From Burkholderiales bacterium (lineage in GTDB: Bacteria; Pseudomonadota; Gammaproteobacteria; Burkholderiales; Burkholderiaceae_C), in the NCBI GenBank assembly GCA_018969975.1, contig JAGWXI010000004.1:1-64000 (forward strand): 64,000 bases of DNA, written 5' to 3'. This document shows, in pieces, positions 1 to 64,000 of this stretch. Position 1 is the first letter of the stretch, and the number at the start of each line of letters is the position of its first letter. Made by a program: the position numbers and the translations under genes. A model generated the notes under the pieces. That model was not told where the DNA came from and did not search any database. It saw nothing but the letters and a program-made list of their open reading frames with translations.

Positions 1-155
1 TCGCTGGTACCCCCAGGTGGAAATGGAGCGATTAATTTAATGGGGCGGTTGGGATAAACCGATTGCGCCTGAACCACAGTGGCGAAAGCCAAACATGCCA
101 CTACGAGTAACCCAATAAGTGCACGACGCTGAGGCTTAGAGTGTTCAAAGATCAT
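1..155 (-). CDS. Bug/TctC-family periplasmic solute receptor, N-terminal fragment
   Basis: The gene runs off the left edge, so only the first 51 codons are visible. The ATG at 155 follows an AGAGGA ribosome site. Residues 1-31 form a signal peptide: basic start, hydrophobic run, likely cut after VVQAQ. The mature start YPNRPIKLIAPFPPGG is the N-terminal signature of Bug (TctC) receptors, which bind small carboxylates in the periplasm. Such receptors are numerous in Burkholderiales and often lack a linked TctAB permease. It diverges from the hydrolase gene at 255, so both promoters must lie in the 99 bp between them. The ligand cannot be inferred from the fragment. Confidence 0.85.
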   Translation of the reverse strand, partial: MIFEHSKPQRRALIGLLVVACLAFATVVQAQSVYPNRPIKLIAPFPPGGTS

Positions 156-254
156 GGTATGTCCTCTAGATTTTTCTGAAGTTAAATGGGTCTAATGCTG
201 TTGCTTTGTTGGCAAGCGAAGTCAGGATAATACAAAAGCAAGGAAATTGAATCC

Positions 255-1433
255 ATGAAATCACTTTTTAATTTAAACAACACCTTACCCCATGATGCAT
301 CGCAAGCGCTACTGATTGGACGAGTTTGGGTAGAGGGCAGGGGCCCGGTTCTTGTCAAGGTTACACCTCAGGAGGTGCAAGATCTCTCACCTCTGGCATG
401 GACTTGTAGTGAATTGCTGGAGATGGAAAACTTAGCTTCACGCGTTAGGGATTTCACCGGCGAGCGTCTTTGCGATACAGAAAAATTATTGCGCCATTCC
501 GTGGAATCTCAGCGCCAAGCGGATACCCCTTGGTTGATGGCACCTTGCGATTTACAAGCTATCAAGGCTGCGGGTGTAACTTTTGTGGCCAGCATGCTAG
601 AGCGCGTGATCGAGGAACAAGCGCGCGGGGATGCCAGTAAGGCGCTGGCCGTGCGTGCGGCAGTTGTTGCGGTGATTGGCGATAACCTATCAAAAGTAAT
701 ACCTGGTTCACCTGAGGCAATGAAACTCAAAGAAGTTTTGATAGAACAAGGTATTTGGTCTCAATATCTTGAGGTAGGTATTGGCCCTGATGCGGAAATA
801 TTTACGAAATCACAGCCTATGAGTGCTGTTGGAACAGGTGCAAACATCGGCATTCATCCACTTAGCCAATGGAACAACCCGGAGCCTGAAATTGTGCTCG
901 CCGTCAACAGTCGCGGGCAAACAGTAGGAGCTAGTCTAGGCAATGATGTGAACTTGCGAGATTTTGAAGGCCGAAGTGCGCTCCTTCTTGGTAAAGCTAA
1001 AGACAACAACGGTTCGTGCGCCATAGGTCCATTTATCCGCTTGTTTGATGCGCACTTTGGTATGGATGATGTGCGTCGTTGCGATTTATCTATGCAAGTC
1101 CACGGTGACGATGGTTTTGTCATGCAGGGCGAAAGCGCCTTGCGCATGATTAGCCGCGACCCACTCGATTTGGTTAACCAAGCTATTGGCCCCAACCACC
1201 AATACCCAGACGGTTTTATGCTTTTTTTAGGAACTATGTTTGCCCCAACGCAAGATCGCCCCATTCCAGGCAAGCCCCCAGGAGAAGGATTTACCCATTG
1301 CATTCATGATGTTGTCACTGTCTCCACGCCCCAATTAGGCCAATTGGTCAATCGGGTTCTTACAAGTGATAAGGTGGCTCCTTGGACTTATGGAACGCGA
1401 GCCCTTCTGCGTGACTTGGCTAAGCGCAGATAG
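255..1433 (+). CDS. Fumarylacetoacetate hydrolase (FAH)-fold family protein
   Basis: A 392-residue protein of the FAH superfamily, metal-dependent enzymes that hydrate, decarboxylate or hydrolyse 2-oxo acids. The C-terminal catalytic fold carries EPEIVL (residues 210-215) and NDVNLRD (from about 230), so the ExE pair E210/E212 and D231 expected to hold the divalent metal are present. The N-terminal ~190 residues are longer than in minimal FAH proteins and resemble the AraD1-type branch found in sugar-acid pathways (recognised, not searched). An AAGGA site precedes the ATG. It is transcribed alone and converges on the amidohydrolase at 1470. The substrate is unknown; a 2-keto-3-deoxy acid is a reasonable guess. 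Confidence 0.8.
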   Translation: MKSLFNLNNTLPHDASQALLIGRVWVEGRGPVLVKVTPQEVQDLSPLAWTCSELLEMENLASRVRDFTGERLCDTEKLLRHSVESQRQADTPWLMAPCDLQAIKAAGVTFVASMLERVIEEQARGDASKALAVRAAVVAVIGDNLSKVIPGSPEAMKLKEVLIEQGIWSQYLEVGIGPDAEIFTKSQPMSAVGTGANIGIHPLSQWNNPEPEIVLAVNSRGQTVGASLGNDVNLRDFEGRSALLLGKAKDNNGSCAIGPFIRLFDAHFGMDDVRRCDLSMQVHGDDGFVMQGESALRMISRDPLDLVNQAIGPNHQYPDGFMLFLGTMFAPTQDRPIPGKPPGEGFTHCIHDVVTVSTPQLGQLVNRVLTSDKVAPWTYGTRALLRDLAKRR

Positions 1434-1469
1434 AAAGCACCACAAAGCTAAGCAGGACAAATGCCTAGT

Positions 1470-3155
1470 TCAATAAAAGTCTGTCAGTAACTTACCTGCA
1501 AGGGGAGCCTCTTTCAGCAATCCATTGTGGTCGGCTACTTGATGACCGTTGACCCACACTGCTTTCACGCCAATTGCATCAGTGTGCAGTCTTGGGGCAC
1601 CCCCTGGTAAATCAAATACACGCTGTTTGTTGCCGCGGTTGACGGTTTGGGGGTCAAAGAGTAGGAGGTCTGCAAAATAGCCTTTGCGTATATAGCCTCT
1701 GTTTTTTAAGCCAAGTATTTGCGCAGGAAGAGAAGTTAAGCGGCGAACAGCTTGTGTCAATGGCATCTTGCCTAACTCTCTGGACCAATAACCCATTAGG
1801 TGTAAGCCAAAACCTGCATCGTTGAAAAATGTTAGGTGCGCTCCAGCGTCGCTCAATGACACCAAGCTGTGGGGGTGGTTCAACATGGTGGCAACTGCAT
1901 CGGTATCACTATTGAGTAAAAGTGCAGTAAAAACTGTTTTGAGATCTTCGGATATTGCTAGATCGAGCACAAAATCGAGCGGGTCCTTTTGAAACTCCTT
2001 AGCCAATTCAGCTACCGTGCGTTGTTCCAAACTGGCGTGATGAGGAAGCACGGTTTCAACGACATGCACCTTATCCCATTCGTTGTTAAACAATCTAAAT
2101 GTTGAAGCAGTGGCTAACTCACTGCGAACTTGATCTCTGAAGTGGGTGTCAGCGAGCATTTTTAGCAATGCTGGGTGTTTCAAGCCGAGTGCAGGTTTCC
2201 AGCTTTGCAGCCCTTCGACTGGATAGGGTGACTGAAAGGTAAAGTCCATAGTGAGTGGACAACATGAGACTTGGCCAATGACCTGCCTTCCCCTTGAATT
2301 GGCTTGTGTGATGGCATCAAGGTCTTTGAATACTGCATCTGGATTGGTGCTGTTGTGCAGCAAAGCAGCAATCATGACGGGTCGCCCCGATTGCGCAGAC
2401 ATATCTTCTAAAAAAGAGACGGGCATCTGGCCGCCCTTAGTCACCATGTAAATACCTTTGCCTTTTTCGCCCATCGCTTTGATCAGGGCCATCATTTCTT
2501 CATCGCTGGCTAAGCGTGATGGCATAGGCAAGCCACCTTCTCCGTTGTGTGCAGGGCTGGTGCTGCTGGCAAAACCGATGGCACCATGCGCCATCGCTTC
2601 ACGAACAATGGTGGCCATGCGGTCAATTTCTTCTGCACTAGCAACGCGTTTGTTAGCTTGGTCGCCTAAAACCCATGTGCGAACAGAGGAGTGTCCAATG
2701 TAAGCAGCAATGTTGACAGCGCTGCCTTTGCGTTGAAGTAATTGCAAGTACTGAGGAAAGGTCTCGAAGCCCCAGTCAATTCCTTGGCGCAATACATCCA
2801 AGGACATGCCCTCAACTTGCGTGAGATGGCGCATTGTCATTTCTCGGTCTGCTGGCTTACATGGAGCAATAGTAAAACCACAATTTCCAATAATGGCGGT
2901 AGTAACGCCTAAAGCAGGCGACGGATTGACGTAGGGATCCCAAGTAATTTGGGCATCGTAATGGGTGTGGCTATCAATGATGCCAGGCATGAGTGCCAAG
3001 CCATGGGCATCTATGGTTTGTTGCGCCTGAAGCTCCAGGCTGGGGCCGACCGCATAGATAAGTCCCTGGTGAATAGCAACATCTTGTAACTGAGGCTCGC
3101 TGCCGCTGCCATCAAAGATTTGTGCGTTTTGAATGAGTAGATCGATTGGGTGCAT
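1470..3155 (-). CDS. D-aminoacylase-like amidohydrolase (N-acyl-D-amino-acid deacylase family)
   Basis: A 561-residue TIM-barrel amidohydrolase of the D-aminoacylase/dihydroorotase-like class. It has the metal motif DSHTHYD (residues 61-67), the family cysteine in GNCGF (C92), a histidine at H267 (ALLHN) and the catalytic aspartate in SDAGAH (D436). In classical D-aminoacylases a histidine sits in the strand that here reads YMVTKGGQ (236-243), so one usual metal ligand appears to be replaced. Activity on N-acyl-D-amino acids is therefore uncertain, and another C-N hydrolysis is possible. It is the last gene of a leftward operon, 14 bp after the enolase-superfamily gene. Confidence 0.8.
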   Translation of the reverse strand: MHPIDLLIQNAQIFDGSGSEPQLQDVAIHQGLIYAVGPSLELQAQQTIDAHGLALMPGIIDSHTHYDAQITWDPYVNPSPALGVTTAIIGNCGFTIAPCKPADREMTMRHLTQVEGMSLDVLRQGIDWGFETFPQYLQLLQRKGSAVNIAAYIGHSSVRTWVLGDQANKRVASAEEIDRMATIVREAMAHGAIGFASSTSPAHNGEGGLPMPSRLASDEEMMALIKAMGEKGKGIYMVTKGGQMPVSFLEDMSAQSGRPVMIAALLHNSTNPDAVFKDLDAITQANSRGRQVIGQVSCCPLTMDFTFQSPYPVEGLQSWKPALGLKHPALLKMLADTHFRDQVRSELATASTFRLFNNEWDKVHVVETVLPHHASLEQRTVAELAKEFQKDPLDFVLDLAISEDLKTVFTALLLNSDTDAVATMLNHPHSLVSLSDAGAHLTFFNDAGFGLHLMGYWSRELGKMPLTQAVRRLTSLPAQILGLKNRGYIRKGYFADLLLFDPQTVNRGNKQRVFDLPGGAPRLHTDAIGVKAVWVNGHQVADHNGLLKEAPLAGKLLTDFY

Positions 3156-3169
3156 AGTGCGATGGTTTC

Positions 3170-4282
3170 TTAGGCAGATAGGTTGATTTCTACAGAGGCT
3201 CGTTTTTTAATCACAGACCAATCCCAAGCTATGCCAAGACCGGGGGCTTCTGGTGGATAAGCAAAACCATCTTTGACTTGGATGCGAGAGGTGGTGATGT
3301 CATCGAGTTGAGGAATGTATTCCACCCATGCCGCATTTGGAACTGCGGCGCAAAGGCTGACATGGAGTTCCATTAAAAAATGCGGACAAACTGGCACATC
3401 GAATGCCTCGGCAAGGTGGGCAACTTTGATCCAAGGCGTGATTCCACCGATGCGTGCTACATCGGGCTGTACGACGCTGCAAGCGCCTTGCTCTACATAT
3501 TCTCGAAACTGTGACAGGTGGTACAGGGATTCACCAACAGCCACAGGAATAGAAGTTTGTTTGCGTAAATGCCTATGACCGCTAACGTCCTCCGCGGGCA
3601 AGGGCTCTTCTAGCCAAGCCAAATCTAGACCATCAAAAGCATGGGCACGACGCACAACTTCGGGCCGGTTAAAACCTTGATTGGCATCGGTCATTAGTTC
3701 AAAACTGTTACCTACAGCCAGACGGACAGCAGAGAGTCGGGCAACATCTTCACTGACGTGGGGTCGACCGATTTTTATTTTTGCACCTTTAAATCCTTGC
3801 GCTTGCGCTGCTAACGTTTGTTCAACTAGTTCTTGGGCTTCTAGGTGCAACCAACCACCTTCAGTGGTGTAGACGGGTAATTTGTCTTGAGCGCCACCGA
3901 GTAAACGCCATAGCGGAAGTTGTTGGCTTTGAGCGCGCCAGTCCCATAAAGCAGTATCAACGCATGCTAAGGCTAAGCTGGTGATGGCACCAACTGCTGT
4001 CGCATGGGTGAAGTAAAACAAATCTTTCCAAATTGCTTCGATCTCGAGGGGCGAGCGGCCTATCAAGCGTGGAGCAAGATGGTCTTTTAGCAAGGCAATC
4101 ACGGATGAACCGCCAGTGCCAATGGTGTATGCGTAACCGGTGGCCTCTACACCATCACTGCAATGCAGGGTAAGTAAAACCGTCTCTTGCGTCACAAACG
4201 ATTGAATGGCATCGGTACGAACTACTTTAGGCGGTAAGTTGACTTGCCTGAGGGTGATGTTTTTTATGAGAGTGCGTGGCAT
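3170..4282 (-). CDS. Mandelate racemase/muconate-lactonizing-type enolase-superfamily enzyme
   Basis: A 370-residue member of the enolase superfamily, which abstracts the alpha proton of a carboxylate and stabilises the enolate on Mg2+. Visible residues are the base motif KIK (K168/K170), metal ligands D199 (TDANQG), E225 (WLEEPL) and E251 (VGES), and an Asp-His dyad D274 (QPDVARIGG) and H301 (CPHFLMELH). The Lys-x-Lys plus Asp-His set is that of the mandelate-racemase subgroup, which contains racemases and acid-sugar dehydratases. It differs from the lysine-lysine set of the MLE/NAAAR subgroup. Spacing is 13 bp to the upstream gene and 14 bp to the amidohydrolase, so they are probably co-transcribed. 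Substrate unknown. Confidence 0.85.
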   Translation of the reverse strand: MPRTLIKNITLRQVNLPPKVVRTDAIQSFVTQETVLLTLHCSDGVEATGYAYTIGTGGSSVIALLKDHLAPRLIGRSPLEIEAIWKDLFYFTHATAVGAITSLALACVDTALWDWRAQSQQLPLWRLLGGAQDKLPVYTTEGGWLHLEAQELVEQTLAAQAQGFKGAKIKIGRPHVSEDVARLSAVRLAVGNSFELMTDANQGFNRPEVVRRAHAFDGLDLAWLEEPLPAEDVSGHRHLRKQTSIPVAVGESLYHLSQFREYVEQGACSVVQPDVARIGGITPWIKVAHLAEAFDVPVCPHFLMELHVSLCAAVPNAAWVEYIPQLDDITTSRIQVKDGFAYPPEAPGLGIAWDWSVIKKRASVEINLSA

Positions 4283-4295
4283 GGGGACTAGATGG

Positions 4296-5141
4296 TTAAG
4301 TGCTTGAGAGAGCGGGTGGTACGAGCGCTTTTATCCATTGACTTGCAGGCAGTGAGCAGCGTGCTTCAATGGCTAGAGCTCGCGCAGTAAGTTCATCTTG
4401 GCTGAGTATGTTTGGAGCGCCAAGCGCAATGATGATCGAGTTTCCAGCTGTTGTCGGTTTGAATTTCCAAACAGAACTATTGCCGAACACTTTCGCAATT
4501 TTGTTGGCGCTTTCGTGGATGTTGGATTGCAATCCAAATACGTTAACAGTCATCACGCCATTGGCTGTGAGTATTTGCTTGCAATTCCCATAAAACTGCT
4601 CTGTATCTAGCACAGGGCATTGCGCGTCTTGGTCGTACAGATCGACTTGGAGCACGTCAATTTTGCCAATCCACTCCTTGCGGAGAATAATTTCGGCGGC
4701 ATCGCCCTGTATGACTTCTAAGCTGTGGTTGTCTTCTGGTAAGAAGAACCAACGTCTGCACATCTCTATCACCTGCAGATTCAATTCAACTGCAGTTGTT
4801 TGCATGCCAAGTGTCTGGTTACAAAATTTGGTGAGACTTCCCGCGCCAAGTCCGAGTTGCATTGCATGGAGTTGGTTGATTTTTGCTAGATCAGTAAAAA
4901 GTAGCCAGCCCATCATGCGTTGCTGGTATTCCAAATGAATGTCAAATGGTTTGCTAATCCGCATGGATCCTTGAACTGCTGGTGACCCACAATGTAAAAA
5001 CCGCACATCACCATAGTCAAAAAAATTCACCTGTGAAGATTGTTGGTCTTGGGAACGGAATGCGCGCGCCTGTTTTTTTGCTAAGTACGCCCCAACAAAA
5101 ACCGCTGCAATGCAAGCAATAAGACCTAAAAAAATATCCAT
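4296..5141 (-). CDS. Spermidine-synthase-like methyltransferase-fold protein with membrane anchor
   Basis: A 281-residue protein with one hydrophobic N-terminal segment (about residues 3-22) followed by a basic stretch. The rest is a Rossmann domain of the spermidine synthase (SpeE) family: GLGAGSL as the nucleotide loop, an acidic AVELN at the end of the next strand, GDA and the QVDLYD strand. The membrane anchor and divergent active-site region argue against an ordinary cytosolic polyamine synthase. Burkholderiales carry several such spermidine-synthase-like proteins of unknown function. It lies 22 bp after the cupin gene and 13 bp before the enolase-superfamily gene. No strong ribosome site is seen, so translation may be coupled. 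Confidence 0.65.
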   Translation of the reverse strand: MDIFLGLIACIAAVFVGAYLAKKQARAFRSQDQQSSQVNFFDYGDVRFLHCGSPAVQGSMRISKPFDIHLEYQQRMMGWLLFTDLAKINQLHAMQLGLGAGSLTKFCNQTLGMQTTAVELNLQVIEMCRRWFFLPEDNHSLEVIQGDAAEIILRKEWIGKIDVLQVDLYDQDAQCPVLDTEQFYGNCKQILTANGVMTVNVFGLQSNIHESANKIAKVFGNSSVWKFKPTTAGNSIIIALGAPNILSQDELTARALAIEARCSLPASQWIKALVPPALSST

Positions 5142-5163
5142 TCAGTAAGGCATACGCAGTTTT

Positions 5164-5436
5164 TCAATTCATTCTGGCGATCCACAACGAGGCACCGTCT
5201 GGTCCGTATTTTTCCTGATGCGGCATATGTCTGGCGACTCTAAAGGTATCGCCTTGGTGAAGGTGCGTGGCTTTTCCATCTTGGGTAAGCCAAAACTCTC
5301 CTTTGACAATGAGTCCAAATGCTTCAAACGGATGTTCATGCAATGGAGTTTCATGGTTAGCACCCCATTCGCGCGTTAAAACTTCGTCGAATCCCTCTGC
5401 CATGGTGAGTGCTTTAAATTGTTCAAAGGTTTGCAT
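5164..5436 (-). CDS. Small single-domain cupin protein
   Basis: A 90-residue cupin. HETPLHEHPFEAFGLIVKGE (about residues 28-47) is cupin motif 1 with two or three metal-binding histidines and a glutamate. GDTFRVARHMPHQE supplies motif 2 with its histidine. The fold could bind a metal and a small ligand, but such short cupins have many roles and none can be assigned. A strong GAGGAGG site precedes the ATG, making this the likely first gene of the leftward operon down to 1470. Its promoter must lie in the 190-bp gap it shares with the rightward oxidoreductase operon. Confidence 0.75.
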   Translation of the reverse strand: MQTFEQFKALTMAEGFDEVLTREWGANHETPLHEHPFEAFGLIVKGEFWLTQDGKATHLHQGDTFRVARHMPHQEKYGPDGASLWIARMN

Positions 5437-5499
5437 AAGGCCTCCTCGCTAGATTGGAGGGATAAATGTACCCAAAGTCTCACAAGAAAGTAATTGATC

Positions 5500-5591
5500 T
5501 ATGTCTAAAAATGACGCCTAAGTTACGCTTTGTTATGAGTCATAAGGGATTACTCTATTCATAGACATATTTTGTAGGGCTATTCTATGAA
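5500..5591. promoter_or_regulatory. Cluster of dyad-symmetric sites between divergent operons
   Basis: The 190-bp gap between the cupin gene and the KorAB operon holds several related inverted repeats. TTATGAGTCATAA at 5533-5545 is a perfect 13-bp palindrome. CTATTCATAG at 5555-5564 is a short palindrome. TTCATAGA at 5558-5565 pairs with TCTATGAA at 5584-5591. TATGTCTA at 5500-5507 pairs with TAGACATA at 5562-5569. Repeated dyads of this kind are typical of operators for a dimeric regulator. No regulator gene is adjacent and no matching consensus is recognised. Confidence 0.4.
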
Positions 5592-5626
5592 CAGGGCAAT
5601 TTAAAACGGCTACTAAGGAATTAAGG

Positions 5627-7465
5627 ATGATCCCCACCAATGTAAGTGACCCCAATTATTTCCATAAAGTTGTAGATTGCCAGTGGGCTTGCCCAGCACA
5701 CACACCAGTTCCAGAATACATCCGATTGATAGGACAAGGTCGTTACAGCGACGCTTATATGGTGAACTGGGTGTCCAATGTTTTTCCAGGCATTTTGGGT
5801 AGAACCTGTGACAGACCTTGTGAACCAGCATGCCGCCGATCGCGCGTGGAAGAAAACAATGGTGACAAACCTGAGCCCGTAGCCATATGCAGGCTCAAGC
5901 GTGTCGCCGCTGATCAAAAGGACGACATCCGCCATCGATTGCCAGAGATAGCTGGTCCGAATGGCAAAAAAATTGCATGCATTGGTGCAGGGCCTGCTTC
6001 ATTGACGGTTGCTCGAGACTTGGCGCCACTGGGATATGACATCACCGTGTTTGACGCCGAGAGCAAAGCTGGGGGATTTATACGCTCGCAGATTCCAAGA
6101 TTCCGTTTGCCAGAAGAAGTGATTGATGAAGAAACAGGTTACATCCTAGAGCTGGGTGTGAAGTTGGTGCCCAATCACCGTGTTACATCTATGAAGGATT
6201 TACTAGGACAAGACTTTGATGCCATTTTTGTTGGTACGGGTGCACCAAGGGGAAGAGACCTTGACATACCAGGAAGAAAAGAAGGCGCTGCAAATATTCA
6301 TATTGGAATTGATTGGCTCTCCTCGGTTTCATTCGGGCATATTTCAAAAGTTGGTAAGCGCGTTATTGTTCTTGGCGGAGGAAACACTGCCATGGACTGC
6401 TGCCGTTCGTCCCTTCGATTGGGTAGCTCCGATGTCAAAGTGGTCGTGCGAAGTGGCTTTGATGAAATGAAAGCTTCCCCCTGGGAAAAAGAAGACGCTA
6501 TCCATGAAGGTATTCCGATCTTAAATTTTCATGTGCCTAAGTCGTTTGAAATTCAAAATGGCAAATTAGTAGGGATGAAGTTTGAAAAAGTTCATGCCCA
6601 GTTCGATGCGAAAGGTAATCGGTCCTTGGTTCCAACTGGTGAGCCCGATGTGTTTTTGGAATGTGATGATGTATTGCTTGCGGTAGGACAAGAAAATGCA
6701 TTTCCTTGGATAGAGAGAGACTGCGGTATTGAGTTTGATAAATGGGGATTGCCCGTTTTAGGCAAGCAGTCGATGCAGACCACATTACCGCGCGTTTTTT
6801 TTGGCGGAGATGCTGCCTTTGGACCCAAAAACATCATTACTGCAGTAGCGCATGGGCACGAGGCTGCTGTATCCATGGATATTTTCATCAATGGACTAGA
6901 CGTGAATGCACGTCCGGCACCAACGACCAATTTGATGTCTCAAAAAATGGGTATTCATGAGTGGAGTTATCACAACGATGTCTCTGAAGACCATCGTTTC
7001 AAGGTGCCTTGGGCCAATGCGCAAAAGGCGCTTGCAAGCATACGGGTTGAGGTGGAGCTTGGTTTTGATGCGGCTACAGCATTTAAAGAGGCACATCGTT
7101 GTCTAAATTGTGATGTGCAAACGGTTTTCACCAAAGAGACCTGTATTGAGTGTGATGCCTGCGTAGACATCTGTCCGATGGATTGCCTAACGATTACTCA
7201 AAACGCTGACGAAACAGATTTGCGCCAATCCTTGCGTGCCCCCACTTCCCACGCAGACCAAGATTTGTATGTCTCTGGAGCGCTTAAGTCTTCGCGGGTG
7301 ATGGTCAAGGACGAGGATGTCTGTTTGCATTGCGGCCTGTGCGCTGAGAGATGTCCAACAGGCGCTTGGGATATGCAAAAGTTTTTATTGAACACCGCAA
7401 AAGCCAGTCCCCACAGTTACGACAAGGCCAATGCCAACGCTACTCTTACATTGGATACCGCATGA
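5627..7465 (+). CDS. GltD-like FAD/iron-sulfur oxidoreductase with C-terminal 2[4Fe-4S] ferredoxin domain
   Basis: A 612-residue electron-transfer protein. Residues 1-110 are a GltD-type iron-sulfur domain (C18, C22, C61, C65, C69). Next comes a pyridine-nucleotide-disulfide-oxidoreductase fold with an FAD loop (IGAGPASL near 117) and an NAD(P) loop (VLGGGNTAMD near 247). The C-terminus carries two [4Fe-4S] motifs, CIECDACVDIC (506-516) and CLHCGLCAERC (566-576). Its stop overlaps the start of korA (ATGA). It most likely passes electrons between the KorAB enzyme and NAD(P), like the flavin subunits of phenylglyoxylate or indolepyruvate oxidoreductases. That partner role is inferred from context. 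Confidence 0.85.
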   Translation: MIPTNVSDPNYFHKVVDCQWACPAHTPVPEYIRLIGQGRYSDAYMVNWVSNVFPGILGRTCDRPCEPACRRSRVEENNGDKPEPVAICRLKRVAADQKDDIRHRLPEIAGPNGKKIACIGAGPASLTVARDLAPLGYDITVFDAESKAGGFIRSQIPRFRLPEEVIDEETGYILELGVKLVPNHRVTSMKDLLGQDFDAIFVGTGAPRGRDLDIPGRKEGAANIHIGIDWLSSVSFGHISKVGKRVIVLGGGNTAMDCCRSSLRLGSSDVKVVVRSGFDEMKASPWEKEDAIHEGIPILNFHVPKSFEIQNGKLVGMKFEKVHAQFDAKGNRSLVPTGEPDVFLECDDVLLAVGQENAFPWIERDCGIEFDKWGLPVLGKQSMQTTLPRVFFGGDAAFGPKNIITAVAHGHEAAVSMDIFINGLDVNARPAPTTNLMSQKMGIHEWSYHNDVSEDHRFKVPWANAQKALASIRVEVELGFDAATAFKEAHRCLNCDVQTVFTKETCIECDACVDICPMDCLTITQNADETDLRQSLRAPTSHADQDLYVSGALKSSRVMVKDEDVCLHCGLCAERCPTGAWDMQKFLLNTAKASPHSYDKANANATLTLDTA

Positions 7466-9312
7466 AGCAGATAGAAGCTATCAATGATTTCGTTATCAAA
7501 TTTGCCAACGTGAATGGGTCTGGATCTGCTTCTGCAAATGAGTTGTTTGCAAAAGCTATTTTGCGTATGGGTGTTCCAGTAAGCCCGCGCAATATTTTCC
7601 CCAGCAACATTCAGGGGTTACCCACTTGGTACGAGGTGCGGGTGACCGAGAAAGGTTATCTGGGGCGACGAGGTGGTATTGACATGATGGTTGCCATGAA
7701 TCCGCAAACATGGGATGCGGATGTGGCGGAACTCGAACCGGGTGGTTATTTGTTTTATGACAGCACCAGGCCCATACCAGAGAGCAAGTTTAGAGGAGAC
7801 ATCCATATTCTTGGCGTTCCATTGACTGAGATCAGCAATACCAATTACGCTGATCCACGACAACGTCAATTGTTTAAAAATATTATTTATATTGGTGCGC
7901 TGTCGGTGTTGCTGGAAATCGAGACTGCTGTTTTCAAAAAATTATTTGAAGAACAGTACAAGGGAAAAGAATTACTACTCGAATCGAATATGAAAGCCCT
8001 CAATTTAGGGCGAGATTATGTTTTGAAAAACATGGCGTATCCGCTGGGTATTCGCGTCAAACGGTGTGACAACGTTGGCGACAGAATTTTCACGGATGGC
8101 AATAGTGCTGCAGCTTTAGGATGCCTTTACGGCGGGGCAACTGTTGCAGCTTGGTATCCCATCACGCCATCGTCTTCAGTACCGGAAGCCTTCCAAAAGT
8201 ATTGCGACAAGTACCGTAACGACCCCTCTACGGGACAGCACCGGTTTGCCATTATTCAGGCTGAGGATGAACTAGCTTCTATCGGGATCGTAGTAGGAGC
8301 AGGATGGAATGGCGCAAGAGCATTTACCGCTACTTCTGGGCCTGGAGTTTCACTGATGACCGAGTTCATTGGTCTAGCTTATTTTGCAGAAATACCGGTC
8401 ACCATTATCAATGTGCAACGAGGCGGACCTTCTACTGGCATGCCAACTAGAACCCAGCAGTCGGATATTTTGTTTTGTGCTTATGCGTCGCATGGCGATA
8501 CCAAGCATGTGATGCTGCTTCCTGAAGATCCTTATGAATGTTTTGAACATTGCGCGAGGGCGCTTGACTTAGCGGACCGTTTACAAACGCCCGTGTTTGT
8601 CATGACTGATTTAGATATTGGTATGAATCAACGTTTGTCTCGCCCTTTTGAATGGGACGATAGCTTCAAGTTCGATCATGGAAAAGTGATGACTGCCCAA
8701 GAATTAGAGGCAGGTAAAGATTTTGGGCGTTACAAAGATGTAGACGGTGACGGTATTGCATGGCGAACCCTACCTGGCACACATCCAACCAAGGGCAGTT
8801 ATTTCACACGCGGTACTACGCGTGACCCCTATGCACGCTATTCAGAGCGGGGTGTGGACTACATGTACAACATGGACAGACTACAAAAGAAATTTCAAAC
8901 AGCTGCACAGATAGTTCCTGCACCTATTTATCGAGCTGCTATCCAACCCAGCAAGATAGGTGTCATTTATTACGGATCTACCAGTCCTTCGATGCAAGAG
9001 GCTTTTGAATTACTGGAAAAAGATGGCCTCTACCTCAATGGACTGAGACTCAGGGCATTTCCTTTTGCAGACTCTGTAGATGAATTTATCCGTGCTCAAG
9101 ACCTGGTCTTCGTGGTAGAACAAAATCGCGATGCGCAGATGAGAACTTTACTCATCAATGAACTAGAAATTAACCCTGCGCATCTTGTCAAGGTTTTGCA
9201 TTACGACGGCACACCCATCACTGCTCGATTTATCCATGCCGCTATTGGTGACCAACTTGGTCATCAAGAATCCGCTAAAAACACAACTACAAAATCTAAG
9301 GAATTTGCATGA
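7462..9312 (+). CDS. korA: 2-oxoacid:ferredoxin oxidoreductase, fused gamma-alpha subunit (KorA type)
   Basis: A 616-residue subunit if the ATG at 7462 is used; it overlaps the previous stop as ATGA and fits the family start. An earlier in-frame ATG at 7351 lies inside the upstream gene and is unlikely. About residues 1-190 are the gamma domain and about 205 onward the pyrimidine-binding alpha domain, with the characteristic YPITPSSSVPE and ATSGPGVSLM motifs. With the beta subunit it would convert a 2-oxoacid plus CoA to acyl-CoA, CO2 and reduced ferredoxin. Alpha subunits with fused gamma domains are typical of 2-oxoglutarate-type enzymes, but the substrate here is not proven. Confidence 0.88.
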   Translation: MKQIEAINDFVIKFANVNGSGSASANELFAKAILRMGVPVSPRNIFPSNIQGLPTWYEVRVTEKGYLGRRGGIDMMVAMNPQTWDADVAELEPGGYLFYDSTRPIPESKFRGDIHILGVPLTEISNTNYADPRQRQLFKNIIYIGALSVLLEIETAVFKKLFEEQYKGKELLLESNMKALNLGRDYVLKNMAYPLGIRVKRCDNVGDRIFTDGNSAAALGCLYGGATVAAWYPITPSSSVPEAFQKYCDKYRNDPSTGQHRFAIIQAEDELASIGIVVGAGWNGARAFTATSGPGVSLMTEFIGLAYFAEIPVTIINVQRGGPSTGMPTRTQQSDILFCAYASHGDTKHVMLLPEDPYECFEHCARALDLADRLQTPVFVMTDLDIGMNQRLSRPFEWDDSFKFDHGKVMTAQELEAGKDFGRYKDVDGDGIAWRTLPGTHPTKGSYFTRGTTRDPYARYSERGVDYMYNMDRLQKKFQTAAQIVPAPIYRAAIQPSKIGVIYYGSTSPSMQEAFELLEKDGLYLNGLRLRAFPFADSVDEFIRAQDLVFVVEQNRDAQMRTLLINELEINPAHLVKVLHYDGTPITARFIHAAIGDQLGHQESAKNTTTKSKEFA

Positions 9313-10364
9313 CCTACATTGCAAAGCCTCGGCTCCACCATCCTTCTTTAAAACCCAACAAAGTTGGCTACACCCGACGTGACTACGAAGGCAGAGTTTC
9401 AACTCTCTGTGCGGGCTGTGGGCATGATTCCATATCAGCAGCCATCATCCAAGCTTGTTGGGAGTTAAATATTGAGCCCCATCGCGTAGCAAAACTCTCG
9501 GGTATTGGTTGTAGTTCAAAAACACCGGATTATTTTTTAGGCGCGTCCCATGGCTTCAATACCGTTCATGGAAGGATGCCTTCGGTTTTAACGGGTGCTA
9601 ATTTAGCCAATCGTGAGTTGTTGTATTTGGGCGTTTCTGGTGACGGCGATTCTGCTTCCATTGGGCTAGGACAATTTGCTAACGCCATGCGACGCGGTGT
9701 CAACATGGCATACATAGTTGAAAACAATGGGGTCTACGGACTTACCAAGGGTCAATTTTCGGCAACTGCAGATAGAGGGTCAAAAAGTAAAAAAGGAGTA
9801 ACCAATACAGATTCACCCATTGACCTTGTTGGGTTAGCTTTGCAACTAGGTGCAACCTATGTCGCCAGAGCTTTTTCCGGCGACAAAGAGCAACTGGTGC
9901 CGCTTATCAAGGGCGCAATTGGCCACGGTGGTGCAGCATTCATTGATGTCATAAGCCCTTGTGTTGCATTCAATAACCACAATGGCAGCACCAAGAGCTA
10001 TGACTACGTTCGGCAACATAACGAATCAGTGAGTCGTATTGATTTCATGACAGAGCGTTCAGAAATAACGGCTGAATATGCAAGTGGAGAAGTGATTGAA
10101 GTAGAGCAACATGACGGTACCTTCCTGCGGTTAAGAAAGGTCGATACATCCTATGACCCGAGTAAGCGTTATGACGCTCTTAGTTATATGAATGACCACC
10201 ATGAAAGAGGAGAGATCGTTACTGGTTTGCTTTATTTGGATCCATTGGCGCTGGATTTGCACGCGTCGCTCAACACCAGCCATCTACCCCTCAATACGCT
10301 TTCAGAAAAAGAACTCTGTCCGGGCGCCAAAATACTCTCGAAAATTAATGACTCTTTGCGATAG
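9309..10364 (+). CDS. korB: 2-oxoacid:ferredoxin oxidoreductase, thiamine-diphosphate beta subunit (KorB type)
   Basis: A 351-residue beta subunit that starts within the korA stop (ATGA). CAGCGHD near residue 36 and GIGCSSK near 66 supply cluster-binding cysteines. The thiamine diphosphate motif GDGDSASIGLGQF (about 110-122) and the downstream NNGVYGLTKGQ match KorB/PorB proteins. It carries the cofactor that decarboxylates the 2-oxoacid. The protein is slightly longer at both ends than minimal KorB proteins of about 290 residues. Such enzymes are usually oxygen-sensitive, which is notable beside otherwise aerobic-looking pathways. Tight coupling implies a three-protein complex with the upstream flavoprotein. 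Confidence 0.88.
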   Translation: MTYIAKPRLHHPSLKPNKVGYTRRDYEGRVSTLCAGCGHDSISAAIIQACWELNIEPHRVAKLSGIGCSSKTPDYFLGASHGFNTVHGRMPSVLTGANLANRELLYLGVSGDGDSASIGLGQFANAMRRGVNMAYIVENNGVYGLTKGQFSATADRGSKSKKGVTNTDSPIDLVGLALQLGATYVARAFSGDKEQLVPLIKGAIGHGGAAFIDVISPCVAFNNHNGSTKSYDYVRQHNESVSRIDFMTERSEITAEYASGEVIEVEQHDGTFLRLRKVDTSYDPSKRYDALSYMNDHHERGEIVTGLLYLDPLALDLHASLNTSHLPLNTLSEKELCPGAKILSKINDSLR

Positions 10365-10384
10365 TTTTTTTACAGGAGACGCTT

Positions 10385-10816
10385 ATGTCTGAGAGACTGG
10401 TTTCTAAATCGATGTCTTCGAGGCAAATAGTTAGTTTGTTATTGGATGCCAGTATTTGGGATGCTGCGTGCATCATGACAAAGGCCAACTGTGGCAGCGT
10501 ATTGATTTTTGATACCACCGGGCAAATGCGCGGCATTGTGACTGAACGTGACCTCATGACCAGGGTCTTGGCCAAAGCGCTTGATCCAAAGACCACATTG
10601 GTCTCACAAGTGATGACTGCAAACCCGCATTGCGTAGGACCTAACACAACCGTATCAGAAGCTATATTGATCATGATTGAGAGAGGATTTAGGCATTTGC
10701 CCATCCAATCCATCGATGGAAAAATTATTGGTATTTTTTCTGCAAGCGATGCGCTCCCTAAAGAAATTGATGCTGCGATGACGATGGCACAGTTCCACCA
10801 ACAACTTCATGAGTAG
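10385..10816 (+). CDS. CBS-domain protein
   Basis: A 143-residue protein made of two CBS repeats (about residues 10-65 and 75-135). It shows the recurrent pattern SVLIFDTTGQMRGIVTERDL in the first repeat and HLPIQSIDGKIIGIFSASD in the second. CBS pairs bind adenosine nucleotides or related ligands and report energy state. With no other domain it is likely a regulatory subunit or sensor. It lies 20 bp after korB, preceded by AGGAGA, and 2 bp before the dehydrogenase, so it belongs to the same transcript. A role in tuning KorAB activity is inference. Confidence 0.8.
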   Translation: MSERLVSKSMSSRQIVSLLLDASIWDAACIMTKANCGSVLIFDTTGQMRGIVTERDLMTRVLAKALDPKTTLVSQVMTANPHCVGPNTTVSEAILIMIERGFRHLPIQSIDGKIIGIFSASDALPKEIDAAMTMAQFHQQLHE

Positions 10817-10818
10817 AG

Positions 10819-11748
10819 GTGAAATCTTTGCTTTCACAAAAAATTGTGGTGCTTGGCACCGGCACCATGGCAGTAGGAATCGCTGCTGGTTTTATTGAGG
10901 CTGGGATGCCGTTGGTTGTACTCGGCCGGTCTGAAGAAAAGGCCCAATCTGCTTTGAGCGATGCGCTCAAACTAGCGCAGACTCTGAGTGCGCAGGCGCT
11001 ACCAAGTGGTGTGTCGCAAGAAACCGGTTTAATGAGCGCGTGGGATAACTGGACTTCAGTCGCATGGGTCATTGAAACGGTTAGCGAAGACTTTGTTATC
11101 AAGCGCGCTCTGTTTGAAGAACTTGACCGTCGTGTGCCAGCACATATTCCGATTGGAACGAATAGCTCAGGTTTCCCCATTAGCCGATTAGCCGAGGGTT
11201 TAGCGACCCGATCACGCATGTTCAATGCGCATTACTTCATGCCTGCACATTTGGTACCACTTGTAGAAGTGGCCCTAGGTGCTGATTCTGATGCGCAATT
11301 GGGAGAAGCGGTATGCGAACTCTACCGTCGAGCCGGAAAAAAACCGGTATTGGTGCGTCAAGATATTCCGGGTCTACTTGCTAATCGAATTCAGCACGCA
11401 TTGATGCGCGAGGCACTCGATTTAATTGATCGGGGTGTTGCATCTGCCCAAGATGTTGATACCGCAGTTCGGTACAGTTTTGGTTTTCGCTACGCAGCAG
11501 CTGGCCCTGTTTTGCAGAAAGAAATTTCTGGATGGGACAGCATGGCGCGTGCATCCGAAGAAATTTATCCAAGTCTCTCCAATACCCATCAACTTGCTCG
11601 CTGTGTGGCAGACAAAATTGCAGAGGGTAAAACTGGAATGAAAGCGGGAGCAGGTTTTTCTGAATGGTCTCGCGAACAAGCAACCAAGGTAAGAGAAAAT
11701 TACGACCAAAGGCTCAAGGCTGCTTTTGATGTTTTAAAGATGAAATAA
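10819..11748 (+). CDS. 3-hydroxyacyl-CoA dehydrogenase-family NAD-dependent dehydrogenase
   Basis: About 309 residues, with an N-terminal Rossmann domain (VLGTGTMAVGIAAGF, residues 10-24) and a C-terminal helical dimerisation domain. Motifs NSSGFPISR and HYFMPAHLVPLVEV resemble the 3-hydroxyacyl-CoA, L-gulonate and carnitine dehydrogenase family. It probably oxidises a 3-hydroxy acid or its CoA ester with NAD+. The start is unsettled. GTG at 10819 sits almost on top of the AGAGGTG ribosome site, while TTG at 10828 has a normal 6-base spacing and would give 306 residues. It sits between the CBS gene (2 bp) and the dehydratase gene (16 bp). Confidence 0.8.
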   Translation: MKSLLSQKIVVLGTGTMAVGIAAGFIEAGMPLVVLGRSEEKAQSALSDALKLAQTLSAQALPSGVSQETGLMSAWDNWTSVAWVIETVSEDFVIKRALFEELDRRVPAHIPIGTNSSGFPISRLAEGLATRSRMFNAHYFMPAHLVPLVEVALGADSDAQLGEAVCELYRRAGKKPVLVRQDIPGLLANRIQHALMREALDLIDRGVASAQDVDTAVRYSFGFRYAAAGPVLQKEISGWDSMARASEEIYPSLSNTHQLARCVADKIAEGKTGMKAGAGFSEWSREQATKVRENYDQRLKAAFDVLKMK

Positions 11749-11764
11749 CTTGTAGGAACGATGT

Positions 11765-13318
11765 ATGGGCATGATTGATTTGAATGTAAAAAAAATAACG
11801 GGACCTGTGATCCGGTTACACCCCAACGACAACGTAGTAGTTGCACGAACTGATGTGGCTATTGGCATGGAAATTCCATCCGAGGGTATTACTAGTCGAA
11901 GCCAAGTACCCTCTGGGCACAAGATAGCAGCTCGCGATATCCAATCGGGCGAACCCATTCTCAAGTACAACGTGTGTATCGGTTTTGCTGCAGCCAATAT
12001 TTCCGCGGGTACCTATGTGCATTCACACAACGTGACATTTAGAGAGTTTGACCGCGACTACGCCTACGGAAAAGACTACGTACCTACCGAAATTCTTCCC
12101 GCACATGAACAAGCTACTTTTGAAGGGTATGTGCGCGCCAATGGAGATGTAGGAACGCGAAACTTCATTGGTATCTTGTCAACGGTAAATTGCTCTGCAA
12201 CCGTGGTTCACAAGGTTGCTGAAGCTTTCAAGGGAGACCGATTGGCTAACTTTGCGCATATAGATGGCGTCGTGGGGCTTAGCCACGGTCTAGGTTGCGG
12301 TATGGAGATGAGTGGTGAGCCCATGCAGTTGTTGCGCCGCACGATCGGTGGTTTTGCCCGCAACCCTAACTTTGCCGCTGTGTTGATCATTGGGCTCGGT
12401 TGTGAGCGTAATCAAATGCAGGGTTTGATGGAACAAGAGGGATTGAGCCAAGGCCCTAAGTTGTATACCTTTGTGATGCAAGAAGAGGGCGGAACGCGTA
12501 AGACCGTTGAGGCTGCGGTAGCCGCGGTAGAGGCGATGTTGCCTGAAGCGAATGAGGCACGTCGCTCTAGAGTTCCTGTGAGTCATTTGAAAATTGGTTT
12601 GCAATGCGGCGGCTCAGATGGGTTTTCCTCCATCACAGCCAATCCTGCGTTAGGTGCTGCAATGGATATATTGGTGCGCAATGGAGGTACGGCTATTTTG
12701 TCGGAAACACCTGAAATTTATGGCGTAGAACACACCCTAACGCGGCGCGCGCGGAGCAAGGCGGTGGGCGAGAAACTTATAGAACGTATTCGTTGGTGGA
12801 AAGAAGAGTATTCACCAGGTCGTGACGTCCAAATCAATGGTGCGGTAAGCCCAGGTAACCAAATGGGCGGCTTGGCCAATATCTTTGAAAAATCGCTAGG
12901 CTCCTCCATGAAGGGGGGAACTACAGGTTTGATGGAGGTTTACCGCTACGCAGAGCCGGTTAACGCAAAAGGATTCGTATTTATGGATACACCAGGATTT
13001 GACCCCTGCTCGGCAACTGGTCAGATTGCAGGTGGTGCGAATATGATTTTGTTTACAACAGGTCGAGGCTCTATGTTTGGTGCTAAGCCAGTTCCTTCTA
13101 TCAAACTTGCCACCAACACACCCATGTATAACCGTTTGACTGAAGATATGGATTTCAATTGCGGTGTATTGCTCGACGGCACTGCCACCATGCCAGAAGT
13201 TGCGCAGGGCATTTTTGATTTGATACGTGACGTAGCTTCCGGCAAACCCTCTAAGAGCGAAGAGTTAGGCCTTGGTGACCACGAGTTCGTACCTTGGAAT
13301 ATCGGTGTGGTGAGTTAG
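11765..13318 (+). CDS. Altronate/galactarate dehydratase (UxaA/GarD) family protein
   Basis: A 517-residue protein with an N-terminal SAF-like domain (about residues 1-100) joined to the large UxaA/GarD catalytic domain. Conserved segments include NGDVGTRNFIGI, HGLGCGMEM, GLGCERNQ, LQCGGSDGFS and TPGFDPCSATGQIAGGAN. Family members are Fe(II)-dependent lyases that dehydrate sugar acids, or release sulfite in SuyAB, giving 2-oxo acids. Its length is close to E. coli UxaA. The ATG at 11765 is used because the ATG at 11761 soon reaches a stop; an in-frame ATG at 11771 is an alternative. It ends the operon, overlapping the convergent next gene by 4 bp. The substrate is unassigned. Confidence 0.82.
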   Translation: MGMIDLNVKKITGPVIRLHPNDNVVVARTDVAIGMEIPSEGITSRSQVPSGHKIAARDIQSGEPILKYNVCIGFAAANISAGTYVHSHNVTFREFDRDYAYGKDYVPTEILPAHEQATFEGYVRANGDVGTRNFIGILSTVNCSATVVHKVAEAFKGDRLANFAHIDGVVGLSHGLGCGMEMSGEPMQLLRRTIGGFARNPNFAAVLIIGLGCERNQMQGLMEQEGLSQGPKLYTFVMQEEGGTRKTVEAAVAAVEAMLPEANEARRSRVPVSHLKIGLQCGGSDGFSSITANPALGAAMDILVRNGGTAILSETPEIYGVEHTLTRRARSKAVGEKLIERIRWWKEEYSPGRDVQINGAVSPGNQMGGLANIFEKSLGSSMKGGTTGLMEVYRYAEPVNAKGFVFMDTPGFDPCSATGQIAGGANMILFTTGRGSMFGAKPVPSIKLATNTPMYNRLTEDMDFNCGVLLDGTATMPEVAQGIFDLIRDVASGKPSKSEELGLGDHEFVPWNIGVVS

Positions 13319-14427
13319 AGCAAGGCTCCTCTTGCGCTAATGGGCCAAATGGCCTCAACGCGGTTGTTGCGAATACAGACCAATTCATCGTATAGGTTCA
13401 CGGTTGGATCGCAATGGCCGGGAATCAAGGTTAAATAGTCGCCTAAGTGGATGCGCTCTGGATTGCTTACTTCAATAACACCGTGTTCATCTGAAGCCTT
13501 GGTGAGTTGGAGGTCGGGTCGTTGCCAAACTGCTGGCATGCCACTGTCAACACTAAATGCTTTCAAGCCTGCATCTACTACAGCCCTGTTTGACTGGGGA
13601 AAACTCATTACGCTGGTTTGAATAAATAGGGCATTTTCAAAACGTAGATCGTTGGGGCCGGCTTCGTTTTCACCGTAATCGCGGTCCATGAAGATGTAAG
13701 AGCCAGCTTGAACCTCATCAAAAATTCCCGAGTCGCACTCGTGTAGAAAAGTGCCAGTGCCTGCTCCTGAAATTCGCTGACAAAAAATGCCTTGGGCTTG
13801 TAATGCATTGCGCACTTCATTGGCAAGCTTACTGGCTTGCTCAATCGCAGTTTTACGTTCTGCGGGGTTTCGTAGGTGTTGGGCTGCGCCGTGGTAGCAA
13901 TGTAAGCCTGCAAATCGTAATGGAGCTGACTGCGTAACAAGGTTTGACAAAGTTACAGCGTCCTGGGGAGAAACGCCGCAACGATTGCTTCCGACATTCA
14001 CCTCGACATAGACATCCATTGCACATCCTGTGAGTAATGCTTCAGCACGCAAGACCTCTACTTGTTGAGGGGCATCCACCAAAATTCCAATGGTGGCAGT
14101 ACGGGCTAAGGCAAAGAGCTTTTTTGCTTTTAACGGGGAAATGATTTGGTTGGTGACCAAAACATCTTGGATTCCTGCAGCAACAAATACGGCTGCTTCG
14201 CTGACTTTTTGGCAGCAAATGCCAACAGCACCGTGGGCAATTTGGATTTTTGCAATCTCTGGGCACTTATGACTTTTGGCATGTGCACGCAACCGGATGC
14301 CCTTTGCCTTTAGTGTGTTGGCCATCAATGCAATATTGCGTTCGAAGGCGTCCAAATCGAGGATAAGGGCAGGGGTATCTATGGCGGTGGCGGCGTCACC
14401 GACTTTTGCTGCGGGCCAAGGTGTCAT
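13315..14427 (-). CDS. D-threonine aldolase / 3-hydroxyaspartate aldolase-type PLP enzyme
   Basis: A 370-residue fold-type III PLP enzyme of the DSD1/D-threonine aldolase family. The PLP lysine is K51 in AHAKSHK. The metal site near the C-terminus reads GHCDPTVNLYD, giving H338 and D340. A His/Asp pair is what D-threonine and 3-hydroxyaspartate aldolases use for Mn2+ or Mg2+. Vertebrate-type D-serine dehydratases have His/Cys for zinc. The likely reaction is retro-aldol cleavage of a D-3-hydroxy amino acid to glycine plus an aldehyde. It is monocistronic, convergent with the UxaA-like gene and divergent from the DUF1330 gene. Confidence 0.8.
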   Translation of the reverse strand: MTPWPAAKVGDAATAIDTPALILDLDAFERNIALMANTLKAKGIRLRAHAKSHKCPEIAKIQIAHGAVGICCQKVSEAAVFVAAGIQDVLVTNQIISPLKAKKLFALARTATIGILVDAPQQVEVLRAEALLTGCAMDVYVEVNVGSNRCGVSPQDAVTLSNLVTQSAPLRFAGLHCYHGAAQHLRNPAERKTAIEQASKLANEVRNALQAQGIFCQRISGAGTGTFLHECDSGIFDEVQAGSYIFMDRDYGENEAGPNDLRFENALFIQTSVMSFPQSNRAVVDAGLKAFSVDSGMPAVWQRPDLQLTKASDEHGVIEVSNPERIHLGDYLTLIPGHCDPTVNLYDELVCIRNNRVEAIWPISARGALL

Positions 14428-14535
14428 AAGTTCAAAATGTAATGCATCGACATGTGAGGCAAGTATATGAATCCTTTATTGGTGTGAATATCAATTTGGC
14501 TTACAGTTCAGTGGCTTAAAGAAATGGAGTAAATC

Positions 14536-14838
14536 ATGCCGGCCTATTGGATTTCACGTTGCGTTATCAATGACCCAGTTAGTTATAAAAATTACACGGA
14601 CCAGGTTCCTGGCATCATCGCCCAATATGGCGCAAAAGTTCTAGCGCGAGGCGGCAAGTATCAGATCATGGAAGGTCCTGAGGTATTCAAACGATTCGTA
14701 GTTCTGGAGTTTCCAACTTTTGAATCTGCCGTCAATTGCTTTGAATCCCCAGAATACAAAGCAGCAGCTACGCATCGTAGAAATGGGGCGGGTATTGTTG
14801 AGAATGTGATTGTGGATGGTGGTGAATTCACCAAATAA
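14536..14838 (+). CDS. DUF1330 domain-containing protein
   Basis: A 100-residue protein of the DUF1330 family, a small dimeric alpha/beta-barrel fold of unknown function. Family features are AYWISRCVINDPVSYKNYTD at the N-terminus, the glycine-rich turn KVLARGGKYQIMEG (about 33-46) and VVLEFPTFESAVNCFESPEY (about 53-72). A TGGAG site precedes the ATG. It lies 108 bp from the divergent aldolase gene and 32 bp before the nuclease gene, so it may share a promoter with the latter. No specific reaction can be assigned. Confidence 0.8.
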   Translation: MPAYWISRCVINDPVSYKNYTDQVPGIIAQYGAKVLARGGKYQIMEGPEVFKRFVVLEFPTFESAVNCFESPEYKAAATHRRNGAGIVENVIVDGGEFTK

Positions 14839-14870
14839 CTCTATGCATGCTCTAAAAGCACCTGTCATGG

Positions 14871-15752
14871 ATGAACAGGCTATTGATGGCACTTGCTAAT
14901 TCTGAGAGTTTGCAGCATAAGATTTCATCAGAAAATATCGCCAACTTGCCAAGGGCGATTGGTGTGTATTTTTTTTATGGGGAGGGTGTACTGCCCTTGT
15001 ACATAGGAAAAAGCATTGACATCCGTGCGCGTGTGATGAGCCACCTCAGAGCGCCAGATGAGGCAAATATGATCGCTCAGACGCGCACAATCGACTATAT
15101 AGAAACAGCTGGCGAGATAGGCGCCTTACTCCTCGAGTCACGGTTGATCAAAGAAAAATCACCTATCTTTAACCAAAGGTTAAGGCGAATAAGAGCTTTA
15201 TGCGCAATACGCCTAGACACGACTGAAAGGGGATTGGTCCCTACTATAGTGACTAGCAAGTCATTTGATTTTGCGACCACTTTGGGTCTCTATGGTTTAT
15301 TTGGTTCTGCCCACTCTGCGAACCAATATCTTCAAAAACTTGCGCAGCAACACATGCTTTGCCTGTCAACGCTAGGTTTGGAAAAAACTACAAAGCGCGG
15401 TTGTTTTGGGCTACAAATTAAAACTTGCTTAGGCGTTTGTGTTGGTAAAGAGGATAGGGCGACACACGATAGTCGACTAAGTCATGCACTAACCGATATG
15501 CAATTAGAGGTGTGGCCTTTTAAGGGTGCAGTGGATGTGGTCGAAGAACAGCGAGGATGGATACAAAAGCATCGTATTTACAACTGGTGCTATCTGGGGA
15601 CGCAATGCTCTAAAAATAATCAAAGGCCTACTTATATAACGGCGACCCCATTTGATTTTGATATAGATAGTTACAAAATATTGGTCAAACCTATCATGAC
15701 GAACAAAGCAAGAATTGAGCATGTAGAGACGAATCTAAGCTTGGCTTGTTAA
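14871..15752 (+). CDS. cho: Cho-like GIY-YIG endonuclease (UvrC N-terminal homologue)
   Basis: A 293-residue protein, close to E. coli Cho (295 residues). Residues 28-115 form the UvrC-type GIY-YIG nuclease domain: GVYFFYG, LYIGKS, the catalytic arginine in DIRARVMSH and the metal-binding glutamate in LLLESRLIK. The remainder matches the Cho extension with paired cysteines (CFGLQIKTCLGVCVG). Cho makes the 3' incision in nucleotide excision repair at lesions UvrC handles poorly. An overlapping CCTGT-N9-ACAGG dyad at the start resembles but does not match an SOS box. It converges on the TrhO gene with 5 bp between. Confidence 0.82.
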   Translation: MNRLLMALANSESLQHKISSENIANLPRAIGVYFFYGEGVLPLYIGKSIDIRARVMSHLRAPDEANMIAQTRTIDYIETAGEIGALLLESRLIKEKSPIFNQRLRRIRALCAIRLDTTERGLVPTIVTSKSFDFATTLGLYGLFGSAHSANQYLQKLAQQHMLCLSTLGLEKTTKRGCFGLQIKTCLGVCVGKEDRATHDSRLSHALTDMQLEVWPFKGAVDVVEEQRGWIQKHRIYNWCYLGTQCSKNNQRPTYITATPFDFDIDSYKILVKPIMTNKARIEHVETNLSLAC

Positions 15753-15766
15753 GTGTCTTACTTAAC
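15748..15766. repeat. Inverted repeat spanning both convergent stop codons
   Basis: GTTAAGT at 15748-15754 and ACTTAAC at 15760-15766 are perfect reverse complements around a 5-base loop. Each arm contains the TAA of one of the two convergent genes. No T-run follows on either strand, so it is at best a weak bidirectional terminator or a 3'-end protecting hairpin. The symmetry may simply follow from two facing stop codons. Confidence 0.4.
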
Positions 15767-17380
15767 GGGAAAGGCGATCGGTTTAGCGCCTTCAAACCAA
15801 ATTTTGTAGCGCTGCATCACCATACCGAAATCACTGGAATTTTCAAATTGGGTTAACCAATTATGAAGTGCTGTCCACGGTTGCGCATCAAACCAAGTTC
15901 TATCTGTTCGCGCAAACTGCCTTACGAATGGGGCAATAGCTGCATCCGCCCAACACCACTTTTCTCCCATTAGAAAATGCGTTTGCAGGAGTTTTGAATT
16001 AAGTTGATCCAAGTAAAAAGAGCCTTTTTCTCGGTCGTCTAAGCCATGACGTAATTGGTAACGATCTGGGTATTTATAACGGTCTAGGCAGGGTTTAAAT
16101 TCATCGTCGATAGTTTGAACCCATGCATGCGCCTCTTGATCAATGGCTAGACCTGCAGTGGACCAGCCTTGGGGATCATTTTGATGCAAAGCCCAATGCA
16201 TGATGTCCAAGCTTTCATCGAGTACGCGGTCCTTCAGCACCAATACAGGTACCGTACCTTTTGGGGATGCTTGCAACATCTGATCGGGTTTATGGGCGAG
16301 GGTAATCTCGCGCATTTCACAGCGTACGCCGCTGACCAACAGAGCTAGGCGCGCGCGCATAGCGTAGGGGCAACGCCTGAATGAATAAAGAATCGGTGCA
16401 TCTTGCGGCAGTAATGCTTTCATCTTTCCTTGTCTTTGCGCGATGCCGATGTGATCACTTTGCCGCGATTTAGCAATCTCCCACTGTTTTTGTCTTTCAC
16501 GTGCGCTATTTTTTTGAACCTCCGTAGTGTGGTCGTGACAACGTGGACAGCTAACGCCTAGTTCAAAAAAAGGAGAAGATTTAGCACCAACTGGTAATGG
16601 TTCACGGCAACAACGACAGAGTTCTTGGTTGCCTTGTTGAAGCCCGTGTTGAACCGAAACACGCTCATCAAATACAAAGCATTCACCTTCCCATAAGCTT
16701 TTATCTTCAGGAATAGTTTCAAGGTATTTCAAGATACCGCCCTGCAAGTGGTAGACATCTTCAAAACCGTGTGAACGCATGAGGGCAGTGGATTTTTCAC
16801 ACCGAATGCCACCAGTACAGAACATCGCTACGCGTGGTTTTTTACCATGGCGCTCTTGAAGCGATTTAGCAGTCTTGATCCATTCAGGCAACTGAGAAAA
16901 GCTTTGAATTTGCGGGTCGACAGCACCCTTGAAAGTTCCAATAGCTACTTCGTAGTGGTTGCGTGTATCAATGACAACAACATCAGGATCAGATATCAAT
17001 GCATTCCAATCTTGCGGCCGAACATAGGTGCCAGCCATGCGGGTAGGGCTGATGCCCTCAACACCCATGGTCACGATTTCTTTCTTTAATCGCACCTTCA
17101 TTCGGTGAAAAGGAGGTTTATTGGCTAGCGACTCTTTGTGTTCCAGGTTGGCAAAGCGAGCGTCTTGGCGTAAATAATTCAAAACAGCATGAACATCAGG
17201 GACTGCACCTGCAATGGTGCCGTTGATTCCTTCATTGGCTAAAAGAATCGATCCCTTCACGTTATGCGCCTCGCAAAAAGCTAATAAGGCGGGCCTACGT
17301 TCTGCATAATTTGGAAAATCTACAAATTGGTAGAAGGCTGCAGTTAGGTAAACAGGGTTATCTTGCGTTTGAATTGTCAT
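15758..17380 (-). CDS. trhO: TrhO-type tRNA U34 hydroxylase fused to a glutathione S-transferase domain
   Basis: A 540-residue fusion. Residues 1-290 are TrhO/YceA: an acylphosphatase-like N-terminal domain, then a rhodanese domain with the catalytic cysteine in FCTGGIRCEK (C188), then a cysteine cluster (C255, C257, C258, C278, C281). TrhO hydroxylates uridine 34 of certain tRNAs on the way to 5-methoxyuridine. After a charged linker (about 285-325), residues 327-540 form a GST/thioredoxin-fold domain starting YSFRRCPYAMRARLAL with a glutaredoxin-like cysteine C337, then a GST C-terminal helical domain. E. coli TrhO is about 350 residues and has no such extension. The frame is open throughout, so no split is seen. 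Confidence 0.85.
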   Translation of the reverse strand: MTIQTQDNPVYLTAAFYQFVDFPNYAERRPALLAFCEAHNVKGSILLANEGINGTIAGAVPDVHAVLNYLRQDARFANLEHKESLANKPPFHRMKVRLKKEIVTMGVEGISPTRMAGTYVRPQDWNALISDPDVVVIDTRNHYEVAIGTFKGAVDPQIQSFSQLPEWIKTAKSLQERHGKKPRVAMFCTGGIRCEKSTALMRSHGFEDVYHLQGGILKYLETIPEDKSLWEGECFVFDERVSVQHGLQQGNQELCRCCREPLPVGAKSSPFFELGVSCPRCHDHTTEVQKNSARERQKQWEIAKSRQSDHIGIAQRQGKMKALLPQDAPILYSFRRCPYAMRARLALLVSGVRCEMREITLAHKPDQMLQASPKGTVPVLVLKDRVLDESLDIMHWALHQNDPQGWSTAGLAIDQEAHAWVQTIDDEFKPCLDRYKYPDRYQLRHGLDDREKGSFYLDQLNSKLLQTHFLMGEKWCWADAAIAPFVRQFARTDRTWFDAQPWTALHNWLTQFENSSDFGMVMQRYKIWFEGAKPIAFPVK

Positions 17381-17391
17381 GGCAGCATGGG

Positions 17392-17412
17392 GCAGTTAGT
17401 ATCAGAAACTGC
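17392..17412. repeat. Short inverted repeat in divergent intergenic region
   Basis: GCAGTT (17392-17397) and AACTGC (17407-17412) are perfect reverse complements 9 bp apart. They lie in the 59-bp gap between the divergent TrhO-GST and M16 peptidase genes. This may be an operator or chance; arms of six bases are weak evidence. Confidence 0.2.
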
Positions 17413-17439
17413 TATTGTCTTTAGGCGGTAAAACTAATT

Positions 17440-20163
17440 ATGCAACTATTCATCCACAGATTTTTCATCGCGATTGTTTTTTTGCAATTGTGCTGCGTCA
17501 ATGCCTTTGCCCAAGCCCCAAAGCCTGCGAGTCAAGTAACGCAACATACTGCAGGCGGGATATCTAGTTTCACGCTGTCAAACGGATTCAAACTTATCTT
17601 GATTCCTTTTCCCACGGCAAGTAATGTGCGTGTGGAATTACTTGTCAAGACCGGTAGCAAGCTAGAGGGATATGGCGAGACGGGCATGGCCCATTTGCTC
17701 GAGCACATGCTCTTTAAAGGCGCAGGCAATCGAAAAAATATAAAAGATGATTTAACCGCCATGGGTGCGAATTGGAACGGTACAACCACAGCTGATAGAA
17801 CTAATTATTTTGAAACGATTTCCTCTGATCCTGAAAAATTAGACGAGGTGATTCGCCTCGAGGCGGATCGCTTTATTCGGTCTAAATTTAGCAAAGCGGA
17901 CTTGGATAGCGAAATGACGGTTGTTCGTAATGAACTTGAAAACTCTGAACGTAACCCATCACGTTTGGTATTTGACGCTCTTGGACGCAATAGTTTTATT
18001 TGGCATGGCTACTCTCGCTCAACGATTGGCGCACGGACAGACATTGAAAATACCAGCTATGAGGCGTTACGTGCTTTTCATTACAAACACTATCGACCCG
18101 ACAATGCGGCGCTCATAGTGTCTGGGAATTTTGACTTCCAACGGGTTTTAGCGCTTGCCAGCCAATTATTCTCAGTTGCAAAGAATCCATCCACTAGCAA
18201 ACAAATCAATTGGACATTCGACAGCCCGCAAGCATTGACGCAACGCAGTGAGCTATTCGCCTCGGTAGGGACAACCATAGCTGCAAGTTCTTGGAAATTA
18301 CCGGGCGTAACCGATCGTGACGCGCATGCACTTGATCTGGCTGCAACGGCTATTTGCGATGCTGACTGGGGTAGTTTGCGAAAAGATTTAGTAACTAACC
18401 GCGCAGTTGCAGTCTCTGCATATTGCTATACGTCTGCTGATGCTGATTACAGTCGTTTTGTAGCAATTGCCAAAGCGGGGCAAGATGCCGATGCTGAGTT
18501 GATCTCTAAGCATTTAATCCAACATATTCAAGACGCAGCCCGCAATGGCGTAACGCAGGCGCAATTAGAGCGCGCACGCCAATCGGAGCTAAACCAAATT
18601 GAACGGGCATTGGATACCCATGAATCGATTGCATCCATAGTTTCACGTTATGAAGTAGCGGGTGACTGGAGGCTGATGTTTTGGGTGCGCGATGTAGTGC
18701 AGTCTTTAAGTCTTGAGGAGGCAAATGCAGCGCTAAAGAAGTGGCTCGTAGCTACGAACCGAGGAGACGTTTTACTGCGGCATTTAGAAAGCACACCGCC
18801 ATTACTTATCGCGCAACCTGCATCCGCAGCAAGCAGAGTGGAAGGCAAATCGTGGGGAAGTATTTTTTCTGTTGCTGATCCAGCGCCCAAATCTTTATTG
18901 GAGTTGTCGAATTCCACAAAAACTTTTGATCTTGGTAGCCATCAATTCAGAGCAAGTTTGATCACGCGTCAAACGCAGGGTGACAAAGTGTGGATGGTGA
19001 TACAAAACGATTACGGAACCCCACAATCTTTGCGCAACAGAAAATACGCCTGTACTGCAGCCAGTTATTTAATGGGCTTTGGTGGCGGGGGATTTAATCG
19101 CGATGCGTTAAGCCGTCAAATGGAAGAACTCAAGGCTACTTGGAACCTACGTCTCTCAGGTATCTCATTAGAAGTTCCAAGAAAAAATTTAGAGAAGACG
19201 CTAGAAATATTATTTTCAGTATGGCGCGAACCATCCTTGCCTTTGAAGGAGTTTGACAGCTACAAACTGGGCCTGCTGGCCTCTATGGATGCACAGCTTA
19301 AAAATCCTGTTGCATTGGCAGATAACGCTACGCGCATCAGGTTTGATAACTTTCCTGAGGGCCATTGGAGTAAGCCCCAAGTTTTTGAAGAGCAAATCGA
19401 CAATATCAAAAAATTGTCGTTGGAGGATGTTCAGCGTTGTGCCGGGGAATTTACCAAGTTGTCGCAAGCAAGAATTGGCATAGTTGGTAATTTGCAAGAG
19501 CAAGATGTTCGAAATCTTTGGGCAAAGCTAGGTTTGACTAAAGGTCCAGAAGCGGGCTATGAACGTATTTCTGAACCTGCGGCCCCTTCTCAAGTCGACA
19601 CATCATTTATACGAATAGTCAAGCCCGATACAACCAACGCTAAGGTGATGGGTGTTGCAGTATTGGCTTTAAGCCGCAAGTCCGTTGATTACCCTGCATT
19701 ACAACTTGCCGTAGAGGTTTTGGGTGGAAATGCGAGCAGCTTAATTTGGAGAGAGCTACGCGAGAAGGACGGCTTAGCCTATTCAACTGGAATGCAAATC
19801 AGTGCCTCCATGCTCGACGAACGCACCACTGTTCAATTACATGCAACCTCTGCAAGTAGCCAAGCGGATAGAGCGATGGAAAAACTCAAGCAGGTATTAC
19901 AAGATGTATTTGACAGGGGCTTTACGGCAGCAGACATCGCGCGTGCTAAAAAAACATGGCTGGAGCGAAGAAAGTCTTACTTAGGCAAAGAGAGTAACTT
20001 TGCTTCAACCTTAGCGGATGCTTTGTACGATGGCTATGATTTTTTAGCGAGACAAAGACTAGATGAAGCTATAGAACAAGTAACCGCAAAACAAGCCTCT
20101 GACGTGGTGCGCAACTATTTACAAAAAAGCCCTATGGTCTGGTCTATCGGGCAGGGTAAGTAG
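17440..20163 (+). CDS. Periplasmic M16-family zinc metallopeptidase
   Basis: A 907-residue protein with a signal peptide (residues 1-25, cut near AFA-QAP). The first M16 domain has the inverted zinc motif HLLEH (H85, E88, H89) in GMAHLLEHMLFKG, with a downstream glutamate in ELENSERNP. The later half holds further M16-like domains without an HxxEH, as in double-length family members such as pitrilysin. It should degrade peptides in the periplasm. Length and layout fit the M16 peptidases widespread in Burkholderiales. It stands alone, divergent from TrhO-GST. Substrate unknown. Confidence 0.88.
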   Translation: MQLFIHRFFIAIVFLQLCCVNAFAQAPKPASQVTQHTAGGISSFTLSNGFKLILIPFPTASNVRVELLVKTGSKLEGYGETGMAHLLEHMLFKGAGNRKNIKDDLTAMGANWNGTTTADRTNYFETISSDPEKLDEVIRLEADRFIRSKFSKADLDSEMTVVRNELENSERNPSRLVFDALGRNSFIWHGYSRSTIGARTDIENTSYEALRAFHYKHYRPDNAALIVSGNFDFQRVLALASQLFSVAKNPSTSKQINWTFDSPQALTQRSELFASVGTTIAASSWKLPGVTDRDAHALDLAATAICDADWGSLRKDLVTNRAVAVSAYCYTSADADYSRFVAIAKAGQDADAELISKHLIQHIQDAARNGVTQAQLERARQSELNQIERALDTHESIASIVSRYEVAGDWRLMFWVRDVVQSLSLEEANAALKKWLVATNRGDVLLRHLESTPPLLIAQPASAASRVEGKSWGSIFSVADPAPKSLLELSNSTKTFDLGSHQFRASLITRQTQGDKVWMVIQNDYGTPQSLRNRKYACTAASYLMGFGGGGFNRDALSRQMEELKATWNLRLSGISLEVPRKNLEKTLEILFSVWREPSLPLKEFDSYKLGLLASMDAQLKNPVALADNATRIRFDNFPEGHWSKPQVFEEQIDNIKKLSLEDVQRCAGEFTKLSQARIGIVGNLQEQDVRNLWAKLGLTKGPEAGYERISEPAAPSQVDTSFIRIVKPDTTNAKVMGVAVLALSRKSVDYPALQLAVEVLGGNASSLIWRELREKDGLAYSTGMQISASMLDERTTVQLHATSASSQADRAMEKLKQVLQDVFDRGFTAADIARAKKTWLERRKSYLGKESNFASTLADALYDGYDFLARQRLDEAIEQVTAKQASDVVRNYLQKSPMVWSIGQGK

Positions 20164-20234
20164 TTAGGTGGTTTTGGCCGTCAATTTCAATGGGAGGCAC
20201 ATTAAACACATAGGGTTGAAGTTAGCAATAAGGC

Positions 20235-20259
20235 TATCTTGAATTTTGAGATCAAGATA
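20235..20259. repeat. Hairpin between convergent genes
   Basis: TATCTTGA (20235-20242) and TCAAGATA (20252-20259) are perfect 8-bp complements around a 9-base loop. They sit in the 121-bp gap between the M16 gene and the convergent hydrolase gene. The stem is A+T-rich and no clear T-run follows, so terminator function is possible but not convincing. Confidence 0.3.
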
Positions 20260-20284
20260 AAAACTTTCAGTTAATAGACGAATT

Positions 20285-21088
20285 TCAAAGCTGATCGTCA
20301 ACGCTGTCGATAAATTTTCTTAAGTGTTGGTTAAAGGCATGCGGTTGCTCAATATTGGATAGATGCGCTGCATTTTCTAAGACAACCATTTGCGAGCCTT
20401 CAATCATTCGATTTAAAACAATGGATTGCTCCACAGTACAAGCGGGGTCTTGCCGTCCTGTCATTACCAAAGTGGGAGCATGAATTTTTAGCAACATAGT
20501 GGTTTGTGCCATGTCTCGAATTCCGCTGGCACAAGCAATATAGCCCTCGGCTTTTGTTCCTAAGATGAATTTGCGTACTTTTTCAATATCTTCAGGCGCT
20601 CTGGCAATGAATTCAGGAGTAAACCAGCGTTTGATGGTGCCGTCAACAAGGCCAGAAATTCCTTGTTCGGTAGCAATTTCAATCCGCTCGGCCCACATGT
20701 TTCTTGGTGGCATTTCACTGGCCGTATCGCATAGGCCTAATGAGAGAACTTGATGCGGAAATTTAGCACCCATTTGTTGGGCAATCATGCCGCCCATGGA
20801 AAGTCCAACGATGTGTGCTTTGGAAATTTTTAGGGCGTCCAGTAGAGCCGATAAGTCTTGGGCTAAGAGATCAACGCTGTAGGGTCCAGCAGGAGTGCTG
20901 GATCGACCGTGGCCGCGGGTGTCGTAGCGCAATACGCGGTAACGATCAGATAGAGCAGGTACGGTCCAGTCCCACATGTCGTAGTTGGACATGAGGCTGT
21001 TGCTGAGTACAACTACACGGCCCGTATCTGGACCATCAAATCGGTACGCTGTTGAAAATCCATTGATGGTTACAAATGAGGCAGTCAT
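20285..21088 (-). CDS. Alpha/beta hydrolase, 3-oxoadipate enol-lactonase-like
   Basis: A 267-residue alpha/beta hydrolase. The nucleophile is S97 in GLSMGG, the acid lies in GRQDPACT (about 215) and the catalytic histidine in ENAAHLSNIEQ (about 242). The N-terminal segment with LSNSL, DMWD and RVLRYDTRGHGRS closely follows PcaD, which hydrolyses 3-oxoadipate enol-lactone in the protocatechuate/catechol pathway. No other pca or cat gene is in the window, so a different lactone or ester is equally possible. It is monocistronic, with a 250-bp A+T-rich gap separating it from the divergent ABC receptor gene. Confidence 0.75.
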   Translation of the reverse strand: MTASFVTINGFSTAYRFDGPDTGRVVVLSNSLMSNYDMWDWTVPALSDRYRVLRYDTRGHGRSSTPAGPYSVDLLAQDLSALLDALKISKAHIVGLSMGGMIAQQMGAKFPHQVLSLGLCDTASEMPPRNMWAERIEIATEQGISGLVDGTIKRWFTPEFIARAPEDIEKVRKFILGTKAEGYIACASGIRDMAQTTMLLKIHAPTLVMTGRQDPACTVEQSIVLNRMIEGSQMVVLENAAHLSNIEQPHAFNQHLRKFIDSVDDQL

Positions 21089-21338
21089 AAATTAAAAAAA
21101 AGTTTTGAGAAACCTATGCTAACCAGCAAACAGCAAGCTGTAACCATGCTCCTGATGAAAACCCTAGGTAAAAACATTAACCCTCTTCAAATATTTCAGG
21201 CCAAGTTTAGTGCTCATATCAAGAATCAGCATTACTACCTATTCGGTTGTCGGTTATTGAAGTTCACAATAGAAACAGTTGCAGAAAACTTTCTATGTTT
21301 ATAGTGCGAAAATTTATTCAAGTTAATAAGGAAATATT
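21089..21338. promoter_or_regulatory. A+T-rich divergent intergenic region
   Basis: The largest gap in this part of the window. It holds the promoters for the hydrolase at 20285 and the ABC receptor at 21339. A possible promoter for the receptor gene lies near 21270-21310, around TTGCAG and TATAGT, but the 15-base spacing is short. No strong palindrome was found. A small open frame at 21116-21304 has no recognisable start site or family and is not called as a gene. Confidence 0.3.
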
Positions 21339-22931
21339 ATGAAATCAAGCATCATTAAAAATTTTCATCTGCTTTCTTTAGCGACTTTATTGTGTTTGAC
21401 CGCCACAATAAACGTTAGTTCTTTTGCTGCACAACTTAAATGGGCTGCTCAAAATGATATTTTGACTTTAGACCCACATGCTCAAAATCATGCTACTACC
21501 AATAATATTGTTGGCCACGCCTACGAGCCCTTGGTTCGTTTTGATAAAAACTATCAAATAGAACCAGCCCTAGCAACTAGTTGGAAGAATATAAATGCAA
21601 CTACCGTAAGATTTAATTTGCGGAAAAATGTGAAGTTCCATGACGGCAAACCTTTTACTGCGGATGATGTTTTGTTTTCATTTGACCGTATTAGACAACC
21701 ACAAGGGACAATGCAAATTTATGTCAGTGGCGTAAAAGAAATTAAAAAAATCGATAGTCATACTGTTGATGTGATATCGGAGAAGCCCAACCCCACCATG
21801 CTAAATAATTTCACAACTTTTCTCATTATGAGTAAGGCTTGGTGCATTGAAAATAACTCTCCCAAAATCCAAGATTACAAAGCCAAAGAGATTACATTCG
21901 CCTCTACTAGAACAAATGGTACGGGACCCTATATCATCAAAGAGTGGCAACCAGACCAAAAGGTAGTGCTTACAGCCAATAAAAATTGGTGGCGCAAATT
22001 AGAGGGTAACGTAACAGACATCATTTACACACCTATTAAATCAGATCCGACCCGCATTGCCGCCTTGTTATCGGGAAACGTTGATGCAGTTACTGATCTG
22101 CCAACCCAGGATGTTGCACGCCTTCGTAATACACAATCACTAAAGGTACTAGATGGACCTGAAGTTCGCACCATTTTTTTAGCTATGGATCAAGGTAGTG
22201 AAGAGTTGAAATATGGACAGCCTGGGAAAAATATTTTCAAAGACGTACGGGTAAGAAAAGCCCTAAGCATGTCAATTGACCGAGTTGCTATTCAAAAAAG
22301 TATCATGCGCGATTTATCTTTACCTGCAGCCCTCTTGGTTGCGCCTGGGGTAAACGGTTACTCATCAGATTTAGATAAGGTTATGCCAGCTGATATCGAA
22401 GGAGCAAAAAAACTACTATCTGATGCTGGTTATCCCAATGGCGTCGAATTTACACTTGACTGCCCAAATAACCGTTACGTAAATGATGAAGAAGTATGCC
22501 AAGCAGTTGTCAATATGTGGGCAAAGGCTGGTATTAAAGCAAAGCTCAATGCTATGAATTTCGGACCTTTCATAGCAAAGATACAAAATTTCGATTCCAG
22601 CGTTTATATGCTGGGCTGGGGCGTTGCTAACTATGACGCCCAGTACACCCTTCAATCACTAGTCATGACACGGACCCAAGGTGCAGATGGCAGCTTTAAC
22701 TTTTCTAAAACTAGTAATCCAAAAGCTGATGCATTGATTGAGGCAATGAAGGCTGAGGTTGATAAAACAAAACGCAACAAGATCATTAACGAAGCTTTGG
22801 CTTTAACACGCGATGAAGTTTTTTATATTCCCTTACACCACCAAATGCGACCATGGGCGATGAAGCAAAACGTTACCATGTCTCATAATTCTAATGATGC
22901 ACCAAAAATGTATTACGTCACTGTGAAGTAA
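21339..22931 (+). CDS. Peptide/nickel-type ABC transporter solute receptor (SBP family 5)
   Basis: A 530-residue extracytoplasmic receptor of the DppA/OppA family. Residues 1-31 are a signal peptide ending near SSFAA. Family features are LDPHAQNHATT, the FNLRKNVKFHDGKPFTADDV segment and RVRKALSMSIDR. The family binds di/oligopeptides, opines, nickel or other polar ligands. It is preceded by AAGGAAA. It faces the four other transporter genes head-on, with only 3 bp between its stop and that of the last ATPase gene, an unusual arrangement for one importer. Codons are visibly A/T-rich. Confidence 0.88.
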   Translation: MKSSIIKNFHLLSLATLLCLTATINVSSFAAQLKWAAQNDILTLDPHAQNHATTNNIVGHAYEPLVRFDKNYQIEPALATSWKNINATTVRFNLRKNVKFHDGKPFTADDVLFSFDRIRQPQGTMQIYVSGVKEIKKIDSHTVDVISEKPNPTMLNNFTTFLIMSKAWCIENNSPKIQDYKAKEITFASTRTNGTGPYIIKEWQPDQKVVLTANKNWWRKLEGNVTDIIYTPIKSDPTRIAALLSGNVDAVTDLPTQDVARLRNTQSLKVLDGPEVRTIFLAMDQGSEELKYGQPGKNIFKDVRVRKALSMSIDRVAIQKSIMRDLSLPAALLVAPGVNGYSSDLDKVMPADIEGAKKLLSDAGYPNGVEFTLDCPNNRYVNDEEVCQAVVNMWAKAGIKAKLNAMNFGPFIAKIQNFDSSVYMLGWGVANYDAQYTLQSLVMTRTQGADGSFNFSKTSNPKADALIEAMKAEVDKTKRNKIINEALALTRDEVFYIPLHHQMRPWAMKQNVTMSHNSNDAPKMYYVTVK

Positions 22932-22934
22932 TTA

Positions 22935-23957
22935 CTAGCGGCCTTCCTCTACGGCATGGCATGCGACTAAAACATTTTTAAAATTCTGTAGGTAAGGCCT
23001 CTCTGTCTCGCATCTTTTGTTAGCCAAGGGACAGCGTGGATGAAAACTGCAACCTGAGGGGGGAGTAATTGGATTCGGTATCTCACCTTGGACGGGAGTT
23101 CGTGCTCGTCCTGTATCCTTTAACTTTGGAATTGCATCTAGTAGCATTCGAGTGTATGGGTGCTGTGGGTTACTAAATAAGGCATTTTTGTCAGCTAACT
23201 CCACCATTTGCCCCAAGTACATAACGCCAACCTTATCGCTTACATGGCGCACGACTGCTAAATTATGAGAGATGAAAAGGTAGGTAAGGCCACGCTGTCG
23301 CTGTAGTTCCTTCATGATGTTCAAAACTTGGGCTTGAACGCTAACATCTAAAGCAGAAGTTGGTTCATCGCAAACTAGAAATTCAGGTGATGTAGCTAAA
23401 GCTCGGGCAATCGATATGCGCTGTCTTTGCCCACCTGAGAATTGGTGCGGATACTTAAACATATCTTGATCTGAGAGTCCAACTGATTCCAATAGCCCTG
23501 TAACTTTAAATTTAAGCTCTGCATCATCTCGAAAAAGTTTGTGCTCACGCAAGGGTTCGCCAACTATTGCTTCAACTCTCCAGCGGGGATTTAAGCTTGC
23601 ATAGGGATCCTGAAAAATCATCTGTATGCGGCGACGGATAGCCTTGGCATTTTTAGATTTAAATTCTGAATATGCATCCTGCCCATCAAAGCTAAATTTC
23701 CCACGTGTTGGCTCATATAAACCAACAAGTAATTTCGCAACTGTGCTTTTACCGCAACCTGATTCACCCACCAAGGCCAAGGTTGTCCCTTTTTCAATTT
23801 GAAAGCTAATTCCATCCACTGCTTTAAGTATTTGTCTGGGTCTTTGTTCCAAAAATCGGGTGAGCCATGGGGAGGACACATCAAAAGTTTTAGCTAAATC
23901 ATTAGTTACTACTAAAGCTCCACTAGGAGAAGTATTGGGTAGCATAGACTGATTCAT
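22935..23957 (-). CDS. Peptide-type ABC transporter ATPase (DppF/OppF type)
   Basis: A 340-residue ATPase. The start chosen is the ATG at 23957, which overlaps the upstream stop as ATGA; an in-frame ATG at 23993 would add 12 residues inside the upstream gene. It has Walker A GESGCGKST, the Q-loop at IFQDPY, signature FSGGQRQR and Walker B LVCDEPTSALD. The C-terminal oligopeptide-ATPase extension has the cysteine pattern SGCSFHPRCPLANKRC, which in this subfamily can bind a [4Fe-4S] cluster. It pairs with the ATPase encoded just upstream to power the importer. Confidence 0.9.
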   Translation of the reverse strand: MNQSMLPNTSPSGALVVTNDLAKTFDVSSPWLTRFLEQRPRQILKAVDGISFQIEKGTTLALVGESGCGKSTVAKLLVGLYEPTRGKFSFDGQDAYSEFKSKNAKAIRRRIQMIFQDPYASLNPRWRVEAIVGEPLREHKLFRDDAELKFKVTGLLESVGLSDQDMFKYPHQFSGGQRQRISIARALATSPEFLVCDEPTSALDVSVQAQVLNIMKELQRQRGLTYLFISHNLAVVRHVSDKVGVMYLGQMVELADKNALFSNPQHPYTRMLLDAIPKLKDTGRARTPVQGEIPNPITPPSGCSFHPRCPLANKRCETERPYLQNFKNVLVACHAVEEGR

Positions 23958-24940
23958 AGACAGACTCCAGACTGATCTTCTTGGAGCCAGCAAGCTGATT
24001 TAGTTTCAGAGAAATTTTTAACTTCTTTTAGTTCAGGCTTTAATTGTTGACATTTTGATATTGCCGCAGGGCATCTGGGATTAAATGCACAGCCAATAGG
24101 TATGGAATTTAAACGCGGCATGGAACCATCTATTTGATTGAGTCGCGGTCGGTCGGTTTCAATATCAGGAATCGAAGCCATCAGACCTGCAGTGTAGGGG
24201 TGTTGTGGTTGATGTATTACTTGATTGACCGGCCCTATCTCAACGATACGCCCTGCGTACATAACCGCCACACGATCACATGTCTCAGCAATTACACCCA
24301 TATCATGGGTGATCAACATCACAGCAGCATTGTATTTTTTACAAACAGTTTTAAGCAAATTAATAATTTGAGCTTGAATTGATACATCTAACGCGGTAGT
24401 TGGTTCATCGGCAACAATAAGTTGTGGCTCTGCTGCTAGCGCAAGCGCAATCACCACCCTTTGTCGCATTCCTCCAGAAAACTGGTGCGGATAATGATCT
24501 ATTCGTTCAGATGCAGCAGCAATGCCAGTATCTTGCAACAGAGCGATTGCTCGTTCGCGAGCCTCATCATTAGATATGGGCAAATGGGCTTGAATAGTTT
24601 CAGTTATTTGCTTGCCGATAGAGTAGAGAGGATTAAGAGATGTCAAGGGGTCTTGAAAAATAGCTCCAATCTTGCGACCGCGAATATGACGCATTTGGGC
24701 ATTAGGTAGATTATCGATTTGTCGCCCTTGAAGAATGATCTCTCCATGGGTTATGCGCCCAGGTGGCTCTAATAGGCCAATTATTGATGCGCCTGTGAGG
24801 GATTTTCCAGCACCAGACTCTCCAACAACGCCCAAAATTTCTCCAGGTGCTATTGAGAAGGAAATACCGTCGAGCGCACGAATTATTCCGTTTCGATTGG
24901 GAAATTCCACAACTAAATTTTTGACATCTAGTAAATTCAT
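23954..24940 (-). CDS. Peptide-type ABC transporter ATPase (DppD/OppD type)
   Basis: A 328-residue ATPase with Walker A GESGAGKSL, Q-loop IFQDPLTSL, signature FSGGMRQR and Walker B LIVADEPTTALD. The C-terminal extension carries GCAFNPRCPAAISKC, the oligopeptide-ATPase cysteine motif. Walker A ends in Ser-Leu rather than the common Ser-Thr, which occurs in DppD-type subunits. It is third in the leftward operon after two permease genes (35 bp gap) and overlaps the DppF-type gene by 4 bp. Confidence 0.9.
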   Translation of the reverse strand: MNLLDVKNLVVEFPNRNGIIRALDGISFSIAPGEILGVVGESGAGKSLTGASIIGLLEPPGRITHGEIILQGRQIDNLPNAQMRHIRGRKIGAIFQDPLTSLNPLYSIGKQITETIQAHLPISNDEARERAIALLQDTGIAAASERIDHYPHQFSGGMRQRVVIALALAAEPQLIVADEPTTALDVSIQAQIINLLKTVCKKYNAAVMLITHDMGVIAETCDRVAVMYAGRIVEIGPVNQVIHQPQHPYTAGLMASIPDIETDRPRLNQIDGSMPRLNSIPIGCAFNPRCPAAISKCQQLKPELKEVKNFSETKSACWLQEDQSGVCL

Positions 24941-24975
24941 TTATCAGTAATTGCTAGTTGTTATCGGAGGTGATA

Positions 24976-25887
24976 TCAGTGCAAACGAGGATTTAATGCA
25001 TCGCGTAACCAATCACCCAACAAATTAACCGATAAGGCAATAAGAACCAATGTTATTCCCGGAAAGATTGTGATCCACCACTCGCCAGAAAATAAAAAAT
25101 CATTTCCAATACGAATCAATGTTCCCAGTGAAGGCGAAGTGGGTGGTACTCCTACGCCCAAGAACGACAAAGTAGCTTCAGTAATGATGGCAGTAGCCAC
25201 TTGGATGGTAGCCAAGACCAAGACCGGCCCCATCACATTTGGCAATACATGGCTAACCATAATTCTTAATGGAGAAACACCTGTAACGCGCGCAGCTTGT
25301 ACATATTCTTTATTTCTTTCAATTAGTGTTGTGCCGCGAACTGTTCTTGCATACTGCACCCAGCCAGTCAATGAAATAGAGAAAATCAAAACACCAAAAG
25401 CCAATGATTCGTTGGCTTGAGGTAGCAATGCACGACCTACACCTGCAATAAGAAGTGCCACCAAAATTGCAGGAAATGAAAGCATTACATCGCATATTCG
25501 CATAAGAAGTGTGTCGAGCCAGCCCCCCCTGTAACCTGCAATTAGACCCAGACTAACACCCAAGCACATAGATAGTCCAACAGAGGCCAAACCAACTACT
25601 AACGAAATGCGTGCACCATATATTAAGGCAGACAAAATATCACGACCTTGGTCATCTGTTCCCAATAAATATTGCATTCGCCCCTCATTTATCCAGGCAG
25701 GCGGTAAACGGGCATCCATTAAATCTAAGCTTGCTGGGTCAAAAGGATTGGTAGGAGCTATCGATTGCGCAAATAGTGAACAAAATATAAAAATGATGGC
25801 GAATAAAGCAGCAGCCATCGCGGTTTTAGATGATCTAAAGCTAAAACCGATGTCACTGCGAAGCCATCGATGAATAGTTTGCAACAT
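24976..25887 (-). CDS. Peptide-type ABC transporter permease (DppC/OppC type)
   Basis: A 303-residue inner-membrane permease with about six transmembrane segments. The first (about 24-44) is followed by a periplasmic loop with GTDDQGRDILSALIYGARIS, the usual DppC signature. The ATPase-coupling EAA loop reads EYVQAARVTGVSPLRIMVSH. It would form the translocation channel with the DppB-type subunit encoded 2 bp upstream. The length is normal for the family. Confidence 0.9.
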   Translation of the reverse strand: MLQTIHRWLRSDIGFSFRSSKTAMAAALFAIIFIFCSLFAQSIAPTNPFDPASLDLMDARLPPAWINEGRMQYLLGTDDQGRDILSALIYGARISLVVGLASVGLSMCLGVSLGLIAGYRGGWLDTLLMRICDVMLSFPAILVALLIAGVGRALLPQANESLAFGVLIFSISLTGWVQYARTVRGTTLIERNKEYVQAARVTGVSPLRIMVSHVLPNVMGPVLVLATIQVATAIITEATLSFLGVGVPPTSPSLGTLIRIGNDFLFSGEWWITIFPGITLVLIALSVNLLGDWLRDALNPRLH

Positions 25888-25889
25888 GA

Positions 25890-26870
25890 TTAAAGATTTC
25901 CAATCTTAGTGACACGTAGCCTAGGATCAATTACAAAATACAGTAAATCTACAATCAAATTGATCGCAACAAATATAAAAGCAATGCAGCACAAATAAGC
26001 AGCCATGACTGGCACATCCGCAAATGTAACGGCCTGTATGAATAACAAACCCATACCAGGCCATTGAAACACTGTCTCTGTAATGATTGCAAAGGCAATT
26101 AATCCGCCAAGTTGGAGGCCTGTAATAGTAATTACCGGAATCAGTGTATTTTTGAGTGCATGGCTGAAGTGGATAACATTATTTGATAGCCCCCGCGCAC
26201 GGGCAAATTTAATATAGTCAGTTCGTAAGACTTCCAACATTTCTGCTCTTACTAGCCGCATGATTAAGGTCAATTGAAAAATAGCTAACGTCAACGCTGG
26301 AAGAGCAATGTGGTGCCAACCCTGAGCGCTGAGTAGTCCAGTGCTCCACCACCCTATACGGGTCACTTCGCCACGTCCAAAACTTGGAAACCATCCAAGC
26401 AAAACTGAAAAGAAAAGAATCAGCAATATGCCAATTAAAAAAGTGGGCAAAGATACGCCAAGCAATGAGAGGGTCATGAGTAATTGACTCAGCCATGTAT
26501 TTCGATTGAGTGCTGCATATACGCCCATGGGAATTCCAGCTAAGAGGGCTAAACTTGCGGCAACAAAGGCTAACTCAATGGTTGCAGGTAATCGCTCAGC
26601 AATTAAATGAGAAACCTTAGCCCCTTGCCTCAAGCTAATTCCAAACTCCCCTCGAGTCGCGTTGGTCAGAAAATTCCAAAACTGGATAATAAAAGTTTGG
26701 TCTAGTCCAAGATCCTTTCTTAAAGCAACAATTTGCTCTGCAGTTGCATCTTGTCCCAACATAAACAAGACTGGATCGCCTACATATCGAAAAAGTAAAA
26801 AAGCAACAAAGCCAACACAAACCATTACTAAGATGGCTTGTATGAGTCTTTGCAATATGAAAGCCAGCAT
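25890..26870 (-). CDS. Peptide-type ABC transporter permease (DppB/OppB type)
   Basis: A 326-residue permease and first gene of the leftward operon, preceded by AGGAAC. The N-terminal segment LQRLIQAILVMVCVGFVAFL is the conserved first membrane helix. Domain features include GLDQTFIIQFWNFL, DFGISLRQG-like GEFGISLRQG and the EAA loop YIKFARARGLSNNVIHFSHA. About six membrane helices are visible. The operon promoter must lie in the 173-bp gap shared with the TRAP genes. Confidence 0.9.
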   Translation of the reverse strand: MLAFILQRLIQAILVMVCVGFVAFLLFRYVGDPVLFMLGQDATAEQIVALRKDLGLDQTFIIQFWNFLTNATRGEFGISLRQGAKVSHLIAERLPATIELAFVAASLALLAGIPMGVYAALNRNTWLSQLLMTLSLLGVSLPTFLIGILLILFFSVLLGWFPSFGRGEVTRIGWWSTGLLSAQGWHHIALPALTLAIFQLTLIMRLVRAEMLEVLRTDYIKFARARGLSNNVIHFSHALKNTLIPVITITGLQLGGLIAFAIITETVFQWPGMGLLFIQAVTFADVPVMAAYLCCIAFIFVAINLIVDLLYFVIDPRLRVTKIGNL

Positions 26871-26941
26871 CTGAGTTCCTTTTTAAAACTAGACGTAGTC
26901 GTAGTGGTTTAAATGTAAACGATGCGAAATCCGTGTTTTCG

Positions 26942-26966
26942 GGTGGTAAATAAGTGATTTATCACC
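26942..26966. promoter_or_regulatory. 25-bp dyad upstream of the TRAP operon
   Basis: GGTGGTAAAT (26942-26951) pairs with ATTTATCACC (26957-26966) across the loop AAGTG, ten base pairs with one G-T. It lies in the gap between the divergent Dpp-type permease gene and dctP, 77 bp before the dctP start. No T-run follows on either strand, so an operator for a dimeric repressor is more likely than a terminator. The cognate regulator is not in the window. Confidence 0.4.
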
Positions 26967-27043
26967 ATAAAAACCCTAGTGCGAGAAGAGACGCCTTGCG
27001 CTTATGCTTGTCATTGGTAACAAATCTTTACAAGGGGAAGACG

Positions 27044-28030
27044 ATGAAATTATTGAAATCGCTATGCAAGGTTCTGGTTGTTTTGAGTATCTCTGGAGCA
27101 GCCTTTGCACAACAAGTTGTCACTCTGCATGGCGCCTCGCAGTTTGGCGATGACCATGCATTTACAAAGGCTATGGTCCGCTTTGAAGAATTAGTCAAAA
27201 AGTACTATGGCAAGCCAGTTAATTTTGTCATTCATAAAAACAGCGAACTAGGCTTAGAGAAAGATTACTTTGCTTACATGAACCAAGGCAAGGCAGTCGA
27301 TTTTGCAATTGTTTCGCCAGCCCATATGTCGACTTTTTCGAAGGCCGCACCTTTTATTGATGCCCCGTTTTTATTCTCTGATCTTGCACACTGGAACAAA
27401 GTGTTAGACCAAGATTTGCTCAAACCTATTGCAGACGAAGTTGCTCAAAAAGCGGAGGTGATGTTGATAGGTTACGCAGGTGGTGGAGTACGTAATATCT
27501 TTTCAAATAAGTCAGCTACCAATTTAGCGGAACTCAAGAACCTCAAAGTACGTGTTCAAGGCGCACCGATCTGGAGCAGAACTTTCAATGCGATTGGCAT
27601 GGCCCCTACTGTGATTGCCTACAACGAGGTGTACAACGCAATCCAAAACAACGTGATCAATGCTGGTGAAAACGAAGCTGCTGGCGTAGAGGCGATGAAA
27701 TTTTACGAAGTAGGCCCCAATATTTTGATGACGCGTCATGCCATCACGATTCGCCCCTTGTGCTTTTCTGTAAAGACATTGAACAAATTACCCAAAGACT
27801 TGCAAGACGCCATTGTCAAAGCTGGCAAGGAAGCGGGTGCTTATGGTCGTCAAATCGAATCTTCAGAAGACCAAGCCAAATTGGATAAATATGCCAAAGA
27901 GGGTAAATTGAAAATGGTTACGTTTACAGAGCGTGCACAAATGCAAAAGCTGGTTGAACCTGTGATGGCAGCTTATGCGAAGGAAGTGGGTGCTGAGGCT
28001 ATCTTCAACAAGATCAACGCACTCAAGTAA
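27044..28030 (+). CDS. dctP: TRAP transporter solute-binding protein (DctP family)
   Basis: A 328-residue receptor. The ATG at 27044 follows AAGGGGAAG and gives a clean signal peptide (cut near GAAFA-QQ); an in-frame ATG 90 bp upstream lacks both. The mature protein has the DctP fold, with the conserved arginine in LKNLKVRVQGAPIW expected to bind the ligand carboxylate, and GYAGGGVRNIFSNK. TRAP receptors deliver organic acids to a Na+-driven permease. It is followed after 3 bp by dctQ and then dctM, completing the transporter. Confidence 0.9.
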   Translation: MKLLKSLCKVLVVLSISGAAFAQQVVTLHGASQFGDDHAFTKAMVRFEELVKKYYGKPVNFVIHKNSELGLEKDYFAYMNQGKAVDFAIVSPAHMSTFSKAAPFIDAPFLFSDLAHWNKVLDQDLLKPIADEVAQKAEVMLIGYAGGGVRNIFSNKSATNLAELKNLKVRVQGAPIWSRTFNAIGMAPTVIAYNEVYNAIQNNVINAGENEAAGVEAMKFYEVGPNILMTRHAITIRPLCFSVKTLNKLPKDLQDAIVKAGKEAGAYGRQIESSEDQAKLDKYAKEGKLKMVTFTERAQMQKLVEPVMAAYAKEVGAEAIFNKINALK

Positions 28031-28033
28031 CCT

Positions 28034-28510
28034 ATGCAAAAAATACTAGATAACGTAAGCCGGTTCTTGATCTGGATACTGGCGTGCACAGTGATATTGC
28101 TTTTAGTGCCCGTCAGTATGCAAATTTTTTCACGTTTTACCGAGTTGATTCCTCGCTATATGTGGACAGAGGAGATGAGCAGGTTTATGTTTATCTGGAT
28201 GGTCATGATAGGTGCGACTGTAGGTGTACGAGAGGGTTTGCATTTCGACCTTGACGTTTGGCCTAATTTGTCTCCCCAAGCATCTATCAAGCTCAAAATG
28301 GTGAGTAACTTTCTCATTGTTATGTTTGCAGGTGTGGTTTTGTATTGGGGTATTGAATTCACCCAATTTGGTTGGAATCAAACCTCTGAATTAGCCGATA
28401 TGCCAATGTGGTGGATATTTATTGCGTGGCCACTGGCTGGTTTCTTTTGGATTGCTTTTTTGGTAGAGAGCACCCTGCGTGATCTCAAGCACCTATCCGA
28501 AATTTCTTAA
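28034..28510 (+). CDS. dctQ: TRAP transporter small permease (DctQ family)
   Basis: A 158-residue membrane protein with four predicted helices (about 10-30, 50-68, 88-108, 128-148), as usual for DctQ. MWTEEMSRFMFIWMVMIGA at about 43-61 matches the conserved second-helix region with the glutamates and arginine. It supports the large permease DctM in binding the receptor. It is encoded between dctP (3 bp) and dctM (17 bp). Confidence 0.88.
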   Translation: MQKILDNVSRFLIWILACTVILLLVPVSMQIFSRFTELIPRYMWTEEMSRFMFIWMVMIGATVGVREGLHFDLDVWPNLSPQASIKLKMVSNFLIVMFAGVVLYWGIEFTQFGWNQTSELADMPMWWIFIAWPLAGFFWIAFLVESTLRDLKHLSEIS

Positions 28511-28527
28511 AAAATTAGAAAGTATTT

Positions 28528-29847
28528 ATGAGTTCTGCAGTTTTGTCGCCGGGCATGGCCGCGTGGGTGTTATTTGGTAGTTTCTTTGTCTTATTGATTT
28601 TGCGCGTTCCAGTTGCGTTTGCTCTAGGCTTATCTGCATTGCCAGTGCTAATCATTGAACCCCGTTTGTCTCCGATGGTGTTATTCAATGAGATGTTCAA
28701 GTCTTACAACTCTTTCATTTTGTTAGCGGTGCCCTTCTTTTTATTGACTGCAAACTTGATGAACGTCGGAGGAATTACCGACCGTTTGATGCGGCTCTCG
28801 CGTGCTTTGGTAGGACACTTTCCTGGGGGGCTCGCACAAATAAACGTTTTACTCTCCGTTTTCTTTGCGGGAATCTCGGGTTCATCCACTGCTGACGCTG
28901 CAAGCCAAAGTAAATTGTTTATTGAAGCGCAAGTGAAAGAGGGCTATGGCCTGTCTTTTTCCATAGCTATAACTGCTGTTTCTGCAGTTTTGGCGGTCAT
29001 TATTCCGCCCTCTATTTTGATGGTGGTGTGGGGCGGTGTGATATCAACATCCATAGGTGCCATGTATTTGGCAGGAATTGTTCCTGGCTTGTTAATTGGT
29101 GGCGCGCAAATGCTGACCGTTCATGCTTATTCAAAGAAATTTAATTACCCTGTTTATCCCAAAGCCAAGTTCTCGGAAGTCGTTGATTCAGCCGCTATTT
29201 CCATACCTGCGCTTATGACGCCAGTAATTATTGTGGGTGGTATTTTGTTGGGTTGGTTTACCGCTACAGAATCAGCAGCTGTTGCTGTGATTTATGCAGC
29301 TGTGCTCTCGCTGTTTTTCTATCGCGAATTAACGCCTTCTCAGCTATGGGGAGCAATTGTAGATACAGGCAGACTCTCGGCTGTAGCCTTGTTTTGTGTG
29401 GGCACCGCCTCTGTTTTTGGCTGGTTATTGGCCTACTACCAAATTCCGAAAGCTTTGTTGTCGAACGTGCAAGCGTGGGGCTTAGGCGTCATTGGTGTGG
29501 GTATGCTGATTGCTGGTGCTTTTTTGGTCGTAGGGTGTTTTTTGGATGCAATTCCGGCCATCATTATTGTTGGCACCACCCTGCAACCTCTGGCTGAATC
29601 CGTAGGTATGCATCCTGTGCATTTTGCAATCGTGGGCATTGTCTCCTTGGCATTTGGACTGATCACGCCACCCTACGGAATGTGCTTGATGATTTCATGC
29701 GCAGTAGCAAAAGTGCCGCTCAGATTTGCACTAAAAGATACGATGATCATGCTCATACCCATGTTGGTGGTGCTGTGCGGTGTGATTGTGTTTCCTGAGC
29801 TTGCGCTTTTCATGCCCCGCACGTTTGCGCCTGACATGTTGAAATAA
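28528..29847 (+). CDS. dctM: TRAP transporter large permease (DctM family)
   Basis: A 439-residue permease with about 12 membrane segments. FFAGISGSSTADAASQ (about 111-126) is the signature elevator-domain sequence of DctM, and the second symmetry-related region reads TPPYGMCLMISC near the end. It catalyses Na+-coupled uptake of the ligand delivered by DctP. The stop is 31 bp before the next receptor gene. Transcription may continue into the Liv-type cluster, since no terminator is visible between them. Confidence 0.9.
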   Translation: MSSAVLSPGMAAWVLFGSFFVLLILRVPVAFALGLSALPVLIIEPRLSPMVLFNEMFKSYNSFILLAVPFFLLTANLMNVGGITDRLMRLSRALVGHFPGGLAQINVLLSVFFAGISGSSTADAASQSKLFIEAQVKEGYGLSFSIAITAVSAVLAVIIPPSILMVVWGGVISTSIGAMYLAGIVPGLLIGGAQMLTVHAYSKKFNYPVYPKAKFSEVVDSAAISIPALMTPVIIVGGILLGWFTATESAAVAVIYAAVLSLFFYRELTPSQLWGAIVDTGRLSAVALFCVGTASVFGWLLAYYQIPKALLSNVQAWGLGVIGVGMLIAGAFLVVGCFLDAIPAIIIVGTTLQPLAESVGMHPVHFAIVGIVSLAFGLITPPYGMCLMISCAVAKVPLRFALKDTMIMLIPMLVVLCGVIVFPELALFMPRTFAPDMLK

Positions 29848-29878
29848 TTCTGATAGTCATTTTTTAAAGGAGACAATC

Positions 29879-31081
29879 ATGAAATCACGTCGTCAATTTA
29901 TTGGCCATTCGGCAGCTGCTGCATCTGCCTTAGCATTTCCTTTGGTTGGAGGTGCGCAACCCAAGACAGTAAAAATTGGTGTTCTACATCCTGTAACCGG
30001 TGCCCTTGCATATTCAGGTCAGCAGTGCCGTGAAGGCGTCATGATGGCTATTGAGGATATCAACAAGTCAGGTGGATTAAAGTCGCTAGGCGGTGCAAAA
30101 ATAGAAGCACTATTGGGTGATGCGCAATCCACACCCCAAGCAGGTGCTGCAGAAGTTGAAAAGATGAATGAAGCCGGAGTCCATGCCATAGTTGGCGCTT
30201 TTGCTTCGGCTATTTGTTTGGCTACTACACAAGCTGCCGCGAAATATAACTTGCCGCATATCGTTGATGTGGGTGTTGCGGATCAAATTGTTGAACGGGG
30301 TTTGAAAAATACTTTTCGATTTGGTCCCGGTTATAAAAAATGTGCAGAAGTTGCAGTTTCAAATTTACATGTGCTCAATACGGCCGCTGGTAAACCTGCG
30401 CGTTCAGTCATGATCATTCATGAGGAGTCTCTCTTTGGTACAGGCACTGCTAATTTATTGTCTCGCGAACTTCCTGGCTATGGATATGACGTAAAAGAAG
30501 TTATCAAACATGCAAATCCCACGCGCGACTTCAATAATATTGTGCTGCGAATGAAGCAGATAAATCCTGATATTGTTATTCCGGCTAATTATTACAACGA
30601 GTACGCTTTGTTGGTACGTACTATGCAACAACAAAAAGTAACTCCGAAAGCAATCTACTCGGTTCTTGGCGGTGCTGCGTCAAGTTATAAATTCGTTAAA
30701 GAATTTCCTGATGCAGCTAATGGAATTATTGACTGCAACCACTGGTTCAATCCACGTGATAAGCGTTCGCAAGAACTAAAGAAGCGAGTGGAAGCTAAAA
30801 ACTTGTATTTCAGCTATGAGGTATTCATGGCTTATACAGCTATGCGTTTATTGGCAGATGCAATTGATCGCGCTAAATCAACAGAGCGCGCAGCGATCAT
30901 CGATGCCTTGAATAAGAGCACATTTTCAGACCACATCATGCCCTATGGCACTACGCAATTTGTGAACGGCCAAAACATCGGAGCCCAGCCGTTGATGACC
31001 CAAGTAGTAAAGGGTGACATCAAAGTTATTATTCCGCGCGACTACCGAGAAGCAGAGCCCATATTCCCACTGAATGCATAA
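29879..31081 (+). CDS. Branched-chain-amino-acid-type ABC receptor (LivK family), probable Tat substrate
   Basis: A 400-residue periplasmic binding protein of the Liv/Urt receptor family (Peripla_BP_6). The N-terminus KSRRQFIGHSAAAASALAFP has a twin-arginine motif, so export by Tat is likely. KIGVLHPVTGALAYSGQQ opens the mature domain. The Liv receptor family in proteobacteria binds amino acids, amides, aromatic acids and many other organic acids. An AAGGAGA site precedes the ATG. This is the first gene of a tightly packed 12-gene unit that also encodes seven enzymes, so its ligand is probably the substrate of those enzymes. Confidence 0.88.
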   Translation: MKSRRQFIGHSAAAASALAFPLVGGAQPKTVKIGVLHPVTGALAYSGQQCREGVMMAIEDINKSGGLKSLGGAKIEALLGDAQSTPQAGAAEVEKMNEAGVHAIVGAFASAICLATTQAAAKYNLPHIVDVGVADQIVERGLKNTFRFGPGYKKCAEVAVSNLHVLNTAAGKPARSVMIIHEESLFGTGTANLLSRELPGYGYDVKEVIKHANPTRDFNNIVLRMKQINPDIVIPANYYNEYALLVRTMQQQKVTPKAIYSVLGGAASSYKFVKEFPDAANGIIDCNHWFNPRDKRSQELKKRVEAKNLYFSYEVFMAYTAMRLLADAIDRAKSTERAAIIDALNKSTFSDHIMPYGTTQFVNGQNIGAQPLMTQVVKGDIKVIIPRDYREAEPIFPLNA

Positions 31082-31099
31082 GCCCATAAGGGTTTAGAA

Positions 31100-31972
31100 G
31101 TGTTTGATCTATCGATCCTTTTTGCCTCACTACTGAATGGCATTACGACAGGATCGATATATGCATTGATCGCTTTGGGTTTGACATTGATTTATGGTGT
31201 CTTGCACATCATTAACTTTGCTCATGGCGCATTACTGATGGCGTCTTTGTATGGGGTTTATTACTTAAAAGATAGTTTGGGTATAGACCCATATTGGGCC
31301 TTACCCATTGTTGTACCTGTAATGTTTATGTTTGGGTACCTATTGCAACGCGGCATCATCAATCGGGCCAGCCATGGCAAAGATGAAAATATTTTATTGG
31401 TGACATTAGGCCTCTCGATCATTCTTGAAAACTTGGCTTTGTTATTCTTCAAGTCAGATACGCGAAACATTGAAACTCCATACACATTAGCTACAGTAAG
31501 TATTGGTCCGGCCATGATTGCGTTTCCAAAAGTCGTTGCTTTTTTGGGGGCACTTGTAGTTTCTGTCGCTTTGTTGTTAGTTATACATTTCACTTTTCTT
31601 GGTCGCGCCATTCGCGCAGTAGCCAAAGAAAAGCATGGTGCACGCTTAATGGGTATCGACGTGGAACACGTCTATGCAATGTGTTTCGGTATTGGATCTG
31701 CTTGCTTAGGGGCTGCCGCATGTTTTTTGTTGCCAGCCTATTATGTAAATCCAATGGTGGGTAGTGGTTTTGTATTGGTCGCCTTCACCGTTGTTGTTTT
31801 AGGTGGAATGGGAAGTTTTTTGGGGGCACTGCTTGGAGGACTGCTAATTGGTGTTGTCGAATCAATTGGCGGCCTGTATTTAGGGGAGTCACTGGGGCAG
31901 GTTGGAATTTTCATTATTTTCATTGGAGTGCTTCTTTTTCGTCCGCAAGGATTTTTTGGTGCGCGCTCATGA
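31100..31972 (+). CDS. livH: Liv-type ABC permease (LivH family)
   Basis: A 290-residue inner-membrane permease starting with GTG at 31100. The N-terminal GITTGSIYALIALGLTLIYG and NFAHGALLM are the LivH signature, and VVLGGMGSFLGALLGGLLIG near 228-247 is the conserved late region. About eight membrane helices are visible. It overlaps livM by 4 bp (ATGA). It forms the channel with LivM for the ligand held by the upstream receptor. Confidence 0.9.
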   Translation: MFDLSILFASLLNGITTGSIYALIALGLTLIYGVLHIINFAHGALLMASLYGVYYLKDSLGIDPYWALPIVVPVMFMFGYLLQRGIINRASHGKDENILLVTLGLSIILENLALLFFKSDTRNIETPYTLATVSIGPAMIAFPKVVAFLGALVVSVALLLVIHFTFLGRAIRAVAKEKHGARLMGIDVEHVYAMCFGIGSACLGAAACFLLPAYYVNPMVGSGFVLVAFTVVVLGGMGSFLGALLGGLLIGVVESIGGLYLGESLGQVGIFIIFIGVLLFRPQGFFGARS

Positions 31973-32946
31973 AGGATATTTTGACCATTATTGTTTTTGT
32001 CTTTTCGGTTGGATGTATTCCTTTCATGACCGATTCAGGGGTCTTACTTAATTTTGTGATGATGGCTTTGTATGCCTGTTTATTAGCGCAGGCATGGAAC
32101 ATTCTTGGCGGTTTCGGTGGTCAATTTTCATTTGGACATGCAGTTTTTTTTGGTACAGGTGCTTATCTACAAGTGATGGTGCAAACTTATTTTGAATGGA
32201 ATCCCTGGCTTGCCTTGATATCTTCTATGGGTATAAGTGCTTGTGTCGGATTGATTGTGGGCATTTTGTCTTTCCGCTATGGTTTAAAGGGCTCATACTT
32301 TGCTCTTGTCACTTTGGCTTTTGCTGAAGTGTTTCGAATCATTGCCTTGTCTGTCCCATTTACAGGTGCTGGCGTGGGACTGATGCTGCCTTTAAGTGAG
32401 TCTGTTGCCAACATGCAGTTCACAACAAAGGCGGGCTACATTTGGCTTGTCTTAGCATTGGTTTTTATTTCTTTGTGCATCACTGCATGGTTGCGGCATT
32501 CTCGATTCGGTTCTTACCTTCAAGCAATAAGAGATAACGAAGACGCTGCAAGAGCGATTGGTGTAAATCCTTTTACAGTCAAACTTTGGGCAACCGTTAT
32601 ATCTGCTGCTTTAATGGGTTCGGCTGGAGCGTTTTATGTTCAGGTATTTCAATACATTGATCCAACCCTTGCCTTTGGACCGCATACTTCAGTGGAGGCT
32701 TTAGTTGGAGCTATTGTTGGCGGAATGGGGAGTTTATGGGGGCCCGTGGTTGGAGCTTTGACTCTGCACGCTCTTGCAGACCTCACACGTAATATGTTTG
32801 GTCAATTGCCAGGTATCAATATGGTGGTTTATGGTTTTGTTTTAGTTTTAATTGTTATGTTCATGCCTAGAGGGATTGTTGGATTCGCATCGAATTTTTT
32901 AAAAATCCTGTTCAAGAGTGCCAATTCAGGCAAGGAGAGTGCATGA
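31969..32946 (+). CDS. livM: Liv-type ABC permease (LivM family)
   Basis: A 325-residue permease with about ten membrane segments. AWNILGGFGGQFSFGHAVFF (about 43-62) and LQAIRDNEDAARAIGVNPF are family signatures, the latter being the cytoplasmic coupling loop. VGAIVGGMGSLWGPVVGA follows near 255. It starts inside the livH stop and ends inside the livG start (both ATGA overlaps), so translation is coupled. Confidence 0.9.
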   Translation: MKDILTIIVFVFSVGCIPFMTDSGVLLNFVMMALYACLLAQAWNILGGFGGQFSFGHAVFFGTGAYLQVMVQTYFEWNPWLALISSMGISACVGLIVGILSFRYGLKGSYFALVTLAFAEVFRIIALSVPFTGAGVGLMLPLSESVANMQFTTKAGYIWLVLALVFISLCITAWLRHSRFGSYLQAIRDNEDAARAIGVNPFTVKLWATVISAALMGSAGAFYVQVFQYIDPTLAFGPHTSVEALVGAIVGGMGSLWGPVVGALTLHALADLTRNMFGQLPGINMVVYGFVLVLIVMFMPRGIVGFASNFLKILFKSANSGKESA

Positions 32947-33698
32947 ATTTATTGCAAGTCGTTGGTGTATCGCGTGCATTTGGAGGATTACGCGCTGTTG
33001 AGAATGTGAGTTTGGATGTGCCCGCTGGAAGCTTGACTGCTTTGATAGGTCCGAATGGGGCTGGAAAGACCACGTTATTTGCATTGATGTCCGGTTTCTT
33101 GACGCCTGACTCTGGGCAAATTTTTTTTAATGGAACTGATATCACAGGCTCTGCGCCGCACCTCAATACCAAACTTGGGCTAACCCGAACTTTTCAAATT
33201 GTGCAGCCCTTTGCCTCTCAAACGGTTCGTGAAAATATCGCCGTTGGTGCCCACCTTAAGTGCGTACGCCGTGAAGATGCGCTAGACCTCGCAGAAGTTG
33301 TTGCTAATCGTGTGGGCTTGTTTATACAACTGGATAAGCCAGCGTCCGAATTAACTGTAGCGGGTCGCAAACGTTTAGAGTTAGCGCGAGCCTTAGCTAC
33401 TCAACCTAGGATGTTGCTATTGGATGAAGTCCTAGCAGGATTAAATCCACATGAAATTCAAGATATGTTGCCAGTGGTGAGAGGATTAGTTGACAGTGGC
33501 ATTACTATTTTGATGATTGAGCATGTAATGCAAGCGGTCATGAATTTAGCCCAACATGTATGGGTACTGGCACAGGGTCAATTGATCGCGCAAGGTACAC
33601 CCATGCAAGTTACACAAAACTCCCAAGTGGTAGAGGCCTATTTAGGGCATGGTACTTCTGCACGATTGTTGAAATCACAGCAGGTAATGCATGGCTGA
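32943..33698 (+). CDS. livG: Liv-type ABC ATPase (LivG family)
   Basis: A 251-residue ATPase with Walker A GPNGAGKTT (about 37-45) and Walker B MLLLDEVLAGLNPHE. The signature region reads ELTVAGRKRLELARAL in place of the usual LSxG(Q/K)xR, so the LSGG serine-glycine pair is modified. The H-loop is in MIEHVM. It overlaps livM and livF. The altered signature motif may still be functional, since LivG proteins vary here, but it is a divergent copy. Confidence 0.88.
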   Translation: MNLLQVVGVSRAFGGLRAVENVSLDVPAGSLTALIGPNGAGKTTLFALMSGFLTPDSGQIFFNGTDITGSAPHLNTKLGLTRTFQIVQPFASQTVRENIAVGAHLKCVRREDALDLAEVVANRVGLFIQLDKPASELTVAGRKRLELARALATQPRMLLLDEVLAGLNPHEIQDMLPVVRGLVDSGITILMIEHVMQAVMNLAQHVWVLAQGQLIAQGTPMQVTQNSQVVEAYLGHGTSARLLKSQQVMHG

Positions 33699-34401
33699 CC
33701 TACTTTCAATTGAAAAATTGAGAACTGGATACGGCGCGGTTGAAGTCTTGCGTGGTGTTGATATTCGCATAGAACACGGTGAGTTGGTTGCTTTACTAGG
33801 CAGTAATGGTGCTGGTAAATCAACGCTGAATGCTGCCTTGTCTGGTTTGATACCTTTTTGGGATGGGAAACTACTTTTTGATAGCAAAGATCTCACTGGT
33901 ATTCACTATCAACAAATAGTACAGGCAGGTTTGATACAAGTACCTGAAGGACGGAAAGTTTTTCCAAATCTCACTGTTTTGGAAAATTTAGAATTAGGGG
34001 CTTATACCCGTGCGCGGGGGAGAATATCTGAAAATCTGACCCGCGTATTTGACACTTTTCCTCGACTGCGCGAGAGAATAACGCAGCTTGCTGGAACCAT
34101 GAGCGGAGGCGAGCAACAAATGCTGGCTATTGGTCGCGGTCTGATGGCTGAACCTAGGTTGCTCATTTTGGATGAGCCCTCCCTTGGTTTATCACCCTTA
34201 TTGGTAGAGGAAATGTTCACACTCATTGCCAAACTATGTACTGATGGACTATCCATATTATTAGTCGAGCAAAATGTCGGACAGTCACTGGAAATTGCCA
34301 ATCGTGCTTATGTTCTTGAAAATGGAACGATTCGATTTACTGGAACTTGCGCTGAATTGTTATCCAGTGATACTTTGCGAAAATCTTATTTAGGGGTTTA
34401 A
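33691..34401 (+). CDS. livF: Liv-type ABC ATPase (LivF family)
   Basis: A 236-residue ATPase with Walker A GSNGAGKST, signature MSGGEQQMLAIGRGLM, Walker B LLILDEPSLGLSPLL and H-loop LVEQNVGQ. The VPEGRKVFPNLTVLENLELG segment is diagnostic for LivF. It overlaps livG by 8 bp and is followed after 7 bp by the aconitase-family gene. This tight spacing supports one transcript for transport and catabolism. Confidence 0.9.
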   Translation: MADLLSIEKLRTGYGAVEVLRGVDIRIEHGELVALLGSNGAGKSTLNAALSGLIPFWDGKLLFDSKDLTGIHYQQIVQAGLIQVPEGRKVFPNLTVLENLELGAYTRARGRISENLTRVFDTFPRLRERITQLAGTMSGGEQQMLAIGRGLMAEPRLLILDEPSLGLSPLLVEEMFTLIAKLCTDGLSILLVEQNVGQSLEIANRAYVLENGTIRFTGTCAELLSSDTLRKSYLGV

Positions 34402-34408
34402 ATAAAGT

Positions 34409-35674
34409 ATGGCTCAAACCCTTGCACAAAAATTGATCGCTCGTGCTGCAGGGAAAAAACAAGTTGCTGTTGGCGAGCTTGTAACTTGCCAAATTGATTT
34501 GGCTATGTTTCACGATTCTTCTGGCCCACGGCGTTTAAAGCCTATGTTGGATGAACTAGGCGCCAAGATTTGGGATCCATCAAAAGTAGTTTTGGTTATA
34601 GACCACTATGTTCCTGAACAAGATACAGATGCAAAGCGGATTGTTCAAATTGCGCGTGATGCATCTAAAGCTTGGAAGTTGCCGCATGTTATTGATTCAG
34701 AGGGAATTTGTCATGTTGTTTTGCCAGAGCGCGGACATTTACATCCCGGAATGATGTGCGTTGGAGGAGACTCCCATTCCCCTACAGGAGGAGCTTTTGG
34801 TGCCTACATGTTTGGAATCGGTGCTACTGAAATGCTTGGTGTAGTGGTAACGGGTGAGATCTGGTTACAGGTGCCTAAAACGCTTCGAATGGTATGGACT
34901 GGACGACTGAATAAGGGAGTCTTTGCTAAGGACATGATGTTGCACATGATCGGACGCTTTGGAATGAATGGGGGTCAATACCAAGCAGTGGAATTTGCAG
35001 GCGAGGCCATTGCAAATCTTGGTATGCAAGAGCGTATGACACTGTCAAATATGAGTGCAGAGCTAGGCGCTCAGGTTGGATTAATAGCTGCTGACGATGT
35101 AACTTATGCATACTTGCGCAGTGTTGGAGTCCATGCTAAAGATTTGGAGGAATTAAATAATTGGCATGGTGACCCGGATGCCGAACAAGAAGATTTTTAC
35201 TTCAATGCCTCTAAATTAAGCCCGCAAGTTGCTGCACCGCACAGCCCGGCCAATGTAAAGCCCGTCGAAGAATTCAAGAACTTATCCATTGATGTTGCCT
35301 ATATTGGAGCGTGTACAGGTGCGAAATTAGAGGATTTACGAGCTGCTGCGCAAGTTTTGCATGGGAAAAAAATTGCAAAAAATATTCGTTTATTCGTTGC
35401 ACCTGCTAGTGCCAGAGATCAACGCCAAGCTGAGCACGAAGGGATCATGCAGATTTTGCGTGATGCTGGTGCACTCGTGCTTGCAAATAGTTGTGGTGCC
35501 TGTGCTGGTTATGGTGCAACTTTTGAAGAACATTCCACCATAATTTCAAGTACAGCACGAAACTTTAAAGGTCGTATGGGTCCACCTAGCGTGCAAGTGT
35601 ATCTAGCATCCCCTGCGACAGTAGCAGCATCGGCTGTTGAAGGACGCATTAGTGATGTAAGAGAAATGTTATGA
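34409..35674 (+). CDS. Aconitase-superfamily hydro-lyase, large subunit (LeuC/homoaconitase/dimethylmalate-dehydratase-like)
   Basis: A 421-residue [4Fe-4S] dehydratase subunit. Cluster cysteines are visible in IGACTGAKLEDLRAAA and SCGACAGYG. CVGGDSHSPTGGAFGAYMFG corresponds to the GDSHT segment of isopropylmalate isomerase but is divergent. With the small subunit it should add or remove water across the double bond of an unsaturated di- or tricarboxylate. No other leucine-biosynthesis gene is near and the operon is catabolic, so biosynthetic LeuC is unlikely. Close relatives by architecture are homoaconitase, maleate hydratase and 2,3-dimethylmalate dehydratase. Which substrate applies is not known. 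Confidence 0.82.
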   Translation: MAQTLAQKLIARAAGKKQVAVGELVTCQIDLAMFHDSSGPRRLKPMLDELGAKIWDPSKVVLVIDHYVPEQDTDAKRIVQIARDASKAWKLPHVIDSEGICHVVLPERGHLHPGMMCVGGDSHSPTGGAFGAYMFGIGATEMLGVVVTGEIWLQVPKTLRMVWTGRLNKGVFAKDMMLHMIGRFGMNGGQYQAVEFAGEAIANLGMQERMTLSNMSAELGAQVGLIAADDVTYAYLRSVGVHAKDLEELNNWHGDPDAEQEDFYFNASKLSPQVAAPHSPANVKPVEEFKNLSIDVAYIGACTGAKLEDLRAAAQVLHGKKIAKNIRLFVAPASARDQRQAEHEGIMQILRDAGALVLANSCGACAGYGATFEEHSTIISSTARNFKGRMGPPSVQVYLASPATVAASAVEGRISDVREML

Positions 35675-36168
35675 CTACGTATAAGTCGCGTGTATGGAAA
35701 TTAGGGTCGGATGTTGATACCGATTCGCTTGCCCCTGGTGCGTATATGAAGTACGGTGTTGATGTCATTGCGCAATATTGTTTAGAAGCGATTCGTCCTG
35801 ATTTTGCTAAAAATGTTCGAGCTGGTGATGTTTTAGTTGCTGGTCCCAATTTTGGCATTGGTTCTTCTAGAGAACAGGCCGTTGAAGTTTTAATGCATTT
35901 AGGTTTGAGAGCGGTAATTGCGCCAACGTTTGGCGGATTATTTTTCCGTAACGCCTTCAATCTAGGTTTACTTTTGATAACTTGCCCTGAGGCTGAAAAA
36001 ATACTTCAAGACGAAACTATTACCTTGCTGGAAACTGGAGAAATAGAACGAGAAAATGGAACGGTGCTGATGTGCAACAAAACCCCAGATTTCTTGATGA
36101 ATATGATTCATGTCGGAGGTTTAATGAATGTTTTGAAATTACGAAGTCAGGGAAATCTCGATGCATGA
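35671..36168 (+). CDS. Aconitase-superfamily hydro-lyase, small subunit (LeuD-like)
   Basis: A 165-residue swivel-domain subunit. DVDTDSLAPGAYMKYG (about 12-27) is the DTD plus substrate-specificity loop, and FGIGSSREQAVEVL contains the GSSRE active-site motif. The specificity loop after the DTD segment reads AYMKYG, unlike the YLKT or YLRT of typical isopropylmalate isomerases, consistent with another substrate. It starts in the stop of the large-subunit gene (ATGA) and overlaps the next gene by 8 bp. Confidence 0.85.
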   Translation: MTTYKSRVWKLGSDVDTDSLAPGAYMKYGVDVIAQYCLEAIRPDFAKNVRAGDVLVAGPNFGIGSSREQAVEVLMHLGLRAVIAPTFGGLFFRNAFNLGLLLITCPEAEKILQDETITLLETGEIERENGTVLMCNKTPDFLMNMIHVGGLMNVLKLRSQGNLDA

Positions 36169-37849
36169 TCCAAATGAGCGACAGTCTATTGACCCTGTAA
36201 CTCTCGCAGTACTGAAGGGCCGTCTAGAGCAAATTGCTGACGAAATGGATGCCACCCTTTACCGAAGCGCTTTCAACCCCATCATTGCAGAGGCACATGA
36301 CGCTTGTCATGGACTCTATGACGCGCTAACTGGTGACACTTTGATACAGGGTAAGTCAGGTCTGCCGGTCTTTGTAGGCGCCATGGCTTTTGCGGTACGC
36401 ACTGCTGCTCGAACCGCCCAAGAGCGCGGTGGTATGTTAGATGGGGATACATGGCTTTTTAATGATCCTTACGAAGGTGGAACGCATGCAAATGACTTTA
36501 AGTTAGTGCGTCCCTTTTTTCGAGATGGACGTTTGTTTTGCTACCTTGCTTCTGCAGCACATTGGCACGACGTCGGTGGTGCAGTTCCAGGTAATTACAA
36601 CCCCGCGGCGACCGAATGTTGGCAAGAGGCCGTTCAAATTCCACCGGTTCGAATTGTTCGGCAAGATCTATTGGAACAAGATGTGCTTGCGATATTACGT
36701 GCCAATACCCGACTTCCTGACAGTCTCTGGGGAGATTTAAATGGTCAACTTGCGGCCTTGGAATTGGGTGTAAAGCGGTTGCACGATTTACTTGATGAAT
36801 ACAGCGATAGTCGAGTCTTGGAAGCAATGGAAGAATTACGAAAACGTGCATTGACGTTAATGCGTACGCACATCAACACCTTGCCTGATGGTGTTTATAG
36901 TTTTGAAGATGTACTGGATAACGATGGCGTAAAAGATGAGTTGCTAACTATTGCCCTGGATATGACGGTCAAAGGCGACCGAATGACGCTTGATTTTTCC
37001 CGCACCTCTGATCAGTGTGCAGGTCCAGTCAATATTTCTAGGGCCACTGCTGTTGCAGCTTGTTATGTGGCCCTCAAGCATGTCTTTCCAGATGTGCCTG
37101 CCAACGCTGGTGTCTTAGATGCTGTGGATTTTCTGATGCCTGATCGGTTAGTAATTACTGCTGAGCGACCTAGACCTGTGGGGGGGTATACCGAAACTAT
37201 TTTGCGAATGATTGATGTCATTTTTAGTGCTTTTGCCTTGGCAGATCCACACAGAGCAGTCGCTCACGCGTACGGAACCATTAATGCCCTTTCCATTGCA
37301 GGCCACCGAAGCGATAGTGGGCGTAAAGGACAACGTTGGGTGATGTTTAGTTTCTTTGGCGGAGGTCACGGCGGGCATAGCGATGGCGATGGTTTAAGCC
37401 ATGGAAATGCTCCCATTTCAACTGCAACGATTCCACCATTGGAAATTTTGGAGGCCGCATACCCTGTACGATTCACGCAGTGGTCTCTTCGGCAAGACTC
37501 TGGTGGCAAGGGTAAGCATCGCGGTGGTTTAGGTGCGGTATATGAAATCGAATTATTGGAAGAAAACGCAGAGGTTTTTATTTTTGGAGAGCGTGGTAGA
37601 GCTCCGCCTAAAGGCATAGCGGGTGGTGGCGATGCCTTACCCAATATTTTTTCATATCAACATCAAGGCAAGTGGTGCAGGCCTCCTATGGTCTCCAAGA
37701 TGCTTGGTATTGAACTCAAGAGAGGGGAACGGGTTCGGCTGGAAACACCGGGAGGGGGCGGTTGGGGTAACCCATCTGAAAGAGATGTCACATTGCAAAA
37801 AATAGATGAAGATTTCGCTTACATAACGAACTCAAAAAATCTTCGTTAA
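36161..37849 (+). CDS. Hydantoinase B/oxoprolinase family protein
   Basis: A 562-residue protein of the HyuB family (N-methylhydantoinase B, 5-oxoprolinase C-terminal half, acetone/acetophenone carboxylase alpha-type subunits). Conserved parts are the N-terminal IDPVTLAVLKGRLEQIADEM, NDPYEGGTHANDFKLVRPFF and GGGHGGHSDGDGLSHGNAP. The C-terminal TPGGGGWGNPSERD is the usual end of the family. With the A subunit encoded 10 bp downstream it would open a cyclic amide/imide or carboxylate a ketone in an ATP-dependent reaction. Full length. The substrate is not determined by sequence alone. Confidence 0.88.
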   Translation: MHDPNERQSIDPVTLAVLKGRLEQIADEMDATLYRSAFNPIIAEAHDACHGLYDALTGDTLIQGKSGLPVFVGAMAFAVRTAARTAQERGGMLDGDTWLFNDPYEGGTHANDFKLVRPFFRDGRLFCYLASAAHWHDVGGAVPGNYNPAATECWQEAVQIPPVRIVRQDLLEQDVLAILRANTRLPDSLWGDLNGQLAALELGVKRLHDLLDEYSDSRVLEAMEELRKRALTLMRTHINTLPDGVYSFEDVLDNDGVKDELLTIALDMTVKGDRMTLDFSRTSDQCAGPVNISRATAVAACYVALKHVFPDVPANAGVLDAVDFLMPDRLVITAERPRPVGGYTETILRMIDVIFSAFALADPHRAVAHAYGTINALSIAGHRSDSGRKGQRWVMFSFFGGGHGGHSDGDGLSHGNAPISTATIPPLEILEAAYPVRFTQWSLRQDSGGKGKHRGGLGAVYEIELLEENAEVFIFGERGRAPPKGIAGGGDALPNIFSYQHQGKWCRPPMVSKMLGIELKRGERVRLETPGGGGWGNPSERDVTLQKIDEDFAYITNSKNLR

Positions 37850-37859
37850 TATTTAATTT

Positions 37860-39932
37860 ATGCCTACTTTAAAAAATCAATCGCCTCACTTAATAGTAGG
37901 GGTCGATGTCGGTGGAACTTTTACTGACTTGTTCGTTTTAGACGAGCACGATGGAACAGCACACATCATAAAAGTGCCTTCTACCCGAGGTGAGGAAGCT
38001 CGAGGTTTTATGAATGGGCTAACCTGTATGAGTGAGGATCGATCAAAGGGAGTAGCTTCTTCTGTTTCAACAATCGTCCACGGTACTACTGTAGGAACTA
38101 ATGCGTTGCTAGAGCGTAAGGTAGCGCGAACTGGCATTCTTACTACGCGTGGTTTTCGTGACGTTTTAGAAATGCGCAGGCGGGATCGTCCGCAGACCTG
38201 GGGCTTGCGGGGAAGCTTTCAACCTATAGTTCAACGTAATTTACGATTAGAGGTCGATGAGCGTGTGTTGGCAGATGGAAGCTTGCACACTGCTGTTGAT
38301 CTTTTGCAGGTTCGTTCACAAGCACAACTACTGATTGACGCTGGTTGTGAGGCAATATGTATTTTCTTTATCAATGCGTATGCTAATCCCATCAATGAAC
38401 AACTAGCGGTCGCTGTCGTTAGAGAGATGTGGCCTAACCCTTTTGTGACAGCTGCAAGTGAAGTTTTGCCTGAGATACGAGAATTTGAGCGATGCTCTAC
38501 CGCCACCCTCAATGCGGCATTACAACCCGTTGTAGGTAGTTATTTGTCAAACCTAGATGATGATTTACGAAGCGAAGGATTTGCCGGTGAATTATTAATT
38601 GTGCAAAGTAACGGTGGGGTGATGTCTAGTAAGACGGCATGCGATGTACCCGTGCGAACGGCGCTATCGGGACCTGCTGCAGGAGTGATTGCTTGTGCTT
38701 CGGTTGCACGTGCTTCAGGTTTTCTCAATGTAATTACTGGAGACATGGGTGGAACTTCATTTGATGTATCACTTGTTGCTAATGGAGAAGCTGCACTGAC
38801 AGCGCAGACCTCTATAGAGTTTGGTTTAGTCGTTCGCTCCCCAATGATCCAGATTGAAACGATTGGTGCAGGGGGTGGCTCAATCGCCAGCGTAGATGCA
38901 AGTGGGATGTTACGCGTAGGACCTGAGTCGGCAGGTAGTAATCCTGGTCCAGTTTGTTATGGAAAAGGCAATACGCTTCCTACCGTAACTGATGCAAATG
39001 TTGTACTGGGCAGAATTGCAGCGGATCGTCCGTTAGGCGGAGGTTCGCTAAATGCGTTAGATAAAAAATCTGCGGAACAAGCTATTGAAGATACTATTGC
39101 TAAACCATTAGGTTTGGATACGCTTGCTGCGGCAGAGGCAATATTGACAGTTGCAAATGCGAAGATGGCTGGAGCGATTAGGGTTGTTTCGATTGAGCGG
39201 GGACATGATCCCCGCCAGTTTGCCTATATGCCTTTTGGCGGAGGTGGCGCTCTCCACGTATGCGCCATGATGCGAGAGGTTGGTGTAATCACTGGAATCG
39301 TGCCACGTTATCCTGGTGTTACGTCTGCATTGGGATGCGTGATGGCAGATATGCGTCATGATGCAGTCCAAACTCTCAATAAATCTTTAGCAGACTTGGA
39401 TTTAGTACATCTCAAAACTCTTTTAAACCAATTGGCTGTTACTTGTCAGAAACGACTTGATTCTGCGGGCGTTAAATTTGAGCGCATTGACGAAGTTATT
39501 GCGCTTGATATGCTTTATATGGGACAAACCCATACATTAGCAGTTCTAATAGATCAGGGTAATTTGACGCATGAAACAATTAAATCTGCTTTTGAAAAAA
39601 CATATCTTGCATCTTTTGGTCGAGTACTCAGCGGTATAACCATCCGTGTGATGAATTTGCGTTACGCGAGAATAGGCGTACGACCTAAATTTGATTTAAC
39701 CATTTTGGCGCCAAAAGCATTAGGTGTTTGGGAATCTCTTGGAGTGCAAAAAGTTTTTCATAGTGGTCAATGGTGGGATGCCCAACGCTATGCTCGCCTT
39801 GAACTACCAGTTGGATCAAAGATTAAGGGTCCAGCTATTTTTGAGCAAGCAGATACAACTATCTGGTTGGAGCCAGGCTTCGCTGCAAGAGTAGATTCTC
39901 TTGGCAATTTATTGGTGGACAGGACCTCATAA
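37860..39932 (+). CDS. Hydantoinase A/oxoprolinase family protein
   Basis: A 690-residue HyuA subunit with the actin-like ATPase fold. The N-terminal phosphate loop is GVDVGGTFTDLFVLDE. VHGTTVGTNALLERK, GDMGGTSFDVSLV and IGAGGGSIASVDASGMLRVG are conserved nucleotide and domain signatures. HyuA proteins phosphorylate the substrate oxygen, and HyuB completes ring opening. It follows hyuB-like by 10 bp and overlaps the next gene by one base. Length and motifs are intact. Alternatives are an acetone- or acetophenone-type carboxylase subunit, but the gamma subunit of those is not seen. Confidence 0.88.
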   Translation: MPTLKNQSPHLIVGVDVGGTFTDLFVLDEHDGTAHIIKVPSTRGEEARGFMNGLTCMSEDRSKGVASSVSTIVHGTTVGTNALLERKVARTGILTTRGFRDVLEMRRRDRPQTWGLRGSFQPIVQRNLRLEVDERVLADGSLHTAVDLLQVRSQAQLLIDAGCEAICIFFINAYANPINEQLAVAVVREMWPNPFVTAASEVLPEIREFERCSTATLNAALQPVVGSYLSNLDDDLRSEGFAGELLIVQSNGGVMSSKTACDVPVRTALSGPAAGVIACASVARASGFLNVITGDMGGTSFDVSLVANGEAALTAQTSIEFGLVVRSPMIQIETIGAGGGSIASVDASGMLRVGPESAGSNPGPVCYGKGNTLPTVTDANVVLGRIAADRPLGGGSLNALDKKSAEQAIEDTIAKPLGLDTLAAAEAILTVANAKMAGAIRVVSIERGHDPRQFAYMPFGGGGALHVCAMMREVGVITGIVPRYPGVTSALGCVMADMRHDAVQTLNKSLADLDLVHLKTLLNQLAVTCQKRLDSAGVKFERIDEVIALDMLYMGQTHTLAVLIDQGNLTHETIKSAFEKTYLASFGRVLSGITIRVMNLRYARIGVRPKFDLTILAPKALGVWESLGVQKVFHSGQWWDAQRYARLELPVGSKIKGPAIFEQADTTIWLEPGFAARVDSLGNLLVDRTS

Positions 39933-40534
39933 TGCGTTGCAAAATAAATGGTCTGGCATGTTTAATCATCGTAGATTTACAAAATGACTTTTTATCGCCA
40001 GAAGGTGCTTATGCCCGTGGTAAAACTATCAGCCATGAGGCGCTTCTCTTGCCTGAGCGTCTGGTCCCAATAGCTCAGGAAGTTAAAAAACATCATGGAT
40101 TAGTGGTTGCAAGTCTTTTTACTTTATGGCCTGATGCAGCGGGTCAGCCTATGATTTCACCGCACTTACTGGAGCGGCGTCCTTTTTTAAAAAAAGGCGA
40201 TTTTTCACCTGGTACTTGGGGGCAAGCTAATGTTCCTTCCATTGCGTCGGTGGTGGATGTGACTGTTTCCAAAGTGGCCTACTCAGCTTTCTTTAACACT
40301 CAACTTGATTGGGTACTAAGAAAGGCTGAAATCACTACGGTAGTTATTTGCGGAATCGTTACCAACGGTGGGGTGGCTAGTACTGTTAGAGATGCGCATA
40401 TGCGTGATTACCAAACCGTGGTTCTAAGCGATGGATGTGCTACTTTTACGCAAACAGCCCACCAAGCTGCTTTAACTGATATGTCTTCAGTCGCGCAAGT
40501 GATGACGTGTGAACAATTTTTAGAAATCCTATGA
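39932..40534 (+). CDS. Isochorismatase-fold hydrolase lacking the nucleophilic cysteine
   Basis: A 200-residue member of the isochorismatase/cysteine hydrolase family. The aspartate D15 (IVDLQNDF) and lysine K114 (TVSKVAYSAF) of the usual Asp-Lys-Cys triad are present. The nucleophile segment reads CGIVTNGGVASTVRDA, placing glycine (G147) where amidases such as PncA or N-carbamoylsarcosine amidohydrolase have cysteine. Isochorismatases of the PhzD type also have no cysteine there and use acid catalysis. An amidase role is therefore doubtful, and vinyl-ether-like or another hydrolysis is possible. It overlaps both neighbours by 1-4 bp. Confidence 0.8.
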   Translation: MRCKINGLACLIIVDLQNDFLSPEGAYARGKTISHEALLLPERLVPIAQEVKKHHGLVVASLFTLWPDAAGQPMISPHLLERRPFLKKGDFSPGTWGQANVPSIASVVDVTVSKVAYSAFFNTQLDWVLRKAEITTVVICGIVTNGGVASTVRDAHMRDYQTVVLSDGCATFTQTAHQAALTDMSSVAQVMTCEQFLEIL

Positions 40535-41904
40535 CAACAAGTGTGCATCGCATTCAAAGCTTGGATGCGCCAGCACACACTGCTGTAGTTATTGTGGGTG
40601 CTGGGGCTTGTGGCTTGACGGCTGCTTTAACTCTTGCACATCTGGGAAAAGAGTGCGTTATTTTGGAGCGTGATGCGATGCCTGCAGGTTCAACGGCATT
40701 GTCGTCTGGGTTTGTTCCAGCCGCAGTTACACAAGCGCAAAAAACACAAGGCATTCATGATTCTGCAGACTTGTTTGCTAATGATATTCAATTGAAGGCA
40801 AGGGGTAATGCATCTTCGTTATTGGTTAAGGCATATACCGAAGCTATTGGTCCGGCGATGGATGCCTTATCTATCCACCATGGAATACCGTGGCAAGTGA
40901 TTGATACATTTTTATACCCCGGTCACTCGGTTCACCGTATGCACGCAGTACCAGAAAAAACTGGTGCTGGCTTGATGATGCGATTACAAAATGCAGCTGA
41001 GTCTGCGGGTGTAGTTATCTTGACGCAAGCAAGAGCGACTGATCTCTATGTCAATCATGCAGATAAAGCGCTTGGGATTGGGTTTATTCGTCCAGATGGG
41101 CGGTTGGAGAAACTGAGTTGCGAAAAAGTCTTATTTGCCTGTAACGGATTTGGAGGTGATGCTGATCTAGTTAGTGACTATTTGCCACAAATGCGTGATG
41201 CGTTGTATGCAGGACATATTGGAAACGATGGCAGTGCAATCAAATGGGGACGACAACTAGGTGCGCAACTATCAGACCTTGGAGGGTACCAAGGACACGG
41301 TTCTTGGGCTATTCCTCAAGGTGCTTTGATAACTTGGGCGTTGATGATGGAAGGTGCAGTTCAAATTAATGCGAACGGGGAACGGTTTCATGATGAATCA
41401 CAGGGCTATTCGGAGGCGGCAGTACATGTATTGACCCAACCTTTTGGTATGGTTTGGAATATTTTTGATGATCAACTTTTGAAGTTCGCGCAAGATTTTC
41501 CAGATTTTGTTGAGGCGCAAGCCGCTGGGGTTATTCGCAGTTTTAAAGATATTGAAGCTCTCGCAAAGTACATAGGCTGTGGTGCAAAAAAATTAGCAGA
41601 TACGCTTAATCTAGTAAGAGAAGGCGAAGATCAGCAGACCGGTCGTATTTTTAAACGTAATCTCTCACTGCCGCTTCATGCAATTCGCGTGACTGGTGCT
41701 TTATTTCATACCCAGGGTGGTTTAGATATTAATGCGCATTGTCAAGTAATGCGTCCAGACGCAAGCATATTTCCAAACTTACTCGCTGCAGGAGGTGCAG
41801 CACGTGGTGTTTCTGGAAATGACGTTTGGGGATATTTGTCTGGTAATGGACTGTTAAGCGCCATAGCAGGTGGATACATAGCCGCGCACACCGCTGCTGA
41901 GTGA
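40531..41904 (+). CDS. FAD-dependent oxidoreductase (fumarate reductase/KstD-like flavoprotein family)
   Basis: A 457-residue flavoprotein of the FAD_binding_2 family, which includes fumarate and urocanate reductases and 3-ketosteroid dehydrogenases. The dinucleotide loop is VGAGACGLTAALTLA (about 22-36), followed by GSTALSSGFVPA. The C-terminal FAD region has TQGGLDIN and AAGGAARGVSGNDVWGYLSGNG. No signal peptide or heme-binding motif is seen, so it is cytosolic. It would reduce or introduce a C=C bond next to a carbonyl. It overlaps the preceding gene by 4 bp. Confidence 0.85.
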   Translation: MTTSVHRIQSLDAPAHTAVVIVGAGACGLTAALTLAHLGKECVILERDAMPAGSTALSSGFVPAAVTQAQKTQGIHDSADLFANDIQLKARGNASSLLVKAYTEAIGPAMDALSIHHGIPWQVIDTFLYPGHSVHRMHAVPEKTGAGLMMRLQNAAESAGVVILTQARATDLYVNHADKALGIGFIRPDGRLEKLSCEKVLFACNGFGGDADLVSDYLPQMRDALYAGHIGNDGSAIKWGRQLGAQLSDLGGYQGHGSWAIPQGALITWALMMEGAVQINANGERFHDESQGYSEAAVHVLTQPFGMVWNIFDDQLLKFAQDFPDFVEAQAAGVIRSFKDIEALAKYIGCGAKKLADTLNLVREGEDQQTGRIFKRNLSLPLHAIRVTGALFHTQGGLDINAHCQVMRPDASIFPNLLAAGGAARGVSGNDVWGYLSGNGLLSAIAGGYIAAHTAAE

Positions 41905-41918
41905 TAAGGGATGAATTT

Positions 41919-42779
41919 ATGGAATTAAAAAATCGATTAGTAAAAACTGAGGTTCTTTTAGTGCCGGGAGTTTATGACGCCCTGAGTGCGTTGATCGCAG
42001 AGCAGGCTGGATTCGAAGCTTTGTATTTGTCTGGTGCTTCTATTGCCTATACGTTGCTTGGGAGATCTGATGTAGGACTAACTACTGCAAGTGAGGTTGT
42101 CAATACTCTGGCGCACATTACGGATCGTGTAAAAATTCCAGTCATCGTCGATGCTGATACTGGATTTGGAAATGCATTGAATACACAGCGTACTGTGCGT
42201 GATTTCGAACGTGCTGGAGCAAGCATGATTCAATTAGAGGATCAAACTTTTCCTAAACGTTGTGGGCATCTAGACGGTAAATCTGTTATTTCAGTCGTAG
42301 AGATGGAAGGAAAGTTGCAAGCCGCTTTAGATGCTAGGCATACTTCCAATACGTTGATATTAGCCAGAACAGACGCACTGGCAGTTGAAGGACTAGATGC
42401 CGCAATTGACCGAGCTGAGCGCTATTTAGCCTGTGGTGTAGATGCTATTTTTATCGAGGCTGTTCGAACTGCAGATCAAATGCATACCGTTTGTCAAAGG
42501 TTTGCATCACGGATTCCAATGCTCGCAAATATGGTGGAGGGAGGTAAAACCCCTGTTCAAAGTGCCAAAGAGTTGGGTGAAAGCGGCTACAAAATTGTTA
42601 TCTTTCCGGGTGGGACTGCTCGCGCTGTATCACACACACTACAGGGGTATTTTTCTAGTTTGATGCAGCACCAAACTACCCAGCCTTGGCAAAATCAAAT
42701 GCTGGATTTCGATGGATTGAATACGCTGATAGGCACATCAGATCTAATTAGCTTGGGTAAAAAATACGAATCTAATTAA
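41919..42779 (+). CDS. Isocitrate lyase/PEP mutase superfamily lyase (dimethylmalate/methylisocitrate lyase-like)
   Basis: A 286-residue TIM-barrel enzyme. The ATG at 41919 has an AAGGGA site at normal spacing; a GTG at 41901 would add six residues and overlap the previous stop. VDADTGFGNA gives the Mg2+ aspartates (D78, D80). PKRCGH (C115) is the catalytic cysteine loop of isocitrate, 2-methylisocitrate and 2,3-dimethylmalate lyases; PEP mutases lack this cysteine. It should cleave a 2- or 3-hydroxy-diacid by retro-Claisen/retro-aldol to two smaller acids. It is the last gene of the 12-gene unit, 14 bp after the flavoprotein. Confidence 0.87.
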   Translation: MELKNRLVKTEVLLVPGVYDALSALIAEQAGFEALYLSGASIAYTLLGRSDVGLTTASEVVNTLAHITDRVKIPVIVDADTGFGNALNTQRTVRDFERAGASMIQLEDQTFPKRCGHLDGKSVISVVEMEGKLQAALDARHTSNTLILARTDALAVEGLDAAIDRAERYLACGVDAIFIEAVRTADQMHTVCQRFASRIPMLANMVEGGKTPVQSAKELGESGYKIVIFPGGTARAVSHTLQGYFSSLMQHQTTQPWQNQMLDFDGLNTLIGTSDLISLGKKYESN

Positions 42780-42785
42780 AAACTG

Positions 42786-43565
42786 CTAAAGCAAAACCTT
42801 CACCGCATCAAAAATTAACCTGCAAGAGATGAGAAATAATCCAATTTGAATAAGCCGAAAGAATAAGTAGTCAGCTATTTTTTTGGTGAGATAAGCACCT
42901 GCAAAAGCGCCTGCAATAGCAAAGGGTATGAGATAGGCTGCTGCCATCAGATCGTCGTCGGAGTAAGGCCTGAGGTTTTGGTAAGGGACTATCTTTGCAA
43001 AGTTAATGATGGCGAAAAGAATAGTTGCCGTTCCTGCAAATTGCGCTTTTGAAAGTTTTTGTGGCAAAACATAAATTTGAAAAGGCGGTGCACCTGCATG
43101 CGAGATGAAACTTGTGAATCCAGAGAGGGCGCCCCAAAAAACTCCTTTTTTGACATTGGCTTCTTGGGGTGGATGATCAGAGGTTTTTCGCAACCAGGTG
43201 TTGAGGCAAAAACCGATTCCTAGAAAACCTAATGCAAATTTGATTGCCGTATCCGAGGTAACTGCAGCGGTTAACCAACCGATGAATACACCCAGCAGGG
43301 AGGCAGGAATTAATATTTTCAGATTGCTTGCGCTGAAGTCTTTTCGGTAGAGCCACACTCCAAAAACATCTGAAATGACATAGATGGGGAGCAACAAAAT
43401 AGCCGCCTTCACGGGTGACATCACCAGAGAAAGAATGGGCACAGCTAGCATGCCAATCGAAGGCAAACCGCCTTTTGACATGCCTATCAATATCGCGCCA
43501 GTTGCCGATAAGAAAAAACCAGTATCAAGTGCCAACAAAATAATTCGCCATTTGGTAGAAAACAA
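42786..43565 (-). CDS. TauE/SafE-family membrane permease
   Basis: A 259-residue protein with about eight hydrophobic segments in two repeats. GMSKGGLPSIGMLAVPILSL (about 28-47) and SGFTSFISHAGAPPFQIYVL (about 148-167) are the duplicated TauE/SafE motifs. Members export sulfite, sulfoacetate or other small organic anions, or import some. The called ATG lies inside feoB, overlapping it by 41 bp. A start further in, such as TTG at 43538 or 43535, would shorten the overlap and cannot be excluded. It probably shares the feo transcript. Ligand unknown. Confidence 0.82.
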   Translation of the reverse strand: MFSTKWRIILLALDTGFFLSATGAILIGMSKGGLPSIGMLAVPILSLVMSPVKAAILLLPIYVISDVFGVWLYRKDFSASNLKILIPASLLGVFIGWLTAAVTSDTAIKFALGFLGIGFCLNTWLRKTSDHPPQEANVKKGVFWGALSGFTSFISHAGAPPFQIYVLPQKLSKAQFAGTATILFAIINFAKIVPYQNLRPYSDDDLMAAAYLIPFAIAGAFAGAYLTKKIADYLFFRLIQIGLFLISCRLIFDAVKVLL

Positions 43566-45288
43566 AACTCACACACCACGCCAAACATAAAGGCCAAGCC
43601 ACTGCTAGCGCAGTGAACCAGAGGCTTTTTGTTTCACTGCGTATTGTGGCAATGGTAGATAAGCAAGGGGTATAAATGAGCACAAACAACATAAAACTGT
43701 AAGCTTGGATCCAATTTAGGCTGTGCGTGATGGCATTGACCAACTGTTGTCCTTCTTGAGCGTAAATTACAGCAAGTGAACCAATCACAATCTCTTTAGC
43801 AACGAAGCCAAAAATCAAAGCGATTGTTAATTCAGCATGGATGCCCAAGGGGCTGATGACAGGAGCCATGAATTGGCCCATTTGACCGGCCCAAGAATCC
43901 AAGCTGCCACTCACAGCACCAACAGGAAAGTTAGTCAAAGCCCACACCAAGATCACACCCAGCACAATAAATTTAGTAGCTCGGTTTAAAAAATGCCTGA
44001 CTTCTTGCCAACCTCGCAAAACAATTTGTCGCGTTGTTGGGAAACGGTAGGGGGGCATTTCTAGGATGAATGCGTCGTTGTTGACATAGTGGTTTTTAAA
44101 TACAACCGAAGTCAGCATAGCCATTAAAAGACTCATCCAATAAAGCGAAAACAGAACCCAAGGCGCCTGTGTAGTTGTAAATAGTGCAGCTATGAAAAAA
44201 ACAAATACCTGCAAACGGGCTGAGCAAAGTGAAAAGGGGATGGTCAACATCGTTAAGTACCGCAGACCCCTTGAACGAATGACACGGGTGCCCATCAGGG
44301 CGGGGACATTGCAGCCAAAACCCATGAGGAGCATCACAAAACTTCGTCCATCGAGACCAAAGCGTGCCATGAGGGCATCCATCAAATAGGCCGCACGTGA
44401 CAAATAGCCAGTGTCTTCTACGATGCCCATAAATAGGAAGAACAAAATAATCAGCGGAATAAAACTCGCCACCGTACCCAGACCGTTATAGAGTCCGTCC
44501 AACAAGAGACCCTGCAACCACAGTGGCCACGACACTATCAAGGGCTCGAGAAATTCAGCGCGACATTGCGTCAATACCCAAGCTGTAGCGTCTTGCAAGG
44601 GTTTACCAATTGCAAAAACTCCTTGAAAAACCAGCAACATGACTGTAAAAAAAATGGGCAATCCTAACCACGGGTGTAATAGCAATTGATCCAGAGATTC
44701 AGTCAGTGCATGGGAAGCTCTTGCTGGGCTGCTGATGCATTGGGAAAATATTTTTTCAATCTGTTTGTTATCGAGCGTATGGGCGGGTAGTGGCTCTTTT
44801 GCCAAAAGCGCTTTCTGCATTGCAGGCAGTAACTGCTCCATGCCTTGTCCGTATTTTGCAGAGAGCAAACAAACAGGAACTCCGAGCTGTTGGCTGAGAC
44901 TTTGCGCGTCGGCATCCATACCTAGTTTGCGCGCTTCGTCCACCATATTCATCACCAGCAATACAGGTATTTGTAATTGCATGATGTGATGCACGAAACT
45001 GAGTTGACGTTCAATTTGTGGCGTGTTGAGTACGACCACCAAAAGGTCCGTAGTTTGCGTCTCTAAAAATGCTGTGACAACCTTCTCGTCGTCTGAAAAG
45101 CCATGCAAATCGTAAATACCAGGCAGATCGACGATTTGCACCATTTGATTGCCAACTAATAATTTGGCGCTGAGCAGTTCTACCGTGAGTCCGGGCCAAT
45201 TACCCACCTTTGCATGGGCCCCTGTTAAACGATTAAATAAGGTGGACTTGCCGGTATTGGGCATTCCCAACAGGGCAACGCGCTTCAT
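43525..45288 (-). CDS. feoB: Ferrous iron transporter FeoB
   Basis: A 587-residue Fe2+ transporter. The N-terminal G domain has GMPNTGKST (G1, 8-16), the switch-region GNWPGLTVE, DLPGIY (G3) and NMVD (G4). The membrane part has the two Gate motifs around GFGCNVPALMGTRVIRS and the later FGFVAKEIVIGSLAVIY. It is shorter than E. coli FeoB (773 residues), which fits compact FeoB proteins of betaproteobacteria. It overlaps feoA by 4 bp. No FeoC is present. Iron control by Fur is suggested by the sites upstream of feoA. Confidence 0.93.
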   Translation of the reverse strand: MKRVALLGMPNTGKSTLFNRLTGAHAKVGNWPGLTVELLSAKLLVGNQMVQIVDLPGIYDLHGFSDDEKVVTAFLETQTTDLLVVVLNTPQIERQLSFVHHIMQLQIPVLLVMNMVDEARKLGMDADAQSLSQQLGVPVCLLSAKYGQGMEQLLPAMQKALLAKEPLPAHTLDNKQIEKIFSQCISSPARASHALTESLDQLLLHPWLGLPIFFTVMLLVFQGVFAIGKPLQDATAWVLTQCRAEFLEPLIVSWPLWLQGLLLDGLYNGLGTVASFIPLIILFFLFMGIVEDTGYLSRAAYLMDALMARFGLDGRSFVMLLMGFGCNVPALMGTRVIRSRGLRYLTMLTIPFSLCSARLQVFVFFIAALFTTTQAPWVLFSLYWMSLLMAMLTSVVFKNHYVNNDAFILEMPPYRFPTTRQIVLRGWQEVRHFLNRATKFIVLGVILVWALTNFPVGAVSGSLDSWAGQMGQFMAPVISPLGIHAELTIALIFGFVAKEIVIGSLAVIYAQEGQQLVNAITHSLNWIQAYSFMLFVLIYTPCLSTIATIRSETKSLWFTALAVAWPLCLAWCVSFVFYQMANYFVGT

Positions 45289-45536
45289 GGTGCAACAGCG
45301 ATGCAGCGCGCTTCATGGCGCCGCAAAATGATTTCTGTGGTTCCTACCCGCAGGTGAATCGGCCCGCCCCAGCTTGCGCGCCTGAGCACTTGCACCCATT
45401 TGCCGGGACGCAGTCCCAAAGCAGCAAAACGCTTGCGGAGTTCGAGTTCAACGTTTATTGAATCTATGCATGCGCTCACACCAGTATTCAATTTTTCCAA
45501 GGTCCTAAGTGCTTGCATTGGAAGAGGGGGGTTCAT
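45285..45536 (-). CDS. feoA: FeoA-domain protein
   Basis: An 83-residue SH3-like FeoA protein that partners FeoB in ferrous iron uptake. The family core is visible as RKRFAALGLRPGKWVQVLRR followed by GPIHLRVGTTEIILRRHEA. It is the first gene of the leftward feo operon. The start sits 19 bp from a 19-bp Fur-box-like dyad, which would overlap or adjoin its promoter. Confidence 0.9.
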   Translation of the reverse strand: MNPPLPMQALRTLEKLNTGVSACIDSINVELELRKRFAALGLRPGKWVQVLRRASWGGPIHLRVGTTEIILRRHEARCIAVAP

Positions 45537-45555
45537 TAGAAATACACCAAAAAGC

Positions 45556-45574
45556 GCAAATAGGAATGATTTGC
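45556..45574. promoter_or_regulatory. Candidate Fur box upstream of feoA
   Basis: GCAAAT-N7-ATTTGC is a perfect dyad of 19 bp, the length of a classical Fur box, and agrees with 11 of 19 positions of the E. coli consensus. It lies in the 128-bp gap between divergent feoA and fur, right before feoA. It would allow iron-loaded Fur to repress the feo genes. Confidence 0.55.
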
Positions 45575-45616
45575 ATTAGCTAAAATTCTATCCCATCTGG
45601 CATGATGCGACCGAAT

Positions 45617-45635
45617 GCAAATTAGCAAAGTTTGC
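45617..45635. promoter_or_regulatory. Second Fur-box-like dyad upstream of fur
   Basis: GCAAA-N9-TTTGC, again spanning 19 bp, is 29 bp before the fur start codon. The outer arms match the site near feoA. It may mediate autoregulation of fur. The evidence is weaker because the arms are only five bases long. Confidence 0.4.
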
Positions 45636-45664
45636 GGCAAGTCAAATAACTCGAGGTTAAAAAC

Positions 45665-46099
45665 ATGGATACGCAAGCGAATGCAGCGCTTTTAAAAATG
45701 AAGGGTTTAAAAATCACCACCCCTCGGTTGGCTGTTTTAGAAATTTTTCAAAAAAGCAAAGACCGCCATTTGAGTGCGGAAGATGTTTATAGAGAAGCCT
45801 TGGCCAAGGACGGTGACTTGGGTTTAGCAACGGTCTATCGTGTACTTACCCAACTCTCAGATGTTGGCTTATTGGCGTCCACCAACTTTGAAACGGGTAA
45901 AACCACATTTGAATTAAATGAAGGCGGCCACCATGACCATTTAGTCTGCTTGAGTTGTGGTTCAGTGGTGGAGTTCAATGACGAGGAAATAGAAAACCGT
46001 CAGGAACTTATTGCAGCGCAACACGGATTTCGCTTAGTGAACCATTCCATGGCGTTGTATGGTGTTTGCTCAAAACCAGCATGCTCTAAAGTTAGCTAG
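45665..46099 (+). CDS. fur: Ferric uptake regulator Fur
   Basis: A 144-residue Fur. The winged helix includes [19 protein letters not shown] (about 52-70). Metal sites are visible as GGHHDHLVC (H89, H90, D91, H92) with E83 and H127, and structural zinc cysteines C95, C98, C135 and C140. It represses iron-uptake genes when bound to Fe2+. It diverges from feoAB and ends with an 8-bp overlap on the convergent otnI. It is the only classical DNA-binding repressor seen in this window. Confidence 0.93.
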
Positions 46100-46928
46100 T
46101 CATTTTTAACCAACCTAGCCCTGCGCTTGTTCCACCGGGCTGCCCACCCCCTCGAGGCTTGTATTCACATCCCACCCAGCCTTGCCAGTTGCAGGTCTTT
46201 GAAACTTCGTCGATCACATTAAATAAATACGGGTAGTTGATCTCGCCGATATTGGGTTCGTGCCGCTCGGGTACACCCGCAATTTGAAAATGGCCTACGC
46301 GCCCAGTAGGCAGGTATTGACGTATTTTCATGGCCACATCGCCTTCGACGATTTGGCAATGGTAGAGGTCCATTTGCACTTGGAGGTTGGATGCGCCAAC
46401 TTCTTCAATGATGCTATGCGCTTGGTCTTGGCGGTTTAAATAAAAGCCAGGAATATCTCGGGTGTTGATGGGCTCTATCAATACATGCAAGCCTTGCTTG
46501 GCGGCGAGCGATGCTGCCCAGCGTAGGTTGCTGACATAAGTGGGGCGGTTACTAGCATGGGTCTGATCAGAGCCCAACAAGCCTGCCATCACATGGATAC
46601 GCGGGCATCCTAAGGCCTCGGCATAACGCAATGCCATTTCAACGCCTTGCTGAAATTCTTTCTCTCTACCGGGAATGCTGGCAGTTCCGCGCGTATTGCT
46701 GTTCCAAGCTTGGTCGATGCTGTTGGGGTCGCTACCACCGGGCGGCGCATTAAACAACACTTGTTGCAGATGGTTGGCTTGAAGCCGTGCGGCTAATTCT
46801 TCTGGCGAATAGGCATAAGGAAACAAAAACTCTACAGCCGTAAATCCATCTTGGGCCGCGGCTTCAAAGCGGTCTAGAAAAGGCAACTCTGGGTACATCA
46901 TCGTCAGATTGGCGGCGAATTGGGGCAT
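46092..46928 (-). CDS. otnI: 2-oxotetronate isomerase (OtnI, hydroxypyruvate isomerase family)
   Basis: A 278-residue TIM-barrel isomerase of the Hyi/OtnI family. [20 protein letters not shown] at the N-terminus, [15 protein letters not shown] and the metal-ligand stretch [10 protein letters not shown] are typical. In the known tetronate pathway OtnI interconverts 2-oxo- and 3-oxo-tetronate. It is the last gene of the leftward operon, 46 bp after otnC, preceded by AGGAA. Ordinary hydroxypyruvate isomerase is the alternative, but linkage to otnC, otnK and ltnD favours OtnI. Confidence 0.88.
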
Positions 46929-46974
46929 GTATGTTCCTAAAAATTATTTTGATCAATGGGTTCAGGTGCAGGCA

Positions 46975-47697
46975 CTACCACTTAGCGCCAAATGTTTCGC
47001 GTAACTCTTGAATTTGCTGAGAGTTCAGGGGCGAGATGGGCCTTGTCGCTTGGACCATCAATTGGGCAGTTTCTTCTAGCTCTTCCAAAACTGCCATGGT
47101 GGATGCAGGTGCGTGGTGCCACACATTGGGCCCGAGTCGCGACAACATGACAGCGCGAATAGGTGTGCCTTGCTCTCCATATTTCGTGATGGTGCGTGCT
47201 ACTGCTTCAGCGGCCTCAGCTGCACCCGGACGGTGGTAATCGATCACAGGCACATGGCCAACTTTCATCACAAAGTAGGGAGTGATGGGGGGCAACAACT
47301 CTTGGGTTATCGCAAAACTGCTGCGGGTTTGAACTGAATCGTGGTCTTTCAAAGTCAAAGCAACACAGTGCGTGCTATGCGTGTGTATGACGCAACGCGT
47401 AGAGGGATCAAATGCAACAGATGCACCGTAAATACGCCGGTGCAGAGCAATGGTTTTGCTGGGGCTGTCTCCGCTGATAGGGTGTCCTTCTGCATCTAGT
47501 AGTGACAACTTAGCAGGATCTAAAAAACCTAAACAGACATCGGTCGGTGTAATTAAAAAACCATGGTCTAAACGCACACTGATATTGCCAGCCGTAGCGT
47601 GTACATAGCCACGCTCGAAAAGACTTTTACCGACGCGACAAATTTCTTCTCGCGCGCGTGACTCGCTCAGTGCAGCAGAAGTGGTCAATGCAGTCAT
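46975..47697 (-). CDS. otnC: 3-oxo-tetronate 4-phosphate decarboxylase (OtnC, class II aldolase family)
   Basis: A 240-residue zinc enzyme of the class II aldolase/adducin family. ERGYVHATAGNISVRL gives the substrate loop, HTHSTHC carries two zinc histidines, and a third lies in the region around VPVIDYHRPG. OtnC removes CO2 from 3-oxo-tetronate 4-phosphate to give dihydroxyacetone phosphate. It overlaps otnK by 4 bp, placing kinase and decarboxylase in direct succession. Confidence 0.9.
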   Translation of the reverse strand: MTALTTSAALSESRAREEICRVGKSLFERGYVHATAGNISVRLDHGFLITPTDVCLGFLDPAKLSLLDAEGHPISGDSPSKTIALHRRIYGASVAFDPSTRCVIHTHSTHCVALTLKDHDSVQTRSSFAITQELLPPITPYFVMKVGHVPVIDYHRPGAAEAAEAVARTITKYGEQGTPIRAVMLSRLGPNVWHHAPASTMAVLEELEETAQLMVQATRPISPLNSQQIQELRETFGAKW

Positions 47698-48971
47698 GGT
47701 TGTTGCGACAAAGTAGTAAAAGCTTTGGTGAAAAAATCATCGGTACCAAAGTTGCCTGATTTCAAAGTGATATGCAAACCACCACTTGGAGTATGCGCAT
47801 GGCACCAAGGCACACCTGGGTCAATTTGTGGTCCGATTTGCAGTTGATCAACACCGAGTGCTTGCACACATGCGCCAGATGTCTCGCCACCTGCAACTAC
47901 CAGTTGGGCAACACCAAGTTGAACCAAGCCAGCTGCAATGGCGGCCAGGGCTTGTTCTACTTGATGTCCAGCTGCTTCTACGCCCAATTGCGATTGCACG
48001 GCATGCACCGACTCTGGCGTAGCGGTGGAATACACCAATACAGGACCAGACGCCAAATGGCCTTGGGCCCAGGCAAGTGCATCTTGCACCAAGTCTTGCC
48101 AACTGCCTTTCAATTGCAAAGGGTTTATTAAAAAAGCAGGACGACCAGAGTCTTTGAATTGCGCAACCTGTCTATTAGTGGCTTGCGAGCAACTGCCCGA
48201 AATAATGGCTTGTAGACCAGAGGCTGTAGGCAATACGCTGGCTTGCGGTGTGGGCAGGAGTCCAAAGTTTTGAGGCAAACCAATCGCTACACCAGAGCCC
48301 GCAGTCACAAGCGGCATACCTTTGAGCGCGGGCCCTAAACGCATCAAGTCGTCATTAGAAACAGCGTCAACTACTGCAATGCGAACGCCTTGTTGTTTCA
48401 GATTAGTTATTTCTTGTTGGATGGCTAAAGCACCTTGCGCAATAGTTTTGTGGCCAAGCAAGCCGACCTTGCTTTTGCACTGCGCTTGCATCACACGTAC
48501 CAAATTGGCGTCGGTCATGGGTGTAAGCGGATGGTGTTGCATGCCGGATTCGTTGAGCAACACATCGCCCACAAACAAATAGCCTTTGAAAACGGTACGA
48601 CCGTTATCTGGAAATGCAGGGGTAGCAATGGTGAAGTCGGTTTCAAGCGCTTGCATCAGCGCTTCGCTGACAGGGCCTATGTTGCCTTGCGCTGTGCTGT
48701 CAAAGGTAGAGCAGTATTTGAAATAAATTTGTTGCGCACCCTGAGATTGCAACCACTCCAAGGCTTGTAACGATTGAGCGACAGCTTCTTGAGGTGCAAT
48801 AGTGCGCGACTTCAAGGCAACTACAACAGCGTCTACTTCCGCCGAGAGCGGTGCGTTGGGGACGCCAATCGTTTGGACCACCCGCATGCCTGCGCGGACC
48901 AAATTGTTGGCCAAGTCAGTGGCACCTGTGAAGTCGTCGGCGATACAGCCTAATAGAAGTGGTTTGGGCAT
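47694..48971 (-). CDS. otnK: 3-oxo-tetronate kinase (OtnK, four-carbon acid sugar kinase family)
   Basis: A 425-residue kinase of the DUF1537 family, now known as four-carbon acid sugar kinases. The N-terminal substrate domain opens LLGCIADDFTGATDLAN and the C-terminal ATP domain includes VVAGGETSGACVQALGV. It phosphorylates 3-oxo-tetronate before decarboxylation. It is 21 bp after ltnD. The length is standard and the start has no competing upstream codon of note. Confidence 0.92.
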   Translation of the reverse strand: MPKPLLLGCIADDFTGATDLANNLVRAGMRVVQTIGVPNAPLSAEVDAVVVALKSRTIAPQEAVAQSLQALEWLQSQGAQQIYFKYCSTFDSTAQGNIGPVSEALMQALETDFTIATPAFPDNGRTVFKGYLFVGDVLLNESGMQHHPLTPMTDANLVRVMQAQCKSKVGLLGHKTIAQGALAIQQEITNLKQQGVRIAVVDAVSNDDLMRLGPALKGMPLVTAGSGVAIGLPQNFGLLPTPQASVLPTASGLQAIISGSCSQATNRQVAQFKDSGRPAFLINPLQLKGSWQDLVQDALAWAQGHLASGPVLVYSTATPESVHAVQSQLGVEAAGHQVEQALAAIAAGLVQLGVAQLVVAGGETSGACVQALGVDQLQIGPQIDPGVPWCHAHTPSGGLHITLKSGNFGTDDFFTKAFTTLSQQP

Positions 48972-48992
48972 AAGAGCGGGTGCTGGGTTGTT

Positions 48993-49910
48993 TTACTTTT
49001 TTGCGTGTGGCAATTCGATGCCAGGAAATATTTTGATCACAGCGCTGTCGTCTTCTTTGGCAAACCCCGCAGTCGAAGCTTGCATAAACATTTGGTGCGC
49101 GGTGCTCGACAAGGGCAGTGGAAACTTGCTAGCACGGGCCAAGTCCAAGACTAAGCCGAGATCTTTCACAAAAATATCGACAGCTGACAAAGGCGTGTAA
49201 TCGGCAGCCAGCACATGGGCCATGCGGTTTTCAAACATCCAACTGTTACCAGCGCTGTGGGTGATGACCTCGTACAACGCCTCTGGATTGACACCTTCGC
49301 GTAAACCCAAGGCCATCGCTTCAGCCGCCGCAGCGATATGCACGCCCGCTAACAATTGGTTGATGATCTTGACTTTGCTCCCAGCCCCCGCATGGTCGCC
49401 CAATTTGTAGACCTTGCCCGCCATCGCATCCAATATGGCTTCACATTTGGCGTATGCATCCGGTTTAGCGGCAGTCATCATGGTCATTTCGCCACTGGCG
49501 GCTTTGGCTGCGCCGCCAGAGATGGGTGCATCCACATACAGCAGACCCAGCTTTTCTAATCGGGCCTCTAGCGCGACTGACCAATTGGGGTCGACGGTGG
49601 AGCACATCACAAAAACACTACCCGCGCGCATGGTATCGGCGCATCCTGTGCCGTCGCCACGGGGTCCAAACAAGACGTCTTCAGTTTGTGCGGCATTGAC
49701 CACTACGCTCACCACTACGTCACACAGAGCGCCAAGCTCAGCGACGCTGCTACAGGCATATCCGCCTTCTTTGGAGAATTTTTCAGCGACTTCGCGTCGC
49801 ACATCGAAGACATACACCTCAAAGCCTGCGCGGCGCAAGGATGCGGCCATGCCAGAGCCCATGGCGCCTAATCCGATCAGGCCAACTTTGGAGGAAACTG
49901 AGGGCGTCAT
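48993..49910 (-). CDS. ltnD: L-threonate dehydrogenase (LtnD, beta-hydroxyacid dehydrogenase family)
   Basis: A 305-residue NAD-dependent enzyme. The Rossmann loop is GLIGLGAMGSGMA (about 10-22). DAPISGGAAKAASGEMTMM is the substrate-binding signature and K180-type KIINQLL carries the catalytic lysine (GAGSKVKIINQLLAG). It oxidises L-threonate, or D-erythronate in related enzymes, to a 2-oxo-tetronate. It is 3 bp after the PrpD-family gene and 21 bp before otnK. The exact stereochemistry cannot be read from the sequence. Confidence 0.88.
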   Translation of the reverse strand: MTPSVSSKVGLIGLGAMGSGMAASLRRAGFEVYVFDVRREVAEKFSKEGGYACSSVAELGALCDVVVSVVVNAAQTEDVLFGPRGDGTGCADTMRAGSVFVMCSTVDPNWSVALEARLEKLGLLYVDAPISGGAAKAASGEMTMMTAAKPDAYAKCEAILDAMAGKVYKLGDHAGAGSKVKIINQLLAGVHIAAAAEAMALGLREGVNPEALYEVITHSAGNSWMFENRMAHVLAADYTPLSAVDIFVKDLGLVLDLARASKFPLPLSSTAHQMFMQASTAGFAKEDDSAVIKIFPGIELPHAKK

Positions 49911-49913
49911 GCT

Positions 49914-51284
49914 TTAAGCCTTGGTCAGTGCAACAAGAGCTTGCACATTCGCCGCTTGTCCCAAGCCCCAACACGCTTGCAAAAGTGCGTTGGTTTTGTC
50001 TGCACCAATCACAGCGTCACTCATGCCGTGGAATTTAGCTTCCAAGGCGGCATCGGTCATGGGGCGTTGCACCGAGCCGATCGCGTGCTCCACGAATACA
50101 TGGATTTTGCGACCGTCTTTCAAAAAAGCAGTGAGGTCAGTGCTTTCTTCGCGGATGTTGTTGTCTACCGTGGCATGCACTTTACGGCGAAGAGTAACTA
50201 CGTCTTCACGGTTGACGATGTGGTCATCAAATTCTTCTTCCGCTGCACGGCCAAAGATCAAGCCTGCCGCGCAGCCGTGGTAGACGCTGAATTTGCCTTG
50301 CAAGCCGTCGGTAGGTTCTTTTTTGCCAGTGAGTTCGAGCACCAAGGAGTGCACGCGCAATTCGATGCGCTCTACATCCTCTGCCTTGACACCTTGGTCG
50401 CGCAATTGCACGCATGCATCAATACTGGGATGGATCACGATGCCGCACGCAAATGGTTTGTATGTGTTGGAGCTGATTTCAAAGCGTTTGCCTAGTTCGT
50501 CGGTAACTTCGTTCCAGTCGTATTTGGTCGAGACTACTTGCGCCCATCCACGCGGTGCTTCCAGGGCTTTACCGCTTGCTGTGAAGCCATGTTTGGCCAT
50601 CAACGCAGACATCAAACCTGCGCGCGCAGCACCTCCTGGATGGAAGGGCTTGGTCATAGTGCCAAATTGCTCGCGCAGGCCAATCGGCTGCGATGCCGCG
50701 ATACCCAAAGCCATTGCAGTTTGTTGGGTGTTGAGTTGGAGCAATCGCGCGCAAGCTGCAGCAGAACCCAACATGCCGGTCGTACCGGTGATGTGCCAAC
50801 CGCGGTCGTAATGCTCGGGATAGACGGTATTGCCCAAGCGGCAGGCTACGTCGATGCCAAGTACTAATGCATCTATCACCGCACGGCCTGATGCACCCAA
50901 ATGCTCTGCTAGTGGCAATAAAGCGGAAGCAACAGGACCCGCAGGGTGAATGATGGTTCTGAGATGGGTGTCGTCAAAGTCAAAGGTGTGGGAAGTGATG
51001 CCATGGATCAATGCGGCGCTTGCCATGTCGACACGCTCACTGCGACCGGCGATGCTGGCTTGCGGAGCAGGCTGCAGCATATGGACGGCAGACAGCGCAG
51101 CGCGCGCTGCTGCGTGGTCACTTGCGCCAATGGCGCATCCGAGCCAATTGAGAAAAGTACGATGCGCTTCGTGCTCTACCGCATCCGACCATCCTTTCGA
51201 AGGATGGGTGGCGACAAATTCAGCCAAGATCTGGGTGATGGCGGGTGCGTGGTGGTCTGCGACGGTGTTGGTATTGGTAGCCAT
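49914..51284 (-). CDS. MmgE/PrpD-family protein
   Basis: A 456-residue protein of the MmgE/PrpD family (2-methylcitrate dehydratase, cis-aconitate decarboxylase and iminodisuccinate epimerase relatives). Family hallmarks are HTFDFDDTHLRTIIHPAGPV, TGTTGMLGSAAACARLL and KPFACGIVIHP. It should act on a hydroxy-dicarboxylate or tricarboxylate. The neighbouring threonate genes have no known step for such an enzyme, so its role in the operon is unclear. It lies 53 bp after the Bug receptor gene and 3 bp before ltnD. Confidence 0.87.
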   Translation of the reverse strand: MATNTNTVADHHAPAITQILAEFVATHPSKGWSDAVEHEAHRTFLNWLGCAIGASDHAAARAALSAVHMLQPAPQASIAGRSERVDMASAALIHGITSHTFDFDDTHLRTIIHPAGPVASALLPLAEHLGASGRAVIDALVLGIDVACRLGNTVYPEHYDRGWHITGTTGMLGSAAACARLLQLNTQQTAMALGIAASQPIGLREQFGTMTKPFHPGGAARAGLMSALMAKHGFTASGKALEAPRGWAQVVSTKYDWNEVTDELGKRFEISSNTYKPFACGIVIHPSIDACVQLRDQGVKAEDVERIELRVHSLVLELTGKKEPTDGLQGKFSVYHGCAAGLIFGRAAEEEFDDHIVNREDVVTLRRKVHATVDNNIREESTDLTAFLKDGRKIHVFVEHAIGSVQRPMTDAALEAKFHGMSDAVIGADKTNALLQACWGLGQAANVQALVALTKA

Positions 51285-51337
51285 AGGGGTGAATCAATTG
51301 AGAAGGTGAAATGGGAAACGAGAAGCAGCGAAAAATT

Positions 51338-52309
51338 TTAGGAGTCCAGCGTGATTCCCCGTTCTTTGGCCAATGCCGTCCAGCGCGCAATATCGGCTTT
51401 CATATAAGCGGCAAAAGCTTCTGGGGTCATAGGAAGCAGTTCGACAGCCTCCGCTGAGAGTTTTTCTTTGAAGTCGGGTTGCGCTAAGACTTTGCCCAGC
51501 GCTTCGTTGATTTGTTTAACGATGGGGGAAGGCATATTGGCTGGCCCAACAATGCCATACCACTGTTGCGCATCAAAGCCCTTGAGGCCGACTTCTTCTA
51601 GGGTGGGGACGTCTTTGAGTTGAGAGTGGCGGTGGGTGCCTGTTACAGCTAAGGCGCGAATGCGACCACCACGAATATGCGCAAGAGCCGCTGCCAAGCC
51701 AGGAAACATGGCCTGGGTTTGTCCGGCAATCAGATCGGTTGTGGCAGGTGCAATACCGCGGTAAGGAATATGCACCATGAAGGTTGCAGTTTGGAGTTTG
51801 AAGAGTTCTGCCGTGAGATGGGTGAGCGAGCCGGCCCCCGCCGAGCCATAAGACACCTTGCCAGGATTTTTGCGTATGTAATCCAAAAAACCTTTGACAT
51901 CTTGAACGGGTAGAGCCGCATTGACGCACAGCACATTCGGCGTGCTGCCGATCATGCCAATAGGCGTGAAATCTTTGATCGCGTCATAAGGGAGTTTGCG
52001 CGTGGCGGGTGCTGTGCCGTGGGTGGCCACATAGCCTTGCATCAAGGTGTAACCGTCTGCTGGCGCGCGCGCGGTGGTTTGGGAAGCGATAACTCCACCG
52101 CCGCCGCCAAGATTGTCGACCACGATGGTTTGTCCCAGCACACGCCCTAGGCGCTCACAGACGGTGCGACCCACCATATCAGAGCCCCCACCAGCTGAGA
52201 CGGGAACGATGTAGCGAATGGTTTTGCTGGGGTAAGGGGTCTGAGCCATCGATGTACGGGACAAGCCCCAACCCAAAGGGGCCGCCAAAAGCAGGGATCG
52301 ACGTTGCAT
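51338..52309 (-). CDS. Bug/TctC-family periplasmic solute receptor
   Basis: A 323-residue receptor, complete. The signal region MQRRSLLLAAPLGWGLSRTSMAQ precedes the mature start YPSKTIRYIVPVSAGGGSD, the glycine-rich N-terminal Bug motif. GSAGAGSLTHLTAELF and HIPYRGIAPATTDLIAGQ are the loops that hold a carboxylate ligand. It is first in the leftward threonate operon. No TctA or TctB permease gene is linked, so it must work with one encoded elsewhere. Confidence 0.9.
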   Translation of the reverse strand: MQRRSLLLAAPLGWGLSRTSMAQTPYPSKTIRYIVPVSAGGGSDMVGRTVCERLGRVLGQTIVVDNLGGGGGVIASQTTARAPADGYTLMQGYVATHGTAPATRKLPYDAIKDFTPIGMIGSTPNVLCVNAALPVQDVKGFLDYIRKNPGKVSYGSAGAGSLTHLTAELFKLQTATFMVHIPYRGIAPATTDLIAGQTQAMFPGLAAALAHIRGGRIRALAVTGTHRHSQLKDVPTLEEVGLKGFDAQQWYGIVGPANMPSPIVKQINEALGKVLAQPDFKEKLSAEAVELLPMTPEAFAAYMKADIARWTALAKERGITLDS

Positions 52310-52348
52310 GAGAAAAATCCTTCAAGTAAGACTTTGCAATAAGATGCT

Positions 52349-52382
52349 GGGGAACGTGGCGTACTAGAAGGGCACGCTCCCC
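52349..52382. repeat. Imperfect hairpin between divergent operons
   Basis: GGGGAACGTG (52349-52358) pairs with CACGCTCCCC (52373-52382) with one mismatch across a 14-base loop. It lies in the 147-bp gap between the divergent Bug receptor and the second Liv-type receptor genes. No T-run follows, and both flanking genes point away from it. An operator or RNA structure in one leader is therefore more likely than a terminator. Confidence 0.35.
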
Positions 52383-52456
52383 ACTAACAGTTTAAAGTAC
52401 TGCCCTTCCAACCTAACCAAAAGCCATCCCTTTTCTTTCCCCTTGGAGACTCCTAG

Positions 52457-53623
52457 ATGAAAAAACGCTCGCTTATCGTGTCCGCAATCGCCACGGCCTT
52501 TCTATTTTCAGCAACAGGCGCTATGGCACAAGACAAATTCAAGATAGGTTTGATCTTGCCTATGACCGGCCCTTTTGCCTCCACAGGCAAGCAAATTGAA
52601 GCCGCTGCGCGCCTCTACATGGCCCAAAACGGCGACACCGTCGGCGGCAAAAAAGTGGAACTGATCGTCAAGGACGACACCAGTGCACCTGACGTGACCA
52701 AGCGCATCGCACAAGAATTGGTCGTTAATGACAAAGTTAATGTGTTAGCTGGCTTTGGTTTGACGCCCTTGGCTTTGGCCACTGCGCCCATCGCCACCCA
52801 AAGTAAAACACCACTGGTCGTGATGGCAGCTGCCACATCGAGCATCACCGAGGCTTCGCCTTTTATCATCCGCACCAGCTTTACCCTGCCACAAGCTTCG
52901 GTCAGCATGGCGGACTGGGCGCCCAACAATGGCATCAAAAAAGTAGTCACCATGGTGTCTGATTACGGCCCTGGTATCGACGCTGAAAAATATTTCAAAG
53001 ACCGCTTCTTGTTCAATGGCGGCCAAGTGGTCGACACTTTGCGCATACCTATGCGTAATCCCGACTTTGCGCCTTTCCTGCAAAAAGTACGTGACTTGAA
53101 GCCCGACGCCATGTTTGTATTTGTCCCCTCTGGTGCGGGCGCAGCGCTCATGAAGCAATACGCCGAGCGTGGCATGGACAAAGCAGGTATCAAATTGATC
53201 GGCACGGGTGATATCACGGATGACGATATCTTGAACGGCATGGGCGAAGTGGCAGTCGGCGTGGTGACATCGCACCACTATTCCACCTCCCACAATTCTG
53301 CAGTCAACAAGAAGTTTGTCGCCGCTTTTGAGAAAGCCAACGCGGGATTGCGTCCTAACTTCATGGCTGTGGGCGGTTACGACGGCATGCGCGTCATTTA
53401 TGAAGCAGCCAAGGCCACCAAAGGCGGTAGCGGCGAAGCCTTGTTGGCGGCTATGAAAGGGCAGATTTTTGAGAGCCCGCGCGGCCCGATGTTCATCGAC
53501 GCGCAAACCCGTGATGTGGTGCACAACATCTACATCCGCAAGGTGGAAAAAGTCAACGGTCAACTCTATAACCAAGAGTTTGAAACCCTCAAAGACGTCA
53601 AAGACCCCGGTAAGAAAAAATAA
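52457..53623 (+). CDS. Branched-chain-amino-acid-type ABC receptor (LivK family)
   Basis: A 388-residue binding protein with a Sec signal peptide (residues 1-24, cut at AMA-QD). KIGLILPMTGPFASTGKQIE starts the mature Peripla_BP_6 fold. It opens a six-gene operon with the full Liv-type transporter and a Rieske oxygenase, so an aromatic or aromatic-ether acid is a plausible ligand. The G+C content is higher than in the first 45 kb. A GGAGA site precedes the ATG. Confidence 0.9.
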   Translation: MKKRSLIVSAIATAFLFSATGAMAQDKFKIGLILPMTGPFASTGKQIEAAARLYMAQNGDTVGGKKVELIVKDDTSAPDVTKRIAQELVVNDKVNVLAGFGLTPLALATAPIATQSKTPLVVMAAATSSITEASPFIIRTSFTLPQASVSMADWAPNNGIKKVVTMVSDYGPGIDAEKYFKDRFLFNGGQVVDTLRIPMRNPDFAPFLQKVRDLKPDAMFVFVPSGAGAALMKQYAERGMDKAGIKLIGTGDITDDDILNGMGEVAVGVVTSHHYSTSHNSAVNKKFVAAFEKANAGLRPNFMAVGGYDGMRVIYEAAKATKGGSGEALLAAMKGQIFESPRGPMFIDAQTRDVVHNIYIRKVEKVNGQLYNQEFETLKDVKDPGKKK

Positions 53624-53629
53624 GAACCT

Positions 53630-54502
53630 GTGACGATTCTGTTTGACGGCATCGCCTATGGCATGCTGCTTTTCATTCTGGCTGTAGGCTTATCGGTGAC
53701 GATGGGGTTGATGAATTTCATCAACCTCGCCCACGGTGCATTTGCTATGGTGGGGGGCTACCTCACGGTCGTGCTGATGCAGCGCTTTGACGTGCCTTTC
53801 CTCGTGTGTTTGCCCCTAGCCTTTGCGGGCTCGGCGTTGCTTGGTGCTTGTTTAGAGCGTACTTTGTACCGACCGATGTACCGCAAACCACATTTGGACC
53901 AGGTGTTGTTTTCGATCGGGCTGGCTTTTATGGCGGTGGCCTCGGTCGATTACTTCGTGGGCTCCCAGCAGCAAATCATGCAATTGCCTGATTGGCTCAA
54001 AGGCCGAACCGAATGGGGTACCGGCACGCCTTGGGAATTGGGCATGGGGCACTACCGTTTGTTCATCATCGCAGTGTGTGCGGCACTGACGGTTGGCTTG
54101 CAATATGTGTTGTCGGCCACCCGTTTTGGCAGCCGCTTGCGTGCGAGTGTGGACGACCCGCGCGTTGCAGCGGGCATGGGTATTAACGTGAATGTGGTGT
54201 TCGCCATGACTTTTGCGGTCGGCTCGGGCCTGGCAGGATTAGGCGGGGCACTCGGCGCCGAGGTGCTGGGGCTTGACCCGACTTTTCCGCTCAAGTTCAT
54301 GGTGTATTTTTTGATTGTGGTGGCAGTCGGGGGTACCTCGTCGATCACGGGGCCCTTGCTCGCGGCTTTGCTCTTGGGGGTGGCCGATGTGGCGGGTAAA
54401 TATTACGTGCCTAAATTAGGCGCTTTCATTGTCTATTCCCTGATGCTGGCAATTTTGATGTGGCGTCCGCAAGGTTTGTTTGTGCGACAGGGGGGGAAGT
54501 GA
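53630..54502 (+). CDS. livH: Liv-type ABC permease (LivH family)
   Basis: A 290-residue permease starting with GTG at 53630, six bases after the receptor stop. VGLSVTMGLMNFINLAHGAF is the LivH signature, and VVAVGGTSSITGPLLAALLLG is the late conserved region. About eight membrane helices are visible. A run of seven G lies just before its stop (54490-54496). The stop overlaps the livM start by one base. Confidence 0.9.
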   Translation: MTILFDGIAYGMLLFILAVGLSVTMGLMNFINLAHGAFAMVGGYLTVVLMQRFDVPFLVCLPLAFAGSALLGACLERTLYRPMYRKPHLDQVLFSIGLAFMAVASVDYFVGSQQQIMQLPDWLKGRTEWGTGTPWELGMGHYRLFIIAVCAALTVGLQYVLSATRFGSRLRASVDDPRVAAGMGINVNVVFAMTFAVGSGLAGLGGALGAEVLGLDPTFPLKFMVYFLIVVAVGGTSSITGPLLAALLLGVADVAGKYYVPKLGAFIVYSLMLAILMWRPQGLFVRQGGK

Positions 54503-55452
54503 TGCAACAAGCACTGCTTAAATCCTCTGGCATCAAATGGTGGGAACCTGTAGTGTGGTTGTTGGCATTCACTGCACCTTGGCTTTTCCCGCAATACGCC
54601 TTGATCATCAACGAAATTGCCATCGTGGCGCTCTTTGCGGTATCGCTGGATTTGGTGTTGGGTTACAGCGGCATCGTTTCCTTGGGACATGCTTCATTTT
54701 TGGGATTTGGAGCCTACACAGCGGCATTGTTCGCGAAGTGGATTCATCCTGACCCAGTGCTAGGTTTAGCAGTCGGTACCGTGACGGCTTGCCTATTGGG
54801 TGCGTTGTGTTCAACCACGATTTTGCGAGGCAGCGATTTAACGCGCTTGATGGTTACTTTAGGTATGGCACTCATCTTGTTTGAGTTGGCTAATAAATTT
54901 GACGGTTTGACGGGTGGTTCGGACGGACTGCAAGGCGTAGTGATGGGCCCCGTCTTGGGGCGCTTTGAATTTGACTTGATGGGCCAAGTCGCGGCGAGTT
55001 ATTCCTTGGCGGTCTTGCTGGTGCTATTTTTCTTCGCACGCCGACTGGTGCATTCACCCTTAGGCGCTACCTTAATGGCTGTTCGTGATAACCGTTTGCG
55101 GGCGATGGCTATTGGTGTGCCTGTCTCTGCGCGGTTGGCCGTGGTCTACACCATAGCTGCTGGTGTTGCCGGTGCTGCTGGCGCGCTGATGGCCCAAACC
55201 ACTGGCTTTGCGTCGCTCGATGTCTTTGCGCTGGAGCGTTCCGCTGATGTGATGCTGATCTTGGTAATCGGCGGTGTCGGCTGGTTGTATGGTGGTGTGA
55301 TTGGTGCAGTGGTGTTCAAACTGATGCATGACGTGATTTCCAGCATCACTCCGCAGTACTGGACTTTCTGGATGGGCTTGTTTTTGGTAGTGCTTGTGAT
55401 GGTCGGGCGCGAGCGCTTATTCAAGCCTTGGACGTGGAAGCGGCGCATATGA
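54502..55452 (+). CDS. livM: Liv-type ABC permease (LivM family)
   Basis: A 316-residue permease. The ATG at 54502 (MQQALLKSSG) overlaps the livH stop as TGATG and follows a GGGGGGAAG purine run. A frame start at 54460 would add 14 residues within livH and is unlikely. LVLGYSGIVSLGHASFLGFG is the LivM signature, and the coupling loop is MAVRDNRLRAMAIGVPV. About nine or ten membrane segments. The stop overlaps livG as ATGA. Confidence 0.9.
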   Translation: MQQALLKSSGIKWWEPVVWLLAFTAPWLFPQYALIINEIAIVALFAVSLDLVLGYSGIVSLGHASFLGFGAYTAALFAKWIHPDPVLGLAVGTVTACLLGALCSTTILRGSDLTRLMVTLGMALILFELANKFDGLTGGSDGLQGVVMGPVLGRFEFDLMGQVAASYSLAVLLVLFFFARRLVHSPLGATLMAVRDNRLRAMAIGVPVSARLAVVYTIAAGVAGAAGALMAQTTGFASLDVFALERSADVMLILVIGGVGWLYGGVIGAVVFKLMHDVISSITPQYWTFWMGLFLVVLVMVGRERLFKPWTWKRRI

Positions 55453-56216
55453 CTTCTGGCAACGTAGTTTTGCAAACCCACGGCTTGGTCAAACGCTTTG
55501 GGGGGATTACTGCCACCGACCAAGTGAATTTGACAATCACCCAGGGTGCCCGCCATGCCCTGATAGGCCCCAATGGTGCGGGCAAGACAACGTTGATCAA
55601 CCTTATTACTGGTGTGCTACCTCAAAGCGCAGGGCGCATCACTTTGGAAGGCGCCGACATTACTGACTTGGCGCCCCACCAACGGGTGCGTCGCGGCTTG
55701 GTACGTACGTTTCAGATCAACCAGCTTTTTAGTGGTATGACGCCACTAGAGACTTTGACGATGGTGGTGTCGCAGCACCGAGGCTTGGGCGCTAAGTGGT
55801 GGCAAGCGCTGGGGCAAAACACATCGGTGGTCGAGCGTTGCGGCCAGTTGTTGGAGCAATTCCGTTTGACCGATGTGATGCACCAACGCACCGAGCAAAT
55901 GCCTTACGGCAAGCGCCGATTGCTGGAGATGGCGATCGCTTTGGCCTGTGAACCGCGCGTGTTGCTGCTGGACGAACCGGTCGCGGGTGTGCCATCTGGC
56001 GAGCGCGAGGAGCTTTTGCACACGGTTTCCGCTTTGCCGGCAGAGGTGTCGGTGGTGCTTATTGAGCACGATATGGATTTGGTATTCGAATTTGCCAAGC
56101 GCATCACCGTGCTAGTCAATGGCGCGGTGTTGACAGAGGGCACGCCTGCAGAGATTGCAAAAGACCCGCAGGTCAAGGCTGTTTATTTAGGCCATGGAGA
56201 GGGAGCCCATGTCTGA
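55449..56216 (+). CDS. livG: Liv-type ABC ATPase (LivG family)
   Basis: A 255-residue ATPase from the ATG at 55449, overlapping the livM stop by 4 bp; an ATG at 55428 would add seven residues. Walker A GPNGAGKTT, signature MPYGKRRLLEMAIAL, Walker B VLLLDEPVAGVPSGE and H-loop LIEHDMD are intact. The PYGKRR signature is the usual LivG variant, unlike the modified copy at 32943. Confidence 0.9.
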   Translation: MTSGNVVLQTHGLVKRFGGITATDQVNLTITQGARHALIGPNGAGKTTLINLITGVLPQSAGRITLEGADITDLAPHQRVRRGLVRTFQINQLFSGMTPLETLTMVVSQHRGLGAKWWQALGQNTSVVERCGQLLEQFRLTDVMHQRTEQMPYGKRRLLEMAIALACEPRVLLLDEPVAGVPSGEREELLHTVSALPAEVSVVLIEHDMDLVFEFAKRITVLVNGAVLTEGTPAEIAKDPQVKAVYLGHGEGAHV

Positions 56217-56940
56217 GTTATTGCGTGTCGAACATGTGAGTGCGGGCTACGACGAAGCGGTGGTGTTAAATGACATCAACTTGACATTAGCCGAGGGTGA
56301 AACCTTGGCGCTTCTTGGCCGTAATGGCACCGGCAAAACCACCTTGATGGACACGCTTGCTGGAGCGACGCGTCAGCATGGCGGGCAGATATTTCTGGCG
56401 GGTAAGCCCCTGCACACCTTGTCTTCTTTCCAGCGCGCAGAGGCTGGTATCGGCTGGGTGCCGCAAGAACGGTGTATTTTTAAGTCGCTTACCGTGCACG
56501 AAAACCTGACTGCCGTGGCGCAAGCTCTGCGCGCAGACCGCAGTGCCCGCGCGGCATGGACGCCTGAGCGGGTCTACGAACTCTTTCCCCGCTTGGCCGA
56601 GCGCAAAACCAATTTGGGAACCCAGCTCTCTGGCGGGGAGCAACAAATGCTGGCGGTGGGTCGGGCATTGGTGCTCAATCCGCGTTTGCTTTTGTTGGAT
56701 GAGCCGCTCGAAGGGCTGGCGCCCATCATCGTGCAGGAACTCTTGCGGGCGATTGCGCGCATCACCCGCGAAGAGGGCTTGTCGGCCATCATCGTGGAGC
56801 AACATCCGCAAGCAATATTGGCGATTAGCCACCAAGCGGTAGTGTTAGAGCAGGGAAGCGTAGTGCATCAAAGTTCTGCACAAGCTTTGGCGTCGCAGCC
56901 TGCCTTGCTAGACCAGTTGCTTGGGGTGGCGCGGGCTTAA
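56209..56940 (+). CDS. livF: Liv-type ABC ATPase (LivF family)
   Basis: A 243-residue ATPase. The ATG at 56209 follows GGAGAGGGAG, while an in-frame ATG at 56194 would lie deeper in livG. Walker A GRNGTGKTT, VPQERCIFKSLTVHENL, signature LSGGEQQMLAVGRALV and Walker B LLLLDEPLEGLAPII are present. It is followed after 17 bp by the Rieske oxygenase gene, linking transport and catabolism. Confidence 0.9.
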   Translation: MSELLRVEHVSAGYDEAVVLNDINLTLAEGETLALLGRNGTGKTTLMDTLAGATRQHGGQIFLAGKPLHTLSSFQRAEAGIGWVPQERCIFKSLTVHENLTAVAQALRADRSARAAWTPERVYELFPRLAERKTNLGTQLSGGEQQMLAVGRALVLNPRLLLLDEPLEGLAPIIVQELLRAIARITREEGLSAIIVEQHPQAILAISHQAVVLEQGSVVHQSSAQALASQPALLDQLLGVARA

Positions 56941-56957
56941 TTTTTGGAGAGGCAGTC

Positions 56958-58025
56958 ATGTTTATAAAAAATGCTTGGTACGTGGCGTGCATGCCCGACG
57001 ACATCCAAGACAAACCCTTGGGGCGCAAGATTTGTGGCGAAAGCATGGTGTTTTACCGAGGCGCGCAAGGCCAGGCGGTGGCCTTGGAAGATTTTTGCCC
57101 GCACCGTGGCGCACCGCTTTCGTTGGGGTTTGTGAAAGACGGCAACTTGGTTTGTGGCTACCACGGACTCGAGATGGGATGCGAGGGTAAAACCATCGCT
57201 ATGCCCGGCCAGCGCGTGCGGGGCTTTCCGGCGATTCGCAGTTTTCCTGTGGTCGAGCGCTACGGTTTTGTTTGGGTGTGGCCAGGACAGGCCAACAAAG
57301 CGAGTGAAGACCTGATTCCTAAGTTTGAGTTCTTCGACAACCCTGCTTGGGCTTATGGCGGTGGTCTTTATCACATCGCCTGTGATTACCGCCTCATGGT
57401 CGACAACTTAATGGACCTGACGCACGAAACCTATGTGCACGCCAGCACGATTGGACAAAAGGAAATCGACGAAGTGCCTTGCGTCACCAAGACGGAAGGT
57501 GACCATGTCACCACCAGCCGTTTTATGGAAAACATCTCCGCGCCGCCTTTTTGGAAGATGGCTTTGCGTGGCAACAAGTTAGCCGATGACGTACCTGTCG
57601 ACCGCTGGCAGATTTGCCATTTCACGCCTCCCAGCCACGTCATGATTGAGGTGGGCGTAGCGCATGCGGGCCACGGTGGTTACCACGCGCCCGACCACGT
57701 CAAGGCTTACAGCGTAGTAGTCGACTTCATTACTCCCGAGACCGAGACCTCGATTTGGTATTTTTGGGGCATGGCGCGCAAATTCCAGCCGCAAGACGCG
57801 GCGCTGACTGCCTCCATCCGAGAGGGGCAGGGCAAGATATTTTCTGAGGACTTGCAGATGCTGGAGTTGCAACAAAAGAACTTGCTGGCGCATCCCACGC
57901 GCGAGTTGCTCAAACTCAATATCGATGCCGGCGGCGTGCAATCGCGTCGCGTGATCGACAGATGGTTGGCGCAGGAGAAGGCCGACGCGCAGACAGCCTC
58001 GAACCTGGAGGCAGCCCATGGCTGA
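56958..58025 (+). CDS. VanA-type Rieske non-heme iron oxygenase (vanillate O-demethylase-like)
   Basis: A 355-residue oxygenase subunit. The Rieske [2Fe-2S] site is CPHRGAPLSLG with CGYHG (C47, H49, C66, H69). The catalytic iron site is DLTHETYVH (D153, H156, H161). The N-terminus MFIKNAWYVACMPDDI is typical of the VanA/toluate-sulfonate TsaM branch, which demethylates aromatic ethers or oxidises methyl groups. Reductant must come through the ferredoxin encoded next, overlapping by 8 bp. Substrate specificity is not readable; vanillate is only one option. Confidence 0.88.
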   Translation: MFIKNAWYVACMPDDIQDKPLGRKICGESMVFYRGAQGQAVALEDFCPHRGAPLSLGFVKDGNLVCGYHGLEMGCEGKTIAMPGQRVRGFPAIRSFPVVERYGFVWVWPGQANKASEDLIPKFEFFDNPAWAYGGGLYHIACDYRLMVDNLMDLTHETYVHASTIGQKEIDEVPCVTKTEGDHVTTSRFMENISAPPFWKMALRGNKLADDVPVDRWQICHFTPPSHVMIEVGVAHAGHGGYHAPDHVKAYSVVVDFITPETETSIWYFWGMARKFQPQDAALTASIREGQGKIFSEDLQMLELQQKNLLAHPTRELLKLNIDAGGVQSRRVIDRWLAQEKADAQTASNLEAAHG

Positions 58026-58293
58026 TTCAGCTTTTACCGTCAAGTTGGCGCGCACGGGTCAAGAAATACCGGTTGCTGCCGATCAAACAGTCTTGGATGC
58101 TTTGCATGGTGCAGGGCTTGATGTCCCGGTTTCATGCGGACAAGGGATTTGTGGCACGTGTTTGACGCGGGTTGTGGAAGGGACTCCTGACCATCGCGAC
58201 ATGTACCTCACCCCTGAAGAGCAAGATGCCAATGACCAATTCACGCCCTGCTGCTCGCGCGCGAAGTCGGCCACCTTGGTTTTGGATTTGTAG
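58018..58293 (+). CDS. Stand-alone [2Fe-2S] ferredoxin resembling the VanB C-terminal domain
   Basis: A 91-residue plant-type ferredoxin with cluster ligands in SCGQGICGTC (C40, C45, C48) and C78 in TPCCS. The sequence matches the ferredoxin end of VanB-type reductases, but the flavin and NAD domains normally fused in front (about 230 residues) are absent. The whole space upstream is occupied by the oxygenase gene, so this is not a truncation by frameshift. A separate reductase encoded elsewhere must feed it. A terminator-like hairpin follows. Confidence 0.9.
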   Translation: MADSAFTVKLARTGQEIPVAADQTVLDALHGAGLDVPVSCGQGICGTCLTRVVEGTPDHRDMYLTPEEQDANDQFTPCCSRAKSATLVLDL

Positions 58294-58340
58294 TTCAAAC
58301 GGTATTTTTTGGATTAGGAAGCACCTTCAGAAATTCATCT

Positions 58341-58368
58341 AAGTCTTTGCTTTGCAAAGATTTTTTTT
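58341..58368 (+). terminator. Rho-independent terminator after the oxygenase operon
   Basis: TCTTTG (58344-58349) pairs with CAAAGA (58355-58360) around a five-base loop. A run of eight T follows (58361-58368). Flanking AAG and TTT can extend the stem. It lies 48 bp after the ferredoxin stop and would end the operon that began at 52457. The stem is short and A+T-rich. Confidence 0.5.
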
Positions 58369-58446
58369 AACATTTAAACAACAAAAAAATCAACAAATCG
58401 GCAATTTTGGTGCTTTGTTTGCTAAAATTTTCAGCAAGGAGTCCAT

Positions 58447-58818
58447 ATGTCTAACCAATCAGAATCACTTGAAAGCGTCGTTATTGGCGACGGTGTAGTT
58501 GTCAAAGGCACTTTTACCGTTCCATCCAAAGCCATCATCAATGGCGTGATTGAGGGCGATTTAACCGCAGAAGAGGTGCTGATTGGCCCCACCGGTCGTA
58601 TCACTGGGCGCGTCTCAGCCAAGGTGATAGACGTCCGCGGACAGTTGCACAACACCATCATCAGCGAAAAGAGTTTGATCGTGCGCGCTACCGGCAAGAT
58701 AGCCGGCAAGGTGCAATACGCTGAAATCGAAATTGAAAAAGGTGGAGAGATCGAAGGAACGCTTAGCCAAAGCCCCGACGGTCCTGTTATGCAAGTTACT
58801 TCCACCCCAGCGGTCTAA
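58447..58818 (+). CDS. Bactofilin (polymer-forming cytoskeletal protein)
   Basis: A 123-residue bactofilin. The central beta-helix has repeating units such as VVIGDGVVVKGTF, AIINGVIEGDL, VLIGPTGRITGRV and LIVRATGKIAGKVQYAEI. Bactofilins polymerise without nucleotide and localise cell-wall enzymes. Tails on both sides are short (about 10 and 15 residues). AAGGAG precedes the ATG. It is the first gene of a four-gene block with an M23 peptidase, a second bactofilin and a RodZ-like protein, and lies 15 bp before the peptidase gene. Confidence 0.9.
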   Translation: MSNQSESLESVVIGDGVVVKGTFTVPSKAIINGVIEGDLTAEEVLIGPTGRITGRVSAKVIDVRGQLHNTIISEKSLIVRATGKIAGKVQYAEIEIEKGGEIEGTLSQSPDGPVMQVTSTPAV

Positions 58819-58832
58819 TTTTCCTGTAGCTC

Positions 58833-59876
58833 ATGCGCTTTAACCGAATTTTCCAGAGCATTGGACTGTTGCCCTCCTTAGTCGTTAAGGGTTGGACACG
58901 CCAATACGAAGACGCCCGAATCATTCTTGAACAAAACGGCGACCTGCACTACCTCAACATTAGCGCTCGGGTGCAAAGTTTCTTGGTCCGCGGTGGTATT
59001 TTGACAACCGGCGTCATGCTGATTTCTATCGCCTTACTTTTGGTCACCAGCATTGGTCTCATGGTCAGTCGCTCCAAGTTGGAACGCTCGCATGAAGAGG
59101 TTTATCGTGCTTTGCTGAGCAGTGTCTCGGACAACGACAACCCTGAGCGTTTGAGCATGTCAGAAGAGCAAATGGTGGCTCTCGCCCAAACCATTCGCGA
59201 CCGTGACATGAGTATTCGCCGATTCGTCGATACCTCCATGGTGGCCGTGGCGCAAGAAAACATCACGATGAAGTCACAACTCGAGTCCTCCGGTTTGACC
59301 GAAAAAATCGTGAAAATCATTCAACAAAATTCCGCCAACGGTGGCTACGCGCTTGATGATGATGTCAAGGACAACCCGTTGCTGCGTGGCAGAGTGGCTG
59401 AGGAACTCTCTAACAACCGCGGAATGCGCGAGGTCATGTATTCCTTACCTATCGCCATGCCAATACCCAACTACAGTGTTTCCTCTGATTTTGGTATTCG
59501 CAGACATCCTATTTCTGGGCAAACCCATTTCCATACGGGCGTAGACATTCTTAGCCAAACTGGAGAGGAAAAAGTCCGCCCCGTTAAACCCGGTGTAGTG
59601 GTCTTGGCTGAATTTCAACCTCAGTTGGGCAATACTGTCGTTATTCGCCATACCAACGGGGTAGAGTCTCTTTATGCACACATGGCCAATCTGCAGGTAA
59701 AGCTGGGTGACAAAGTAACACTTGATTCTGTTTTGGGCAATATTGGTAACACGGGTTCTTCCTCTACAGGAAAACATCTACATTTAGAGATATTAATTGG
59801 CGGGTATCCTGTCAATCCGCAGAAAGTGATTCGGACGGCACAATATGTTCAACAAATCCAAAACCAGCAGCGCTAA
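58833..59876 (+). CDS. Membrane-anchored M23 (LytM-type) peptidoglycan peptidase
   Basis: A 347-residue protein with a short cytoplasmic start, one membrane helix (about 55-77), a probable coiled region (80-165) and a C-terminal M23 domain. Zinc ligands are complete: HTGVD (H234, D238), HMANL region histidine H283 and HLH (H315, H317). It should cut peptide crosslinks in peptidoglycan on the periplasmic side. The short N-terminal tail faces the cytoplasm, where the bactofilins are. Similar bactofilin-M23 pairs shape cells in Helicobacter and Caulobacter-type systems, so a morphogenetic role is likely. Confidence 0.9.
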   Translation: MRFNRIFQSIGLLPSLVVKGWTRQYEDARIILEQNGDLHYLNISARVQSFLVRGGILTTGVMLISIALLLVTSIGLMVSRSKLERSHEEVYRALLSSVSDNDNPERLSMSEEQMVALAQTIRDRDMSIRRFVDTSMVAVAQENITMKSQLESSGLTEKIVKIIQQNSANGGYALDDDVKDNPLLRGRVAEELSNNRGMREVMYSLPIAMPIPNYSVSSDFGIRRHPISGQTHFHTGVDILSQTGEEKVRPVKPGVVVLAEFQPQLGNTVVIRHTNGVESLYAHMANLQVKLGDKVTLDSVLGNIGNTGSSSTGKHLHLEILIGGYPVNPQKVIRTAQYVQQIQNQQR

Positions 59877-60324
59877 CAAGCCGACTGTAGAGCCCGTAAC
59901 TAATCCTATCGAGGACGAAGAAATGGCGTCAGACACTCCTGAAAACCTAGCACCTACACCTACACAAGCACCCAATGCTCGAAATAGCATGATGGACATC
60001 ATTAGTACGTCAGCCAGCAAGCCCTCCATTCTGAGCGAAGGCTTTTCGTTTCGTGGCGAAATAGCTGCCAAAGGTGCAATTCACGTCGAAGGCGCATTGA
60101 ACGGTCAAATTCAAGTTGACGATCTCACCATCGGTGCACGTGGTCAAGTAGAAGGCGTCGTGACATGCAGTAGCCTTCACATCAAAGGAAAATTCTCTGG
60201 AACTGCCACCTGTAGCGAATTGATCGTTACCTCCTCGGCTTCAGTCGATGGCCATGTGGTTTACAAAACCTTGTCGGTCCAAAAAGGCGCATCCATTAAA
60301 GGCGAACTCCTACTGGTCAAATAA
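59845..60324 (+). CDS. Second bactofilin with extended N-terminal tail
   Basis: A 159-residue bactofilin. Residues 1-60 are a polar, Pro/Thr/Glu-rich tail; the beta-helix follows with SFRGEIAAKGAIHVEGALNG, GARGQVEGVV and KGASIKGELLLVK. The start is uncertain. ATG at 59845 gives MFNKSK, a typical bactofilin opening, but overlaps the peptidase gene by 32 bp with a poor ribosome site. ATG at 59923 follows GAGGA at good spacing and would give 133 residues. Two unequal bactofilins flanking the peptidase suggest a mixed filament. Confidence 0.85.
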   Translation: MFNKSKTSSANKPTVEPVTNPIEDEEMASDTPENLAPTPTQAPNARNSMMDIISTSASKPSILSEGFSFRGEIAAKGAIHVEGALNGQIQVDDLTIGARGQVEGVVTCSSLHIKGKFSGTATCSELIVTSSASVDGHVVYKTLSVQKGASIKGELLLVK

Positions 60325-60980
60325 TGGATAACCACACGCCTCAAATCAATGGCGCCTTGTTACGTATGCGCCGAGAAGAGTTGGGGTGGGCTCTGACAGA
60401 TCTTGCCACCCGCGCTTGCTTATCCCATAAACAAGTCAAGCAAATTGAAGAAGGTGGAACCAGTTCTTTCTACAGCGAGACAGTCAAAGCAACTGCCGCA
60501 AAAAAAATAGGCGGTATCCTGGGATTGCCCGAACAGTCTGTGTTTGTAGTCAACGAGACAGAAATTACGGCTGAAGAATCCGTCGGACAAGATGTCACCC
60601 ACCACGACCCCCTAGACACTGCGCCGTCAGAGCACTCAGAAACAGTAAGTCAACTACCGCTTGAAACATCGGTGATTCAAAAATCCACCAACTCAGCGTT
60701 AGACAGCGAAGAAAAGCCCAAGTCCAAAAACTCTTTTTGGTTCATCATTGCTTTGTTTGTGGCGGCTTTGGGCTTGGCTGCTGTCATGCAAAAACCTGCA
60801 CCCGTTCCACCCGTAGAGCCTGCGCCCCCTCTGCAAGTGTTGCCACCAGAGCAACCCGAACCCGCAGCATCAGCGCCTGTTGCTGCTGCTTCAGCCGTTG
60901 TAACTGGCGCACCCGTGGTTGCTCCTGCCCCACCCGTGGTTGCTCCTGCCCCAGTGCCTTCTGCTAGCAAGCCACAGTAA
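60324..60980 (+). CDS. RodZ-like helix-turn-helix membrane protein
   Basis: A 218-residue protein. Residues 8-75 form a RodZ-type HTH (RREELGWALTDLATRACLSH with KQIEEG). After an acidic linker comes one membrane helix (about 137-156, FWFIIALFVAALGLAAVM). The C-terminal ~55 residues are rich in Pro, Ala and Val and end with a duplicated PVVAPAP unit. It lacks the folded periplasmic beta domain of full RodZ, so it is a short variant. It starts on the last base of the bactofilin stop. A link between filament and cell envelope is inferred. Confidence 0.78.
   Translation: MDNHTPQINGALLRMRREELGWALTDLATRACLSHKQVKQIEEGGTSSFYSETVKATAAKKIGGILGLPEQSVFVVNETEITAEESVGQDVTHHDPLDTAPSEHSETVSQLPLETSVIQKSTNSALDSEEKPKSKNSFWFIIALFVAALGLAAVMQKPAPVPPVEPAPPLQVLPPEQPEPAASAPVAAASAVVTGAPVVAPAPPVVAPAPVPSASKPQ
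60910..60951 (+). repeat. Perfect 21-bp tandem duplication
   Basis: Two identical 21-base units (60910-60930 and 60931-60951) lie head to tail in the tail of the RodZ-like gene. Each begins CACCCGTGG and encodes PVVAPAP in frame. It looks like a recent slippage event that lengthens the Pro/Ala-rich periplasmic tail by seven residues. Confidence 0.85.
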
Positions 60981-60991
60981 TAGTTGCTTTT

Positions 60992-62107
60992 TTAGACACC
61001 ACCGCGAGATATTGCTTCACTTCGGCTATTTGCTAGTGCTTGGGTATCCGGCGCACCCAAGGGCCAACCTGCAAGGTGCATTGAAGCAATCGCGTGCATG
61101 GCCTCAATCCAAACTGGGTTGTCGTTGAGACATGGAATGTATTGAAACTCTTCGCCGCCAGCATGCATAAAGGCTTCTTGCGCTTCTTGTGCAATCTCTT
61201 CCAAGGTTTCTAGACAATCACTGGTAAAGCCGGGGCAGATCAAATCAAGCTTTTTCAAGCCCTGTTCTGCTAGGGAGATCAAGGTGGGTTCGGTGTAGGG
61301 CTCGAGCCATTTTGCTTTTCCAAAGCGCGATTGGAAGGTGACGATGTATTGCGATTTAGCTAGCCCTAAGGACTCGCCAAGCAAGCGCGCAGTTTTGTAG
61401 CACTCGCAGTGGTAAGGGTCGCCCAAATGCAAGGTGCGCTCAGGGACGCCATGAAAGCTCATCACCAAACGTTCGCCTTGACCGTGCTTTGCCCAATGCG
61501 CGCGCACTTGTTGCGCCAAAGCAGCTATGTAGGCGGGGTGGTCGTGGTAGTGGTTGATAAACCGAAACTCAGGCAACAAGCGGGTGCGTTGTCCCCATGT
61601 GTAGACCGCATCAAACACGCTGGCCGTGGTCGTGCCTGAATACTGCGGATAGGCAGGCATGACCAAGACGCGGGTAAAGCCCTCAGCCTTGAGGGCGTCG
61701 AGTTGTGAGGCCATCGACGGATTGCCGTAACGCATGGCATAGCGTACGCGGACCTGCTCTTGGCGCAGGGCAAAGGCTGCGTCAAGCGCTTGGGCTTGGC
61801 GTTCGGTCCAGACTTTGAGGGGTGAGCCTTCTGCCGTCCAAATACTGGCGTATTTCAGAGCCGATTTGGCTGGACGGATGCGCAAAATAATGCCGTGCAA
61901 GATCAGCATCCAGACCAAACGGGGGATTTCCACTACCCGGTGGTCGCTTAAAAACTCACCCAAATAGCGGCGCAAAGCGCTGGCAGTGGGGGCGTCTGGT
62001 GTTCCAAGATTGCAAAACAGCACAGCGGTGCGCGGGACTTGGCCGTGGCTAAAGGAGGGCTCTTGGGCGAAGGGAGATTGAAGCATGCGGTATTCTCGCT
62101 TAGACAT
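60992..62107 (-). CDS. hemH: Ferrochelatase HemH
   Basis: A 371-residue ferrochelatase, inserting Fe2+ into protoporphyrin IX to make heme. TAVLFCNLGTPDAPTASALR opens the fold, SFHGVPERTLHLGDPYHCEC carries the active-site histidine, and GFTSDCLETLEEI the conserved glutamates. The start may be the ATG at 62086 (MLQSPFAQ, 364 residues) rather than 62107, since the gene body of relatives begins nearby. It diverges from the HAD gene with starts overlapping or only about 20 bp apart. Confidence 0.92.
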   Translation of the reverse strand: MSKREYRMLQSPFAQEPSFSHGQVPRTAVLFCNLGTPDAPTASALRRYLGEFLSDHRVVEIPRLVWMLILHGIILRIRPAKSALKYASIWTAEGSPLKVWTERQAQALDAAFALRQEQVRVRYAMRYGNPSMASQLDALKAEGFTRVLVMPAYPQYSGTTTASVFDAVYTWGQRTRLLPEFRFINHYHDHPAYIAALAQQVRAHWAKHGQGERLVMSFHGVPERTLHLGDPYHCECYKTARLLGESLGLAKSQYIVTFQSRFGKAKWLEPYTEPTLISLAEQGLKKLDLICPGFTSDCLETLEEIAQEAQEAFMHAGGEEFQYIPCLNDNPVWIEAMHAIASMHLAGWPLGAPDTQALANSRSEAISRGGV

Positions 62108-62801
62108 GCCAACACTTTCTCCTATTCAAGCGATTACCTTAGACCTCGACAACACGCTGTGGCCCATCGCACCCACTATTGCCGGTGCCGAGCAAGATTT
62201 GCTGCGCTGGTTACTTGCCAATACCCCCAAAGCGGCCGAATTGACCCAGCAAGCTGATGTCAAACAAGCGATCCGCCAGCGCGTGGTCGCGCAACACGCT
62301 GCAAAAGCGCACGACTTGGGTTTTTTGCGGTGCGAGGTGATTCGTGAAACCCTACGCCAAGCGGGCGAAGACCCGCATCGCGCGGATGCGGCTTATGCCG
62401 TGTTCCATGCTGCAAGGCAGCGCGTCACGCTCTACGAGGGAGTGGAAAAAGCTTTGGCCCGCCTATCCGCCAAATTTCGTCTTGTTGCCATATCCAATGG
62501 CACAGCCGATGTGTTCGTAACACCAGCGGCGCCTTACTTTCATGCGGCATTCAAAGCGCACGAGGTAGGTGTTGCCAAGCCGGACGTCCAAATATTTCAA
62601 TTAGCCACCGCGCATTTGGCGCTAGAGGCCGATCAGGTTTTGCATGTGGGCGATGACGCCCTTGCCGACGCGTGGGGTGCACGCGAAGCGGGATTACAAG
62701 CGGTGTGGGTCAATCCCGATGGCCATCCTTGGATGCACGACTCGCCCGAGCCTTGGACAGTGCGCCACCTAGCCGAGGTGGCGGACCACTTGCTGGCCTG
62801 A
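62085..62801 (+). CDS. HAD-superfamily phosphatase (YigB-like)
   Basis: A 238-residue HAD hydrolase; an ATG at 62106 giving 231 residues is equally plausible and avoids overlap with hemH. Motif I is LDLDNTLW, motif II ISNGT, motif III the lysine in GVAKPD and motif IV GDDALAD. A helical cap sits between motifs I and II. YigB-type members dephosphorylate FMN or the riboflavin-pathway uracil phosphate. It converges on hpnE with a 33-bp overlap of the two 3' ends. Confidence 0.85.
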   Translation: MRYSRLDMPTLSPIQAITLDLDNTLWPIAPTIAGAEQDLLRWLLANTPKAAELTQQADVKQAIRQRVVAQHAAKAHDLGFLRCEVIRETLRQAGEDPHRADAAYAVFHAARQRVTLYEGVEKALARLSAKFRLVAISNGTADVFVTPAAPYFHAAFKAHEVGVAKPDVQIFQLATAHLALEADQVLHVGDDALADAWGAREAGLQAVWVNPDGHPWMHDSPEPWTVRHLAEVADHLLA

Positions 62802-64000
62802 GCGAACAGCGCCTTCTAAGGTTGCCGGGTAAGGCCCGCGCACATAGTCACCGCAGGCCAAGATCTGTGGGGCAACCCCTGCATCTGGCCTGGCGCTGGC
62901 ATGTTGGGGAGCTGCAAAGGTATTGGGCAAACACGCAAACGTGGCGCGTTTCTCAACAATGGTTTGGACAACGCTCAAGTGTTTGAGGCCTAGTTGTTCG
63001 GCCACTTGTTGTTGTACTTGCAGGGCAATGGGTTCGCGCTCACCTTCTGACGCACTGACTACCGCTGCGAGTAAGCCATGTTGTTGGCACAGCGCACTTC
63101 GGTCGAACGCAAATTGCGCTGGGGCTTGGGCGTGGGAGTGCAAGGCAACCATTGGCCTTGGCAAGCCGGTAAATCCCCCATCGTGGCACTGCAGATAGAC
63201 CGTAGCAATAGCGGTATGCACAAGCGCTTGGGCCTTGGCAGACCAAACAGGCGCAATACTTTGCGTCAGGCGTGCAGCTTCCCAAGCAGGGCAGGCGAGT
63301 ACCAAAGCGCGGTTTACGAACTTTGTGGATAGCCCTTCATCGGACTCTGTGAGCCAATGGGCTAAATCCTCCTGCGTAAATCGCTTTCCCAAATGCAGCT
63401 GTGCGCCTTGCAGGTGTAACCACTGCAAGCTGGCCTGTGGAAACAGCTTGCCCAAATCGGTCTTTGGAATAAGAAGGTCTGAAGAACCCGCTCCAGAGAA
63501 CATTGCGTCATGCAGCACCCGCAAGAAAACTGCTGCACTCGCACATTGCAAAGACGTATTGAGCGCAGACAGGCAGAGCGGTTCGATCAGCTCACATACC
63601 ACTTGGGGCGTGAGTTGTGACGCCGCACACAATTGGCTTACAGACCAAGTGGCATCACAAGTGAAGTTGGCAACTTGCCAGTGCCAGCAAGCACGCAACA
63701 AGCGCCATTTGTCTTGGGCGCTCCAGCCTTTGGCCAAGGCAACTCCCACCAAGAGCTTCCATGACGCCAACCCGCCCGCGGGCAACTTCAAGCCCAAGCC
63801 GTCAATAGTACGTAAATCCAAGGGCATGCGAAGCAAAACCTCATCTGGATTGATGCCTACCGTGCGCATCAACGCAAGGGTGTCTCGGTAAGCTCCCAAC
63901 AAAATATGTTGTCCGTTGTCCAGTGGCACGCCAGCAAAAGTTTGATCCAAACTGCGGGCGCGTCCACCGGCCTCGTGTGCGGCTTCAAACAACTCCACTT
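62769..64000 (-). CDS. hpnE: Hydroxysqualene dehydroxylase HpnE, C-terminal part (truncated by window)
   Basis: About 410 residues of a flavoprotein that continues past the right edge. The visible part starts after the FAD dinucleotide loop, at VELFEAAHEAGGRARS, followed by DNGQHILLGAY and, near the end, ILACGDYVRGPYPATLEGAV, the C-terminal FAD motif. HpnE reduces hydroxysqualene to squalene for hopanoid synthesis. The GTG at 63998 is an internal valine, not a start. hpnC and hpnD are expected just beyond the window. Confidence 0.88.
   Translation of the reverse strand, partial: VELFEAAHEAGGRARSLDQTFAGVPLDNGQHILLGAYRDTLALMRTVGINPDEVLLRMPLDLRTIDGLGLKLPAGGLASWKLLVGVALAKGWSAQDKWRLLRACWHWQVANFTCDATWSVSQLCAASQLTPQVVCELIEPLCLSALNTSLQCASAAVFLRVLHDAMFSGAGSSDLLIPKTDLGKLFPQASLQWLHLQGAQLHLGKRFTQEDLAHWLTESDEGLSTKFVNRALVLACPAWEAARLTQSIAPVWSAKAQALVHTAIATVYLQCHDGGFTGLPRPMVALHSHAQAPAQFAFDRSALCQQHGLLAAVVSASEGEREPIALQVQQQVAEQLGLKHLSVVQTIVEKRATFACLPNTFAAPQHASARPDAGVAPQILACGDYVRGPYPATLEGAVRSGQQVVRHLG

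Follow-up and report, generated by a model that had tools for sequence, protein, structure and literature searches.

A twelve-gene operon in a Burkholderiales bacterium may degrade a five-membered cyclic imide with a 2-methyl and a 3-(carboxyethyl) substituent; hematinic acid is the likeliest candidate, possibly together with its dihydro form. This assignment, read from sequence, is tentative; we consider it plausible and stop short of calling it probable. The operon lies in a 64,000-nucleotide stretch of contig JAGWXI010000004.1 (assembly GCA_018969975.1), referred to as the window. Its gene content, the conservation of that content, the exchange of its ring-opening enzymes and the linkage of glutarate genes to it in some relatives were obtained by computation.

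Organization of the operon

The original prediction of a tightly packed twelve-gene operon at positions 29879-42779 agrees with the ORF listing, in which twelve consecutive ORFs on the + strand are joined by 11 junctions, eight of them overlaps of 1-8 bp and three of them gaps (18, 7 and 10 bp). Many genomes share this set of genes, so the gene order is far from chance. The livHMGF genes were named from their sequences and the other operon genes by family profiles.

26954..29847, + strand: DctP-DctQ-DctM TRAP transporter (profile matches), 31 bp ahead of livK; may act as an additional importer
29879..31081, + strand: LivK-type solute-binding protein (profile match); homologues flank the core in many loci
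31100..31972, + strand: LivH permease (named from sequence); homologues in other loci
31969..32946, + strand: LivM permease (named from sequence); homologues in other loci
32943..33698, + strand: LivG ATPase (named from sequence); homologues in other loci
33691..34401, + strand: LivF ATPase (named from sequence); homologues in other loci
34409..35674, + strand: LeuC-like hydratase large subunit of the hacA/DmdA-type family (profile scores)
35671..36168, + strand: LeuD/DmdB-type small subunit (profile score; motif YMKY)
36161..37849, + strand: HyuB, predicted subunit of an ATP-dependent ring-opening hydrolase, caprolactamase-beta-like (profile scores)
37860..39932, + strand: HyuA, predicted subunit of an ATP-dependent ring-opening hydrolase, caprolactamase-alpha-like (profile scores)
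39932..40534, + strand: isochorismatase-fold hydrolase (profile; Asp15, Lys114, Gly147)
40531..41904, + strand: FAD-dependent oxidoreductase of the fumarate/urocanate-reductase and TcuA superfamily (profile)
41901..42779, + strand: Cys-type ICL-superfamily lyase with PKRCGH at residues 118-123 (profile, tree)

As the TRAP genes and livK share a strand and are separated by short gaps (3, 17 and 31 bp), the transcription unit may comprise 15 genes. A GntR-family gene occupies the place of the TRAP transporter upstream of the operon in L200 and L201, the two congeners checked. A promoter scan remained below chance (14 found, 28.7 expected), and terminators were found about at chance (20 against 17.9 expected).

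The hydratase and the lyase

The original prediction depended on LeuC standing apart from biosynthetic IPMI, and when this was checked LeuC reached 262 bits with TIGR00170 (cut-off 560) and 358 bits with TIGR02083 (cut-off 611), and LeuD 50 bits with TIGR00171 (cut-off 116). With scores under these equivalog cut-offs, an assignment of LeuCD to leucine biosynthesis is ruled out. The proteins belong to the hacA_fam/LeuD-DmdB group, as revealed by TIGR01343 (428 bits, cut-off 386), NF001614 (519, cut-off 385) and TIGR02087 (149, cut-off 109). Cys302, Cys362 and Cys365 of LeuC, situated in GACTGA and NSCGACA, are presumably, from knowledge of the family, the Fe-S ligands. The genome contains three aconitase-family genes, namely the operon's leuC and two more on contigs C61 and C60.

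The substrate-recognition motif of the window's LeuD is YMKY, and its third residue is basic in 78 of 83 rows, a count that still includes same-genome duplicates. In this respect these LeuD proteins are like one solved homoaconitase (YLRT) and unlike one solved IPMI/citramalate isomerase (YLVY); Lys is also found at this motif in solved bacterial IPMI chains (FLKR). The basic motif suggests a substrate with a third carboxylate.

The lyase is a member of the ICL/PEP-mutase superfamily (PF13714, 147 bits), with KRCGH unchanged in all 17 aligned rows. Its separation from PrpB, also checked, was confirmed by a separate clade with support 100/97 in a tree of 42 rows, which together with 286 bits for TIGR02317 (cut-off 354) rules out that it is PrpB; no gene above the PrpB cut-off was found in the window's genome, which is 89% complete. 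The lyase retains an Arg that is present in PrpB and absent from the petal death protein, and small residues follow SG (SGAS), as they do in PrpB (SGGG). Its solved relatives include dicarboxylate lyases (the petal death protein and dimethylmalate lyase). We propose a methyl-homoisocitrate-like tricarboxylate as its substrate.

Ring-opening enzymes and their exchange

HyuA and HyuB, encoded by paired genes, contain the Hydantoinase_A and Hydantoinase_B Pfam domains. A grouping with ketone carboxylases would have spoken against the predicted ring opening, and they were found nearer to caprolactamase: HyuA scored 523 bits with CapA and 305 with ApcC, HyuB 269 with CapB and 110 with ApcD (ApcC and ApcD being acetophenone carboxylase models). 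The lower scores exclude an acetone or acetophenone carboxylase, and the caprolactamase scores lie far under the cut-offs of 1000. RpoN and a hydantoinase operon are treated in PMC5979394, whose available text allowed no tie to the present operon.

The conservation of neighbours anticipated by the original prediction was observed in many genomes: the LeuCD-like hydratase and the lyase are repeatedly found together with HyuBA, isochorismatase, FAD and Liv genes, in Alpha-, Beta- and Gammaproteobacteria alike. Following removal of the same-genome duplicates L091, L088, L181 and L146, a table of 140 loci was obtained. Residue and motif counts exclude family rows below 80% of the reference length or 40% identity (30% for LeuC/LeuD). 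Fifty-nine were HyuAB-type and 17 PDA-type (PDA1 at ≥50% identity), none carried both by the thresholds used, with the weak PDA homologues (29-36%) in the HyuAB-type loci L120 and L159 left out of the counts, and 64 carried neither in the fetched stretch; 31 of these 64 also lacked LeuC, some loci being cut by contig ends. Tautomerase-SnoaL, PrpD-family and racemase genes also recur near the loci, with no pathway step assigned to them. Among eight plasmid regions, four carried a clade lyase (L034-L037) and four did not (L038-L041).

In the PDA-type loci, HyuAB is replaced by two hydrolases of the PuuE/imidase family (PDA1 and PDA2), and 14 of the 17 possess a different isochorismatase that retains the catalytic Cys. 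The two PDA proteins resemble PuuE (142 and 128 bits against a cut-off of 425), and PuuE 3cl6 is among their closest solved chains. The closest solved chain to the PDA-type isochorismatase is 4l07, which we take to be maleamate amidase; N-carbamoylsarcosine amidohydrolase also matches. As imidase-family hydrolases stand in place of HyuAB, the exchange points to the opening of a cyclic imide; a cyclic imidase related to PuuE is described in the available text of PMC9304392. The PDA-type locus L135 preserves a 62-residue HyuB remnant, 74% identical, adjoining its PDA genes. On the lyase tree (FastTree, 79 rows) the HyuAB and PDA labels change nine times, at least four changes being forced by well-supported branches.

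The window's isochorismatase-fold protein retains Asp15 and Lys114 and has Gly147 where the nucleophilic Cys is expected. In counts that still include same-genome duplicates, the HyuAB-type proteins (the window and 59 relative rows) have Asp and Lys in 60/60 rows and Cys in 0/60, with Gly in its place, and all three residues are present in 15/15 PDA-type rows. These counts do not support a role as a classical Cys amidase, such as maleamate amidase or RutB, for the window's protein. The FAD enzyme is of the FAD_binding_2, flavocytochrome c/fumarate-reductase type and lacks the Arg of the NRLGGN motif of fumarate reductases.

Linkage to glutarate genes

In five of the 17 PDA-type loci, a gene for glutaryl-CoA dehydrogenase (≥60% identity) is found no more than 10 kb from the lyase; it accompanies none of the 59 HyuAB-type loci, the window's type, and none of the 64 loci with neither module. 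The PDA-HyuAB comparison gives a Fisher P of 0.0003, uncorrected for kinship, and L123, L162 and L165, three of the five positives, are kin on the lyase tree. With these three collapsed to one and L036 omitted, two positives are left; taking one gene per 3.5 Mb and stretches of 20 kb, the binomial P is 0.18 for all loci and 0.003 when restricted to the PDA-type loci, a division into types made after the data had been seen. Within 20 kb, the dehydrogenase accompanies 4/51 clade lyases and 0/59 same-genome lyases outside the clade (counted by eye; Fisher P 0.04). Two of these four lyases had served as search seeds, and the members of most control pairs are on separate contigs of draft genomes. 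The linkage statistics are modest.

Succinate-glutarate CoA-transferase-like proteins are encoded in L036, L137 and L180 (542, 516 and 513 bits, none reaching the cut-off of 750); CaiB-family neighbours at 31-44% identity (53% to a different reference in L096) were not counted. In L137, TRAP genes and a GntR gene separate the dehydrogenase gene from the core. In L180, a HyuAB-type locus, the transferase-like ORF overlaps the isochorismatase ORF by 4 bp. Linked glutarate genes occur altogether in six of the 140 loci, five with the dehydrogenase and one, L180, with only the transferase. A single glutaryl-CoA dehydrogenase gene (84%) is present in the window's genome, on contig C83 and unlinked to the operon; each of 17 pathway genomes has one copy. 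Genome-wide presence does not discriminate (46/50 clade-positive and 27/30 control genomes) and was dropped; since control genomes also carry the gene, linkage alone was used as evidence.

Proposed pathway and alternatives

The predicted sequence of cyclic imide opening, hydration and retro-aldol or Claisen cleavage gains support from the analysis. Its speculative substrates, maleimides from tetrapyrrole decay, can be narrowed to hematinic acid because glutarate genes are linked in some relatives, the identity of the substrate being itself deduced. Hematinic acid, a maleimide with methyl and carboxyethyl groups formed by oxidation of heme, bilins or chlorophyll, would be imported by LivKHMGF and opened by HyuAB with ATP to a maleamate-type half-amide, from which the isochorismatase-fold enzyme would free ammonia. 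Should the dihydro form be the substrate, the FAD enzyme would desaturate it. LeuCD would hydrate the resulting methyl-homoaconitate-like tricarboxylate and the ICL-fold lyase would cleave the product to pyruvate and glutarate, the latter then entering metabolism by CoA transfer and the glutaryl-CoA dehydrogenase encoded on contig C83. Several observations weigh against this reading: the dehydrogenase gene accompanies no HyuAB-type locus, the isochorismatase of those loci has no Cys, the FAD enzyme lacks the motif Arg, Lys in the LeuD motif is shared with bacterial IPMI, and 64 of the 140 loci have no ring opener in the fetched stretch. More doubtfully, bacteria may possess a dedicated route for mineralising pyrrole-derived imides from heme, bilins and chlorophyll, with a methylcitrate-like cleavage to pyruvate and glutarate. 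Ring opening in this route would come in two or more exchangeable forms, one of them relying on an isochorismatase fold without nucleophile, since dialkylmaleamic acids can shed ammonia through their own neighbouring carboxylate.

Every enzyme step up to the lyase would fit another alkylmaleimide (ethylmethyl-, methylvinyl- or methylmaleimide) equally well, in which case pyruvate (or glyoxylate) would be released with butyrate, crotonate, propionate or acetate. The dicarboxylate lyases among the solved lyase relatives and the lack of a linked glutarate gene in the window itself agree with such a substrate. The available text of PMC7318184 gives these maleimides as tetrapyrrole products, but reports hematinic acid and no maleimides for its own samples. 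The clear-type linked acyl-CoA genes encode glutaryl-CoA dehydrogenase and a glutarate-type CoA-transferase, which together with the basic LeuD motif and its implied third carboxylate make this alternative unlikely. The glutarate module and the placement of LeuC in the homoaconitate-hydratase family (TIGR01343) would also be compatible with a des-methyl substrate, carboxyethyl-maleimide or another homoaconitate-like compound cleaved to glyoxylate and glutarate. However, we know of no abundant natural source of it, and SGAS resembles the SGGG of the pyruvate-yielding PrpB, whereas isocitrate lyase has Trp after SG; we regard it as very improbable.

True isochorismatases hydrolyse an enol ether by protonation. 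The two types might accordingly differ in substrate, the PDA-type acting on an imide and the HyuAB-type on a lactam, for example a bilin pyrrolinone fragment, opened to an enamine that the Cys-less fold would hydrolyse via protonation, with the same diacid reaching LeuCD and the lyase. The strict Gly-Cys division between the types and the restriction of linked glutaryl-CoA dehydrogenase to PDA-type loci favor this scheme, as does a HyuAB relative that acts on a lactam according to the available text of PMC6061476. Arguing against it are the interleaving of both types on one lyase tree and the glutarate-type CoA-transferase within a HyuAB-type operon, and we doubt that it applies. It is most unlikely that a hydantoin is the substrate of HyuAB or the PuuE-like proteins, with the isochorismatase fold removing the carbamoyl nitrogen and LeuCD and the lyase serving a separate acid. 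Hydantoins and allantoin are familiar substrates of the HyuAB and PuuE families, and the match of the PDA-type isochorismatase to N-carbamoylsarcosine amidohydrolase would suit a ureide, but no gene for removal of an amino group was seen among the named neighbours, and LeuCD and the lyase, which need an unsaturated or hydroxylated diacid, persist while the ring opener changes.

Significance and relation to known systems

Few pigments are as abundant as heme and chlorophyll. Hematinic acid is a tetrapyrrole oxidation product in leaves and herbivore samples (PMC7318184, available text) and arises from heme cleaved by ChuS (PMC11442138 and PMC8131568, available text). Among the matches listed in the literature searched, from which subscription journals were largely absent, no bacterial pathway consuming it was found, nor in that literature a function for the twelve-gene set. 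If degradation of hematinic acid is the correct reading, the operon can serve as a genetic marker of a last step in the turnover of tetrapyrroles, and a widespread gene set now deposited under the names "3-isopropylmalate dehydratase", "hydantoinase" and "pyrimidine utilization protein B" gains a function. It would also be a natural experiment in which one fold loses its catalytic nucleophile.

The proposed pathway resembles the end of the methylcitrate cycle (2-methylaconitate hydratase and PrpB), where aconitase-superfamily hydration is likewise followed by a Cys-type lyase that yields pyruvate and a diacid; it differs in its LeuCD-type heterodimer, its separate lyase clade and its proposed product, glutarate instead of succinate. 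Nicotinate fermentation ends with DmdAB and then dimethylmalate lyase, also a LeuCD-type hydratase and an ICL-superfamily lyase in series, to which the operon adds an imide-opening module and, in some relatives, glutarate genes. As in cyclic imide degradation and with the maleamate amidases of nicotine and nicotinate breakdown, PDA-type loci are proposed to open an imide and release ammonia to form a maleate-type acid; here, hydration of the substituted acid by LeuCD and its cleavage would follow, and of the 76 loci with a ring opener 59 have HyuAB where the imidase-like pair would stand. Caprolactamase CapAB and the ATP-dependent hydantoinase provide the best-scoring named models for HyuA and HyuB, which fall far below the cut-offs and have other neighbours.

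Operon structure and enzyme families

Twelve genes, all on the plus strand, occupy positions 29879-42779 and encode LivKHMGF, a LeuC-LeuD-like hydratase, HyuB and HyuA, an isochorismatase-fold protein, an FAD enzyme and a cysteine-type lyase of the ICL fold. The original prediction of a twelve-gene operon agrees with the ORF reading, in which the 11 junctions comprise 8 overlaps and 3 gaps (7, 10 and 18 bp), and Pfam and NCBIfam scans returned the predicted families for LivK and the seven enzyme genes. The surroundings are as follows:

21339-26870, genes of an oligopeptide-type ABC transporter immediately upstream of the TRAP genes and divergent from them (a plus-strand gene for a family 5 binding protein; two permeases and two ATPases on the minus strand)
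26954-29847, TRAP transporter whose genes run into livK, ending 31 bp before it
42786-45288, strand opposite to the lyase gene, TauE/SafE-type exporter and FeoB-like ferrous iron transporter directly past the lyase gene
52457-56940, second gene run resembling a Liv-type transporter in ORF sizes (388, 290, 330, 262 and 248 aa)

Iron uptake genes may adjoin this possible heme-fragment operon by chance. In two congeners (L200, L201) a GntR-family gene occupies the place of the TRAP genes, and in L200 and L203 livF and leuC are separated by an ORF that, judged by eye, resembles a TctC (Bug) receptor. Two more HyuA-family genes are found on contigs C74 (L059) and C104 (L058) of the window's genome, one with an adjoining HyuB and one in a 1078-residue open frame.

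The alternative assignments named in the original prediction, biosynthetic IPMI, methylisocitrate lyase (PrpB) and ketone carboxylase, are each disfavoured by the scores. LeuC reaches 262 bits against the biosynthetic model (cut-off 560), which rules out the leucine enzyme, and 519 bits against the wider aconitase/IPMI-like family (cut-off 385); two additional aconitase-family genes of the genome lie on contigs C61 (partial match) and C60. The lyase remains below the PrpB cut-off (286 vs 354 bits), and a 42-row tree joins the 24 chosen members of its clade with 100/97 support, leaving outside 14 other lyases and four solved references (two PrpB, the petal death protein and a Bacillus enzyme), among which the tree program warns of long branches; score and tree together rule out PrpB. 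No gene above the PrpB cut-off was found in the window's genome, a draft of 2.72 Mb in 167 contigs that is 89% complete. For HyuA and HyuB the scores with caprolactamase subunits, though under the cut-offs, are far higher than those with acetophenone carboxylase subunits, which speaks against a ketone carboxylase.

Conservation and locus types

A profile from 17 aligned lyases was searched against genome contigs, and of 580 confirmed relatives the 80 best were used. The gene set recurs, whole or in part, in these 80, in further loci and in four out of eight plasmid regions, across Alpha-, Beta- and Gammaproteobacteria, so that the expected conservation of the neighbours was borne out. Limnohabitans and uncultured Burkholderiales are the nearest rows to the window lyase among the matches listed, and 9 of 21 sampled genomes of its genus, its own included, possess the lyase. 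In class samples, lyases of the clade score at least 428.8 bits and all others at most 330.3, a clean gap; clade lyases occur in 4/369 genomes sampled from the class to which the L137 genome belongs and in 46/385 from that of L123, seeds included.

With four same-genome duplicates taken out, 140 clade-lyase loci were typed: 59 with HyuAB, 17 with a pair of PuuE-like proteins (PDA-type), none with both by the thresholds used, and 64 with neither (66 before duplicate removal, 13 of them shorter than 12 kb). A LeuC homologue of at least 45% identity is present in 40/59, 12/17 and 29/64 loci, respectively, and a distant one (30-45%) in 11, 4 and 4. The FAD gene occurs in 40/59 HyuAB-type and 6/17 PDA-type loci. 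Since a distant LeuCD paralogue stands in at 10 of the best 80 loci, mostly rhizobial-type, the hydratase step seems to be kept even where its gene is replaced.

Other genes recur near the core. A small tautomerase-SnoaL-like fusion protein (for example at L137:9336-9896), assigned from a scan of one member, which perhaps shifts a double bond, was seen in 11 of 97 clustered loci (L100, L103, L105, L107, L113, L121, L122, L126, L131, L133, L137), and an MmgE/PrpD-family (2-methylcitrate dehydratase family) gene (for example at L131:8581-9999), likewise assigned from one member, in nine (L103, L108, L109, L116, L120, L127, L128, L129, L131). Peribacillus plasmids (L039:12784-18684, L040:12527-17697) carry a related LeuCD together with a CaiB CoA-transferase gene and one whose annotation is hydroxymethylglutaryl-CoA lyase, which may amount to the same endgame run at the CoA level; L078 and L096 combine similar genes with a clade lyase.

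Exchange of the ring-opening module

The 17 PDA-type loci contain, in place of HyuAB, two polysaccharide-deacetylase-fold proteins akin to the PuuE allantoinase. In L135 a 62-residue HyuB remnant, 74% identical, adjoins the PDA genes, and on the FastTree lyase tree the two types interleave with 9 changes over 79 rows, at least four of them forced by well-supported branches. Work on nicotinate in A. nidulans ties HxnM, a cyclic imidase, both to PuuE and to the imidase of P. putida (PMC9304392). A type-matching isochorismatase-fold protein is present in 55/59 HyuAB-type and 14/17 PDA-type loci, that of the latter being a different protein with an Asp-Lys-Cys triad in 15/15 rows (14 loci; L036, also the reference, appears twice). 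Its closest solved chain, 4l07, labeled only 'isochorismatase family', is presumably Hpo, the P. putida S16 maleamate amidase. Two unrelated machines feed the same downstream enzymes, which argues for the opening of a cyclic imide and the removal of its nitrogen.

In the HyuAB-type isochorismatase-fold protein, Gly147 takes the Cys position in 60/60 rows (the window and 59 relatives, same-genome duplicates counted), with Asp15 and Lys114 kept. Dialkylmaleamic acids shed their amine via the neighbouring carboxylate (chemists call the hematinic acid anhydride CDM), and true isochorismatases likewise lack this Cys; acid-base catalysis might therefore suffice for ammonia release from a dialkylmaleamic half-amide. 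The glycine is also explained if HyuAB-type clusters take a lactam and yield an enamine. The probable sequence is opening of an imide, then hydration, then cleavage by the lyase. By its matches the FAD enzyme is a member of the fumarate/urocanate-reductase superfamily; it resembles tricarballylate dehydrogenase less strongly. The fumarate reductases have an NRLGGN motif whose Arg is missing from this enzyme, which hence may act on the neutral imide and not on the acid; a dihydro-imide from chlorophyll ring D is its putative substrate.

A possible third carboxylate and the proposed glutarate link

A loop of LeuD sets substrate preference, according to a passage in PMC7308503 citing Jeyakanthan 2010. 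The window loop is YMKY, and the third position holds Lys or Arg in 78/83 rows with an orthologous LeuC and in 12/13 other rows. Solved chains show YLRT (homoaconitase 2pkp), YLVY (IPMI/citramalate isomerase 3vba) and FLKR (IPMI 3h5e and 3h5j); E. coli LeuD has FLQK. Short of proof, this residue supports a tricarboxylate substrate. The lyase keeps Arg R241, found in PrpB and missing from the petal death protein.

Breakdown of hematinic acid, a maleimide with methyl and carboxyethyl substituents, would yield pyruvate and glutarate; therefore the acyl-CoA dehydrogenase and CaiB genes of L036, whose annotation, with specificity unstated, was known before the glutarate idea was framed, were checked as glutaryl-CoA dehydrogenase and glutarate CoA-transferase. 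The best matches were the solved glutaryl-CoA dehydrogenase 3gnc (735 bits) and succinate-glutarate CoA-transferase (542 bits, under the cut-off of 750). In NCBIfam the locus-linked dehydrogenases have a top match other than the glutaryl-CoA dehydrogenase model, whose cut-off they do not reach; they are so named from the 3gnc match and from their identity to the L036 protein. Dehydrogenases 64-72% identical to that of L036 are carried by L123, L137, L162 and L165, L137 also having CaiB; L123, L162 and L165 are relatives of each other on the lyase tree. The L165 genome (G695) has two copies, one by the operon and one elsewhere on the contig. Among the 140 typed loci, no glutaryl-CoA dehydrogenase adjoins any of the 59 HyuAB-type or 64 'neither' loci; in HyuAB-type L180 a glutarate-type CoA-transferase ORF (513 bits) overlaps the isochorismatase ORF by 4 bp. 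Presence of the dehydrogenase anywhere in a genome is uninformative. Counted by eye, it lies within 20 kb of 4/51 clade lyases and of 0/59 non-clade lyases in the same genomes, the nearest at about 49 kb.

Comparison with known systems

A search of the open-access literature found no bacterial pathway for hematinic acid. Excerpts describe its formation from heme by ChuS (PMC11442138, PMC8131568) and, in another study, amounts like those of other chlorophyll products, with maleimides undetected (PMC7318184). Hematinic acid is tentatively the best single guess for the substrate. The operon represents a real, widespread catabolic gene set that is assembled from known enzyme families and apparently undescribed.
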